From contig NC_088307.1 in the NCBI RefSeq assembly GCF_032854445.1, positions 7,268,017 to 7,332,016 on the forward strand: 64,000 nt of DNA, written 5' to 3'. Positions 1 to 64,000 of this stretch are shown piece by piece. The notes under the pieces are model-generated. The model was not told the DNA's origin and ran no database searches. It saw only the letters and a list, made by a program, of their open reading frames with translations. The stretch is from Liolophura sinensis (lineage: Eukaryota > Mollusca > Polyplacophora > Chitonida > Chitonidae). The position numbers and the translations under genes are program-made. The number at the start of each line of letters is the position of its first letter. The first letter of the stretch is position 1.

Positions 1-477
1 ACCCCTGACTGGAAAAAAAAAAAAGCCTGTACAAAAGCTTGTCTCAAAATTTCCACTAATCCCTAACTTTAACTGCTGGCTGTTGTGAACTGCCAGGTTT
101 GCTCAGCTACTTTCTCTGGCACCCAGTGCCCTTTAATCTCCTTGGAAGTAATAAAGCTTATGTGTAGATTATTAAGACAGGGTACTGGGCAGGAAATGAG
201 GTGTACATTTCTGCCTGTTACCATATGAATAGTGGATGGGCTGGGAACAAATTTTACTAAAGATGTACTTGGGGACAAGTCTTTGATTGGAGCAACAACT
301 AGACCTGAATCTTGTCAGATTGCAGTACATATTTGTTTACACTTTGGAAAGAAACTAACGAAGGAAGTTTTGTGTTGTTTTTGTTTTGTGTTTTTTTATC
401 GCGCAAATTTGTTGTTTATGTGTGAGATTGAGTTACACAGTGAGGCTATACATTTTGTTTTTTGTGCACTCTTTTAG

Positions 478-589
478 TCTGCCCTGATTGACCAATCAGA
501 GAGGTTTCTGGAGGAATTATCCCGCACATCTGAGGCACAGATCCTACAGTATGACCAGCTCCTCATCGTTGATGATGTACTCATAGGAA
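478..589 (+). CDS. CCDC180-like gene, exon a
   Basis: The exon follows acceptor CTTTTAG and ends at donor GTAAGT. It is open in one frame, encodes 37 residues and leaves one base for the next exon, giving Ile at the junction. Confidence 0.75.
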
Positions 590-3186
590 GTAAGTAAGAG
601 TAAATGAAGTCAAAATAACAGGCGTTCGCTGGCTCAGTGTGGGGATTTAGGCCAGGTTTGTCAGCTATCTGGCAATGGTTGGCAGTACCAGATATTCAGT
701 CAGTTTTCATACGATTTTTGTATGTGACACAAAGTTTTCATCTTTCATAATTACAATAAGAGGTTTTGTTGGAATACAAAGGTATATGATGACCTCTTAG
801 GTGTCCATAATTACTCAGGGTCACATTACCTGCAACTTTGAATAGTCGAACTGTATCATTGTCATTGATTGATGCTAAATTTGTCTGATTATACATCATG
901 ATCATGATTAATCATTACGTTGTCAAAATTCTAAAAAATTGAATCAAAAATGCGCACGTGTTTACAGGTCTTTCATCTGACATATACTAGTACTTCTTTT
1001 TACTGTTCTTGTCCTTAGCAATCAATGTAGCAAACTGTCTATATACATACCCAGTATGTTGCCACTCAAAATTTGATATTTGTTTGACTACATCTCTCTG
1101 ACAATATTTTCTTATGGTAGTTGTTGAGCCCAAGAAGTTCCCAACCTCTGAATTGATCCGGCGTAAGACAGTGGGGCTGCCCCTGGAAGAAGAGGCATAC
1201 AAGTGTGTCATACCCCGGGGCAAAAACACCTGGCCAGGTGAGACACAGTAACTGGGTAGTATAAGCTTCAGGTTCAAGCTGGAGTGGGGAAGACCCTACT
1301 TAAACTAAGACTTTGTTCATCATTGAGTTACTTATTTTTCCATGCTTCTGAGAGTTGTAATAATGTGTGTGTTGTGAGGTTTGTTTTGAAGGTAGAATGA
1401 TATTTTAGTGAGAAAAATATTATTTCCCCACCAAAAGTAATATTTTGTGCATTTTTGGGGGTGAATATCATAATTCTCTCAGGCAGGTTTAGCTGCAGCT
1501 TTAAATCAGTGGATTTGACATTTATGTAGCTGTGAAGGGATGGTGGTTTCCTTCTGGCACTTTGGTTTTTTTTAATTTTAATATTCGTTCCATGTATCTT
1601 CACATTTCCCAGGTTTGCCTGCCAATGAGTTTGTGCTGAAGACAACTGGTGAACCTTCTCAGAAGCCTAAACAGACGGCATCGGTAACAACAGCAAAGAC
1701 AACATTGGGTCACAGCTCGGCAGTGAAAGCCCGAGACAGCGCTTACCAGGTGAGTTTCACTCTTGTCTACTGGAGGCTTAGTCTCCATGGCTGATGACTG
1801 TCCCTGCCTTTGTGTTTTTGAAAAAAGTATGTTTCAGTTACAGAAACACTGGGCATAAATTAGCTTACCCTATTTTCACAACTATTCGGAGAGGAAGCCA
1901 GCGTGAGGTGGGCTTGAAACTCACAGCGACCGCATTGTTAAGAGGCTGCTGGGATATTACGTTGCACTAGCCGACACGCTAACCAACTGAGCCACGGAGG
2001 CCTTCCCCCACCAACAACCCCACCACACCCCACCCCACCCCCCCACCGATTGACCTTGGATTAATAATGAAGGTGTACCTGAATCTGCTACTGGTTTAAG
2101 TCAGGAGCTTTGTCAGGTACAGGGGGCTGGGCAAGGTTTCTTCTGCCCATACACTTTATACCTGACCTTCGTTCTGTAAGTGAAATATTCTGAAATACGG
2201 CTTTCAACCCAAATCAGATAAACTAAGGCAGTTCAGAGACCTTTTTTTCACAAAATAAATAAATACCTGTATGTTCATGCTGAATCACATATTTACAGTA
2301 ATGATGGAACTGACATTGTGACCTGACAAACAAATCAACAATGTAGAGAATTTTACGCCAAACCAACAAACTGGGATTTAATTAAAATCAGTCATCACCT
2401 GATGCTACTTTGTTCAAAAATGGTAACTTCAGTGTACAAAATTTTGATGTTTACAATATTTTAAACAGTACTTATACACCTCTGTAATAACAGTACTTAT
2501 ACACCTGTGCAGTAACAGCACTTACACACCTGTGTGCAGTAACAGTACTTATACACCTGTGTAATAACAGTACTTATACACCTGTGTAATAACAGTTCTT
2601 ATACACCTGTGTGACAACAGTACTTATACACCTGTGTGACAACAGTACTTATACACCTGTGTAATAACAGTACTTATATACCTGTGTAATAACATTACTT
2701 GTACACCTGTGTAATAACAGTACTTATACACCTGTGTGACAACAGTACTTATACATCTGTGCAGTAACAGTACTTGTACACCTGTGCAATAACAGTACTT
2801 ATACACCTGTGTAATAACAGTACTTATATACCTGTGTAATAACATTACTTGTACACCTGTGTAATAACAGTACTTATACACCTGTGTGACAACAGTACTT
2901 ATACACCTGTGTAATAACAGTACTTATACACCTGTGTGACAACAGTACTTACACACCTGTGCAGTAACAGTACTTATACTCCTGTGCAATAACAGTACTT
3001 ATACACCTGTGCAATAACAGTGTTTATACACCTGTATCTTTCTTTGTCTGACAGGAATACAAGAAGTACTTCAAGTCCGTACTAGCTGACATAGAGGAAA
3101 AGAAACAGACCCAACTGACAGCTGAGGAAAGATGGATGCAGAACTGGGCTACATCTGTGCAGAAAGTCAAAGATCTGTATTCATAA
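478..3186 (+). CDS. C-terminal exons of a coiled-coil protein, possibly CCDC180-like (5' partial)
   Basis: Four exons join without a frame break: 478-589, 1121-1237, 1613-1749 and 3055-3186, ending in TAA. All inner borders are AG/GT and the phases agree (1 base carried over the first two junctions, 0 over the third). The product is the last 142 residues of a larger protein whose start lies left of the window. It opens with a charged helical stretch (SERFLEELSRTSEAQILQYD), then a Pro/Gly-containing linker (RGKNTWPGLPANEF), a Thr/Ser/Lys-rich spacer, and an acidic/basic helix with Trp residues (ERWMQNWATSVQKVKDLYS). This layout resembles the C-terminal end of the ciliary coiled-coil protein CCDC180, but that is a memory-based guess; the function is unproven. 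The exons are well supported, the name is not. Confidence 0.7.
1121..1237 (+). CDS. CCDC180-like gene, exon b
   Basis: Acceptor TATGGTAG and donor GTGAGA bound 117 bases. The exon encodes VEPKKFPTSELIRRKTVG and on to KNTWP, with the split Gly codon finished by exon c. Confidence 0.75.
1613..1749 (+). CDS. CCDC180-like gene, exon c
   Basis: Acceptor TTTCCCAG and donor GTGAGT bound 137 bases. It encodes a Thr/Lys-rich linker and ends AVKARDSAYQ in phase 0. Confidence 0.75.
1887..2002 (-). mobile_element. SINE family A, head fragment
   Basis: The reverse strand reads the tRNA-like head of family A, including the GGCTCAGTTGGTTAGCG-type A box and a B-box-like stretch. The 3' half is missing. It lies in an intron of the first gene. 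Confidence 0.8.
2468..3045. repeat. 25-bp minisatellite
   Basis: About 23 imperfect copies of a 25-bp unit (ACAGTACTTATACACCTGTG plus TAATA or TGACA) fill the intron before the terminal exon of the first gene. Because three units equal 75 nt, they create an open frame on the minus strand that is not a gene. Confidence 0.95.
3055..3186 (+). CDS. CCDC180-like gene, terminal exon
   Basis: Acceptor TTTGTCTGACAG precedes 43 codons and TAA at 3184-3186. The charged helical sequence EYKKYFKSVLADIEEKKQT is followed by a Trp-containing tail. Confidence 0.75.
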   Translation, partial: EYKKYFKSVLADIEEKKQTQLTAEERWMQNWATSVQKVKDLYS

Positions 3187-4594
3187 GTCTTCCTCGTATA
3201 TTCTATGGGTTTTATTACAGAGAAACAAACTGCCCATTGTTGTGTTGAATAGATGTATTCACCGTGTAAGGGCTTGGGATCAAGGGGAATGACTCTTACC
3301 GGACAGGCAGGGAAGATAACTGGGCAGTCAAATAGATCCACATCATGTGGATATATGATCTTTCGCTCTATTACTTCAATTTTGGACTTTTCGCATTTAG
3401 GTTCAGGTTTGGTATTTACAGAAGAAGAATTTGCCAGAATTTGTGTATTAAGTTGTTTTAGTGGCAACAACAATGGTTGAGATAGGTAACAAGACTGTCT
3501 CTCATGATGTTTTCCCATTTTCTTTGGATTTGGTCATGACTCGATTCTTCATTTCTTGCTGAAGTGAAAATAATTACCAATTTTTAGATTTATTTGCCTA
3601 GAGTTGTATTTCATCATGTTTAAAGAGGATTAAATTAAAACTTATAATTTCTAGAGAACGTACATGTATTTATTTTGTGAATTATACATTTAGATTCCTT
3701 ATCAGTAGTGTTATAGTCTTTGGAATGGAATTAACTAGTTCAGCTGTGTGCAGTATTTATATCCCACATGTGATGTCCCAGTATTGTCTCTCATGCAGGC
3801 TCTACAGTAGTTTTGTCCTTTGTTGATTTTGACTGTGATATTTCAACATTCCGTCCATCACTGTTTAATAGTTCTTTGCTACCTGCACGTGATTTTCCTG
3901 TAAGATGAACACGAGAGCTATATTTACATGTTGTTTTTAGAGTTTGCAGAGTCGTTGATTATTAGAAATAATATCTAGATTTTATGAATCAGAATATTTT
4001 GTCTGTCTCTGATTGTCGTGTTTACATATTTCAAAATTTATTGATAAATTTTCAAAATGTTACAAATTGTGTATTTTATTGTTTATTACGGTACCTGAGC
4101 AGTAATGTTGAACTTCCCGCTGACTTGGCTGTTTCTTTCTGTCAGGAGGTGTGTCAGGCATCTGTCGTGCTATGATTTCTGTTGAACTCTGTGTTGTTTT
4201 CTCGGGATTATCGGTGCGTTCCCCTCAGTCACTGATTCTTGCCAGACTCTGTCTCATTTCTTTTGGGCTATCTGGTTTCCTCAAGGACTTGTCTTTTTTC
4301 CAGGGTGTTATGTGTGGTGTCGTATTGTGTCTGGTTCTCTCAGGACTCCGGCCGTTTCATCTTTTGTCTTCATTAAGCATCTTGAGACTTAGATCAAAAA
4401 TTCAAGCACGGCTGGCTAAAATTAAAGCGTTTTGCTCTGTGAAGTTTAAAATTTGTACACTGATTCCTTTCTGCAGAAGAATGTACACACATGTACCAAG
4501 CACAGTTTGAGTTCTGAGTTTGGCTAGTTAAACCCCTGGAATTTATGACTAAAGCCTTTAGTTGCTTGATAAACAAGGGCTCTGGGCTTTAAAT
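3187..4594. other. 3' flank of the CCDC180-like gene
   Basis: This AT-rich stretch holds the presumed 3' UTR. An ATTAAA at 3629-3634 is a possible polyadenylation signal. I see no other gene or clear repeat. Confidence 0.4.
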
Positions 4595-5060
4595 TGCTTC
4601 CCAGTAGGTTCTGCTTCATATATTTTCTCTGGGCTCTGTCTGGTTTCTCGAGGGCTCTGTCTGGTTTCTAGAGGGCTCTGTTTGATTTCTAGAGGGCTCT
4701 GTCTGGTTTGCCAAGGGCTCTGTCTGGTTAGCCGAGGGCTCTCTCTGGTTTCCTGAAGGCTCAGTATGGTTTCCTGAAAGCTCCCTATTGGTTTTGCCAA
4801 GGGCTCTGCCCAGGTCAGTTTCCTGAGGGTTCTGTGTGGTTTAGTCTGGGATTTGGTTTCTTCTGGGCTATATTTAGTTTAGTGTGGCTCTGTCTGGTTT
4901 TCTGAGGGTTCTGTCTGGTTTAGTCTGGGATTTGATTTCCCCTGGGCTATATTTAGTTCAGTGTGGATCTGTGTGGTTTCCTGGGAGCTCTGTCTGGTTT
5001 AGCCTGGGATTTGGTTTCCTCTGGGCTATATTTAGTTCAGTGTGGCTCTGTCTGGTGCTA
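4595..5060. repeat. Degenerate TCTGTCTGGTTT minisatellite
   Basis: About twenty diverged copies of a roughly 20-bp unit (GGGCTCTGTCTGGTTTCT) occur here. The second half also shows a longer period of about 100 bp containing GGGCTATATTTAGTTCAGTG. Confidence 0.85.
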
Positions 5061-5350
5061 CTTCATAAATGACTGTTAATGTAAATTATTCCAAAACAAC
5101 TTTTGTTGGATTATGAGATTTAAGATGAAAAGACAGGGTTAATATAGTGTTTTACTTGATAAATGTATAAACATAACAGGAGGTCACAAGGGTGTTACAA
5201 AACTAGGTACCTTTCCTGCCCAGTGATGTCTAGGGCTCAAGTTGTAACCAACATTGTTCTCTTGTAATACATGTTTATGGGCCTACTACGTAACCAGAAG
5301 ACCTGCAGATTTTTACATCAGTTTTTTGCACTCCAAGGGTTGGATGGTTG

Positions 5351-5489
5351 TATTTATTTATCTGATTATTTGATTGGTGCATTGCACTCTACTCAAGAAT
5401 ATTTCACTTATACGGGGGAGGCCAGCATTGTGGTGGGAGGAAACTGGTCAGAGCCTGGAGGAAACCCATGACCATCCTCGATGGTTGCC
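5351..5489 (-). mobile_element. SINE family A, 3' part
   Basis: The reverse complement runs from near CAACCATCGAGGATGGTCAT through the TGGTTTCCTCCCACC-type core to the TATTCTTGAGTA..CACCAAT..AAATAAATA tail. The copy is diverged and lacks the tRNA-like head. Confidence 0.85.
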
Positions 5490-5636
5490 CTGTGGATGCA
5501 AACAAGATTGGACATACCAGTTCACCATTAAAGAGTGGGGGATGTATGAAATATAAAGATAATACCTAGATCTATTTCAGGCCAGGATTTTCAGGCCAGT
5601 ATGGTTGTGTACTTGTTCATGAAATCACTTGATATA

Positions 5637-5830
5637 CCCTAATTCTTCAATCTTCTAAACCACCTCTGCAACCAATATTTTGAAACATCCTGAGAGAACT
5701 ATCATCCATGTGGTGGAGAGAAATAATTTGCACAATTTTATGAAGCTTGCATCTTTAGTGACACAAACAGTATGTTTACCATCATTTTCTTTATAATTGT
5801 ATGCATAAATTCCAGTGAAAAAAGATTTAC
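5637..5830 (+). repeat. Unclassified dispersed repeat, copy 1
   Basis: This segment matches the reverse complement of about 49618-49812 over its length; both share CTCTGCAACCAATATTTT, AATAATTTGCACA and TTATAATTGTATGC. No open frame or terminal repeats are evident. Confidence 0.65.
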
Positions 5831-6107
5831 AGTTCTGGCTTATCTTACTGTAGACATTCACTCCTATGTTTCATCTCACAGGCAAGAATATTATCTGCCA
5901 GTGGTGCTACCCACCTACATACGTGCAACACACACATACGTGCAACATACTTCACTTATAATAAACACTTATAACAGGAAACTTAAACCCAGGGATCCTG
6001 CTTTGTATAGGATGTTTTCAAACTTTTCAAAATGTTTCAGAGCTTGCTTGGCACATCCGTGTTTTCTATAAACTCTTTCTACCATGCATGGAAATAAGAG
6101 AGCATAT

Positions 6108-6276
6108 ATTTATTTTATTTGATTGGTGTTTTACGCCATACTCAAGGATATTTCACTTATATGACGGCGGCCAGCATTATGGTAGGTGGAAACCGGGCAG
6201 ACCAACCCACAACCATCCGCAGGTTGCTGATAGACCTTCCCACATACGACCGGAGAGGAAACCAGCATGAGCTGGA
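6108..6276 (-). mobile_element. SINE family A, partial
   Basis: A typical family A tail and core lie on the reverse strand, ending just inside the head region (CCAGCTCATGCTGGTTTCC on the minus strand). Confidence 0.88.
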
Positions 6277-6417
6277 AGAAAGCATATACATGAGCTCAAC
6301 AAAACTAAAAGACATTATGCTATAAACATTGAATCTCACTACTGAAGTACATTGTATATGGACATAATTATGATGGATTTATTCGTTCGATGGTATTTAA
6401 AGGCGTACGCAAGAATA

Positions 6418-6465
<48 letters not shown>
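6418..6465. repeat. (AT)n microsatellite
   Basis: A near-pure TA dinucleotide run. Confidence 0.95.
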
Positions 6466-6468
<3 letters not shown>

Positions 6469-6697
6469 GACAGCGTTTATAGGTTTATACATGACAGCGT
6501 TTATAGGTTTAAAGATGGAGGGAATCGAAGAGAGCTGACTAGAGGATCTACTTTCGCCATGTGTAATTATGATAGCATACACTGAAAAAAAATCTTTACG
6601 GAAATTTTAACGGAAAGTGTGGTGTCGGAATTGTGCTGGAATGTACCCTGTTATTATAAACTAAGTGTCCAGCGCCCACTGTATTATGTAGTAACTG

Positions 6698-6705
6698 TGA
6701 CGTCA
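6698..6705. promoter_or_regulatory. CRE-like palindrome TGACGTCA
   Basis: A perfect 8-bp CREB/ATF consensus site lies just before the recombinase remnant. It may be part of that element's old promoter or chance. Confidence 0.2.
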
Positions 6706-6723
6706 CACGTACGGACTACTTTT

Positions 6724-7132
6724 TGATTGTCAACAAGCAGACCACACAACAAGCACGGCTGCAGATCAGTCAGATTCTGACCCCTTTGATCTCACCGACG
6801 CTGAAATTTGCATGTCCAGAAAAATCTGTGTCTCCGGACAGTCCGTTCTACCTCACACCAATTCCCGAATGTCGCCTCAAACCTGATGCAGCTGTGTGGT
6901 ATTACTCCACTCCAATGGGAGAGCATCGTTTGGGAGAGCTAATGAAGAGGGCAGCCGAGGCTACTGGACTGAAAAGCCGGAAAACTAATCACTCGGTCCA
7001 GAAAAACAACCGTCCAAACCCTTGTAAAATCTGGCGTCGCTCCACATAAAATTATGCAGGTCACCGGACACAAATCCCTTGTTAGCATCCTGGGCGCACA
7101 TGACTTGTCCATGCAGGACCATACAATCCAAT
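6724..7132 (+). pseudogene. Degenerate Crypton-type tyrosine recombinase, C-terminal part
   Basis: The first frame contains FYLTPIPECR, WYYSTPMGEHRLGELMKRAA and GLKSRKTNHS. This is the pattern of the Crypton-derived tyrosine recombinase domains also found domesticated in KIAA1958, ZMYM and QRICH1 proteins. The frame then runs to a stop at 7047-7049. The expected continuation (TTVQTLVKSGVAPHKIMQ, then VTGHKSLVSI) is in another frame from about 7001, so a frameshift lies near 6998-7003. The catalytic H-x-x-R motif reads TNHSVQK, with Gln in place of Arg. The N-terminal half was not found. The copy is broken and inactive. Family-level recognition is from memory of the motif set. Confidence 0.75.
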
Positions 7133-7141
7133 AACCTATAA

Positions 7142-8424
7142 TTATTCAATATAATATCCTATTAGTCTAATAGAATTGCTCTGAATAATCTGTGACTATT
7201 ATAATAGTCCCAGGAATATTACAACTGAATCAATACCTTATGTGTGTTATTTAACAGAATAATCTGCTAATCTAACAGAAAAATCGGCTAATCTAACAGA
7301 ATAGTGTGCTAATTTAACAAAATGATCTACTCGATACATTCTAGCATCACGCAAATAACAGACTTTCTGTTAAATTTAGCAGATTATTTTTTTGAGAGTA
7401 GATATTTGTCATGCTGCTATCATTCAGATAGCAATATACCCAGAAGAATGGAATTCATTATGGCATCACTTTCTACTGGAACATTGCGTGACATCTCAAG
7501 TTACAACCCTTCACCACTAACTTCTTTATGGCTTGATTTTGGTTTCGCATTTGTGAATTTACTGACAATCTGGATGGAGTTTTGTCCTGTGTAGGATGGG
7601 TGGATTCCACTAAGCTATATTTCTGATTTATGAGATTAAATCTGAAAGACGACTTTAAACATTATGTTTAGTCCACTTAAATTAAAATTTAAATACCCCA
7701 ATATCAAGCATTGTGACGAGGATTAGAATTTTACTTGTCAGAAATGCATAGCAGTGTGAAATCGGCCCTTACTCAAGTTGCAAAGTCCTGAGTGCATAAA
7801 ACTGACCATACAGCAATAAAAGTGATTAAAGTTTCCTTCTTTATTCTCTCAAATAACAAGTCATACGAAAGTACGAAAGTCGTGTGTAGATGGACATATC
7901 TCATCGGTCAATGTCTTACTTTTGATCACACAGCCATAATTTCTCAATTAGCAAATTTACCGCACGATATATCTGAGTTTAAATGTTTACTGTTTTCAGC
8001 TGGTGGCTGGGCGTATACAAACCATTTGATTTAATAATACATTGAGCATATGTAAACATGATTACCAAACTTCATAAACATATTTCTGATGTCACGTGGT
8101 ATAAAGTTCACGGTCATTTGCATATACCTTAACGCTGATGTTTTCTTGTACGAGATTCATTTATAACATCGACAGGCTAAAGTTTGAATGAATGAGAATA
8201 CGTAGTTCCCTATATGTAGGTTTCTCCAAAAAGCGCAGAACAGCTAAGCACTTCATGTTACTGCTGGAGATTACGTCGGTCCATATCATGTAACCTTTGT
8301 TTTGAGAACAAAGGGAATGATCAGACCCTTCACAAACGAGCTTGCGAGTTCAAATCCAGCTCTTGCGGCCGCAGCTTCAAGTTAGAATGTTTGACAGGTA
8401 TATTCCTATAAAGAGAAGCTATAC
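7142..8424. other. Gene-free stretch
   Basis: AT-rich sequence with a short degenerate repeat of CTAATCTAACAGAA at about 7255-7325. A tRNA-like GAGTTCAAATCC B box near 8347 may be a decayed SINE head. No coding signal was recognised. Confidence 0.4.
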
Positions 8425-8427
8425 CTA

Positions 8428-8431
8428 TAAG

Positions 8432-8471
<40 letters not shown>

Positions 8472-8850
8472 GGAGGCAGGCTACCTATATGTTGTATAAG
8501 TTTTGAGAAGTACCAAGAGAAGGAACCTGAAGGTTAGAGAGGTATACTATAAGTTATTGAAGGTTGGAGAAGGAATCTGTAAGTTACAGAGTTTGAGAGG
8601 TGTACCTAGAAAAGGTACCTATAACGTATTGAAGTTTTGTACGTGTAAGTTAAAGAGTTTAAGAGATGTATATATATATACCTGCAGAGAAGGTACCTAT
8701 AAGTTATAGGTTTGAGAAGTCCCTAGGAAGGTTTGAGAGGTGTACTTAGAGAAGGCACCTATTTGTTATAGAAGGTTTGAGAAGTACCAAGAGAAGGAGC
8801 CTGTGAGTTAGAAGGTGTCAGAGGTAAATATCTAGAGAATTTGAGGATTC
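8428..8850. repeat. Purine-rich tract: (GA)n then degenerate minisatellite
   Basis: A GA run at about 8434-8475 is followed by irregular copies of a unit around AGAAGGTACCTATAAGTTA and GGTTTGAGAGGTGTACC. One strand is strongly purine-biased. Confidence 0.85.
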
Positions 8851-8852
8851 TC

Positions 8853-8926
8853 TGACCGGCGTTATATATAAGTGAAAAATTCTTCATATACGGCGATAAA
8901 ACACTAATCCAATAAATAAAAAAAAC
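8853..8926 (+). mobile_element. SINE family A, 3' tail fragment
   Basis: Only the tail is present: TATAAGTGAAAAATTCTTCA, ACGGCGATAAAACACTAATC and AATAAATAAA. Confidence 0.65.
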
Positions 8927-8934
8927 AGTTATTT

Positions 8935-9200
8935 TCACGCGCGTTTGGACCAAAACGGACACAAGCACGTGAACGTCATATACCATATATGGATGAAAAA
9001 ACGAAACGTGCAAATTTTCACATGGCGTGCACGCTAAAATGACTCGTGCAAGCATTCGCCCAAAGTCCGATAATTTCTCACACGCATGCGAGAAAAACTC
9101 GTACATGCCATTTTTTCGCGAGTTCTTGTGTCCGAGTAAACCTCCGCCACAGCTATATAAAACCTTGTACCCCTCCTCCAGAACAGACAATTAAAGAGAC
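8935..9200. other. CG-richer island with short inverted repeat and TATA-like box
   Basis: This block has many CpG-containing words, unlike its flanks. CGGACACAAG near 8955 is repeated inverted (CTTGTGTCCG) near 9125, and CTATATAAAA occurs near 9153. It could be a decayed transposon or a promoter. No exon follows that I recognise. Confidence 0.3.
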
Positions 9201-9624
9201 AATGATCTGTGTTTGTGTTTTGTCATGCATGCCGACAGACAGACATGCAGACAAAACGTTTGGCTGACTGACAAACAGGAAGAAAGACAAATAAACGGCC
9301 ACAAAATCCGAACCACCTTTCGCAAATGTAATAAACAGTCCTGTATATGTGACAGATCCTCTTCATCCAGAAATAAATTCTCCTACCATGGATGTAGAGT
9401 CTGACATACACGCCTTCCTGAACTTGTATATTTCCAAAGACGGCGGAAGATGTACTTAACTGCATACTTATAGATAGCAAGCACATCCACATTAGCGAAA
9501 GACCTGGGGCCAATATACAGACTCGAGGCAAGCATGTATCTGAGACCTGGGCATTACAAATCTCGATACTTGTGGTCAGCTGGTGTTAAAGCATATAAGT
9601 GAGCATATATAGGCAAAGTAGGCA

Positions 9625-9705
9625 ACCAGTGTGTCAGCGTTAACTGTGATTGCGTAGTGCTTCGATCATATCTGGTGTCTTGGGCGTGATGTTTTAGTGA
9701 GATAA
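9625..9705 (+). mobile_element. SINE family B, internal fragment (diverged)
   Basis: The order AACCAGTGTGTCAG, TGTGATTG, ATCTGGTGTCTTGGGCGTGA follows the middle of the family B copies at 19876-20160 and 55019-55380. The match is weak and lacks both ends. Confidence 0.45.
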
Positions 9706-10007
9706 TGCTATATATATATAGGCCTAACCATTTCAGACAGAAAACAAAAATAAACCAACCAGACATCACCAATAAGTATTTTTCAACATTTATTCTGTTA
9801 ATGGAATAATATACCCGACAGACTTATCGGTACTATTTATTATTCATCCACGTAATTTATGCAATTCTATAAATGTTGTTGAATGTATATCCTGAAGAGG
9901 GTATGTTGGATACACTATATATATCAGCTTTAAGGGTCACTGATGTCACAGTTAATCCCAGACTGGCCTGATGTAAGAGGCAGGTGTAGACACACATGAT
10001 TTTTCTA

Positions 10008-11348
10008 TCCTTGGTATTGTAATATAACGGCATTTTTATCCTCAGGTGTGGTAAATAACGGCATATTTATTCAAAGTATGGCAATATAACAGCATTTTTA
10101 TCCCTAATATGTAATATAACAGCAGTTTTATCCCTAGTATGGTAATACAAAGGCATTTTCATCCCTAGTATGGAGATATTACATCATTTTTATCCCTGGT
10201 ATGGAAATAGAACAGCAATTTTATCCCTAGTATGGCATATTTATCCCTAGTATGGTAATATAACAGCATTTTTTTTTATCCCTAGTATGGTAATATAACG
10301 GCATTTTTGTCCCTAGTATGGTGATATAACGGCATTTTTGTCCCTAGTATTGTGATATAACAGCATTTTCCCCCTGGTATGGTAATATAACAGCATTTTT
10401 ATCCCTAGTATGTAATATAACAGCATTTTTTTATCCCCTGGTATGGTAATATAACAGCATTTTTTATTCCTAGTATGGTAATATAACAGCATTTTTATCC
10501 TTAGAATGGTAATATTACAGCATTTTTACTCCTGGTATGGTGATATAACGGGCATTTTATCCCTAATGTGGTAATATAACAGAAAAGTATCCCTAGTATG
10601 GTAATATAACAGCACTTTTTATCCTTAGTATGGTAATATAACTGCATTTTTATCCCTAGTATGGTAATATAACAGCATTTTTACCCCTGGTATGGTGATA
10701 TAACGGCATTTTATCCCTAGTGTTGTAATATAACAGCAAAGTATCCCTAGTATGGTGATATAACAGCTATTTTATCCCTAGTATGGTGATATAACAGCAT
10801 TTTATCCCTGGCATGGTAATATACTGTATGTTATCCCTAGTATGGTGATATAACGGCATTTTTTATCCCTAGTATGCCTGATATAACGGCATTTTATCCC
10901 TAGTATGGTGATGTTACAGCATTTTTATCCCTAGTATGGTGATATAACAGCACTTTTTATCCCTAGTATGGCATTTTTATTCCTGGTATGGTGACATAAC
11001 AGTATTTTCATTCCTAGTGTGCTGATATAATGGCATTTTTATCCCTAGTGTGGTGATATAACAACATTTTTATCCCTGGTATGGTGATATAACAGCATTT
11101 TTAGCCTTCGTATGGTTATATAACAGCATTTTTATTCCTTCTATGATAATATAACGGCATTTTTATCCCTATTATGGTGATATAACAGCATTTTTTTATC
11201 CCTAGTATGGTAATATAACAGCATTTTTTTTATCCCTAGTATGGTAATATAACAGCATTTTTATCCCTAGTATTGTAATATAACAGCATTTTTATACCCG
11301 ATATGGTAATACAACGGTATTTTCACAGTATTGTAATATAACGGCATG
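10008..11348. repeat. 31-bp minisatellite, about 40 copies
   Basis: The unit is TATGGTAATATAACAGCATT plus TTTATCCCTAG, with many point changes and variable T-run length. The array lies upstream of the p67phox-like gene and ends about 700 bp before its first recognisable exon. Confidence 0.95.
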
Positions 11349-11649
11349 TTTACCCTGAATATTTTATGACTCGAAATACCACGAAAGCGGAAAGGTCAGT
11401 CGCGATATCAAGGCCATACACGACTTGTTTACTGTGACGTAACGGAATTTGTACTGTGTGCTAGGCCTGCATGTAGCATAATCAACTTGCAATGCATGTA
11501 TTGTATTACAGCACCCAGCCTTTACATCCGGTCACTTACACACAAACAATTACACCATGTATCAGTCCGTATCCGGCATTTGGCGTTACTTTCTTATTTC
11601 AGATGCAAATATATAACTTAATTTAGCGTGTAAAATGCAAAGTTAATTG

Positions 11650-11794
11650 TGGGGTGGTCTGAAGCAACCTGCGGATGGTCGTTGGTTTTCCTCGGGCTCT
11701 GCCCGGTTTCCTCCCACCATATAATGCTGGTTGCTGTCGTATAAGTGAAATATTCTTGAGTACGGCGTAAAGCACCAATGACATAAATAAATAA
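11650..11794 (+). mobile_element. SINE family A, 3' half
   Basis: It has the core CAACCTGCGGATGGTCGT, the TTTCCTCCCACCAT block, the ATATTCTTGAGTACGGCGTA tail and a terminal (ATAA)n. The head is truncated. Confidence 0.9.
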
Positions 11795-11900
11795 ACGTAT
11801 AAAATGTAAAGCTAAAAATTTGCGCCAGCGGCCTGTAGAGTCGCAATATGCGTGTAACACCAAAAGGGGGACATCCATATAGCCTCGCTTCCGTTCTTGA

Positions 11901-11908
11901 TGACGTCA
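11901..11908. promoter_or_regulatory. CRE-like palindrome TGACGTCA upstream of the p67phox-like gene
   Basis: A perfect CREB/ATF consensus lies about 150 bp before the first recognisable exon, in a locally CG-richer stretch (11820-12230). Its position suits a promoter. No TATA box is obvious. Confidence 0.3.
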
Positions 11909-12057
11909 AGTGGCTTCGGGCTTCCGTGTACAGTAGGAACACTCTACATAAAAGATCGGACACCCATCGATGGGTTCAGTCAGAAATCTCGGTCTGCAGG
12001 AGACTTTGCGGAAACCTCCTGAGAAACCGGTCGCCCACTGCAGCTGTTGAGCATCAG

Positions 12058-12230
12058 AATGCGAATCGAGAGCGTGTCCTTTGTGGAATGAAGCTGTTCT
12101 GCGCTTCACCGAGGGCAGGTTTGACGACTCCCTGTCATGTCTGGAAAAAATTACAGAGCCAACGGCAAAGATTTTTTTTGACATTGGTTGTATACATCTT
12201 TGTCAAGGTTCACCTAATAAAGCGCTGGAG
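12058..12230 (+). CDS. NCF2: p67phox-like gene, exon 1 (TPR1); start uncertain
   Basis: The conserved frame runs from TGG at 12084 through WNEAVLRFTEGRFDDSLSC, IFFDIGCIHLCQ and SPNKALE to donor GTAAGA, and joins exon 2 in phase 0. This frame has no Met after the stop at 12048-12050. An ATG at 12059 sits at the expected distance from the Trp but one base out of frame, and meets TGA at 12089. Either a CAG acceptor at 12055-12057 joins a short upstream exon, or there is a one-base error or mutation. The right border is firm, the left is not. Confidence 0.75.
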
Positions 12231-15200
12231 GTAAGACGAGATTAGACGTTAAATTAAATAAATTACATTAGCCACGGTTCTGGCACAGATGTTAGTCCAG
12301 TATAACACTAGCAGCCCTGTCAAATTTAAATACAAAAAGTTGTGCTCAATAGTTTCCTAATAGTTTTGAAATTTACTGTGTGCCTGTTTTTTTTTTTTCT
12401 TTTTTTGGGGGGGGGGGGGTGTATCTTTTGGCATGGGCCTGAGTGAATGTGTAGGCATGGATCTTTGAATAACTTGTGTTTCACTTCCAGATTTATTTCT
12501 TATATTATATGAGAATCTGATTTTAATTTATTATTAATTAATTTATTTTTGCATATATCGATTTCAGTTACATTTATTAATTAAGATACATGCAATGGCA
12601 GGTAATTCCAAACGAATCATCAGAGTGCCTCCCATTTAATGATACATTTTCAAATAATACAGAAACAAATGACATTAATTTATTTGTAAGATAAAGATTG
12701 GCCTACATGTCTTAGGATTTGAGTGTGTTAATTAGGTTTACAGAGAAAAAGTTCATGTGTGTGAATAACGATCTGTTAATAGTTGAACAATTTTCTCAAA
12801 CTAAAATACATGTATTATAAGCACCAGCCCTGTAGTTCGCTTGAAACAATGCCTATTTGGAGAACAAAGAGCGAGTTTACAACTTTTGTGAACAAAATTT
12901 TAAGTTGATAGTATTCTTAAATTGCCCTCAAATGTAGTTAAATGGATTCCAGCATTTTGTGACATCTTTAGTAAAATACATGTCATATGTTTTCAGGCAT
13001 GCTTTAACAGTTAGAATCCTAATGAGAAAAATGTTGTTACATAAAAAATTAAGAGTCCATAAAGTGCTTTTCAAACAGTGGTTGGTATATCCAAAGTTTT
13101 GTTTTCATAGATAAAGAAAGAGAAAATCAGAAGCAGATGTGCTTTTGAATCAAAGTGTTTACAGGTGTAAAGTGTGTCATGGCCATTAGTAAGATTTTTG
13201 TTCTGATGTTTTCTGACTGTCGGATTCATGTATGTGCGAGTCGTGATTAGTCAACATAAAGTTACCAACATCATGACTAAAATTAAACTCACAACCGCTA
13301 GAATGGAAATGGACTTGAATTGAAGATAAAAGAAAGGAAGAAATTTTTATGCCTAAAGAGGTGCATGTATCCCTTTTGGCACTTCTGAGATATCTCAGTG
13401 AGTACTGGTAAAAAAATTTCGTCTGTAATTTATCTTCTGTTGACCTCTAAGTCCATTTCCTTTCTAGTGATTGTCATTCAGTTTAATTTTAGTCATGATA
13501 TTGGTAATTTTATGTAGGCCATCTGTCTAGCCATGGATTTTTTTTTCTTTTTTCTTTTGTTCAAAATATTTCTACCATTACCATAGACATTTCTTCTAGT
13601 TACATATAGCATGATTACGAAATACTTATTTAATTGGCTCATGTTTTATCCCGTACTTAAGGATTATGAAGTAAAACATACACTATAATAGGCAGCCATA
13701 TGTAGTGTTAATGTATATTGGCCAACTGTCTACCTGTCTATCAAGCTGATTTTATTTGTCAAAATAATTCTAGTTTTACCCTGCATACATTACTTCTAGA
13801 TATACCGTATATAAAATGATTACGTAATACAATGATATTTGCCCAAGAATATTTATTTTGAGTGGGTGCACAATGTTAACTGTGAAAGCATTCCCACAAT
13901 CTCCCCTCTTACAAAATCATTCAGGATGTGATTATCATCCCACTGTTAATATTTGCTTAATCCAAGGGGATGTGAGTCATTTAATTGCTTTGTAAGAAGT
14001 CCTTAAATCCTTTACACAGCCTCTATTTATTTTGAGATAATATCTCTTGATCGAAAAAGAAAAGAATACTTAAGAGTGTTAATTATGACAGAGGCTCTTA
14101 CATATTTGTCCTAACAGTGTCTTGACCTGCTTCCTGAATGATTATTGTTTCTGTGTAAAAATAGCTGTCGTGATAGAATGTTGGTATGTGAATTTTGAGT
14201 GTTGTGAGTTAGTCACAGTTCCCGAATGACAGTCTCCTCCCAGTACAGTATCAGTGACATATGAACTGAAGGCCTACTGAGGAAGTCTGTGTCAGTGCTA
14301 TGTGTGTAGGCTGAGCAGCAAATTATGGTATTGAGAAAAATTTCGTCCATGTGGTCATCTTAAATGAAATTCTTTGTTCAAATTCTGTCAGAAAAATTTG
14401 GGTAGATAAGCAGGGAACTTTTTTACTTTCTTTTTTTTTTTTTTTGTTTTTTTTTTTTTCAATTTCTTGCTAATTAAAAAGATAGGGGTTTTAACGAAAG
14501 TAATATGGAGAGGGAAATAAAAAAAAAACTTTCATATATTAGGGTTGGTTTACCGTCAATGAACATATTTTTTAATGACGACATAGTCTCCCCGTGCCAC
14601 ACAGAGACACAGTATGTTTACACACACTTAATGACTCCTCACCATCATATGGCTGAAAAGTTGTTAAGTATGGTTTCAAACCCCAAGCATTCATTCATTC
14701 CAAACAAACTGTAAAATGCCTTTCTTAAATCATTAAAACTGATAGATTCAGGCAAATTGAACAACTTAATCATGGACAAAATTTTAGATCAGTACAATAC
14801 ACATATTTGAGAATTAGCATATGCACCCTAATTCATCAACCTTTCTGCACATGAAAGAGCACATTTCTATGCACATTTGTAATTTGATTTTGGAGACAAA
14901 ACAGCTTTAATGACACGAGCAGGTCATTTTTGTAATATTTGTGTGCATAAATCATGCTGAAAAAAGTGTTTTAGTGGTTAAAATTGTTGTGGATTTACAG
15001 TGGATTTAATACCGTAAAATGCAGAAATCCTACTGTAGAGGCATCTGATATGTGTTTAGCACACACTTTTTGATATGCATTTACCACACACAGCATGTGT
15101 AGATCTGTATATCTAGTGGCCTTAGGGTTGGTAATTCATCCACACTTCCGTTCTTATCACCATTCTGTATTTAGGTACTGTGATTTTTTGAAAAACAGAT

Positions 15201-18200
15201 TGTGCAATGAAATGAACTAAATATGTGCTTTCAGAACCCAAATGCTCAATAGTTTTGGAATAAAAAACTGTTTTACTGCAGTGATGGATTTAAATGTATT
15301 TGCTGTGCACTCTGGTTCAGAAGAAGATGACCGTAAATTTTGTCCATGACATTCTTGCCCATTTTTCCTGATTCTGAAAGTTCTGTTGAGTTCAGACAGG
15401 TGTTTTGAGGTTTGCTTGGAACATAGGCTGATATTCTACTGAAAATTGTAAGTTTCAGCACCCAAAATAATATTTTATGATATTTATTTGCCTCTCAAAA
15501 CAAACTTTTGAGGGTGAAATTTTAGGTCATTTAGGGTAGTTAAAAAAAGAAATTTAATTAAAACAATCGTGTTGTAAGAATGGAGACATCTGCGAATCCC
15601 TACAGGGTGAAGGATTTGTCTGCTCATATACTAGTATCATGACTGTTACAGAGTTTTACGAAGACAGTTCAAAAGGACGAACACCTGGCGGTGGGGCATT
15701 TTCAGCATGGTGTGGCTGCTTTCAAAGTGAACAGGTACTGACATGTTATTACCTGTACTGCCTGTAATTCATGGAAATATGAAATTTGACATGTCTGTCT
15801 GTCTGTCTGTCTGTCTGCTTGCTTGTTAATCTGCTTGTTAAATCACTATGTATGCTTTTGGATTTCATTCTATTCTCTTTCTACATGGCTGCGTCGTGAT
15901 GTACTGAATTTTCAGGGTAAACAGCTAGACCAAAGAGAACAGAAATAAAGTCATGTGTAAACTCCAAAGTACCATAAATAACACCTTATTATTAATTGAT
16001 TTCAGGATTCTCATTGGTCATTCATATCCATGAAAGTCCTTGAGAAAGGGTTTATACATGTATGTGGACATGAAAGTATTTGCTTTTTTTTTTAAGAGCC
16101 TAATCTTGATTATTTCAGAGTCAGGACACTGCACTTCCTAATTTTGACCCAAAAGTGTCCTTTTTAGGCAAAAACAGGTAATAGGTGAGGCCATGCATCC
16201 AACCTTTTAAACTGCCTTTTGGAATGAAAAAGGTTACTCATCTTTCCTCATATAGATTAGGGCCTGTTACCAGTAATTAACATAATTAAATAAGAACCAG
16301 TTAAAATTACCGAAGTAGTGTCAGTAATCTCCATGTGAAGGTTTGTGTTCTTAGAGTGAAACTGAATGGCCAGTGAAAATGGTGGCAGTCATGTAGCTAG
16401 GATACTATAGGCTCTAAAAAGCCATTTTCTTGCAAAAGTGGAAACCTATCTATGCTTACAAGTGTTTGTACAGAATGTACATTGTGTATTAATACACGGT
16501 TTTGCCCAGTGGGTATCGTTTCATAAGCATTTTTCTTTACTTGCTCACTTCATGATTAACTGTTAATCTGAACCGTTACTGCTGGAGTCTGTTAAAGATA
16601 GCTTCAAGCGTGAAATTCTGGATGAGTCTTGAGAATGTGAGCAAAGTGTAACAGCCTACACTGTACATAATATCAGGTGTCTTCTAACAATTCAGCAATC
16701 TTATTTTTGAGTAAAGTATGAACAAAAGTTATATAGTGTTTATAATAGCTGTCTCCCCTCTCTTCCTGGTTCAGTCCTAAAGCGGTTTAGCTGAGGTAGC
16801 TCAGATTTCTGAAGTACATTCATCCAGGATGTGACAAGAAAATTCCCATCAGGCTGTTCATAAAAAAACTCTTGGCTCGGTGTAATCAGACTCTGTCTGG
16901 AAAACACTGAGGAGAAGGTCCTCATGGAGATTTGTTTTATTCTTGATGTTAATTGGAAAAAGATAGGGATTAATTTTTATAAAAGCTGACAGAGTGAAGA
17001 GAACAAATTCTGTTAAAATTAAGCCCACTGAAAATTACAGAGGAGAAACTTTTTTCAGGTGGTCTGTATAGGGTTACGCTCAACAAACATATTTTTAATG
17101 AATAGCTCAGGTAAGGCATAACTGTTCAGGTGACCGAGAGTGAGAACAAACCCTGTGCTGGTGTGCATGGCTGAGGCTCACTGATGGGTATACATGAGAG
17201 CCGTCACTGTGATAGGAAGTAATGTTCAGTACTCAGCTAACAAATCAGGTTTTCCATCTCAGGTGTTCTTTACTGTTCACACACACACAGGTACACTTAT
17301 TCAGATTTAACCTACATGTATATGGGATAAAATTGAAATGCTGACGCACACGCATTTTCTTTACCTGTATTATAAATTTCACATTTTACCTACATTTAAA
17401 CTTGACCTACTGTGATTCACCTAAAGTTTGATGTGGAAAAATGGATTTCCAGAAGCGTGTGGAGGCCTTGAAATGATACTTTTGATGCAAGCACGTGAGT
17501 GCATGTCTATGATAAGAAAGAATTGATCAAACTTCACAAAAAACAAAAACAAAAAAAACAAACTCGCTTGTAGCCCTATAAGATGGATGATGCAATCATA
17601 ATCAAGCAGAATATGCCGCTTAAAAAATGCCAAACTTTAGGTGATATACAGTATTTGGAAAAAAACCAAAATACTAGCACACAGATATTTCATTTATTAT
17701 TTATACACACACTTCACATCCATGTAAACGTATACTGGTACTTTATAGACGTGACATGCTTGAATAATTCAGAAAAAATTAAAATGAATGCACACAGACA
17801 GATATTTTATGTATAATATGTAAACTTGATTTGGAAAAAAAAATTAAAAGTCACACACATAGATATTTTATATAATATTCCAAAAGAAAAAAATAAAAAG
17901 TATGAGTCTATATAAGTGAGCACAGTTATGGTGATGTATTCACAATAAGGTAAACAGTTATTGAACTACGCTATTAAGGGAATATTAAGATTGTAATAAA
18001 AAGTTCTACTTGTAGACATTAATTCATCAGTCAAATGAATCAAATACAAAAAATAAATGTATCTACATAAAGTGTGAAAAGAATCTGAAAATACTATACA
18101 ACTTCTATTCAAAAATACTGAGTTAGAAAAACAGATTGGAATGCATCGGGTTGCTGAGGGACATTTCCACACTTGAGTTACATATGCATGAATACATAAA

Positions 18201-21200
18201 TAGCTTTTATAACAATCCTTGTAATAAGTGACAGTCAGATGGCGGCAATTACACCTATGTACATTTCATTCATTTCCTTCTCTGATGTGCATGAATGATA
18301 ATGACTTGCATTTTTTCACCACAATAGATACGTCATGGAAAACTGGAAAGGAATGTGAACAAAACACTAGTCTGGAATTTCCTTGTTTTATTCACAAATC
18401 AAAGAGTGTCTGCATCTACTTTCTGAAATACTGTACCACAAGCATTGTGCATTTTCAGTGTTTTCATTTTCCTTAATGTGACCATGAGTTTCAGAAAATG
18501 TGAGAATGTTGGCTTTTATATCTGCAATGAATATAATAGGAAGTTTACATTGATGAAAGCCTCTTCTGACGCAGCTTTGAAAACCATATCTGAAAATAGT
18601 TACACACGTATTTACTTACTTTGTTTTCTAGAGATTTTTTTTCTGAACAAAATAAATATCAACCAAATATTATGATTGAAAGAATGGTCAGAGCAAGCTG
18701 TAATTTTAGAGTTTAAGGATTTCATTATTTGAAAATGAGAAAAGGAAGTATCGAGTTTTAAATTCTGTAATCACATGTAAAAAAAAACAATAGTATAAAT
18801 CCATGATTACTTCATAGAGAAAAGAAGTGTTAATTATATCTGGAAGGGCATATAATGACGCGCTAGACAATTAAGTTTTATTTGGTTGAGGCAAGACAAA
18901 AATACATCAAGCGGAAATGACTGGAGCAAGTAGCCCCAGGTGACTTGTTTGATAAATTAATTTAATCTTAAATAAGATGGCAAAGAAAAATAGAGCAAGG
19001 GAGAAAAAAAAAAGAATGTGTCATTTTAAGCACCTGAATAAAAAGCAGCAGAAAGACTAAGCTTTGAAAATATACATCAGATGTAATTGTCAAACAAAGA
19101 TTATGGTTATGGTTGAAAAGAAAGAACCTTTTTTTTTTTTCATTTCATTCTCTGTTTACAGGATTTCCAGTGCTCTGGACAGTTTTCAGAAGGCCTACTT
19201 TTACCTGCGGGGTCATGCTGTGATAGATTACAGACAGCTGGGATTAAACATAAAGCTTTATGCCATGCAGGTACACATAATTTGTTTTTAGTTTCACTTT
19301 CAAGAAACACCACAGTAAATCATGTTTTCCTAAGACACTAGCTTGTAATTAATGTAGTCTGTCATAAAAAGTTATCAGACAAATTTGATTTCAGAAAGTT
19401 TTGTGAATATATTGGTCATTTTATTTTTACTTTATGAAATACAAGTTTTTTTTTTTTTACATATTTGGTATTTTACTGTATTGCAAGATAAATACTATTA
19501 TTAAAGCCTGTAGAATATAGTTGTCTTTCAGAAAAAAATATGAAACAAATTTGATTTCACATTTTGATTTTAAGTTTTGTGAATACATGTTGCTCATTTT
19601 TTTTTCATATTATGAATTATATAATTTTTTGGTTATTTTTACATATTTGGTGCTTTGTTGTATTACAGCTACACTTATTATATTTTCTAGGTGCTGTTAA
19701 ACCTGGCGTTATGTTGGTGTAGACGAGATAAGACAAAGGCCTTAAAATGGCTGAAAGATGCAGAATCTTTAGATGGTACCCCAGGTTTGAAGTCTGAAGT
19801 GTCCAGGGCTCTAATGGCTGTGCAGGTACCTGTACTAATACACTGTATGTTGTTCAAAACAAAGTATATATGTCGGTCTCCTTGGGATTTAATGTGGTAC
19901 TTAACAATTTTTCACTCATATGAAGACGAGGAGTCATACTGTGTCCATGGAGTGAGTCCATGCCGCCGTAGTGCTGCAGCCTGTACAGAAGTATCATGCC
20001 GCAGACACCAGTTATGACACCCCACCCAGTCACATTATACTGACACCAGGCCAACCAGTCTGTTTCCTTGCTCTAACCTCTCAGTGCTGAGTGCCAAGCG
20101 AGGCAGCAACAAGTACCATTTTTAAAGTCTTTGGTATGGCCCGACCCGAGTTTGATCTCAAGAACAAAGTAGGAGTTATTCTACATGCATGTAGTTGAGT
20201 GAATGATTAAGGTTTTAATTATGTCACCTTAGCAGTATTTCAGCCTATGGTGAGAACATGTATGGTGAGAACATGTATGGTGAGAACATGTATGGTGAAA
20301 CCAGGAAACTGTTAATTGTCTTTCAACATGAGAATGATAAGATTAAAAATGGGAACATGTAATAAAAAAACTATCGATTCAGAAATAAGTTACACTAAAT
20401 ATAATCATTATACAACGTCCATATGTGTTTAAGATATCCTGTAAATAGTTTACTATAGCAGTGATTTCAAACAACAAAAAGTCAGCACTCTTGTAGGATC
20501 GACTTAGACTTCATCAAGGACAAAATTATGTTTTAGACCGTATGTCCCAATTCTGTTCAGTGACGATCAGACAGTCATGGAACAATTTTGATATTGAAAT
20601 GAAGTCGAGGCAGACAAAGAAACAAAATAAATGTTGATGATTTTCAGTCTTGACGTTTTGGTCACTATTGTTTTATGTTTGCAGAATGACAAGGAATACA
20701 ACCTACAAGAGTTATCTACCAGCGCCATTTTCCGTCCGTCCAAAACAGTTGTTGATAACTTACAGCAGAGGAACTTCTTAGGGCAAGCAAAAGTAAGGGG
20801 CCATTTCAATAACACCACAAGAGAGCATTATCAGTTTGTCATTCTAAAGAGTGAAGAAATGTTTGTTTTTTTATTTGATTGGTGTTTTACGCTATATTCA
20901 AGAACATTTCACTTATACGACGGTGGCTAGCATTATGGTGGGAGGAAACCGGGCAAAGCTCGGGGGAAACCCACAGCCATACGCAGTTGCTGGCAGACCT
21001 TCTCAGTATGAAGAAGTGTTAAAGGATATGATAATTAAATTTTGTTCGTTGTTAATCAAATTCGATTTTGTACAATCACTTATAAAATATCAATCTTTAC
21101 ATACAAGATCCATTTCATACATAAACATGAGATACAAGTACCCTAATTCCTCAACTGTTTTGCATGTGAAAGAGCAACCTTCAGTGCAGGTCATGAACAT

Positions 21201-24200
21201 TTTTAAGACAATTTTTTGTCTTTTTAGTTGGATCTGCGAGGAACAGGCCTCACAGAAAGTATAATTCTTTCAGTCAACACAGTCAACACTAATGCCTTCA
21301 GAATATACTTGAATAAACACCTGGCAAACATGCGAAAAGGTTGAATTACATGTTATTACAGTAGATACGGATAACCATGTCTGTTCATATGTCTAATTTT
21401 CTCAGCCAACTATACATGTAATTGGGATATTTTTCCAGCACATTGGTGACTGTGGTCTAACCTGAACGAAGCATTATTCTCTAACTGTGCATGAGTTATC
21501 CGATACCAATTTGCACACAACACTTCAATGAACTAACATTGTTGGCAGAGTGCCTGAAGTCAAAGTTTTGGAAAAGCATGTGAATGCCATGTATATGTTA
21601 TGTCATGTCCAAAAAATTTTGTCATGTATTTTTTGTTTGTTTTGTCAGGTTGTCGCAGCTTTAGATTTAAGTGACACCTTCACAGGGTTTGCTGGACCAA
21701 GAAAGGTAAATATCAAATCAGTGTCCAGAGATATCACTGTGGTTCTGGTTACAGCCAGTGTCATTAGTCATTATGGTTCTGGTTCGACTGTCATTTAGTC
21801 AGGGAGGTTCTGGTTCCAGCGACTGTTATTTAGTCAGGGAGGTTCTGGTTCCAGCGACTGTCATTTAGTCAGGGAGGTTCTGGTTCCAGCGACTGTCATG
21901 TAGTCATGGAGGTTCTGGTTACAGCCACTGTCATGTAGTCATGGAGGTTCTGCTTCCAGCGACTGTCATTTAGTCAGGGAGGTTCTGGTTCCAGCGACTG
22001 TCATTTAGTCAGGGAGGTCTGGTTCCAGCGACTGTCATGTAGTCAGGGAGGTTCTGGTTACAGTGACTGTCATCTAGTCATGGAGGTTCTGGTTACAGCC
22101 ACTGTCATGTAGTCATGGAGGTTCTGGTTACAGCCGCTGTCATCTAGTCATGGAGGTTCTGGTTACAGCCACTGTCATCTAGTCATTGAGGTTCTGGTTA
22201 CAGTGACTGTCATCTAGTCATGGAGGTTCTGGTTACAGCCACTGTCATGTAGTCATGGAGGTTCTGGTTACAGTGACTGTCATCTAGTCATTGAGGTTCT
22301 GGTTACAGCCACTGTCATGTAGTCAAGGAGGTTCTGGTTACAGCCGCTGTCATGTAGTCATGGAGGTTCTGGTTCCATCCACTGTCATCTAGTCAAGGAG
22401 GTTCTGGTTGCAGCCTGCATCTAACATTCAGAGGGATCTTGTTACAGCCACTGTCAAACTGTGCCAGTGTCAAGCAGTAGTGGATGTTCTCGTTACAGCC
22501 ACTGTCAAACGGTTATAGTGATTTTGCTTACAGCCTCTGCAAAGCAATCAGGGAGGTTCTGGTTACAGCCACTCTATGGCATTGTCTGAAGAAAAGACAT
22601 CATAAAATAAACAGAAACATATTTGGAATCATTTAAAATGACCTTTAAGATATTACACATCTCATTTCTTTTAGTTTTTTATGAATTCTGGTTTTGCTTA
22701 ATTCTGTGTATTCTGTTTAGTTTAGAAAATTTGGGAGGTTTGTTTTAAGGTTGATTTTGTTGTCCTACCGGAGACAAGTAATATTTGTCAGCTTTCTTTT
22801 TCTCAAAACGCTTGTTTTTGTGAGCAAATTTTTATGTGTTATACAATGTTTCCTGTCCCACTCTGTGTCCAGCTCTATCCACTTTATTGTACAACTGTGG
22901 CATTTTCTTTTCCCAGCATTCCTCTGATAGAAGCTCCTCGTCAGCCATCTCTCCAAAGTCTGTCTCCCCAAAACGGCAGCTGGCACGTCAAAATTCCCGC
23001 AGTATGACGGACTTATCACAGCTGAGGGCACATGACAGACTCAGCCCTGGCGTAAGCCCCACCCCCAGATCAGGATCCAGACCAAACTCTCCCAAGTCGC
23101 CAAAGCAGCGCCCACCTCCACCAACTGCTCCACCACCCAGACTGCCCCATCGCAAGGTCGTCTTGGTTCAACATCCCAGTGGATCTACGGAAAATCTGCT
23201 GATGCCAGGCGGTTCGCACCCGCTTCCAACGCTAACAACATCCAGAAACAGAAAAACGGGTGAGGTTTTACCCTGGATTGTAGTCAGTGACTGAACGGCC
23301 AGGTCATGTGACCAGGTGGCTTCAGTCATCTGCTACTTGGTAATTTATTTATGAACATGTGTGAATTGACTGAAAGATGTCTGGAAGATCTTTGCTTATA
23401 TTTAACCCTTATAATGTTAGGGCCTTTTAAGGATTGCTCATGCTTTTTTAAACGATCGTGACAGTTTAATTCCAAATTTTAATCATTCCATTAATTCATT
23501 GATCTGATTGATTCATTGATCTTATTGAGACATTTCCTTGTCAAATTCAGTTATAAGCCAATTCTATCCAAACAACAACAGGTTTCCGAAATGTAATGTG
23601 CAGTCTGAAGAAGCTGAAGTAAACGCATAAATGCTGTATGCATCAGGGTTATGCAAAATTGCATCCAGGCTGGTAGCTTTTTTCAACTTATTTTTCTTCT
23701 CTTTTTCTGTTTTTTTCTTTACATTCTTGCTCTCTTTCTATCTTTTACGGCATAAAACACGAAAGCATCAAATAAATAAATGAATAATCTTACTTTATTA
23801 TTTATTATTTTCTGAATCAGTTGTTTCACATTTTGAAGGATCCATTCATTCCCTGTAGACTGTTAAATTATAAAAAAGGGCTATTGCTGTATCATATGCT
23901 AACAGAAAATGAAAAAGTTATAATAAAAGAATGATAAGTTCTATGTTTTTGTCTTTCAGAATTTGCATACATTTTGTGTATTTGTTTATTAGTGTAACAT
24001 TTTATTTGTGTAACATTTTATTTGTGTAACATTTTATTTATTAAAAACAGCTTTTGCAGATTGGTTTACTCATATAAATGTCAAGTATATTTTATTTCTT
24101 TTAATCTCTTGCTTTCTAACATGTTAGTTCAGTGCTTATTTTTTAATTTGTTGTGATGGTATTAAAACTTTTATTTGTTTTGAGTTTGTTTTGTGTTTTG

Positions 24201-27200
24201 TTGTGTTTTCAAGGTAGCCATTGGAAATGTTGTTTAGGCCTACAGTATATTAAAACCCTGTTACAGTCAGTACACTCAGTCAGTGATAGCTGTTACCATC
24301 TGATCAAATGATTCTGACATACATCTTGATCAGCTGTTTTGATCACTCTTAACTGATGACGTAGTCTAATAGTGTATCACATGTCAGGGAAGAAAGCTTT
24401 GCAAACTTTCAAGCCTTTTGTGATGTTCTTTTAAAAATGATTTAGGAGAGTCTAGAACCAGATGCCTTTATATCTGCCTATGGAAAAAAGTCATGCCAGA
24501 TTTGCTTCTCTCCAAAGACATATAGAAATGTGAGATAAAGTGTTAGTGTGAAGAAAGTATATGTATAGGGTTGGTACTAGGACTGATAATACGTTCAGCC
24601 AGTGTAGGACAAAATTTATTTTCTTTTGAGAAATATTGAATATGTGTGAAAGGGTTCCACATAAAACCTGACACACGTGCAGAAGTTGAATTTACAGCAC
24701 GTCAAGAGCTGTTTTTAGAACATGGGGTAATAGGTTATCATCTTTTTATTTGTTGTGTAGCTTTTGAAATTCACCACACAGTGATAATAAAAAAAGTTAT
24801 CATCACCCTAGTTTACAAAATTACTGAACTGTATCAGGAGATATTATGATCAGCCTGAAGTCGTTAGGGCTTTAGGTTTGGTTAGTGTGGTTCCCCAGAC
24901 CTCTGACGTCAGCATCCAATCTTACGCACACCCAAATCCATGACCTCTGTTGTAAGAGGTAACACGCAACCAATACATGTGTCAAAATTTATGTGACTTA
25001 ACTACATTCCTTGTTTGATAGCAGCCAAACCAGGATGTTTGTTTAACACAACGATATGTGAGAAGGTGACATATAAGAAAAAATTGTTTGGAGTTACACA
25101 AGCAGACTCTAACAGATCAGCCTGTCTTTGGTAGTACGGGTTAGTTACTTCTTGACATTGCATAGTTCACAGCTTGTTATAGGTTGGTTGATGAACCAAT
25201 CAGCTCTGTGCATTAAAAACTGTCATGTACCAATTGATGCCCGAACTGTTCTGGTCTAGTTTGCAACTGATTTGTGGTAATCAGTTGTTAACAGCTTTGT
25301 TACAGCTATGGTTTGAACTTCGTGGTAAAACAATGGTTGTGACCCCTTAGTTACCAATGTGTAAACATGCCACCTGATCAACTCATTGGTACTCTACCAA
25401 GAGCCCTTCCTCGCTGTAATACATGCACCTTTCAGTCGATGTAATAGTCCATTTTCACCAGCTTGAGAAAACGGCCTTTTACTGTAGCCCAGTTAATGTG
25501 GTAAGAATACCGACACCATGACGTCCAGTCGCATAAATGAAATATCCTAGAGTACAGTGTAAAACACCAGTCGCCAATAAACAAATAAAATAAACGACCG
25601 TGACGTCTACATGAAATATCACCAAACATTTTTGTGTCCTCATCCATTTATCAGAGGAGGAAGATAAACATGTTTTGAGTCAATGTTACTGACCCTGGTT
25701 ACTATCATTAACTTTGATATGTATACCTTGCCAAGCTCAGTGCATTAATTTGACTGCAGCTAGCTCTGTAACATGCACAAACTGAGCATACAAAAAATAA
25801 TAAATAAATAAATATTAAGGGGCACTGTATCAAGAGATCAAGGTATATTTGTTTAGCTTTACGATAGAATTAAAATATTCGGATGGCCATGATGAATTCT
25901 GGTAACAGTTAAAAGACCTGAAAACAAATACAGTGATTCCTTTCTTGTGAATTATTGCCTACATATCATTATTCTACATACAATATCATATATATGGGGC
26001 TTTCATGTTGTTGTTTCTCAAATTATTGTAAATGACCTAAAATTTTGTTCAAGACCAGGCTGTTGATTTTTCCTGATTCTGATCGAGTTTAATTGATATA
26101 TTTTAGAAAGCTGAGTGTTTTGAACTTAGGACGGTAGAATGATGTTGTTCTGGACAGATGTAAATTTCTTATCCAAAAATAATACATTATCACATTTATT
26201 TGCCTCTATAAAAGTTCAGTTATTTTTAGGGTGAAATTTTAAGTCACTTACAGCTTATAGACTAGTGTATATGAATTATTAATGGCTAAATGGAAGTGTA
26301 ATATATAATCCAAGTTTTATTTGAGCCAAGTCAAGAGGAAGTCTCTCTGTAAAAGAATTTGAAACCACACAAAAAGATCTTTATGACATGGAATAAAAGA
26401 TGCAGAAAGCCAAACATTTTGAAAATATGTGAATGGTTAAACATAGTACAACATGAGGAATGTTGTACAGATGGCCATAGATCCGGGAAACTCTGAATAT
26501 TGAGAAAAAAAACTACATAGTCCACACATGCAACTCTCTCTTTCTGCAGTGGGTGTGCACATGAATGCTTTTTGTGACTCTGGAGTTTACCCAAGCACAT
26601 AATTATTTAGTTCTGCATGAAACTTTCTATTGTCTTTGTGCTTCTGTGATTGTACAGGCTTGTTTCCCTTTCATGCTCTACTATGCATATACATGTACCT
26701 TAATTTTTCAAAAATTTGAGACAGATATTAGTAGTGTTGAAACTAGATTATTACATTTCTATAACAGCTTTTTGAAAAAGATATGAGTATGTTGTTCATT
26801 AGATGGTCTAACCAGGTGAGAAAAAAAGAAACTCGATATTCCTGCTGGAATTACATATATTCACTAAAATGAGCAGACCAAATTTTAGAAGAAATAAGGT
26901 ATATAACCTGAACTAGCTTTGTGGTGTATATTCCTGAATAGGGCAGCATGGAGTCACCGATAGGCCGAAATACAGAATACCAAACCAAATATGTTGACTT
27001 TAATATTTAGGGTTTCCTTGTTTTGTTTTACGACACTATGACAATGTAAAATTCTTGTCATAGACTGTGGTCAATTTCAGTGTTTTTTTTTTTTTCACAA
27101 ACAGTCTGTCAACAAAGTGCACAGTTTGGCCTATTGTTTTGCCTATTGTCTTTTTACCTTTCATATTGTCAGTCAAAAACCTCATGACAACACTTGCTAC

Positions 27201-30200
27201 ATAGTCCAATCAAATTCCCAGAAAGTAAACTGAGCACATCCCCTTTCATAATCCAATATTCAGGTGTACCATCCAAGTCCATAATGAGTTGTACACATGT
27301 AGTTACATGTATAGACACATGTAGATAGGGTCTACTGCTCATGGGTTATTTTTAGCAGTTTAATTGGCCACCTTACTCCATTCATTCAGCTGACATATAG
27401 GGCAGAATGCCAGTAAGTGCATCTATACACGTTCATACCTATTAGTGGATAAAAAGGGTTGCTTTTGTGGGTCATGTAATAAATTTATTCTTTACATTTT
27501 TGACCTAATATATGTGTAGGCGGAGATATGGCAGAAATTTTTCTTTTCATTGAGCCCCCTGTTCAGCCATTTCTCTTTCGTTTAGCCTCTTGTTTATGTT
27601 GTTTAACCATTTCTTTCATTTATCTCTACTTGTTCAGCCATTTCTTTTTCATCTTTCCTTAATTGTTCAGCCATTTTTCTTTCATTTAGAAATTTAAACG
27701 CATAGTTTTACCAGTGTATGGAAAGATGTAAGCAGACATTCAGAATTAATGCTTTAATGCTTACTTAAAACACTTTAAAAACTGAGTTACCATTAACGCC
27801 TAACAAATTCGACCTTTACAGTACGGCTTTAGTGTCTGTTTGAAAACATACCCTAATGGACCTAAAATTTCGTCCAGAAAAGTGCATTTTTAGAGGCAAA
27901 TGTCACAAAATATTTTTTTTGGTGCTGAAACTTACAATTTCCCAGTAGAATTTCATCCCATGTTCCAAGCAAACCTCCAAGCAAAAAAGCACCTTTCTAA
28001 AATCAATAAAACTCTCAGAACAAGGAAAAATGGGCAAGTTAGTCATGGTGGAAGGTTATAGTCATTGTGGAAGGTTATAGTCATTGTGGAAGGTTATAGT
28101 CATTTAGGGTAAATCATAAGATTTTGAAGACATTAATGTTCAGGTAGAGGTATACTTTACAAAAATAAGAACAGAATCATGTTCAGATCAGATAACATTC
28201 TCCTGAAGTATGAGTATGCCAAGACCTGTATAACCATACCTAAGCCCTAAAATTTCACAAGTGACAAAACTGCACGGTTTGCCTGATTATCATTTTGCTA
28301 CTGATTTTAGAAATATCTTTCGTTTGGTAGGTTACATGATATGATCCTAGGATATGAAAAATACAAGTTACAGCACCAAAAGTAATATTTGATGACATTT
28401 ATTTGCCTCAGATTTTTTTTTGTGTACAATTTTCTGAATTTACCGTGTATCTGTGGTCAAATTTGTTGAGGATTTAAGGTATAGCTATTATATGATATTG
28501 CTGTTATAAAATATTCTTAAATAAGTGTCCCACTTAGCAACAAAAGCCAGTTTTTGTTACCAGCATAGCAATATGCTGAATGCCTTTTTCTGATCTTTAA
28601 GTGAACTGAAGATCGATGTTAGCTGGCAATGTTACACTTCAGGTTGATTGGTGGTGACTTTCACAATGGAAAAGGTATGATGAAAAACCCCAAGCACGCA
28701 GGCACAATGGAAAACGGGAAGTTTTTGATGTTGGTAAATGTATTGATGCTCCAGTGTGTCTGACATATGAATTATAAAGCATTCTTCAGTGTTTGATATA
28801 TAGCCTGTACCCCTCTGAATGGCTTCTTTGATCTTGGTTTATTTTTTTAAATGAATGAATGAATGAATGAATGAATGATCTGTTGGTTTGACACCAAATT
28901 GGCAATATTTCAACTGTATCGTGGCAATTTGTATTTTGAGCATACTGAGTAGAAAAAAGAAGGTTAGATGGACAAGGAAGTTTATGATCAGGAAGCCAGG
29001 ACTGTTGGCGCGTGTGACAAAATTGAATTCAGTTTCATTCTAAAACTTTTATTAATCTCTAATTGTTCAGCCCGTTTTCTTTCATTAGCATCTGATGTAA
29101 CCAGTTTGGTTTTATTTATTTACCAAGGATTGTCTCTTGTTCATACTGCTATCATGATCATTGGCTACACCACATACATATTTTGTGCTACTGTTATCAG
29201 ATTAGGTTTTCAAAATTACATTTTGAGATATACACCATGCACTATGTATTTTGTGCAATTGTTTTCAAAATCTGAACATCTGTCTACTATAGGTAGATTG
29301 TATTTGTTTTGGGAGGTTTTTTCTTTTTTTGAGGATTATTAGGTAAGAAAAATAACATTTGGCAATCTAGTGAAAGTTTTACCAGAAATGAAAGTATTAT
29401 TCCAGGTGGTATCAAAGTGTTATTTAATGTGTAATAGCTTAACATTTTGTTTAACACGTTTTTTTTTTTTTTAAAGATGTTCCTTTATCTATTTTGATAA
29501 CCTGTTACTATTGAATATCTTGCTACATGCTACCACCTGTATGTTTTTAAAGAGACTAACTTTGCTTTTTTACAGAACAGGTGAATCGACCAATGACATG
29601 CATCGGCACTCCTCTGAGTCCAGTGGCAGAGAACAGAGAGTTGACCACATTTACCAGAAGCAGGGGAATCCCCAGAGAGGCTCCCAAGAGACCCCCTCCT
29701 GTGCCTCATTTTCTAGAGGAACAATCTGTGAAATGTCAGACTGATCAGAAGAGAAAGGTAGCTGTAACAGTACATGGTGGAGGTCCCAAGATAGCCTCAA
29801 ACATTCTGCAGACAACCAATAAAAGTCTAATCCCCAAAAATACAGCGGTGAAAGTTGTCGAGGAAGAGGACGTCAGAATCCGCCCTTTATGCCAGCCTCC
29901 CTCCAGACCACCCCCTCGGCCTCCTCCTGACAAGGTATATGTACCTTCATATCAGCCTTATGTGTATTTTCATAAGGATGGTTGATCATGTAGGCCTATA
30001 CTTTTCTCTCATTTAGCCTCTTGTTCGGCCATTTTTCATTCATTTATCCCTAATTGTTTAGCCATTTTTCTTTCACTTAGCCCTTGGTTCAGCCATTTGT
30101 TTTTCATTTAGCTTTTCTTTAGACATATTCTCACTTTAAGCTCTAATTGTGGAGTCATTTCTCTTTCATTTCACATTTGATCAGCCATTTCTCTTTCATT

Positions 30201-33200
30201 TACCCACTTTTTAGCCATTTCTCTCATTTAAGCCATTTTTCTTTTCATTTAGCCCCCTGTTCAGCCATTTCTCTTTCGTTTAGCCTCTTGTTTATGTTGT
30301 TTAACCATTTCTTTCATTTATCTCTACTTGTTCAGCCATTTCTTTTTCATCTTTCCTTAATTGTTCAGCCATTTTTCTTTCATTTAGCATTTTGTTCTGC
30401 CATTTCTCTTTCAGTGAACCTCTTGTCCAGTCATTTCTCCTTCATTTATCTGTAATTGTTCAACCATTTCTCTTTTATTCATCTCTAATTGTTCAGCCCG
30501 TTTTCTTTCATTAGCATCTGATTTAACCAGTTTTCTTTCATTTAGCATTTTGTTCTGCCATTTCTCTTTCTGTGAACCTCTTTGTTCTTCCATTTATCTC
30601 TAGTTGTTCAGCCAGTTTTCTTTCAGTTAGCCCTTCATATTCGGCCATTTCTTTCTCATTAAACCCTGGCTCATGTATTTTTCTTTGCTTTAGTCTTGGT
30701 TATATACATCTGGTTACAAATGATTCTATTAAATATCCGGTGGTTAGTGTGCTATGGCAGCACCTTGACCCAGGTGTTTCTCACCAACGCGGTTGCTGTG
30801 AGCTCAAGTCCAGCTTGTGCTGGCTTCCTCTCCAGCTGTTCGTGGGAAGGTCTTTCAGCAACCTGCGGATGGTTGTGGGTTTGCCCCAAGTTCTGCCCAG
30901 TTTTCTCTCACCATAATGCAGGTTGCCGACATTTAAGTGAAATACTCTTGAATACGGCATAAAACACCAATCAAATGAATAAAATCAAATAAAATATTGT
31001 ATATATATATATATGCTTCTGAACACAAATGACATTGAGCTAAAGTCCAATTTTCTTTACATAAGAAAAAAAAAGAAAAATATATGAAGTCGGATTAAAA
31101 TTTTATTGATGTACTGCATATATATTCAACAATTAAGTTTCAAGCAGACATGTAGACACTCAGTGCCTGTCAAGTATAAACCAACATTGCAGTCTAGATC
31201 CAGTCCACAAGTAGACACTTGGTGGCTGGCAAGTACAAACCAACATTGCAGTCTAGATCCAGTCCACAAGTAGACACTTGGTGGCTGGCAAGTACAAACC
31301 AACATTGCAGTCTAGATCCAGTCCACAAGTGGACACTCAATGTCTGTCAAGTATAAAGCAACATTGCAGTCTAGATCCAGCCCACATGTAGACACTCAGT
31401 GGCTGTCAAGTATAAAACGACATTGCAGTCTAGATCCAGTCCACAAGTGGGCACTCAGTGGCTATCAAGTATGAGGCAACATTGCAGTCTAGATCCAGTC
31501 CACATGTAGACACTCAGTGGGCGTCAAGTACAAACCAACATTGCAGTCTAGATCCATTCCACAAGTAGACACTCGGTGGCTGTCAAGTATAAAACAACAT
31601 TGCATTCTAGATCCAGTCCACATGTAGACACACAGTGGCGGTAAAGTATAAAACAACATTGCAGTCTAAATCCAGTCCACAAGTGGACACTCAGTGGCTG
31701 TCAAGTACAAAGCAACATTGCAGTCTAGATCCAGTCCACAAGTGGACACTCGGTGGCTGTCAAGTAGAAACCTACATTGCAGTCTAGATCCAGTCCACAA
31801 GTGGACACTCAGTGACTGTCAAGTACAAAGCAACATTGCAGTCTAGATCCAGTCCACAAGTGGACACTCGGTGGCTGTCAAGTATATAGCAACATTGCAG
31901 TCTAGATCCAGTCCACAAGTGGACACTCAGTGACTGTCAAGTACAAAGCAACATTGCAGTCTAGATCCAATCCACAAGTAGACACTCGGTGGCTGTCAAG
32001 TACAAACCAACATTGCAGTCTAGATCCAGTCCACAAGTCCACACTCGGTGGCCGTCAAGTACAAACCAACATTGCAGTCTAGATCCAGTCCACAAGTCGA
32101 CACTCAGTGGCCGTCAAGTACAAACCAACATTGCAGTCTAGATCCAGTCCACAAGAGGACTCTCAGTGGCTGGCAAGTACAAACCAACATTGCAGTCTAG
32201 ATCCAGTCCACAAGAGGACACTCAGTGTCTGTCAAGTATAAAACAACATTGCAGTCTAGATCCAGTCCACAAGTAGACACTTGGTGGCTGTCAATTATAA
32301 AGCAACATTGCAGTCTAGATCCAGTCCACAAGTAGACACTCAGTGGCTGTCAAGTATAAAGCAACATTGCAGTCTAGATCCAGTCCACAAGTAGACACTG
32401 AGTGGCTGTCAAGTAAAAAGCAACATTGCAGTCTAGATCCAGTCCACAAGTAAACACTCAGTGGCTGTAAAGTATAAAGCAACATTGCAGTCTAGATCCA
32501 ATCCACAAGTAGACACTGAGTGGCCGTCAAGTATAAACCAACATTGCAGTGTGGATCCAGTCCACAAGTGGACACTTGGTGGCTGTCAAGTATATAGCAA
32601 CATTGCAGTCTAGATCCAGTCCACAAGTGGACACTCAGTGACTGTCAAGTACAAAGCAACATTGCAGTCTAGATCCAGTCCACAAGTAGACACTCGGTGG
32701 CTGTCAAGTACAAACCAACATTGCAGTCTAGATCCTGTCCACAAGTGGACACTCAGTGGCCATCAAGTACAAACCAACATTGCAGTCTAGATCCAGTCCA
32801 CAAGTCGACACTCAGTGGCCGTCAAGTACAAACCAACATTGCAGTCTAGATCCAGTCCACAAGAGGACTCTCAGTGGCTGGCAAGTACAAACCAACATTG
32901 CAGTCTAGATCCAGTCCACAAGTCGACACTCAGTGGCCGTCAAGTACAAACCAACATTGCAGTCTAGATCCAGTCCACAAGAGGACTCTCAGTGGCTGTG
33001 AAGTATAAACCAACATTGCAGTCTAGATCCAGTCCACAAGTAGACACTGAGTGGCTGTGAAGTATAAACCAACATTGCAGTCTAGATCCAGTCCACAAGA
33101 GGACTCTCAGTGGCTGTGAAGTATAAACCAACATTGCAGTCTAGATCCAGTCCACAAGTAGACACTCAGTGGCTGTGAAGTATAAACCAACATTGCAGTC

Positions 33201-36139
33201 TAGATCCAGTCCACAAGTAGACACTGAGTGGCTGTCAAGTAAAAAGCAACATTGCAGTCTAGATCCAGTCCACAAGTGGACTCTCAGTGGCTGTCAAGTA
33301 TAAAACAACATTGCAGTCTAGATCCAGTCCACAAGTGGACTCTCAGTGGCTGTCAAGTATAAACCAACATTGCAGTGTGGATCCAGTCCACAAGTGGACA
33401 CTTAGTGGTGTCAAGTATAAAGCAACATTGCAGTCTAGATCCAGTCCACAAGTGGACTCTCAGTGGCTGTCAAGTATAAAACAACATTGCAGTCTAGATC
33501 CAGTCCACAAGTGGACTCTCAGTGACTGTCAAGTATAAAGCAACATTGCAGTCTAGATCCAGTCCACAAGTAGACACTCAGTGGCTGTCAAGTATAAACC
33601 AACATTGCAGTCTAGGTCCAGTCCACAAGTGGACACTCAGTGGCTCTCAAGTAAAATTTATTTATTTATTTATTTGATTGTTGTTTTACGCCGTATTCAA
33701 GAATATTTCACTTATACAACGGCGGCCAGCATGATGGTGGGAGGAAACCGGGCAGAGCCCGGGGAAAACCCACGACCATCCGCAGGTTGCTAGCAGACCT
33801 CCCCACTTACGGCCGGAGAGGAAGCCAGCATGAGCTGGACTTGAACTCACAGCGACCGTATTGGTGAGAGGCTTCTGGGTCATTATGCTGCGCTAGCGCG
33901 CGAACCGACTGAGCCACGGAGGTCCCTGTCAAGTAAAAAGCAACATTGCAGTCTAGATCCAGTCAACAAGTAGACACTCAGTGGCTGTCAAGTACAAAGC
34001 AACATTGCAGTCTAGATCTAGTCCACAAGTAGACACTCAGTGGCTGTCAAGTACAAACCAACATTGCAGTCTAGATCTAGTCCACAAGTAGACACTCAGT
34101 GGCCATCAAGTTTAAAGCAACATTGCAGTCTAGATCGAGTCCACAAGTAGACACTCGGTGGCCGTCAAGTATAAACCAACATTGCAGTGTGGATCCAGTC
34201 CACAAGTAGACACTCGGTGGCCGTCAAGTATATAGCAACATTGCAGTCTAGATCCAGTCCACAAGTAAACACTCAGTGGCTGTCAAGTATAAACCAACAT
34301 TGCAGTCTAGATCCAATCCACAAGTGGACACTCAGTGGCTGTCAAGTACAAACCAACATTGCATTCTAGATCCAGTCCACAAGTAGACACTCAGTGGCTG
34401 TCAAGTATAAACCAACATTGCAGTCTAGATCCAATCCACAAGTGGACACTCAGTGGCTGGCAAGTACAAACCAACATTGCAGTCTAGATCCAGTCCACAA
34501 GTAGACACTCGTTGGCCATCAAGTACAAAGCAACATTGCAGTCTAGATCCAGTCCACAAGTGGACACTCAGTGGCTGTCAAGTACAAAGCAACATTGCAG
34601 TCTAGATCCAGTCCACAAGTGGACACTCGGTGGCCGTCAAGTACAAACCAACATTGCAGTCCAGATCCAGTCCACAAGTGGAAACTCAGTGGCTGTCAAG
34701 TATAAAGCAACATTGCAGTCTAGATCCAATCCACAAGTAGACACTCAGTGGCTGGCAAGTACAAAGCAACATTGCAGTCTAGATCCAGTCCACAAGTGGA
34801 CACTCAGTGGCTGGCAAGTACAAAGCAACATTGCAGTCTAGATCCAGTCCACAAGTAGACACTCAGTGGCTGTCAAGTATAAAGCAACATTGCAGTCTAG
34901 ATCCAGTCCACAAGTAGACACTCAGTGTCTGTCAAGTATAAACCAACATCCTGTCCACAAGTGGACACTCAGTGGTGTCAAGTACAAACCTTCATTGCAG
35001 TGTGGATCCAGTCCACAAGTAGACGCTCAGTGTCTGTCAAGTATAAACCAACATCCAGTCCACAAGTAGACACTCAGTAGTTTTCCATCATGGTGCTGCT
35101 TAAATACTTATAAAAGTAGTTTATGGACAATATTTTCCGATCTTTGTTGAGTGTGTAATACAGTGTATAAGTCATTGTGAATGTTGAAGAAGTTTTTCAG
35201 TGGTCTGTAAATGGAAAAATATACATGAATGTAAATATTTCTGTTAAATGTGTGTAAATTTCCATCTTGTCAGTAATAAAATTGGGTATCCTAGCTCACC
35301 TCCTGAGATGGTTAAATTTGCTGGTTCTCTGTGACTGTCAGACTATTCAAAGAGGTCACATGTTCAAAATCAGCTGCTTGTTACCAGGGGGCCTTAAATC
35401 AGACACTTTGTCAACTAACAAAGGTTCTATGGTTTACTACAGACACTTCCCCCCCCCCCCCCACTCCCACCCATAATGCTGACTTCGATCATACATGTAT
35501 AAAAGAGTGGAGTGTTGGATACCAATCAAACGAATAAATGAATAAAACTGGTCTTTGTCTCTTCCCATAAGTCCATAGCGACACCTGTTCGCAGTACTGT
35601 GGCTGTATACAGTTATGACCCTGGCGAAGATGGGCAGCTCATGTTCAGGGAAGGGGAGATAATCAGTGTCGAGGAAGATGGTGAGTCGGGTAATGCTGCG
35701 TATTTCACATAAAGCTCAAGTTGGTGTGTAAAATGGACTTCCAAATTCACATAAAGGTGACATAATGGTACTTTTGATGGTAACACTTAAATTTTTTTGA
35801 TAAGAAATTATACTTCACAGAAAACATTAAAGTGATACAGAATCCACTTTGATTGGCTGATAGCGAAGATAGGATTTCCTAGGTGTAAGCCTTCATCTTG
35901 GTCTATGCTTGAATAAATCTGCCTTACCAAAAATTCAGCCTGTGATTGGCATATAGCCTGGATCAGCAGAGGTTCTGTATCCTTTTAAATGGCTCTACGT
36001 TAAAAATTGTCACTTGAAAAACACTTTTCTATTTTCAGTTGATGAGAACTGGTTTCAGGGGAGACTACGAGGGAAAAGTGGGCTGGTTCCGTGGACATAC
36101 GTACAGAGCATAGGGAGAAAAAGTGACATCTTCCACTGA
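12058..36139 (+). CDS. NCF2: p67phox-like NADPH oxidase activator (NCF2/NOXA1 family), ten exons
   Basis: The product should bind active Rac and switch on a NOX2-type NADPH oxidase at a membrane. Exons are about 12058-12230, 15652-15734, 19162-19270, 19691-19825, 20685-20792, 21649-21705, 22917-23259, 29576-29934, 35572-35680 and 36040-36139. All inner junctions are AG/GT and in phase, giving roughly 525 residues. Exons 1-4 form the TPR region (WNEAVLRFTEGRFDDSL, KDEHLAVGHFQHG, LRGHAVIDYRQLG). Arg and Asp at positions known to contact Rac in human p67phox (R102, D108) are kept. Exons 5-6 hold the activation domain (NFLGQAK+VVAALD), keeping the Val equivalent to V204. Exons 7-8 are Ser/Pro-rich with SH3-ligand motifs. 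Exons 9-10 make one SH3 domain. No PB1 domain or central SH3 was found. The start is unresolved (see exon 1). NOXA1 is the alternative name. Confidence 0.9.
12231..13254. other. p67phox-like intron 1, first part
   Basis: It contains a poly-T/poly-G run near 12391-12419 and otherwise featureless AT-rich sequence. Confidence 0.5.
13255..13514. repeat. Fold-back palindrome, arms about 80 bp
   Basis: The arm 13255-13330 matches the reverse complement of 13430-13514, with a loop of about 100 bp. Shared words include ATCATGACTAAAATTAAACT and GAAATGGACTT. It may be a fold-back transposon or an inverted duplication inside intron 1. Confidence 0.8.
13520..13835. repeat. Diverged direct duplication of about 130 bp
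   Basis: The segments near 13520-13640 and 13720-13835 share ordered words: GGCCA..CTGTCTA, TCAAAATA.TTCTA, TTACCAT/TTACCCT, ACTTCTAG and ATGATTACG.AATAC. They look like an old tandem duplication. Confidence 0.5.
14575..14705 (+). mobile_element. SINE family B, 3' part
   Basis: The tail ATCATATGGCTGAAAAGTTG TTAAGTATGG..AAACCCCAAGCA ends in ATTC repeats. It matches the 3' end of the full copy at 55019-55380. Confidence 0.75.
14826..14910 (+). repeat. Unclassified dispersed repeat C, copy 1
   Basis: CCTAATTCATCAACCTTTCT, GAAAGAGCA and GTAATTTGATTTTGGAGACA also occur, on the other strand, at about 61045-61175. Part of it recurs at 21140-21190. Confidence 0.6.
15331..15540 (+). repeat. Unclassified dispersed repeat A, copy 1
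   Basis: It shares an ordered series of words (GCCCATTTTTCCTGATTCTG, GTAAGTTTCAGCAC, ATTTATTTGCCTCT, GGGTGAAATTTTAGGTCA) with copies near 26.0, 27.9 and 28.3 kb. Confidence 0.7.
15652..15734 (+). CDS. NCF2: p67phox-like gene, exon 2 (TPR2)
   Basis: The acceptor ACTGTTACAG and a GTACTG donor bound 83 bases. The exon encodes SFTKTVQKDEHLAVGHFQHG and more, and ends with two bases of an Arg codon finished by exon 3. The Asp of KDEH aligns with Asp67 of human p67phox. Confidence 0.85.
15735..19161. other. p67phox-like intron 2
   Basis: AT-rich, with a (TCTG)n run near 15795-15820 and several A/T homopolymers. I saw no exon, SINE or array here. Confidence 0.45.
19162..19270 (+). CDS. NCF2: p67phox-like gene, exon 3 (TPR3 and Rac-contact loop)
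   Basis: Acceptor CTGTTTACAG and a GTACAC donor bound 109 bases. It encodes ISSALDSFQKAYFYLRGHAV and IDYRQLGLNIKLYAMQ, the segment matching the human LRGN..IDY Rac-binding stretch. Confidence 0.92.
19691..19825 (+). CDS. NCF2: p67phox-like gene, exon 4 (TPR4)
   Basis: Acceptor TATTTTCTAG and a GTACCT donor bound 45 codons, from VLLNLALCWCRRDKTKALKW to SRALMAVQ, in phase 0 at both ends. Confidence 0.92.
19876..20160 (-). mobile_element. SINE family B, near full length
   Basis: The reverse strand reads a degraded tRNA-like head (GATCAAACTCGGG), CCAAAGACTTTAAAAATGG, CTTGGCACTCAGCA, GTGTCAGTATAATGTGACTG and the tail CATATGAGTGAAAAATTGTT. It lies in intron 4, about 50 bp after exon 4. Confidence 0.8.
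20248..20298. repeat. 15-bp direct repeat, about 3.5 copies
   Basis: GGTGAGAACATGTAT is repeated head to tail in intron 4. Confidence 0.9.
20685..20792 (+). CDS. NCF2: p67phox-like gene, exon 5 (start of activation domain)
   Basis: Acceptor TGTTTGCAG and donor GTAAGG bound 36 codons. IFRPSKTVVDNLQQRNFLGQ aligns with the human segment leading into the activation domain. Confidence 0.92.
20870..21006 (-). mobile_element. SINE family A, 3' part
   Basis: A family A tail and core lie on the reverse strand in intron 5, 78 bp after exon 5. Its start is a T-rich run (reverse of the ATAA tail). Confidence 0.88.
21140..21190 (+). repeat. Dispersed repeat C, fragment
   Basis: TACCCTAATTCCTCAACTGT followed by GTGAAAGAGCAACCTTCAGT matches the copy at 61045-61175. 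Confidence 0.5.
21649..21705 (+). CDS. NCF2: p67phox-like gene, exon 6 (activation domain core)
   Basis: Acceptor TTTTGTCAG and donor GTAAAT bound 19 codons, VVAALDLSDTFTGFAGPRK. The first Val aligns with V204 of human p67phox, which is needed for oxidase activation. Confidence 0.9.
21774..22440. repeat. 35-bp minisatellite, about 19 copies
   Basis: The unit GTTCTGGTTACAGCCACTGT CATCTAGTCATGGAG fills the start of intron 6, with decayed copies to about 22575. It does not include exon 6 sequence. Confidence 0.95.
22917..23259 (+). CDS. NCF2: p67phox-like gene, exon 7 (Ser/Pro-rich)
   Basis: Acceptor TTTTCCCAG and donor GTGAGG bound 343 bases. The exon encodes a Ser/Arg/Pro-rich low-complexity stretch (SSSSAISPKSVSPKRQ) and the proline cluster KQRPPPPTAPPPRLPHRK, a likely SH3 ligand. 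Many Ser-Pro pairs are possible phosphorylation sites. It ends one base into a Glu codon. Confidence 0.85.
23260..26031. other. p67phox-like intron 7, first part
   Basis: Holds a short three-copy repeat of TTTGTGTAACATTTTAT near 23992-24038 and a SINE tail at 25521-25595. No exon was recognised. Confidence 0.45.
25521..25595 (+). mobile_element. SINE family A, decayed tail
   Basis: GTCGCATAAATGAAATATCC, TAAAACACCAGTCGCC and AATAAACAAATAAA mark an old 3' end of family A. Confidence 0.6.
26032..26252 (+). repeat. Dispersed repeat A, copy 2
   Basis: TTTTTCCTGATTCTG, ATTTATTTGCCTCT and GGGTGAAATTTTAAGTCA occur in the same order as in the 15.3 kb copy. Confidence 0.65.
27540..27690 (+). repeat. 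Displaced fragment of the 30-kb minisatellite
   Basis: About 150 bp is almost identical to 30235-30385, inside the AGCCATTTCTCTTTCATTTA array 2.7 kb downstream in the next intron. It has the same internal irregularities (TTTATGTTGTTTAACC). Confidence 0.85.
27848..28045 (-). repeat. Dispersed repeat A, copy 3
   Basis: The reverse complement follows the 15.3 kb copy: GCCCATTTTTCCTTGTTCTG, GGTTTGCTTGGAACATGG, GTAAGTTTCAGCACC and CCTAATGGACCTAAAATTTC on the given strand. A 19-bp unit repeated three times follows at 28044-28100. Confidence 0.7.
28331..28445 (+). repeat. Dispersed repeat A, partial copy 4
   Basis: CAAGTTACAGCACCAAAAGT and GACATTTATTTGCCTC match the other copies. Confidence 0.5.
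28846..29575. other. End of intron 7, with (AATG)n and array fragment
   Basis: An (AATG)n run lies at 28850-28878. The stretch 29050-29105 (AATTGTTCAGCCCGTTTTCT) matches the array at 30487-30535. The rest is AT-rich with no exon seen. Confidence 0.5.
29576..29934 (+). CDS. NCF2: p67phox-like gene, exon 8 (proline-rich)
   Basis: Acceptor CTTTTTTACAG and donor GTATAT bound 359 bases; the acceptor at 29575 is the one that keeps the frame from exon 7 (split Glu codon). It has REAPKRPPPVPHF and CQPPSRPPPRPPPDK, both likely SH3-binding motifs. It ends in phase 0. Confidence 0.85.
29996..30680. repeat. 31-bp minisatellite (AGCCATTTCTCTTTCATTTA)
   Basis: About 22 irregular copies occur in intron 8. 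Pieces of the same array are found in intron 7. Confidence 0.92.
30737..30994 (+). mobile_element. SINE family A, nearly full length
   Basis: It begins with GGTGGTTAGTGTGCTATGGC (tRNA-like A box), has the B box GAGCTCAAGTCC, the conserved core and the CACCAATCAAATGAATAAA tail. Confidence 0.92.
31150..35085. repeat. 59-bp satellite, about 60 copies
   Basis: The unit contains CATTGCAGTCTAGATCCAGT CCACAAGTAGACACTCAGTG and a variable GCTGTCAAGTATAAACCAA part. It occupies most of intron 8 of the p67phox-like gene, is broken once by a SINE, and decays at the right end, where partial units lack TCTAGA. The long frames here are by-products of the repeat. Confidence 0.97.
33656..33925 (-). mobile_element. 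SINE family A, full length, inside the 59-bp satellite
   Basis: The best copy of the family in the window. On the minus strand it runs from GGACCTCCGTGGCTCAGTCG (A box), through GAGTTCAAGTCC (B box) and the core, to the ATAA-rich tail. CTNTCAAGTAAA flanks it on both sides (33644-33655 and 33926-33937), a 12-bp target site duplication with one mismatch. Confidence 0.95.
35090..35571. other. End of intron 8
   Basis: Contains a poly-C run at 35449-35461 and no recognisable exon; the PB1 domain was looked for here and not seen. Confidence 0.45.
35572..35680 (+). CDS. NCF2: p67phox-like gene, exon 9 (first part of SH3)
   Basis: Acceptor CTTCCCATAAG and donor GTGAGT bound 109 bases. TVAVYSYDPGEDGQLMFREG is the typical ALYDY-type start of an SH3 domain, followed by the acidic RT/n-Src region EIISVEED. 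Confidence 0.92.
36040..36139 (+). CDS. NCF2: p67phox-like gene, exon 10 (end of SH3, stop)
   Basis: After acceptor TATTTTCAG the frame reads DENWFQGRLRGKSGLVPWTY and ends at TGA 36137-36139. The Trp, the GKSGLVP block and the final Tyr are the usual SH3 ligand-pocket residues. Confidence 0.92.
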
Positions 36140-37146
36140 CAAACAAAAGTTAATTTATGAAACACTAATGTTCCGTGTCTAAAGTAACTAATACATATAT
36201 ATTTATTTATTAATTTGTCAGAATTCTGGTCAGCCTGAATGCAGATTCCTTAAATTACTTTTGTGGTTAATGAGTAACAAACAAATAATACAATTATTTC
36301 CATGAAATGTGATTATTTATATCCTCCGGTTATACCAGCGCCAAGTTTGTACCAATGAAGGTTAGACCAAATATTGCAAATCATCTGCAAATCAAACCAT
36401 GATTAAAACTTTATGCTAGACGACACCAAATATTTCACCCTATCTAAAAACAGGGTTTTGAAGATGGTTTGAATTTAGTGACCGTCATGTAAATTTTATT
36501 TACCAAATATTGTTTGTTTGAATTTTGGTTCTGATAGTTTTACCAGCTTTAACATGAAGAACTTACTGTAGGGAGGTTTGAGATCAAATTCTTTTGTTTC
36601 TCTAGGTAAATAAAGTCTTATGGTATTACCTTGACTTTGTTTACCTATAGTTAGGGGTAAAAGAGGACGAATTTGAATCTCTCCTAACCAACTTGTGTCC
36701 CTTTTTGCTGACAGATATTTATGATTTCTTATATGTATTTATTACATCTTATTTGCTAATTAACATTTTTTGTTTTAATTATGAGTGCTATGCAGCCAAG
36801 AAGACAGCTACCCTTAAACATCAGTGTTTATTGTCCCTCCTTTACAAGAATTATACATCACAATATATGACAAATTTTGCTATTATATATAACTCTATGT
36901 CCATATACGTTGTTCTATAAAGTGACATGATTGTATGATTCACCAATTTACACTTTTACAGTTACTTAAGTTTAGATGACTATGGACATGTCTTGTATAT
37001 GCTACTAGATATGCATATAACAGTACCAATTTTCTTCACCTGTCTCCTTAAAGCACTGCGATAGTGCTTTTAGCATTCAGGAAACGAAAAGTTAGTTTTC
37101 ATATTCCATGACTGAAATAGTCAGTGGGCTTTCAAGATTTTTGGCC

Positions 37147-37178
<32 letters not shown>

Positions 37179-37622
37179 ATCAGCTCAGATCTAATCAAAT
37201 TTTTGCTTTTATTTTAGAATAGCCCAAATAATTACTTATCACAAAATATCAGCATCATATGTGGACATGTTGGCATTAAAACTCAGTGATAACGAGAACA
37301 GGTATCAGGCTGATATATTCCAAAAGGCAATAATTTGAGCTATTCTTCACAAATGGAGAAAATTAGATTTGCTTTAGCAAATAAGGATTTTTTTGGCCAA
37401 AAATCTCACTACAGTCTGTTAAAATGTAATTGTTGATCGAATTTTATTTTCTGAACGTGTTTGACAAGAGCGACGTATTGTTGTGAAAATAGTTAGTCTG
37501 ACAGTATTTGTTTATCCCCTAATTGTCATGGAGTCGTGAATTTGCATTTATAGTCCCTGAAAGTTATTATATGTATATTTGCTTTTACTGTTCATTTTCC
37601 TCTATACGAACATTTGAAGTTG
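36140..37622. other. 3' flank of the p67phox-like gene
   Basis: AT-rich with a poly-A run at 37147-37175. No gene recognised. Confidence 0.45.
36609..36614 (+). terminator. Candidate polyadenylation signal AATAAA of the p67phox-like gene
   Basis: An AATAAA hexamer lies 470 bp after the stop codon in AT-rich sequence. Position fits a 3' UTR end; no transcript evidence. Confidence 0.4.
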
Positions 37623-37708
37623 AGGGCCTCCATGGCCGAAGTGGTTAGCGCGCTAGTGCAGCGCAATGACCCAGGAGTCTCCCACCAATGCAGTAGATGT
37701 GAGTTCCA
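37623..37708 (+). mobile_element. SINE family A, head only
   Basis: GGCCTCCATGGCCGAAGTGG and TTAGCGCGCTAGTGCAGCGC are the tRNA-like head; it stops just after the B-box region (GTGAGTTCCA). Confidence 0.85.
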
Positions 37709-38891
37709 GAACATTTGAAATGTTCATTGAAATTCTCTATGACAGCATTTGTCTTTTAATGGTGAACTGCAGCACTTCCAAATTTCTCAAACATTGTTTT
37801 CTTCAGTCTTCTTTCGTTATTGTACAAGATTGTAGAAACTTTCTTTGTGAAACTAAATCAGTTAGTGTTTTTAATAATAATAATATTTATGATGCTGTGC
37901 TGTGATGTAGGTCACTTAAATAAAGATCTTCCGTACGTGTAAAAATGTTGGAGAATTACAGTAAACACCAATTAAAGAAAGAAATGTCAAAGGTGGCAAG
38001 CAGTATGGTTGGGGGAAACCAGGTAGAGACCTTACATGATAAAAACTGCATAAACCCATCTGCTGGTGATTATCAGGTGACATTGGTTGTGTACACTGAA
38101 AAAATTATAGCTGTGATCATGTGCCTTATATTGTTTTATCGTCCACATACTCACAAGAAGTTCTTCTACTGCCATATGACAGATGTCATACAGGTACGTT
38201 TATGGCACATATGGGACAGTGGGATGGTAATAGTGAAGTACAAAATATCGTATGACAAAAAAATGTTGTACGCCGCTGTGTGAAACTGGGCCCAGTACAA
38301 TAGCTAACCATTGTCTAGAGTTTTCAAATTTACATTGTCAGTGCTCTAGCTATTACAGTAACTTATTGAAGGATAATTTTCATGTCTTGTGCCATTACTT
38401 TTCGTCTTATTTCTTGACAGATCAAAGTAATGACTTGTTTATTTGCAATAAAATAAATTGTTTGCAGACGACTCTGAAAGTGTAAAATTTTATTTTCCGT
38501 AATAAAGTTACTTCTGTTAAAAGCTTATTTCAAGCTATTACTTTTTCTCAGGTTAAAATTGTGCCTGCTCTTGAATTAATGTGGATACACATTGGCCACA
38601 TTTGAACGAGAAGAAAACATAAAAATGTTGCCAAAATCAGATGAAAGAGCATCAGAACTTATTTCTTTAATATTTTTTTTCGGGAGGAAAGGGTATTTGA
38701 AAATATTTTTGTATGGTGGATTTTTGGGACTACCTTCTGGTATTTATCATTGTTGCAAAATATTGTCCCAAATAAAAATGTGATGCATATGTAATAAATT
38801 TATTTGAATGTAAATTTGTTGTCCATATGCATTTAATCTGAATTATGATATTATTTATGAACATATTAAAATATGATTAAAATCCAGGTGG

Positions 38892-38940
<49 letters not shown>

Positions 38941-39280
38941 ACACATATTAAACATGTGTTACATCCTCATTTATAACCTTATTGCGCAGACTACATATAC
39001 CACAAGGTAGTTCTAAATACCCACCATAAAAAAATATTTTGAAATGTCTTTCTCTTTAAAGAAAAATCGAAAAAGAAATTTGGAAGACCATATTTACGAC
39101 TAACTTTTCACACTCTTGCATCTGAACTTTATGTAATTTTTGTGTCTTCTCCAGCTTTGAGACACGACTGGTGTGTTTTCCCCAGGTATAACTTTGAAGC
39201 ATTGAAGTATTTGTCATATTATAATATTGTCCCTAAATCATCTATGAATCTCGATTGCCATTTTGGCCGAACAGACAGGT
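37709..39280. other. Intergenic stretch with (TA)n
   Basis: A TA run lies at 38897-38935. No exon or further element was recognised. Confidence 0.4.
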
Positions 39281-39314
39281 TAAAACGTTGACATATACTT
39301 GTCAGAGCTGCAAG

Positions 39315-39338
39315 CCACGCCCACAATGGGTATATAAG
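39315..39338 (+). promoter_or_regulatory. Promoter-like GC box plus TATA box
   Basis: CCACGCCC (39315-39322) lies 8 bp before TATATAAG (39331-39338), a spacing seen in Pol II core promoters. No coding exon is recognised downstream, so it may drive a noncoding RNA or be chance. Confidence 0.25.
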
Positions 39339-39521
39339 ATTTATACCCTGCCCAGTCATTTTTCTTTGCGACACTTCATTCCATGGCACGTCATTGTGAT
39401 ATCACGCCACTATACCAGCATTGTCGGCAGTCAACAGACCTAGCATGAGTTTTCATAGCTCAGTTTTACATATATGGGAGGCTTTCTAGTTGATAAATAT
39501 TGGAGGGAAAAATCTTTACCC

Positions 39522-39599
39522 ACGTTTTGAGAAGGGTATATTGGGATTTAAATAGTGGGTGTGAAATTTTAAAATTTTTAAATACCCTTCTCAAAACGT
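39522..39599. repeat. Perfect 18-bp inverted repeat
   Basis: ACGTTTTGAGAAGGGTAT at 39522-39539 is inverted exactly at 39582-39599, with a 42-bp AT-rich loop. Possible ends of a tiny MITE or a structured RNA. Confidence 0.85.
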
Positions 39600-39664
39600 A
39601 GATAACTTTTAATAATGAGGGACGAGTCGCTGCTGAGTGGTTTTAAGGTGATTGCCATTAAATC

Positions 39665-39880
39665 GCTGCTAGTGAGCTTAGTAGCACAGCACGACGACCA
39701 AGGAGCCATTCACCAATGCAATCAATGCTCGCACTGGCTTTCTGTCCGGTTGTATGTGTGAAGGTTGGCCAAATGGCTCTGGGTTTCCCCAAAGCTCTGT
39801 CTGGTTTCCTCCCACCATAATGCTGACAGCAGTTGTTTTAGTGTAATTTTGTTTATTACATCAATAAAATAAGTAAACAA
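39665..39880 (+). mobile_element. SINE family A, old diverged copy
   Basis: The head (GTAGCACAGCACGACGACCA), TGGTTTCCTCCCACCATAAT core and an ATAAAATAAG tail remain in order but with many changes. Confidence 0.65.
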
Positions 39881-40024
39881 ATCAATGTTAATCCTGATAA
39901 CTCGGGTTCAATTCACCTTGCCCATGCAGTGCATATTATTATCCCTTACAAAAGTTTCTGCAGCGGACATTCTTTACCACAAGTATCTTTGCAGAACTTT
40001 TCTACCTGGACACATTGTCATATG

Positions 40025-40110
40025 GTGTCCATATTCTGTGACTGGATGCAGTCATGTCTGGTGTCTTCAGCATGATAATCTTGTGAGGCAGCACTATAAA
40101 CCTGTGCAAA
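40025..40110 (+). mobile_element. SINE family B, internal fragment
   Basis: GTGACTGG..GTCTGGTGTCTTCAGCATGATAATCTTGTG..GCAGCACTA follows the middle of family B, without head or tail. Confidence 0.5.
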
Positions 40111-40254
40111 ATAAGGACCCATCTACCATGACTACCATGATGAGAATGAAATAATGTTGAATGCACTATGTAAGCAAACAAACATTCCCTAGTGGGTATT
40201 TTCACCAAGCTATAGAAAGAAACCAACAATTTTTTGTACAAATTGATGTTTTAT

Positions 40255-41284
40255 TATTACTGTGACAATATATATATATATATTTACAGGCAACCAAACA
40301 AAAAAAGTTGACCTTCCACAATTTCATATACAGGTATGAACTAAACATCCTGGCCACTTTCTATGTAATATTTCAAAGGCATATACCTGTTGCACCATGC
40401 AGGACAAATAAACAACCATGGAATTTTGAGGAATATTGGATCAATTAGATTTTGACCAGAGTTTTTACAACCTATTCAACGTTGATCAAATACTGTTTTT
40501 CGTGGAGTGATCGGTTTGTAATCCTTGCTGTATGGTGATAAATGCAATGTCTCTGGAAAATGGCTTCAGTTAACAACTGTTGTGAAAAACACTCCCATTG
40601 AGAATACCCTGAAGAACCAAAACCTGATGCACGTACATATCAAACACATCGTACTAATATACCTATATCTAGACACTTAAAAGATACCTGAAACGATTTG
40701 GTTTTATTTCTTGATGTGCAGATTATCATCTGTAATAACATGACAGAACAAACAAATTTTTCAACTTTCACTTTGGGGGGTATAAATGGCCTCAAAGAAC
40801 AGTTTCTTTAAGGCCCCAGCCGTCAGTCTGGAAATTAAGTAGCTTGCAGCGGTGAGGTCTACGATGATCCCTGTTTAAAAAGAGCTTCGAGGGCAACAGA
40901 CTGAATGGGTCTGGCCAAAAGGGCGGGAGGTGTGGGGAACAGATCGAACGGGGGCTTGTGTAAGGGCACGGAGGGGGCGTTAAGCTGGCCCGAAAAAGCC
41001 ATACAGTATCATGACATCTTGCTCGCACTGTAGCAACATTGTTCACCGGGCTCAGGGCACATCCGATGTGTTCGCTGAGTTACCAGCAAGATCAATAATG
41101 ATGCAATTTCCAAAAAAATCCCACGGTTAATGGAAAATATACATAATATGGAGAGGTAATTAACAGGTATAATACCCCCAAAATGAACTTTTTTAGCGAA
41201 AATTCTGAGGCATAATTTTCTTCATTTGGCATAGAAACTTAGCTTTGCTTTACGGTTCCTTTTCATGTATTCTTTAATATGCTT
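40255..41284. other. Gene-free stretch with a GC-richer block
   Basis: A short TA run (40269-40282) is followed at about 40800-41060 by a block clearly richer in G and C than its flanks. It may belong to a 3' UTR of ODF2 or an unrecognised exon. I cannot assign it. Confidence 0.3.
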
Positions 41285-41289
41285 ATATT

Positions 41290-41545
41290 TAGTACGGCTG
41301 ATACAGGTATGCCTATATGAATAGACTTAATACAGGTATGCCTATATGAATAGACTTAATACAGGTATGCCTATATGAGTAGACTTAATATAGGTATGCC
41401 TATATGAGTAGACCTAATACAGGTATGCCTATATGAGTAGATTTGATACAGGTATGCCTATATGAACAGACTTAGTACAGGTATGCCTATATGAGTAGAC
41501 TTAATACAGGTATGCCTATATGAAAAGACTTAATACAGGTAAGTC
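41290..41545. repeat. 29-bp minisatellite, about 9 copies
   Basis: TAATACAGGTATGCCTATAT GAGTAGACT is repeated head to tail with few changes. Downstream of ODF2, on the intergenic side. Confidence 0.95.
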
Positions 41546-42640
41546 ATGGCTACAGAGAAGAATAACTGCAGATCTCCATTTCATTCTGATGTTTTAATAA
41601 TCAGTCAGTCACTTGGTATTGGAATTGACTTACATGCTCAAATATGAATTTTTTGTCTCGGCTTTTTTGAGCCTTTAATAATTAACAATACTCTTAAATT
41701 TCAACAATGCTGACAACTGATTTCTTTGCAATTTGTTCAAGATTTCCAATGTTAAGAACCACTTAAATACAAACTAATTCATGTGCAAAAGTCATAAAAT
41801 AGTCTTACACACAGATGACAATTTTTAATGTCATATATTCAGTGGTTTTTTAAAAAATTCTTCTTTGTTCTCAAACCAATGTACAAGTACCAGTCTGAGG
41901 CAAGTTACTAGTCTATCTACAAGTAAGTACACATATAAATAAGTGGATTTCTATAGCTATTTATAAATATCACAGAATGCCTGATAACACATAAATTACA
42001 ACATACATCATATCCAGGTACAGTAACATGGACGGAATAACTATTAACACTGAAGACACTGCCAGGTGTTGTACGCACCTGGATCAATGTTTAAAATTAA
42101 ACTAATTGTTTGATAGGTTAAAAATTAATGTTTAAAAGCAAAATAATAGTGAAAATACACACACTTAACCACAGAGCCCTTTCTGGTATTTAAAACTCAC
42201 ACAAAGTAAAACAAAAAAAAAAATCCTAAAACGTTTAAACTAAAATGACGAAATTTGTCTTTTTTCTCAGAAAAGATATTAAGTCAAAAGGCAAAGGTTT
42301 TGATGTTTCTAAGGTTGTGCAGCACCCTTTACAGCAAAATTTTTCTTTTCACAAAAACCTGTTGGAAGAGTTGAATATCAATGGAAGTACTTCTCATGGC
42401 CCATACATGTGGCATGTCAGAGCAGGGCGAGATGCAATACTGTAACCCTGACATGTCAAAATACATCAACCCATAGACATTAAAATAATAAGCGGGACAA
42501 AATCTGATGTATAATTTCAAAATCGTTGATAATTAAAGACAAAGTGCCTGATGAACGTATGGATGGCCATCAATTATACTCTAAGATATTTAGTCCACAA
42601 CGATTTTAATTAAAAAAAAAAATAATTTTTACAACAGTGT
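41546..42640. other. Gene-free stretch
   Basis: AT-rich intergenic or ODF2 3' UTR sequence. No element recognised. Confidence 0.35.
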
Positions 42641-42854
42641 GGGGTCAATTTCACAAGAGTTTGTCAGTCTGAAATGTCAGGTGAAATATTTTGTGGCTGA
42701 GACCTGTAGTAGGGATAAATCTGAACAGGATTCTGAAAGCAGTCATCGCCTAAGCTGATTGTAAATATCATAGCAGCGCATGTTAAAGGGTCTATGTACC
42801 CATGGTGTAATTACAATCAACTGAAGCCTATGACCAGTTAATGGTTGTATCTCA

Positions 42855-42978
42855 AGGTTTCATGAAGCACACATGAAGCTAAGTATTAAAGCCCTTAACT
42901 ACTATGACAACAGACGATATGAAACACACTTAACTAAGGGTTACTTAGCACTAAGTATGCTTCATGAAACACAGCCCA
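42855..42978. mobile_element. MITE family 1, short copy
   Basis: GGTTTCATGAAGCACAC on the left and GTATGCTTCATGAAAC on the right form terminal inverted repeats. The interior (CTTAACTACTATGACAAC..GATATGAAACACACTTAACTAA) resembles the unit of the 54.8-56.3 kb array. Confidence 0.65.
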
Positions 42979-42983
42979 GTGTC

Positions 42984-43165
42984 ATTTCTGACTTATGTCA
43001 AAATTTAAATCTTCGTCACAATGCTTAATTTTTGGTAGTGGAAGCTGAAATTTGGACACATTTGTCCCAAAATGATATTGATGACAGGGACAAAATTTTA
43101 ATTTCGGAAACTGAAAAATGAGCTTTAATATCACATTTCAAATTTTGACTGAAGTCAGAAATGGC
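42984..43165. repeat. Inverted repeat pair, possible MITE
   Basis: CATTTCTGACTTATGTCAAA ATTT at 42985 is inverted as AAATTTTGACTGAAGTCAGA AATGG near 43140-43164. Confidence 0.6.
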
Positions 43166-43369
43166 TTTGAAGAACTGACCCATGGCCCCTAAGACAGAGC
43201 AACAACAATAAACTACGAAAATTCAGACTGGCAAGAGATGTTCTTTTGTAAAAAAGCCTTGGTCATTTGAGATGACATTTTCAGATGCTGCCTTTAAATG
43301 GTAATCCCTGGTTTGTTACTGTCTGTATCAATCCGTCTGTCAGCCTCTGATTGTCCTCCTGGCAAATCG

Positions 43370-43543
43370 TCATGGATAACCTGACCTTAGCGGCGAGCTG
43401 GTGCCCAGAGTTGTCTCCCCAAAGACGTTGGCGTAGGAGTTTTTCAGGAACTGTACGTAATTCTGCATGCTCCTATTGGTGCTGTGTGACTGCTCCAGAC
43501 GGTCTTTCAGGTCATAGAGTCGTGAGTTGAACTTACGCTCGTT
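43370..43543 (-). CDS. ODF2: ODF2 terminal exon
   Basis: 57 codons plus stop. The tail NRSMQNYVQFLKNSYANVFG is the hallmark C-terminus of ODF2, followed by a short SSPLRSGYP end. Acceptor on the minus strand is TGTTTTCAG. Confidence 0.93.
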   Translation of the reverse strand, partial: NERKFNSRLYDLKDRLEQSHSTNRSMQNYVQFLKNSYANVFGETTLGTSSPLRSGYP

Positions 43544-46500
43544 CTGAAAACATTGACAGATTTCATACAGTAATATTTATATATGTATTATATTTTTGGT
43601 GTTTTACACCTTACTGAAGAATACTGGACTTAAGTGCATTGGTGAGGGGCTCCTGGGTCATTGTGCTACACTAGCATGCTAACCAAAAGGCCACAGAGGT
43701 GCATCATGTTGAACAGATCATACAGGTAACGAATATAACAAGATAAATCAAAGAAAAAATTCAGGACAAATATGGCCACAACTCTGTCAACAAGAGACAA
43801 CGATCCAAAACAAAGTTGTATGATGAATCAAAAAAAGCCTGGAAAACCAATTCTTGTCAGACTCATGTACAGATGGACAGACACATGCCCGCTAAACCTG
43901 TGCTCTCTTTCTCCACCCCCCCTCCCTCCCCCGGGAGGGAACCAATCAATGATGTTGATGTGCTTCCCTAATATAGCTACACTATAGCTAGATATCTTGT
44001 TTCCCCTCGGTTCTGCAAAGGTTCCCTACCATCATAACGTTGGCCTTCATCTGAAAGTGATATATTGTTGACAACGTCCTAGAACACCAATCAAATAAAT
44101 AAATAAGTAAATCTCTATCTTGTAATCGAGATGACTTACCTCCTCTTTCTCTCGCTTGATCCTCGCGATTTCGGCACGCGTCTGACTCAGTTGTGACTCC
44201 AGGTCCATGATCCGACTCTGCAGAGTCCGCTCCTGATAAAAACAACGACCACAACACGCAAAAGATGAAGATATTTTGCAGTTCTTGGCAAAGGAACAAT
44301 ACAAATGTGATTTGTAACACTTAATTACAGCAAGATTAGCTAAAATGCAATAAACTTGTACATTTAATAAATGTTTACCTGTAGGCATGAATTTCATACT
44401 TGTTGACACAATCCATACTCCTTACCTCACCTACCTCTCTACACTCATTTTACATCACGCAAAGGTCACTGGCCTCACGGTTATGAGACAGGAAGTGGTG
44501 TCAGAAACATAAACTCTGGCTCAACCTTTGTTTCCAATAACACATTATATACGTACACATGCATTCTCTTTATCTAAAGAATGACTCGAACCAACACCTG
44601 AAAACACTTCATTACTGAACGTTCATTAAATAATTCAGTATGAGAACACCTGTGGTGAGGCAAAGCCCAACCAAGCCTTCATGCGTCCCACAGACTTCAA
44701 AGGCCAAGCTTGTCTATTGGCGGCAGTTACATAGAGGGAACCTGTAGAGAGTGGCACATGTACTGTAACAAGTATGGGCATGACTGCATATCCTGTGATG
44801 AAAAAAGGACCAACCTTTGTGGAAAGACGGTCTCGATTCTGGGCCTCCTGTCGTCGAGCATCTCCCAGAGAGTTCTCCAGTTGTCTTGTCAAGCTAGAAA
44901 CTTCACGGGTCTTCTCCTCCAGACGCAACTGATCACAACAAATAGGTAAATTAATCAATGATTTCCTTATTGCCCACCTTTATGACATAAGTAGAGTAAA
45001 AGCAGCGACAGCTGGATTTGAACACACGACCGCAATGGGCCAGCCCTTTATTAATCTGAGACACTGAGGTCCCTTGAAGTTCTCCATTTTTAATTAGCCA
45101 AATTACTCTAAATGCCTTTTCATTCACGGGCATAAACCTTTGCGGATTTGGTAAGAAGACACATTCGCGGGAATCAACTTTCGCGGATCTTAAAAGAATT
45201 TTGGAACAACTGATAAACGAAAATCAAACTTCAAGTATTACGTCAAATAATAAAACAACTCAAGCATTCCAGTAACAATGTCATCATTTAAACTTGTTTG
45301 TACCTGTACGACGTGACAAAAGAAGTTAATCCTGCTAAGCTTTTAATCTTGTGAAGACAGTTAATCTTTATAAGATGAAGCCCTTATACCTGCTGTGTGA
45401 GCAAATATTCGTGTCACTCACTACAGGAGACAAAGAAAGATTAAATGTGATATAAATAAATCCCACTGTTTAATTCTCATGATTCAACAGTGCGAGTGAG
45501 ACTTTGAGTGAACTGTGACAGATTTGAGTAAATGTCTCAGAAATCGTCATTATGAAAGGAGGTCTGAAGTGCAGAAACCCCCGAGCGATGTATCGGGCGC
45601 ATCGGAAAGGTGATCTGACTGGAAGAAAATTACAGTCAATAAAAAACAGCCTCTCTCATCGTATGTATAACCTATCACGTACACACGCACAGTACAAATT
45701 ATCAATTTGTATGTCTCCAACCGCGGCAATAAATCAACAACAACATCGCAATGTGGCGATACTTAGACGGAGCCAAGCCTCCTTAAAAGAAAACGAGATT
45801 AACTGACAATCAATTAAGCTGGATTTTTGAACGCCAGAATACATTCTAATTAGGTATTTCTAATTAATGTGTTTGAAAAAGCATTAGAACTGTAGTGCTT
45901 GCTAACAAATTTATAACTGTAAAGCATGCTACATTAATAAATTACTTACATGGGTTTTATACTTGATGGCACTTACTTTCGCGAAAGTGTGTTTGCTGCG
46001 AAATCTGTGAATGTTAGTACCATGCAAATAAAAAGGCACTTACAGTAGTTGGTACTTGTGTATTTTTTTGCCTCTGCAAAATAATTTTAAGTCCCTTTTT
46101 TAAGATATGAATATTGTATGGCAATAATAGTTTTGACATCATCCCTGTCCCACAAAGCGAAATGATCCCTGTCTCTCAGAGTGTCCCCACCAGTTCATAG
46201 CAGCACGGACGTGTACCCACCGTATTCTGATGGATGGTCTCTTCTCGCTTAGCTATGGTCATCAGCAGCTCTCTCACCTGGTCTTCAGATTCGCGCAGCT
46301 TCCTGTCAAACACAATTTATTTATCTGATTGGCGTTTTAAGCCATACTCAACAATATACCTGGTTACCACCAAATCATACACAGCACAATAAACAATTGT
46401 AATAAATACTTTAAATGGCCTCAAAACAAGATCAATAGAACTCTAAGTACCATGTAAAAGGATCAACTTGACCACGGACAAAATTTTAGGTCAAACACAG

Positions 46501-49500
46501 CATATGAAAAATATTTGTTTATACAAAGGTGAAATGTAAGAATTTCCTTCCATGTAAAAAGTGATATTATCTCACTCAGTTAGATATCACTTTTGCTATT
46601 ACACACTCAGATGACATGATGTCAAAAAAGAAACATTTTGTTCATAATGGTCTAATTCAAGCTCAGTCAGAAGACGTCATAATACATCAACTTCAACGTT
46701 CCTACGTCACGCATCAAGACACAAAGTCATACAAGACGTCATGCTACCTACAAGTCTGTGAGCAAGTCCTGCAGCTAAAATATTCAATCTGTAAACGTTC
46801 AAAAGACACAAAATCCTTGTATTATCAAAATATAAATAATAAACAGAATATAGTTGGGACTATCTATGTAACAGCTTCTACATCTGACTTGACTAAGACA
46901 GTAAACCTGATCCCTACCGCTCCATAGTCTACAGTTTACTGACAGCTTTGACTATCTATGTAACAGCTTCTACATCTGAATTGACTAAGACAGTAAACCT
47001 GATTCCTACCGCTCCTCAGTCTACAGTTTACTGACAACTTGGACTATCTATGTAACAGCTTCTAGATCTGACTTGACTGAGACAGTAAACCTGATCCCTA
47101 CCTCTCCACAAACTCCAGTTTATTGACAGCTGGGACTATCTATGCATCAGCTTATAGATGTGACTTGACTGAGACAGTAAACCTGATCCCTACCTCTCCA
47201 CAGTCTACAGTTTACTGACAGCTGGGACTATCTGTGTAACAGCTTCTAGATCTGACTTGACTGAGATTGTAAAACTCATACCTACCTCTCCACAGTCTCT
47301 AGTTTACTGACAGCTGGGACTATCTGTGTAACAGCTTCTAGATCTGACTTGACTGAGACTGTAAAACTCATACCTACCTCTCCACAGTCTACAGTTTACT
47401 GACAGCTGGGACTATCTGTGTAACAGCTTCTAGATCTGACTTGACTGAGACAGTAAACCTGATCCCTACCGCTCCTCAGTCTACAGTTTACTGACACCTG
47501 GGACTATCTATGCAACAGCTTCTACATCTGACTTGACTGAGACTGTAAAAATGATACCTACCTCTCCACAGTCTAAAGTTTACTGACAGCTGGGACTATT
47601 TATGCAATAGCTTCTAGATCTGACCTGACTGAGACAGTAAACCTGATCCCTACCTCTCCGCCGTCTACAGTTTACTGACAGCTGGGACTATCTGTGTAAC
47701 AGCTTCTACATCTGACTTGACAGAGACAGTAAACCTGATCCCTACCTCTCCTCAGTCTACAGTTTACTGACAGCTTGGACTATCTATGTAACAGCTTCTA
47801 CATCTGATCTGATTGAGACAGTAAACCTGATCCCTACCTCTCCACAGTCTACAGTTTACTGACAGCTGGGACTATCTATGCATCAGCTTCTAGATGTGAC
47901 TGGACTGATACTGTAAACCTGATCCCTACCTCTCCGCCGTCTACAGTTTACTGACAGCTTAGACTATCTATGTAACAGCTTCTACATCTGACTTGACTGA
48001 GACAGTAAACCTGATCCCTACCTCTCCACAGTCTACATTTTACTGACAGCTGGGACTATCTATGCATCAGCTTATAGATGTGACTTGACTGAAACAGTAA
48101 ACCTAATCCCTACCTCTCCACCGTATACAATTTACTGACAGCTGGGACTATCTGTGTAACAGCTTCTACATCTGAATTGACTGAGACAGTAAACCTGATC
48201 CCTGCCGCTCCACAGTCTACAGTTTACTGACAGCTGGGACTATCTGTGTAACAGCTTCTAGATGCGACTTAACTGAGACAGTAAACCTGATCCCTACCTC
48301 TCCACAGTCTACAGTTTACTGACAGCTGGGACTATCTATGTAACAGCTTCTAGATGCCACTTAACTGAGACAGTAAACCTGATCTCTACCTCTCCACAGT
48401 CTACAGTTTACTGACAGCTGGGACTATCTATGCATCAGCTTATAGATGCGACTTAACTGAGACAGTAAACCTGATCCCTACCTCTCCACAGTCTACAGTT
48501 TACTGACAGCTGGGACTATCTGTGTAACAGTTCCTAGATGCGACTTAACTCAGACAGTAAACCTGATCCCTACCTCTCCACAGTCTACAGTTTACTGACA
48601 GCTGGGACTATCTATGCATCAGCTTATTGATGTGACTTGACTGAGACAGTAAACCTGATCCCTGCCGCTCCATAGTCTACAGTTTACTGACAGCTGGGAC
48701 TATCTGTGTAACAGCTCCTAGATGCGACTTAACTGAGACAGTAAACCTGATCCCTACCTCTCCACAGTCTCCAGTTTACTGGAAGCAGTCCTCTGCTCTT
48801 CCTGAGCAGTGTGAAGTTTGTCTCGTAGCTGCTCTAGCTGATCTCCCTGAACCTCCACCTGTAAAAACACACACATACAAACTTTAATATAAAAATACCA
48901 TATGAATGGTTTTCTTCAGAAACAATTTTACTATGTCACCATTGTGTCTTGATCTTTGTAGCATGATGTCTAAAATGGCACAATTATACAGACTACAAAT
49001 CTCTTGCACATGATATTTCTAGCTCACTGTAAGAAGACGTTACTGTTCTATCACATGCTACACTGCACCCGGTCTCATGTGAACTAGCTGAGAGAAGTGA
49101 CAGCTATCTGTTTGACCTGTACATTCGCATCTGTAATCAGTCTGTTTAATATCAATGTAATTCTTTTGACAGTTTAATTTTACGAGTAAACCTGTTAGGT
49201 TTTAGACCAGAAGAAATAGCAATGGTAAGAGTATTAAACTACCCCAATTTGCCAGATGGGAGTGTTTCCTCTTCTGAAAATTTTATTTATTATTTAATTG
49301 ATTGGTATTTGACACTGCAAGAATTTTCACTTTCACGCTGGTGGTCAGATTCGTGGGTTGAGTAAACCAGCCCAAAATGCATAAGTTTATTTTATTTATT
49401 TGATTGATATTTTATGCCCTATTCAAGAATATTTCACTTATACGACGGCGGCCAGCATTATGGTGGGAGGAAACCCTGAATGTATAAGGACAGCACCTTT

Positions 49501-52500
49501 AGTTACATCTAAACCCACCCTTAACTACCACGACAATGCATGTTGTGGCGATATGAAGTGTGTTTTAACAGTAGAGGGCTATTTTATCACTTCTGTAAAA
49601 ATCTTCAACCTTTTCAACCTCTAAAGCACTTTTTTCAGTGGAATTTAAGCATACAATTATTATAAAAGTGATGCTAACATGATCTGTTGGTGTCACCAAA
49701 GATGCAGGCTTCAATAAAGCTGTGCAAATTATTTCTTTACACCCCATCATTCTCTCAAAATGTTTTAAAATATTGGTTGCAGAGGTGGTTGTAAAAGTTG
49801 AAGAATTACATGTAGGATAAGTACACTTCATGAAACTGACTGGTCTCCTAACTTAAAATTGCCGATGAACCAATAAGAACATGAAAGCTCAATGGTCAAC
49901 AGCATGACAACCATCTGACTTTTGTCCAATTCTAGAATCGGCACAAGTGAGCGAGTCATCAAATTTCTGGCAAGTCAAGATTCATCTATCTGATATCATT
50001 ACAACCTATTCTCTCCAAAGTTGCTTTCCGTTAAATTCACAATGATCAATGATTTCAAAACAGCCCTCAACTAGTCATAGAAATCAGAAGAAAATGGGCA
50101 AAATTCAAGGATATTTCCAAATGCAGTTATAAAATGTTTTTGAAAAGTTTCAATTCTTTCATTGGAACTAAATCTTTACAAATGGTTATGTCAAAATCGC
50201 CTGGTTACTGGAAAACATCTGGATTTACCTGAAACTGCATACTGACGATTCACATCTCCACCTGTCCACACTAAACCTACCTTCATGACCTTTGTACAGA
50301 TTCTAACTTTTTACACAGTGATCTCATTTCTCAGGCGACCACTTCTCTCTACTTTTCTGGTTATCATACTTCTTTATCTGAGCCTTGCCCCTCCCACTGA
50401 ATTTGGTAGCCTATTTACCAACGTGGTGATCTACCCTCCTGCCCTGTCGTACCTTTGCTGTCAGCTCCGCAATCAGTTTGGTATTTTCAGCATTCTTTCT
50501 CTCGTACAGGACCATTCTCTCTGAAGACTCGTGTAACTTGATCTCTGTGGACTTAAGCATCTCGGGCAAGGGATCTAACTCCTGCAGTCTCTGCTGAAGA
50601 CGTAACTTTACCTGTGGACAGCCAGATTGGCATCATCATCATCACAAGTCATGGCTGTACTGCATGATACTGAATACTAACACAAGGCCATCTTTAAAAA
50701 AACCATTTGTTGAGGGTATCTTATTAAACTTATCAGAAAGGAAATTTTTGCGGGAATTTTTTTTTTTTTTTTCGTGATGAATGAAAAGGATAGGGATTTA
50801 TCATGAAATGAATTTTAAGACAAAATTTTTTTAAAAATCAGAAATTCCATGAAAAAAACATTCGCGTAGGGTTGTTTTCTTCGGAAGGTTGGTCGGATTT
50901 ATATCCCTAAGGCTCATATTTTTCATAATGGCCCAAGTAGCTCACTTAAATGATGAAGGGGAAGTAGTTTCATATTCATCATGTTTCATCAGACTTCTAT
51001 CCTACATTTACCAGTGCAAGCTTCTAAAAAGTTCAGGCTTTTCTACAGTAAACCAAAGATAAATTCATGGAAGTTATGTGTTAACTGTAAATCGGACAGA
51101 ATTTCACTTCACTCGTTACCCCCTTTGTACAGCAGCATGACTGAATAGCTGGGGAAAAATTCTATTGCTCCCTGACTATTTTGCTCTGTCAATATCAAAG
51201 AGCAGCACTAGAGTGTCACAAGTTCAAATGAGAGCCTAGAACAACTACAGCTTTTTTGGCACTCACCTTATCCAAACTTCCATCAGAAAAGCATCATCAA
51301 TAAGGGCTTTATTAAACGTACAATGCCGTAAACTTACAACACACATCCGCAAGCCAAGTTCGTATGCAAGAGTCATCTCCCTTACCCTTTCCAGTTCGAC
51401 TTCACCGTCCCTCTGGATCCTATCGTTCTCTTTCTGCGTCTCCTCCAGCCTACACATGGTGTCATCAGCTTCACGACGAGAACGATTCATCTAAAAATAC
51501 AAATGAATGCCGGGTTAATAGTCAGTGTTACCAGGAAGCCAGAAGCTCCATGTCCGGTTAGAAATTTATTGTCTTTATTCTACAAATATGGTACTGGATT
51601 AACATCTTTTTTGAACTCATTATTTTACAATAATATTATGGCATGGTTTTGTCTGTTCATTCATAAATTTTTGAATGTTACCACTAAGCCTGGAGAACAG
51701 CTGCACTTAAAGTTATAAAATCTGCTCACATTTTGTCTCGATACCTTCCGAGCAAAAGACAATTGAAATAAGTCACTTCACTTATTTACTTATTTATGCT
51801 CTCTCTCTCTCTTTTTTTCTTGATACATTGGTTTTTCATGTCAGCACTAAATTACAAAAAATGCTTCCCTTACAGAGTTCGAAAGTGGATGATTCTGTGC
51901 TATTTGGTCATCAATACCAAGTCTGATGACACTGTTATGCTATGGCTGGCAAATATGTAGGTTCCAAAACTATTATCTGCACAGTACTGTACACTGTGTA
52001 ATTGTTGATTTTTTTTTTGCAAAACACAATTGAGACAACAAACTGATGTAGTTTGGGATGAGAACATTACTGTGATTTCAAGGAGAGAAAAGACATATAC
52101 ATGTAATTTATACAATTTCTGTAGTTGTATTAAAACTAAATTTTGGGATGCAAAATGACTACAACCTGATTTATGCCCATGCATTTTTTACTTTTTTTTA
52201 GTTTTTGGAAGAGTCTTAAAGCCGGGAACAGACTAAACAGATTTTTTTGCTTGTACATGCGTATTTTGTGAACTTCTAAAAATCTGCCTAGCATCAGCGA
52301 TCTCACTGTCTGCGTAGTGTGTCTGCTCTGGCAAATTTCAGCAATCAGGATGATCGAGCTGACCAATCAAACAATGGGGAACTGTGCAGACCTGTGACAT
52401 TCTGTTTTTTACTAATTCACATGGCATAATCTATTGACGACGATCAACGGAAAAATCTGCCTAGTGTGTCTGCAACTATGCTGCAAATATCTCCCGGGCA

Positions 52501-55500
52501 ATTAAGTTTGTCCCTACATACGAAAAAATCTGCCTAGTGTGTCCCCGGCTTTATAGAGGGTATTACAGCATCATTTATACACAATGTGTACCAACACTAC
52601 ACTCATGATACATGTACATACATACATACATACAGGTATCATTGTTCGCATTACACACATACAGGTATCATTGTTCGCATTACACACATGCAGGTATCAT
52701 TGTTCATATTAAATACCTATATGTATTATTGTTTGTATCACATACACATATCGTATCAGTCACTTTAAAATTTAAATAAAAGAAGCAAATATTTATCCTG
52801 TCTAACATCCATTACTACATGCATATCCACACCCACTGCCAAACAAATACAAAAGTTTCTTATTTACAGATTTAATAGCATGGTGTTATATTAGTGTTAG
52901 TAAGCATGCCTACGGACACGTACACCTTCCCAAGCATGCAGTGACTAACAACAAAGCTACATGAAACATCTTCATCTCATAACCCATTTTCATGATTCAT
53001 TTGCATGTACCCCCACCACTGCGAACTGAGACATCCACAATGAATTGTAGCTCCTTATTTAAGGTTCTGAAATTACCGACTTGAACGAACAGAATTGTGA
53101 TCTGCAGAAACTCCATACAAAACGTATACAATTTGAAGAAAAACCTTCACGCACATCAATAATATACTACCACACTGAATTACCAGCAATCAATCAACTT
53201 GGAACTGAGGTTGAGCTCAGAAGAATTCACTCAAATTTACAGAGTTTAACATACATGTACATGTACGTAAACTCAACCCAAAATATAAATGCAGGAGGCA
53301 ATTTTTATATTGTTTTTTTCTCAGTATTAAATAATGTGTTAACTCAACAATTAGGGTAAGTATTGATTATCAAGAGTGGCTTCAATGTCCACTTCAATTG
53401 GGCCACTTGATTTTAAGAAAATAAAATCAATCAGTATACAAATAAATAATTTGTGGAGGGGGGTGGGGGAGGGGCATGTTTCATGAAAGGTTATTTTAAC
53501 ATAGCATTTTTGATTTGTGCGTCTATATTTTTGTTGAGTGTGCATAATGATGCTAGAGAGAACATCCATTTCTCAACAAGACGGGACAACCCGCAGCCTG
53601 ATACAGCATCATCAAAGTATATGTAGTGTTAATAGTAATGAATGCAGACAGTGTTTGAATCTTTCCCAAAACCAGAACAAAAAATCGTTAATCATTTTAT
53701 CTCCATGTACCAAGGGCAGTGTCAACTATTGTGGTTTTACTCCTCTTTTCTCCACCAATAAATCAAGCTATCTTCCAATAAAGTAAAAGATTCTTGGGAA
53801 TGTACTAAGCAAATTAATGATCCAATAGTTTTATCTCTACATCTAGGTACAATACATGAAAAACAGTTGACAACTTCTCATTAGATTTCTGTAAGAGGGG
53901 TCTTATTTCGGTCACAGATGGAGGGTAAGACTGCTGTAGTTTTGTACATGCAATAAGTTACCCAAAATACATACTGGGAACAAATCTGAACAACTTCTAT
54001 TAACAGAGGCTTTCTACCAAAGACAGTTATAATAGACAGAGAGAGTGCAAAACTGAAATAAGGCAAGCTAAGAGAACAAATGCACTACAAATACCACAAT
54101 GGATGATAAAAATGCTGAATTCTACAAAGCATTTTGAAACAAGTCAGTTGCATTCCTACATTGCATTTTTGAATATTACAAGCCCAAATCACACTACACA
54201 CCTAAAATCTATTTCTAGACAGGTATTTTAATACTGATTATAAGAATGTCAGAATTGATATTATCCTATTTCAGAAAATTACATTGCAGTCTTACCTCTT
54301 TCTAAATGTACACTGATCATTTTCAATCGCAGTTTACTGTCACCACAGACAGAACCTTCATCCTTCACATATATCAATACAATCAGCCTTCAACTATCAC
54401 ATAGCAACATGACCTTGCCCTTTAACCCCTGACCAGCTACAGTTCTAGTAATAAGAGCATGCAGCACAAGGGCTAACTTTGACATCTACTAAAAGTCTAC
54501 AATACAGAACAACATGCAGTCTCACCCTGGATCTGAAACGTGTCAGAAAATCAGGCAAAGGCCGGTCTGGATATTTTAAATTGTACTCTAAAAACTGAAA
54601 GGAAACATTTAACTATTGTGAGGGAATGAAGTAGTGAGTATAGCAGTTCTGTCCCAAAAGAAACATCAAAAAAAATCAAGGCTGGAGAATTTCCCACCTG
54701 CTTTATGGTTGGAAGAATCTGGAGTACCTGAGATAAACCAGCATCCTTTGGGAAGATAGAGATGAAGATTACATCATACAGTGCCCAGTTTGACAAAGCA
54801 CACTTAGCTAAGTAAGGCCTTAACTTCCATGATAACATGTTGTAGAGATACAAAGTACACTTAGCCAAGTAAGACCTTCACTTCAATGATAACATATGTT
54901 GTAGAGATACAAAGCACACTTAGCTTAGCAAGACCTTAACTTCAATGACAACGTACGTCGTAGAGATACAAAGCACACTTTTAGCTAAGCAAGACCTTAA
55001 CTTCCATGACATCATACCGGCCCGGATAGCACAGTTGGTAGAGCGTCCGCTTCGGGACCGGTAGATCCAGGATCAATCCTTGGTCGAGTCACACCTAAGA
55101 CTTTAAAAGAGGAAGTTGTAACTTCCTTGCTTGGCGTTCAGCATGAAGGGGATAGTGCAACGACTGGTTGACCCGTATCAGTATAATGGCTCGGGCGGGG
55201 CGACTTACTTGCCTTCGGTAAGTCGTCTCAGTGATGCAGCACTAAATAAAAGAGCGGTGGAAATCCGTCCTGCAACAAGGAGGCACATTACAGGTGCATG
55301 CACCCTAATGATTCCTTCGTCGTCATATGACTGAAAAATTGTTGAGTACGACGTTAAACCCCAAGCACTCACTCACTCACTCCATGATAACATATGTTGT
55401 AGAGATACAAAGCACAATTAGCTAATTAAGACCTTAACTTCCATGATAACACATTTTGTAGAGATACAAAGTACACTTAGCTAAGTAAGACCTTCACTTC

Positions 55501-58500
55501 AATGATAACATATGTTGTAGAGATACAAAGCACACTTAGCTAAGTAAGACCTTCACTTCAATGACAAGGTACGTCGTAGAGATACAAAGCACACTTAGCT
55601 TAGTAAGACCTTAACTTCCATGATAACATATGTTGTAGAGATACAAAGCAAACTTAGCTAAGTAAGACCTTCACTTCAATGATAACATATGTTGTAGAGA
55701 TACAAAGCACACTTAGCTAAGTAAGACCTTAACTTCAATGACAAGGTACGTCGTAGAGATACAAAGCAAACTTAGCTAAGTAAGACCTTCACTTCAATGA
55801 TAACATGTTGTAGAGATACAAAGCACACTTAGCTTAGTAAGACCTTAACTTCAATGATAACATATGTTGTAGACATATAAAGTACACTTAGCTAAGTAAG
55901 ACCTTCACTTCCATGATAACATATGTTGTAGAGATACAAAGCACACTTAGCTAAGTAAGACCTTCACTTCAATGATAACATATGTTGTAGAGATACAAAG
56001 CACACTTAGCTAAGTAAGACCTTCACTTCAATGATAACATATGTTGTAGAGATACAAAGTACACTTAGCTAAGTAAGACCTTAACTTCAATGACAAGGTA
56101 CGTCGTAGAGATACAAAGCAAACTTAGCTAAGTAAGACCTTCACTTCAATGATAACATATGTTGTAGAGATACAAAGCACACTTAGCTTAGTAAAACCTT
56201 AACTTCCATGATAACATATGTTGTAGAGATACAAAGCACACTTAGCTAAGTAAGATCTTAACTTCCATGATAACATATGCTGTAGAGATACAAAGCACCC
56301 TCAGCTAAGGACCATTGTATAACACTAAGAACGCTTTGTGAAACTTGGGCTGATTCCAGAAGTCCCTTAAGCCAAGATTTAAAAACATTCAAATTTTGAC
56401 TTTAAGTCAAATGGTTTTGTGCAGCCCCCTGATAAAAAGACAAATGATCGAAGGCAAAATTCTCCAAACAGCCCCACAATTGTCAGACCGCTTACTGTCA
56501 CCTAGAAGAGTGCACGGATTGAACCCGCACCAATCAGTTTTCCTCGATGAGTTCTCACCCATTTTCAGTTTCAGCAATATGACATATGGCATGAAGTCCA
56601 GGAATAATCACACGACGGAAACAAAGACAGGTATGACAGGTAACATTTCCGTACATTCCCAATCTGTTAATGCTTCATAGGGAGATAGTAACTGTGATGA
56701 AAAGAAGAGCTGTGCGCAAAAATGACAGCAACATTGTTATATACCACAGACATGGCAAATGCAGTATGCAGACATGGATGCAATATGAAAACAAAAGTGA
56801 AAGTGTAAAAGTTGCATAGGCTACACAAAGAAAGATGATTAATGATACATGTACTTCTGACGCTGAAGCCAGTACTGTGGCTGTCTGGTGGCACAATATG
56901 GCTCAGAAAGCTCACAATGTTTACATCTAGAGTAAGTATGTTAAATGAAATTGATACACTCAAGCTAGTGCAGAGTCTTATGGTATAATGCAATGTGGTG
57001 CAAAAAGTCCACCATATTATCAAGAATAAGCATGCTGAATGATGCTTGTTACACTCAAGCTAGTGCCGTATTTCATGATATAATGCAATATGGTCCAAAA
57101 AGCCCACCATACTTTTATCTAGTGTAAAGCCATCCAAGACACCAGAATTCCGATATGAAGTGGACATGCACATGACCCAGGGCTATATTACCAGACAGGC
57201 AGCACCTACCCTCAGTGACTGTAAATTCTTACTCTGATCAAGGAAATGTACTGTCTGTAAACACACAGTTTGTAAAATTATACAAAAAAAACAAAACAAA
57301 ACAAAACAAACAAAAACATTTTAACTTTCAGACTGCAAATCTACTGTAATATGTAACCTTTAGAGGGGTCAGGAAGAAAACAAATGAAGTACGGATCGTT
57401 AAAGGCAAACTGTATGTAAAAATATACCTGCCAAGTATAACAATTATTTATATAATTATTTAATTATTTAAGAAGTCATGGTTCACAGGAGCATAAAATA
57501 AAATTTTGATGATGAGATAATAAATCCACAACAACAACAACCAACCAAGATGATTTCTACTCCTGTATGAAGTCTGGATGACCTTTTATACACAAACATA
57601 CAAGCCATGTGAGCTTAGTGTCAACAAACTAATGTAGGTGTGTCTCTCATCAGAGTGCCATGCCCATACTCGTGACACATCACAGCACCCGCCCCACCTT
57701 ACCAATACCCACTCACGACATGCAGCCACACTATGCTGCCGTACACAAAGTCTATCCATTTCACAAGCTGAGATGTTTCAGAGAGGAATGAATGGGCTTG
57801 ATTATGGGCTGATGTCCCTTTGGCAATATTGTAGCCATATTGTGGCGAGGACTTACGAGTGGAACAGGAGGTACAACTGAACAGATTTCTCACAGATCTG
57901 ATATGTTCAGATACACTACTTCTCCTACAAAGTACCCACCAAAGAGGTACCAAATAGGGGCCACTTTCACGAAAAAAGTTTCACGTAATATTTTTGCAAA
58001 TGATGTTGTCTAGACTGTAGCTCCATAAGGGCGATGTGATTTATGTGAAAAGTTATGAAAAAATGATTTATGAAGTTTTGTGCAAAATGGTTATGCTCTG
58101 TCTCATTTTTCTAACAATGTCACACCTGTCATTAACTTGATACACCTGAATCATGCTGTCTGTGGCAGGTATATAATGTCAGAGCTGTCTGGGGCAGGTA
58201 TATAATGTCACACCTGTCATTAACCTGACATACCTGAATCATGCATTCCCCTACTAAGTTCAAGAACTGTTTGGTGCAGGTATATAAAGTCACACCTGTC
58301 ATTAACCTGACATACCTGAATCATGCATTCCCCTACTAAGTTCAAGAACTGTTTGGTGCAGGTATATAATGTCACACCTGTCATTCACCTGACATACCTG
58401 AATCATGCATTCCCCTACTAAGTTCAAGAACTGTTTGGTGCAGGTATATAATGTCACACCTGTCATTCACCTGACATACCTGAATCATGCATTCCCCTAC

Positions 58501-60343
58501 TAAGTTCAAGAACTGTCTGGGGCAGGTATATAAAGTCACACCTGTCATTAACCTGACATACCTGAATCATGCATTCCCCTACTAAGTTCAAGAACTGTTT
58601 GGTGCAGGAATATAAAGTCACACCTGTCGTTAACCTGACATACCCGAGTTATGTATTCCACTACTAAGTTTTTGTACTGTAGGAGACGGGTACACAATGC
58701 AATTAATCAGGCATACTTGATTCCTGTACTCCTCTAATGATGGAGACAGGTAAATCTACATGATGTCACACCTGTAATTAACCTGTTTTACACGAGTCCA
58801 GAATTCAAATTCTCCAACTGTTGGAGACTGGTAAATAATGTCATACCTGTAATTCATCTTACGTACCAGAGTTCTGCATTCCTGTACCAAATTCTTGTGC
58901 TGCCTGAGACGGGTATATAATTTCACACCCGTAATTAATCTGACATACCTGACTCCTGTACTCCTCTACCAAATTCTCATACTGTCTGAGGTTTGCCCTT
59001 AGCTGATCTATCTCCTCCTCACTCTGGTTAACTTTACTCTCCAGGCTGGAGACTGTAGACTGTGAACACAATAAAACATCTTTGTGAATATGAGAAAACA
59101 TCACTGTGAACACAAGACAACATCACTGTGAACACAAGACAACATCACTGTGAACACAAGACACCATCACTGTGAATATGAGAAACACTGTGAACATTTC
59201 TCATATTGTGAATGAGAAAACATCAATGTGAACACAAGACAACATCACTGTCAACACAAGACAACATCATTGTGAACACAAGACATCACTGTGAACACAA
59301 GACAACATCACTGTCAACACAAGACAACATCACTGTGAACATGAGAAACACTGTGAACATTTCTCATATTGTGAATATGAGAAAACATTAATGTGAACAC
59401 GAGACAACATCACTGTCAACACAAGACAACATCATTGTGAATATGAGAAAACATAACTGTGGACGCGAAAGAACATCCATGTGAAAACGAGACAACATCA
59501 TTGTGAACATGATAAAACATCACTGAGAACAAGAGACATCACTGTGAACACGAAAAAACATCCCTGTGAACATGAGAAAACATGGGATCTTTCAAAGGGC
59601 CTTTGGGCCATTGTGAAAGAGTTGACTTTTTTTTCTTACTTTATGGCTTTCTTCAGTTTTACAGTCAATTAGTCTAATGGCATTTGATTTCTGAATATCT
59701 GAATATTTTAAAATACTGGTGGAGGAAAAATGTTCAGGTTCTATTATCATTATTATATGATACTTTTTGTGACAATTGCTGACAAAAAAAACGGAACAAT
59801 GAATTCAGATGTGAAGGGTAAAATTATGTGTGGGCCACAATTTTATTTAAATATTTTTTAAATATCATGCCACTTTGCAAACTGTGGTTCCACAAAGCGA
59901 TTCTGCACATACGGTTTTGTAAAAACTGGGGCAATGTTTGAACGAGTTATTGCCCAGGATCACAAAGCGATCTTAGACTTAAGTCAAAATTTCAATCATT
60001 AAATTCGTTATGTTCCATTCCATTATTTTAGCTGAAATTTGAAATAACTTACCCTGAATCTACATTGTCTAGCAATGTTTTGACGTTGTTCGGAAATGAA
60101 CAATTTCAAAGTGAATTGAATTAAAGTCTAAGGTGGCTTCGCGATCCCGAGGCCTAAAACTAAAGCATGATGACCCAAATTACTGTTTACGTGTTCAGCT
60201 GTCTCACCCTAAGTCTTTCATTGTCCAGTCTGAGGCCCGTGAGCTCGCTGGTTTTGTCCTGAAGCTGAACTGACAAGTCTTCCGTTTGTGACTTACTGCT
60301 CTCCTCAACTCTGTCCAACATACGCTCCACTTCTGTTATTCTC
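43370..60343 (-). CDS. ODF2: ODF2/cenexin, C-terminal nine exons (5' end beyond window)
   Basis: ODF2 is a coiled-coil protein of mother-centriole appendages, basal bodies and sperm-tail dense fibres. Exons in gene order: 60343-60208, 59059-58949, 51490-51386, 50611-50453, 48858-48758, 46302-46221, 44928-44815, 44232-44140, 43543-43370 (stop TCA at 43370-43372). All inner borders are AG/GT and in phase, giving about 357 residues, near half of a vertebrate ODF2. The string of matches to the vertebrate C-terminus is long and in order: LRLDNERLR, YENLVEEYRSQ, LQELDPLPEMLKSTE, YERKN, TIAKREETIHQ, LRLEEKTRE, RLYDLKDRLEQS, STNRSMQNYVQFLKNSYANV, FGE, SSPLRS. Almost all of it is heptad-type coiled coil. 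Several introns carry minisatellites anchored on its splice sites. Identity is firm; ODF2L is less likely because the SMQNYVQFLK tail is the ODF2 type. Confidence 0.92.
43595..43702 (-). mobile_element. SINE family A, internally deleted
   Basis: The tail (GGTGTTTTACACCTTACTGA on the given strand) joins directly to the head (TTGGTGAGGGGCTCCTGGGT..CTAACC). It sits in the last ODF2 intron. Confidence 0.75.
43998..44112 (+). mobile_element. SINE family A, diverged 3' part
   Basis: The core is altered, but CCTAGAACACCAATCAAATA and the ATAA tail are clear. It ends 28 bp from an ODF2 exon. Confidence 0.75.
44140..44232 (-). CDS. ODF2: ODF2 exon (penultimate)
   Basis: 31 codons, ERTLQSRIMDLESQLSQTRA and EIARIKREKEE, phase 0 at both ends; coiled coil. 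Donor GTAAGT. Confidence 0.92.
44815..44928 (-). CDS. ODF2: ODF2 exon
   Basis: 38 codons containing LRLEEKTREVSSLTRQLENS and LGDARRQEAQNRD, in the order found in vertebrate ODF2. Donor GTTGGT is weaker than its neighbours. Confidence 0.92.
44929..46220. other. ODF2 intron
   Basis: A decayed family A head-like piece may lie at 45006-45076 (TTTGAACACACGACCGCAAT). The rest shows no recognisable element. Confidence 0.4.
46221..46302 (-). CDS. ODF2: ODF2 exon
   Basis: 82 bases. After completing an Arg codon it reads KLRESEDQVRELLMTIAKRE and ETIHQNT; the IAKREE.IHQ motif is diagnostic. Donor GTGGGT. Confidence 0.92.
46316..46362 (-). mobile_element. SINE family A, tail fragment
   Basis: TTTATTTATCTGATTGGCGT TTTAAGCCATACTCAACAAT is the reversed 3' end only. 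It touches the acceptor region of the ODF2 exon at 46221-46302. Confidence 0.7.
46850..48782. repeat. 92-bp minisatellite built on an ODF2 5' splice site
   Basis: About 21 units. On the given strand each contains CCTACCTCTCCACAGTCTAC AGTTTACTG, which is the reversed last part of the exon 48758-48858 with its GTAGGG donor. The remainder (GGGACTATCTATGTAACAGC TTCTAGATCTGACTTGACTG) is intronic. The real exon forms the right edge of the array. Confidence 0.95.
48758..48858 (-). CDS. ODF2: ODF2 exon at the edge of the 92-bp array
   Basis: 101 bases, VEVQGDQLEQLRDKLHTAQE then EQRTASSKLETVE and two bases of an Arg codon. Acceptor TTTTTACAG, donor GTAGGG. The copies in the array mostly turn CTG-GAG into CTG-TAG in this frame. 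Confidence 0.92.
49283..49353 (-). mobile_element. SINE family A, decayed tail
   Basis: TTTATTATTTAATTGATTGG TATTTGACACTGCAAGAATT is a diverged reversed tail. Confidence 0.5.
49387..49474 (-). mobile_element. SINE family A, 3' part
   Basis: A cleaner reversed tail and core run to TGGTGGGAGGAAACCC. It is followed by a MITE family 1-like piece (CCTTAACTACCACGACAATG, 49518-49572). Confidence 0.8.
49618..49812 (-). repeat. Unclassified dispersed repeat, copy 2
   Basis: The reverse complement matches 5637-5830 (see that entry). Confidence 0.65.
50453..50611 (-). CDS. ODF2: ODF2 exon
   Basis: 53 codons, VKLRLQQRLQELDPLPEMLK through YERKN to LIAELTAK. The LPEMLK.TE.KL.E and YERKN blocks match vertebrate ODF2. 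Acceptor TGTCCACAG, donor GTACGA. Confidence 0.93.
50612..51385. other. ODF2 intron
   Basis: AT-rich with a poly-T run near 50758; nothing recognised. Confidence 0.4.
51386..51490 (-). CDS. ODF2: ODF2 exon
   Basis: 35 codons, MNRSRREADDTMCRLEETQK then ENDRIQRDGEVELER, phase 0 at both ends. It aligns with the vertebrate ODF2 stretch after the YKSQ motif. The initial Met is internal, not a start. Confidence 0.9.
52217..52553. mobile_element. MITE with about 32-bp terminal inverted repeats
   Basis: TAAAGCCGGGAACAGACTAA ACAGATTTTTTT on the left mirrors AAAAAATCTGCCTAGTGTGT CCCCGGCTTTA on the right. AAAATCTGCCTAG also occurs twice inside. No protein is encoded; the transposase family is unknown to me. 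Confidence 0.85.
52575..52745. repeat. Short repeat of ACACATACAGGTATCATTGT
   Basis: Three to four diverged copies of a 34-bp unit follow a CATACATACATAC run. Confidence 0.8.
52770..54525. other. ODF2 intron, featureless part
   Basis: AT-rich, with a G-run near 53456-53475. No exon or element was recognised. Confidence 0.35.
54526..54594 (-). CDS. Possible ODF2 cassette exon (weak)
   Basis: On the minus strand CCTTTCAG precedes 23 open codons (FLEYNLKYPDRPLPDFLTRF RSR) and a GTGAGA donor. It is phase 0 at both ends, so it could be included between the exons at 58949 and 51490 without a frame break. The proline-containing sequence is unlike ODF2 coiled coil and has no counterpart I recall, so it may be chance. 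Confidence 0.25.
54779..56352. mobile_element. MITE family 1 with an internally amplified satellite
   Basis: CAGTGCCCAGTTTGACAAAG CA (54779-54800) is mirrored by ACGCTTTGTGAAACTTGGGC TG (56331-56352). Between them are about 20 copies of a roughly 59-bp unit (AACTTCAATGATAACATATG TTGTAGAGATACAAAGCACA CTTAGCTAAGTAAGACCTT). The 42.86 kb copy shows what an unamplified member looks like. A family B SINE is nested inside. Confidence 0.75.
55019..55380 (+). mobile_element. SINE family B, full length, nested in the MITE satellite
   Basis: The tRNA-like head has TAGCACAGTTGGTAGAGCG (A box) and GGATCAATCC (B box). The body has GGCGTTCAGCAT, CCCGTATCAGTATAATGGCT; the tail has GTCATATGACTGAAAAATTG, ACGACGTTAAACCCC and (ACTC)n. 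TCCATGA occurs just before and after, suggesting a short target duplication. Confidence 0.92.
56400..58110. other. ODF2 intron
   Basis: A GGATTGAACCCGCACC stretch near 56515 resembles a tRNA B box on the minus strand. A (CAAAA)n-like run lies at 57281-57318. No exon was recognised. Confidence 0.35.
58120..58948. repeat. About 80-bp minisatellite built on an ODF2 5' splice site
   Basis: Nine to ten units. Each holds CTGACATACCTGAATCATGC ATTCCCCTACTAAGTTC, a diverged reversed copy of the end of exon 58949-59059 with its GTATGTCAG donor, plus TATATAATGTCACACCTGTC of intron origin. The units become less alike toward the exon. Confidence 0.92.
58949..59059 (-). CDS. ODF2: ODF2 exon flanked by arrays on both sides
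   Basis: 37 codons, STVSSLESKVNQSEEEIDQL RANLRQYENLVEEYRSQ; the YENLVEEYRSQ end matches the vertebrate YEGMID.YKSQ block. Acceptor TGTTCACAG, donor GTATGT. Confidence 0.92.
59060..59600. repeat. 22-bp minisatellite built on an ODF2 3' splice site
   Basis: About 24 irregular copies of AACATCACTGTGAACACAAG AC begin exactly at the acceptor of exon 58949-59059. On the coding strand every unit repeats the TTGTGTTCACAG acceptor. Confidence 0.92.
59953..60152. mobile_element. 200-bp MITE with terminal inverted repeats
   Basis: CCCAGGATCACAAAGCGATC TTAGACTT at the left is mirrored, with changes, by AAGTCTAAGGTGGCTTCGCG ATCCCGAGG at the right. Noncoding; in an ODF2 intron 56 bp from an exon. Confidence 0.75.
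60208..60343 (-). CDS. ODF2: ODF2 exon (first one inside the window)
   Basis: 136 bases: one base finishes a codon from the upstream exon, then RITEVERMLDRVEESSKSQT and DKTSELTGLRLDNERLR. LRLDNERLR matches vertebrate FKLENERLK. Acceptor GATGTTACAG, donor GTGAGA. Confidence 0.9.
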
Positions 60344-60396
60344 CTGTAACATCAAATGTACTGAATGGTTCTTCATAGACAACTAATCCCCACATC

Positions 60397-60543
60397 ATTT
60401 ATTTATATATCTGATAAGATCAGGGGAAACCCTTGGCCATCCAGAGGTTGCTGACAGAACTTCCCACAAACGGCCAGAGAGGGAGCTAGGCTTGAGCTCA
60501 GCTTGCGCCGTGCTGTCATGCTAACCACCTCGGCCATGGAGGA
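60397..60543 (-). mobile_element. SINE family A, internally deleted
   Basis: Reversed family A: tail and middle shortened, head readable as GCTCAAGCC and CCGAGGTGGTTAGC on the minus strand. Confidence 0.7.
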
Positions 60544-60620
60544 CTCCACCAGCGACATTTGGCAAGACCTACTGTTTACACACACCCTGTTGACATATGC
60601 AGTAATACACACATTTCAGT

Positions 60621-60757
60621 GGGAAGGTCTGTCAGCAACCTGTGGATGGTCGTGGGTTCTGCACGGTTTTCTCCCACCATAATGCTGACCGCTGTCATTT
60701 AAGTGACGTATTCTTGAGTATGACGTAAAACACCAATCAAATAAATAAATAAATAAT
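60621..60757 (+). mobile_element. SINE family A, 3' half
   Basis: GGGAAGGTCTGTCAGCAACC, the TTTTCTCCCACCATAATGCT core and a long (ATAA)n tail. It points toward and lies 77 bp from the inverted copy to its left. Confidence 0.88.
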
Positions 60758-61044
60758 ACATGTACATACATTTCAAATACTCGCCTCACATGTAACAACT
60801 TAAAAATAACTGTTTTAACATTGACAGTATTGTGTATAGAGAAAAGATGATTGCTGGTTGGATTTCCTGCTTAATAAAGCCTATATTGAGTCAAAATAAC
60901 AGTTACTACAACACAAGAGTATACATAAAATATATGTGTTATGACACTGAAAACAATATACATGCATTGAAGAAAAACAACAAAAAGAAAGCATGGCTGC
61001 AGAAGATTTACTGAATCATGCAAGGTCCCTGAAAACAAAAATTT

Positions 61045-61175
61045 ACTGCCATGGAAACAGGGGCTTGATTTGAACTTGCAAGCTACAGGACTGTGTAGTT
61101 TTGTCTCCAAAATCAAATTACTAATGTACTAAATTGCACTGAAAGTTGCTCTTTCAGATGCAAAAAGGTTGAGGA
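61045..61175 (-). repeat. Dispersed repeat C, copy in reverse
   Basis: The reverse complement carries CCTCAACCTTTTTGCATCTG, GAAAGAGCAACTTTCAGTGC and GTAATTTGATTTTGGAGACA, as at 14826-14910. Confidence 0.6.
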
Positions 61176-61570
61176 CTAAGATGTAGTCTAATATCAGATT
61201 AATATCAGTACAAACATAAATTATTACGATTTCAGTCTTAGCAGAGAAACCAACAAAACAACACTGTTAAATGTTATAAATGTTAAATACAACACTCGTG
61301 TTGAGTCCTACAATGGTGTTCTCTGTCATCAGTCTGAAAGTCGATTGTAACGGGCAACATTCTGTCAGTCAATGAGTTTGTTAACATTCATCCCATATAC
61401 GACTACAAAGTATTATGTTTGGTCTTTGGGTTACTTGGTTCTAATTCACTATGAATTATTACAGGGATGTATGTGTAAGTTGAATGCCTGTTACTCTAGT
61501 TGCTACACACTGTCAATGTTAAATGCACATTTAAGTCCAACAAGGTAGTGCTCGTTGCATATTAAAGTGA

Positions 61571-64000
61571 GACACTCACTGCTGGAGCTTTGTGTCCATG
61601 CTGATACTTGTCGTTCAGGTTACACACGTCACATACAATGTCACAATCACTACACTCTTCATGCCCAATACTACAAGGTAAGAATTCAGCCAGTCAGTCA
61701 GTCAGTCAGTCAGTCAGACACTCACGGCTGGAGCTTTGTGTCCATGCTGATACTTGTCGTTCAGGTTACACACGTCACATACAATGTCACAATCACTACA
61801 CTCTTCATGCCCAATACTACAAGGTAAGAATTCAGCCAGTCAGTCAGTCAGTCAGTCAGTCAGACACTCACGGCTGGAGCTTTGTGTCCATGCTGATACT
61901 TGTCATTCAGGTTACACACGTCACATACAATGTCACAATCACTACACTCTTCATGCCCAATACTACAAGGTAAGAATTCAGCCAGTCAGTCAGTCAGTCA
62001 GTCAGTCAGACACTCACGGCTGGAGCTTTGTGTCCATGCTGATACTTGTCGTTCAGGTTACACACGTCACACACAATGTCACAATCACTACACTCTTCAT
62101 GCCCAATACTACAAGGTAAGAATTCAGCCAGTCAGTCAGTCAGTCAGTCAGTCAGACACTCACGGCTGGAGCTTTGTGTCCATGCTGATACTTGTCGTTC
62201 AGGTTACACACGTCACATACAATGTCACAATCACTACACTCTTCATGCCCAATACTACAAGGTAAGAATTCAGCCAGTCAGTCAGTCAGTCAGTCAGTCA
62301 GACACTCACGGCTGGAGCTTTGTGTCCATGCTGATACTTGTCGTTCAGGTTACACACGTCACATACAATGTCACAATCACTACACTCTTCATGCCCAATA
62401 CTACAAGGTAAGAATTCAGCCAGTCAGTCAGTCAGTCAGTCAGTCAGACACTCACGGCTGGAGCTTTGTGTCCATGCTGATACTTGTCATTCAGGTTACA
62501 CACGTCACATACAATGTCACAATCACTACACTCTTCATGCCCAATACTACAAGGTAAGAATTCAGCCAGTCAGTCAGTCAGTCAGACACTCACGGCTGGA
62601 GCTTTGTGTCCATGCTGATACTTGTCATTCAGGTTACACACGTCACACACAATGTCACAATCACTACACTCTTCATGCCCAATACTACAAGGTAAGAATT
62701 CAGCCAGTCAGTCAGTCAGTCAGTCAGTCAGACACTCACGGCTGGAGCTTTGTGTCCATGCTGATACTTGTCGTTCAGGTTACACACGTCACATACAATG
62801 TCACAATCACTACACTCTTCATGCCCAATACTACAAGGTAAGAATTCAGCCAGTCAGTCAGTCAGTCAGTCAGTCAGACACTCACGGCTGGAGCTTTGTG
62901 TCCATGCTGATACTTGTCGTTCAGGTTACACACGTCACATACAATGTCACAATCACTACACTCTTCATGCCCAATACTACAAGGTAAGAATTCAGCCAGT
63001 CAGTCAGTCAGTCAGTCAGTCAGACACTCACGGCTGGAGCTTTGTGTCCATGCTGATACTTGTCGTTCAGGTTACACACGTCACATACAATGTCACAATC
63101 ACTACACTCTTCATGCCCAATACTACAAGGTAAGAATTCAGCCAGTCAGTCAGTCAGTCAGTCAGTCAGACACTCACGGCTGGAGCTTTGTGTCCATGCT
63201 GATACTTGTCATTCAGGTTACACACGTCACATACAATGTCACAATCACTACACTCTTCATGCCCAATACTACAAGGTAAGAATTCAGCCAGTCAGTCAGT
63301 CAGTCAGACACTCACTGCTGGAGCTTTGTGTCCATGCTGATACTTGTCGTTCAGGTTACACACGTCACATACAATGTCACAATCACTACACTCTTCATGC
63401 CCAATACTACAAGGTAAGAATTCAGCCAGTCAGTCAGTCAGTCAGACACTCACTGCTGGAGCTTTGTGTCCATGCTGATACTTGTCGTTCAGGTTACACA
63501 CGTCACACACAATGTCACAATCACTACACTCTTCATGCCCAATACTACAAGGTAAGAATTCAGCCAGTCAGTCAGTCAGTCAGTCAGTCAGACACTCACG
63601 GCTGGAGCTTTGTGTCCATGCTGATACTTGTCGTTCAGGTTACACACGTCACATACAATGTCACAATCACTACACTCTTCATGCCCAATACTACAAGGTA
63701 AGAATTCAGCCAGTCAGTCAGTCAGTCAGACACTCACTGCTGGAGCTTTGTGTCCATGCTGATACTTGTCGTTCAGGTTACACACGTCACACACAATGTC
63801 ACAATCACTACACTCTTCATGCCCAATACTACAAGGTAAGAATTCAGCCAGTCAGTCAGTCAGTCAGTCAGTCAGACACTCACGGCTGGAGCTTTGTGTC
63901 CATGATGATACTTGTCATTCAGGTTACACACGTCACACACAATGTCACAATCACTACACTCTTCATGCCCAATACTACAAGGTAAGAATTCAGCCAGTCA
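61571..64000. repeat. 146-bp tandem array, 17 units to the window edge
   Basis: Units start at 61571 and then every 146 bp, or 138 bp when the (CAGT)n tract is two units shorter. They are nearly identical; variable sites are CGG/CTG, CGTTCAG/CATTCAG and CACATAC/CACACAC. On the minus strand each unit holds AAAGCTCCAGC(C/A) followed by a GTGAGTG donor. On the plus strand each holds TTCAG and CAAGGTAAG. The unit length is not a multiple of three, so the many 121-residue frames are artefacts. Confidence 0.97.

Follow-up and report, generated by a model that had tools for sequence, protein, structure and literature searches.

A 92-bp minisatellite containing an exon end and its 5' splice site in an ODF2-like gene of the chiton Liolophura sinensis

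The host gene and the array at its exon boundary

The window analysed in this study, a stretch of 64,000 nucleotides of Liolophura sinensis contig NC_088307.1 (positions 7,268,017 to 7,332,016), carries on its minus strand a gene that looks ODF2-like. Ten exons between 64201 and 43386 were joined at predicted splice sites, giving one stop-free frame of 412 amino acids, with 27 and 21 stops in the other two frames; exon ends were picked by hand among scored candidate sites so that the phases fit, and 16 of the 17 gene peptides were located. The first of the ten exons is situated just past the window, in the neighbouring stretch L009. The encoded protein is a coiled coil, and the last exon of the gene, from the stretch near RSMQNYVQFLK, is presumably that of ODF2. 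A Pfam search with a 97-aa piece returned 82 families at E values up to 1, the best 25 of these 82 all being under their own cut-offs, and Pfam searches with further pieces of the gene returned little and no family naming the protein. Comparison with the PDB yielded 21 chains at E values up to 10 (best 0.056), ODF2 being absent among them, and no chain at an E value of 0.001 when the 412-aa model was used.

One coding exon of this gene (48758..48858, minus strand; 101 nt, entered in phase 0 and left in phase 2) ends in CTGGAGACTGTGGAGAG followed by GTAGGG, so that its terminus reads GAGAG/GTAGGG and the real donor, at 48758/48757, is GAG/GTAGGG. The next exon downstream (46221..46302, minus strand) joins in frame to this donor as AG/G. 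The exon had already been called in the initial annotation, and the call was upheld, since the exon belongs to the ten-exon chain with the stop-free 412-aa frame.

The end of this exon lies within a tandem array (46850..48781, minus strand; 21 units of 92 bp, 20 of them within the intron), for which TRF gave a period of 92, 20.9 copies, 89% matches and 0% indels at 46855-48781. When the minus strand was cut every 92 bases from 48781, 21 units were obtained in exact register, the final one ending at 46850. The first unit, at 48781-48690, is made up of 24 bases from the 3' end of the exon and 68 intronic bases that start with the donor. An array of about 21 units of 92 bp, including the last 20-odd bases of the exon and GTAGGG, is what the initial annotation had described, and it is borne out here; alignment of the units to the exon, which it had proposed as a check, gave 1-4 mismatches over the 24 exonic bases in each of the 20 intronic copies.

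The annotation had also spoken of about 20 decoy 5' splice sites. Twenty intronic copies do exist, but two of them (units starting at 48689 and 48229) have GC at the donor, GT being retained in the other 18. Over the donor 9-mer, 11 of the 20 are identical to the real site, three read GAGGTAGGT, two have the GC and four are otherwise altered; in the three intronic copies carrying GTAGGT, the T at +6, a base closer to the donor consensus, is the sole difference from the real 9-mer. The change from CTG-GAG to CTG-TAG, previously read as a change of frame, proved to be a substitution within the homologous codon, with CTGTAG found in 15 of the 20 intronic copies and CTGGAG retained in one, at 47125.

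Further arrays at exon boundaries

The same gene contains a second array copying a donor. Upstream of the exon described above, an exon at 58949..59059 (minus strand) ends at the donor GTATGT, and its end and donor were aligned with ten places in 58905-58122, scoring 36-66, whereas other intron sequence scored 21 and 200 shuffled queries reached at most 30 (hits scoring below 30 were dropped). These places make up an array of approximately 82-bp units (58122..58905, minus strand), with ten aligned copies, some of them decayed or gapped, all ten having GT at the donor as read by eye from the alignments. At its other edge, the exon 59059-58949 is reached by an acceptor-like 22-bp array (59059..59583, minus strand), whose tgttcacag units run up to the acceptor. 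Thirteen tgttcacag-like ends were counted by pattern, the real acceptor included, and the array is nearly free of exonic bases.

The third donor-copying array (61566..64000, minus strand) consists of 17 copies of a 146-bp unit with CCAGC(C/A) before GTGAGT, and it begins at the end of the exon L009:201-22, just past the window. The last 18 bases of this exon match at 14 of 18 positions in each of the 17 units, beside the common GTGAGTGTCT. The units were located by the donor string. Of 30,000 18-mers drawn at random from the window and L009, 10 reached 14, some of these possibly from the array itself. An acceptor-like end was also seen in each 146-bp unit, along with 91 nt that are open in one frame in 17 of 17 copies. 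A repeated exon was considered for this open frame and rejected, since its length is not divisible by 3 and no Pfam family was returned.

Two further arrays lie outside the gene. In L013, about 12 kb past the low end of the window, an exon with a good codon score holds, in its last 23 bases, the start of a 45-bp array (3.6 copies), most of whose copies have lost the donor (GT in one of three, as judged by eye). In L024 (on C7), an 89-bp array of 26.9 copies (L024:3467-5845), containing AGGTAAGA 20 times, begins in a possible exon; the sequence at its start is open and bears an acceptor and a strong donor, but has a negative codon score and two open frames, and this array is regarded as a candidate for a further donor case.

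Detection of these cases depended on the method. A first automatic scan returned four rows, with the 92-bp case below its thresholds. A second scan of 59 arrays found the 92-bp, acceptor and L013 cases and missed the 82-bp case, for which the wrong exon was scored, and the 146-bp case; these two are based on alignment by hand. From the 59 arrays scanned and the two hand alignments, the clear donor cases are the three in the gene and L013, which leaves one clear case and one candidate outside the ODF2-like gene, and those outside may be no more than chance.

In order to assess the clustering within the gene, the seeds of seven arrays (at least 2.5 copies, hand-listed from TRF) were placed randomly in a 20.8-kb stretch with 18 exon edges. 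At least three of the seven spanned an edge in 0.31% of trials and at least four in 0.013%, in a gene that had been chosen for one such array and with two 59-bp arrays among the seven that are possibly related. Without the 92-bp array given originally, at least two of six spanned an edge in 2.7% of trials and at least three in 0.14%. Since, strictly speaking, the 22-bp array does not cross its junction, three of seven and two of six are the fair counts.

Splicing, turnover and origin of the 92-bp array

Tandem duplications of exon/intron boundaries have been described in amphioxus as "mirages" (PMC3087553). The 92-bp array shares two features of this class, a unit that spans the exon-intron boundary (24 exonic and 68 intronic bases, in 21 units in register) and a splice signal in many of the repeats (GT in 18 of the 20 intronic copies), both as read from genomic sequence. 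We consider it highly probable that the array is a mirage-type minisatellite in which the real donor is used and the copies are near-neutral passengers, and a repeat of this type in the gene is probably harmless. Under the duplication mechanism that we infer, a 92-bp segment made up of the end of the exon, the donor and the start of the intron would have undergone germ-line tandem duplication, and the array would then have grown and turned over by whole units, through unequal exchange or slippage. The 5'-most donor would have remained joined to the real exon and would serve in splicing, while the intronic copies would persist as nearly neutral passengers, either ignored by splicing or with the mis-spliced transcripts presumably removed by nonsense-mediated decay. 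This scheme is supported by the anatomy, the register of the units, the single locus found in the genome, the nearness of the exon-bearing unit to some nearby copies and the reading frame, which is kept with the real donor. A similar arrangement at two more exons of the gene and in L013 also speaks for it.

The predicted consequences of using a copy are uniform. Splicing from any of the 20 copies to the acceptor at 46302 would terminate translation at the 35th codon of the exon (20 of 20), as the stop arises at the real donor itself (GAG AGG TAG). The extended exon thus already meets a TAG at that point, and the CTG-TAG stop of the copies is irrelevant to exon extension. The reading frame is compatible with the real donor and with none of the 20 decoys.

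It could be argued on this basis that the copies act as a switch, in which splicing from any of them brings a stop and nonsense-mediated decay and the array tunes the protein level. The 18 GT sites, the 11 that equal the real 9-mer and the three that depart from it by the T at +6 would suit such a role, as would the same stop codon whichever copy is used, and human IFI6 offers a precedent for repeat units serving as donors (PMC4526556). We regard the switch as improbable, however, because the donors show no excess of conservation over the remaining unit and the amphioxus mirages are reported to splice normally (PMC3087553, PMC3902484). Donor positions have 1.33 changes per site against 1.29 in the rest of the unit, and the donor 9-mer ranks only 60th of 92 circular windows when these are ordered from the most conserved; selection on the decoy donors, which was considered, is unsupported by this rank. 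Donors that are not preserved, together with the codon-35 stop for every decoy, fit passengers rather than a selected device. The tolerated source of alternative splicing suggested in the initial annotation gains no support here either, given the ordinary conservation of the decoy donors, the truncated protein that each of them would yield and the normal splicing of the published amphioxus cases. With 11 identical 9-mers and three GTAGGT sites among the copies, the donor itself gives no reason why the first one should win.

In the units of 48781-46850 the donor sits between CAGTAAACT and GGTTTACTG, which could form a 9-bp stem. Pairing is full in 15 of the 21 units (in one via G-U) and involves 6 to 8 of the 9 positions in the other six. 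An RNA hairpin masking the donors was examined and rejected, the folds of five stretches showing no advantage over shuffled sequence (z -0.60, -0.32, -0.42, 0.45 and 0.39).

The units differ mutually by 2 to 17 bases, and those lying farther apart in the array tend to be less alike (Mantel r 0.234, p 0.0056). A unit's closest relative is nonetheless a median of 5 steps off, and the mean difference is 9.4 at one step and 8.37 at two. Between the exon-bearing unit and unit 48321 there are 2 differences in 92 positions, and 3 separate it from unit 48597, against 12 for its direct neighbour 48689; in the unit tree it clusters with 48597, 48321 and 48413 (support 95/95), in a tree where 13 of 18 inner branches are weak. 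As neighbouring units are not the closest in sequence and the exon-bearing unit differs from its neighbour by so much, turnover has not been simple duplication of neighbours; the near-identity of the exon-bearing unit to some copies indicates that the exon end itself joined in recent exchange. The GAG codon of the exon, kept where most copies have TAG, may be held by selection.

An incorrect copy number or unit order, introduced in assembly, appears very unlikely. The assembly, published as Liolophura japonica (PMC11068029) and since corrected to L. sinensis (PMC12441733), was built from 14x HiFi reads with a mean length of 8,347 bp (PMC11068029), with which collapse or expansion of repeats is possible; against this, units that are 2-17 bases apart can be placed, the mean read exceeds the 1.9-kb array and the exon overlap is independent of copy number.

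The far end of the array adjoins a dispersed repeat (46515..46851, minus strand) with genome-wide matches outside the locus. A search of the genome with the intronic array, which skips very common words, returned one candidate, its own locus. When the flanks were included, the locus and 40 other listed matches were found at 70-82% identity (40 of 1089 first-look candidates were scored), and all 40 listed fall within query 2040-2408, corresponding to 46861-46493 of the window, entering the array by a few bases at most. As the listed matches are confined to the abutting repeat and the array search gave a single locus, the array apparently grew in place, up to the edge of the repeat. That a mobile or dispersed repeat landed at the exon edge, or that the array spread from the adjoining element, is hardly credible even though the dispersed repeat meets the array at 46851, because the unit contains the coding end of its own exon in register, the array search (very common words skipped) gave no second locus and the 40 listed matches reach no more than a few bases into its far end. 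Tandem amplification across the junction, as first proposed, is thereby supported by units that are in register, begin in the exon and occupy the single genomic locus found.

Relation to known boundary repeats and frequency of the arrays

In amphioxus, mirages are reported from Adh3 and the globin genes BflGb6 and BflGb9 (PMC3087553), and lancelet troponin C and imperfect duplications of PGBD5 have been likened to them (PMC3902484). Adh3 data and globin RT-PCR are described as suggesting regular splicing (PMC3087553). The 92-bp array is like those described there in having a boundary-spanning unit, AG/GT signals in many units and turnover among units (PMC3087553, PMC3902484). In amphioxus, 5' as well as 3' boundaries may be involved (PMC3087553, PMC3902484); the chiton gene has three donor arrays and one 22-bp array that reaches an acceptor with almost no exonic base. 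The chiton cases differ in their host, a mollusc, and in array size: the 92-bp array has 20 intronic copies and the 146-bp array 17, whereas the two BflGb6 haplotypes are given as having 6 and 3 units of 150-160 bp. Units at the cluster boundaries of BflGb6 are said to be excluded from homogenisation, whereas the chiton exon unit is among near-identical ones. Splicing and instability were tested in amphioxus; the chiton array is known from the sequence of one assembled haplotype.

In human IFI6 (6-16), two downstream repeat units act as donors, giving mRNA variants (PMC4526556). The chiton array resembles that minisatellite in that a repeat placed at the end of an exon provides a series of donors, but the IFI6 copies are described as used in mRNA, while those of the chiton are putative donors by sequence. 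The minisatellite unit attributed to Turri et al. in 1995 is reportedly short. Gain of introns through tandem duplication of an AG/GT-bearing segment has also been proposed (Rogers 1989; Gao and Lynch 2009; cited in PMC3087553). The starting duplication is of the same kind, but the chiton intron pre-exists and is lengthened by the copies, and no new intron was seen.

A narrowly worded literature search, with most subscription journals outside it, found no molluscan report of such repeats. The kind of repeat is already known from lancelets, with a related case in one human gene, and the chiton arrays extend it to a mollusc, with three donor cases in one gene. Each array is a natural setting in which to test how splicing settles on the first of about twenty near-equal donors and whether new introns or exons can come from junction-spanning duplication.

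Whether 5' splice junctions are favoured sites of origin for the minisatellites of this chiton, which would make boundary-copying arrays general and recurrent in a lophotrochozoan genome, is a wider proposition that we hold to be doubtful. If true, such arrays would be no lancelet oddity and many genes would have to splice past rows of equal donors. Minisatellites are common (period at least 15, at least 2.5 copies), covering 19,009 of 150,000 bases in 15 round-coordinate stretches. The donor motif AGGTRNG was present in 4 of the 32 arrays of these stretches, against 2.18 expected from shuffles (p 0.19), and in 1 of 10 arrays of five neighbouring stretches, against 0.53 (p 0.41). Among the 17 arrays of the window, which was chosen for such a case, it was present in 5 against 1.18 (0 of 300 shuffles). 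With the stricter AGGTRAG, the counts were 1 against 0.42, 1 against 0.15 and 1 against 0.41 for the 15 stretches, the neighbours and the window (p 0.33, 0.14 and 0.32, respectively). These counts show no genome-wide excess.

Three other repeat features were recorded. The longest array of the window, of 3.9 kb at 31148-35054, is composed of 59-bp units, and the scan linked no exon to it. A 75-bp array of 14 copies (L010:814-1866) has one open frame per strand of about 370 codons, which a unit divisible by three allows. The minus-strand segments 27550-27707 and 30248-30699 have similar repeat translations rich in lysine and glutamate, NERKMAEQLRKDEKEMAEQVEINE.
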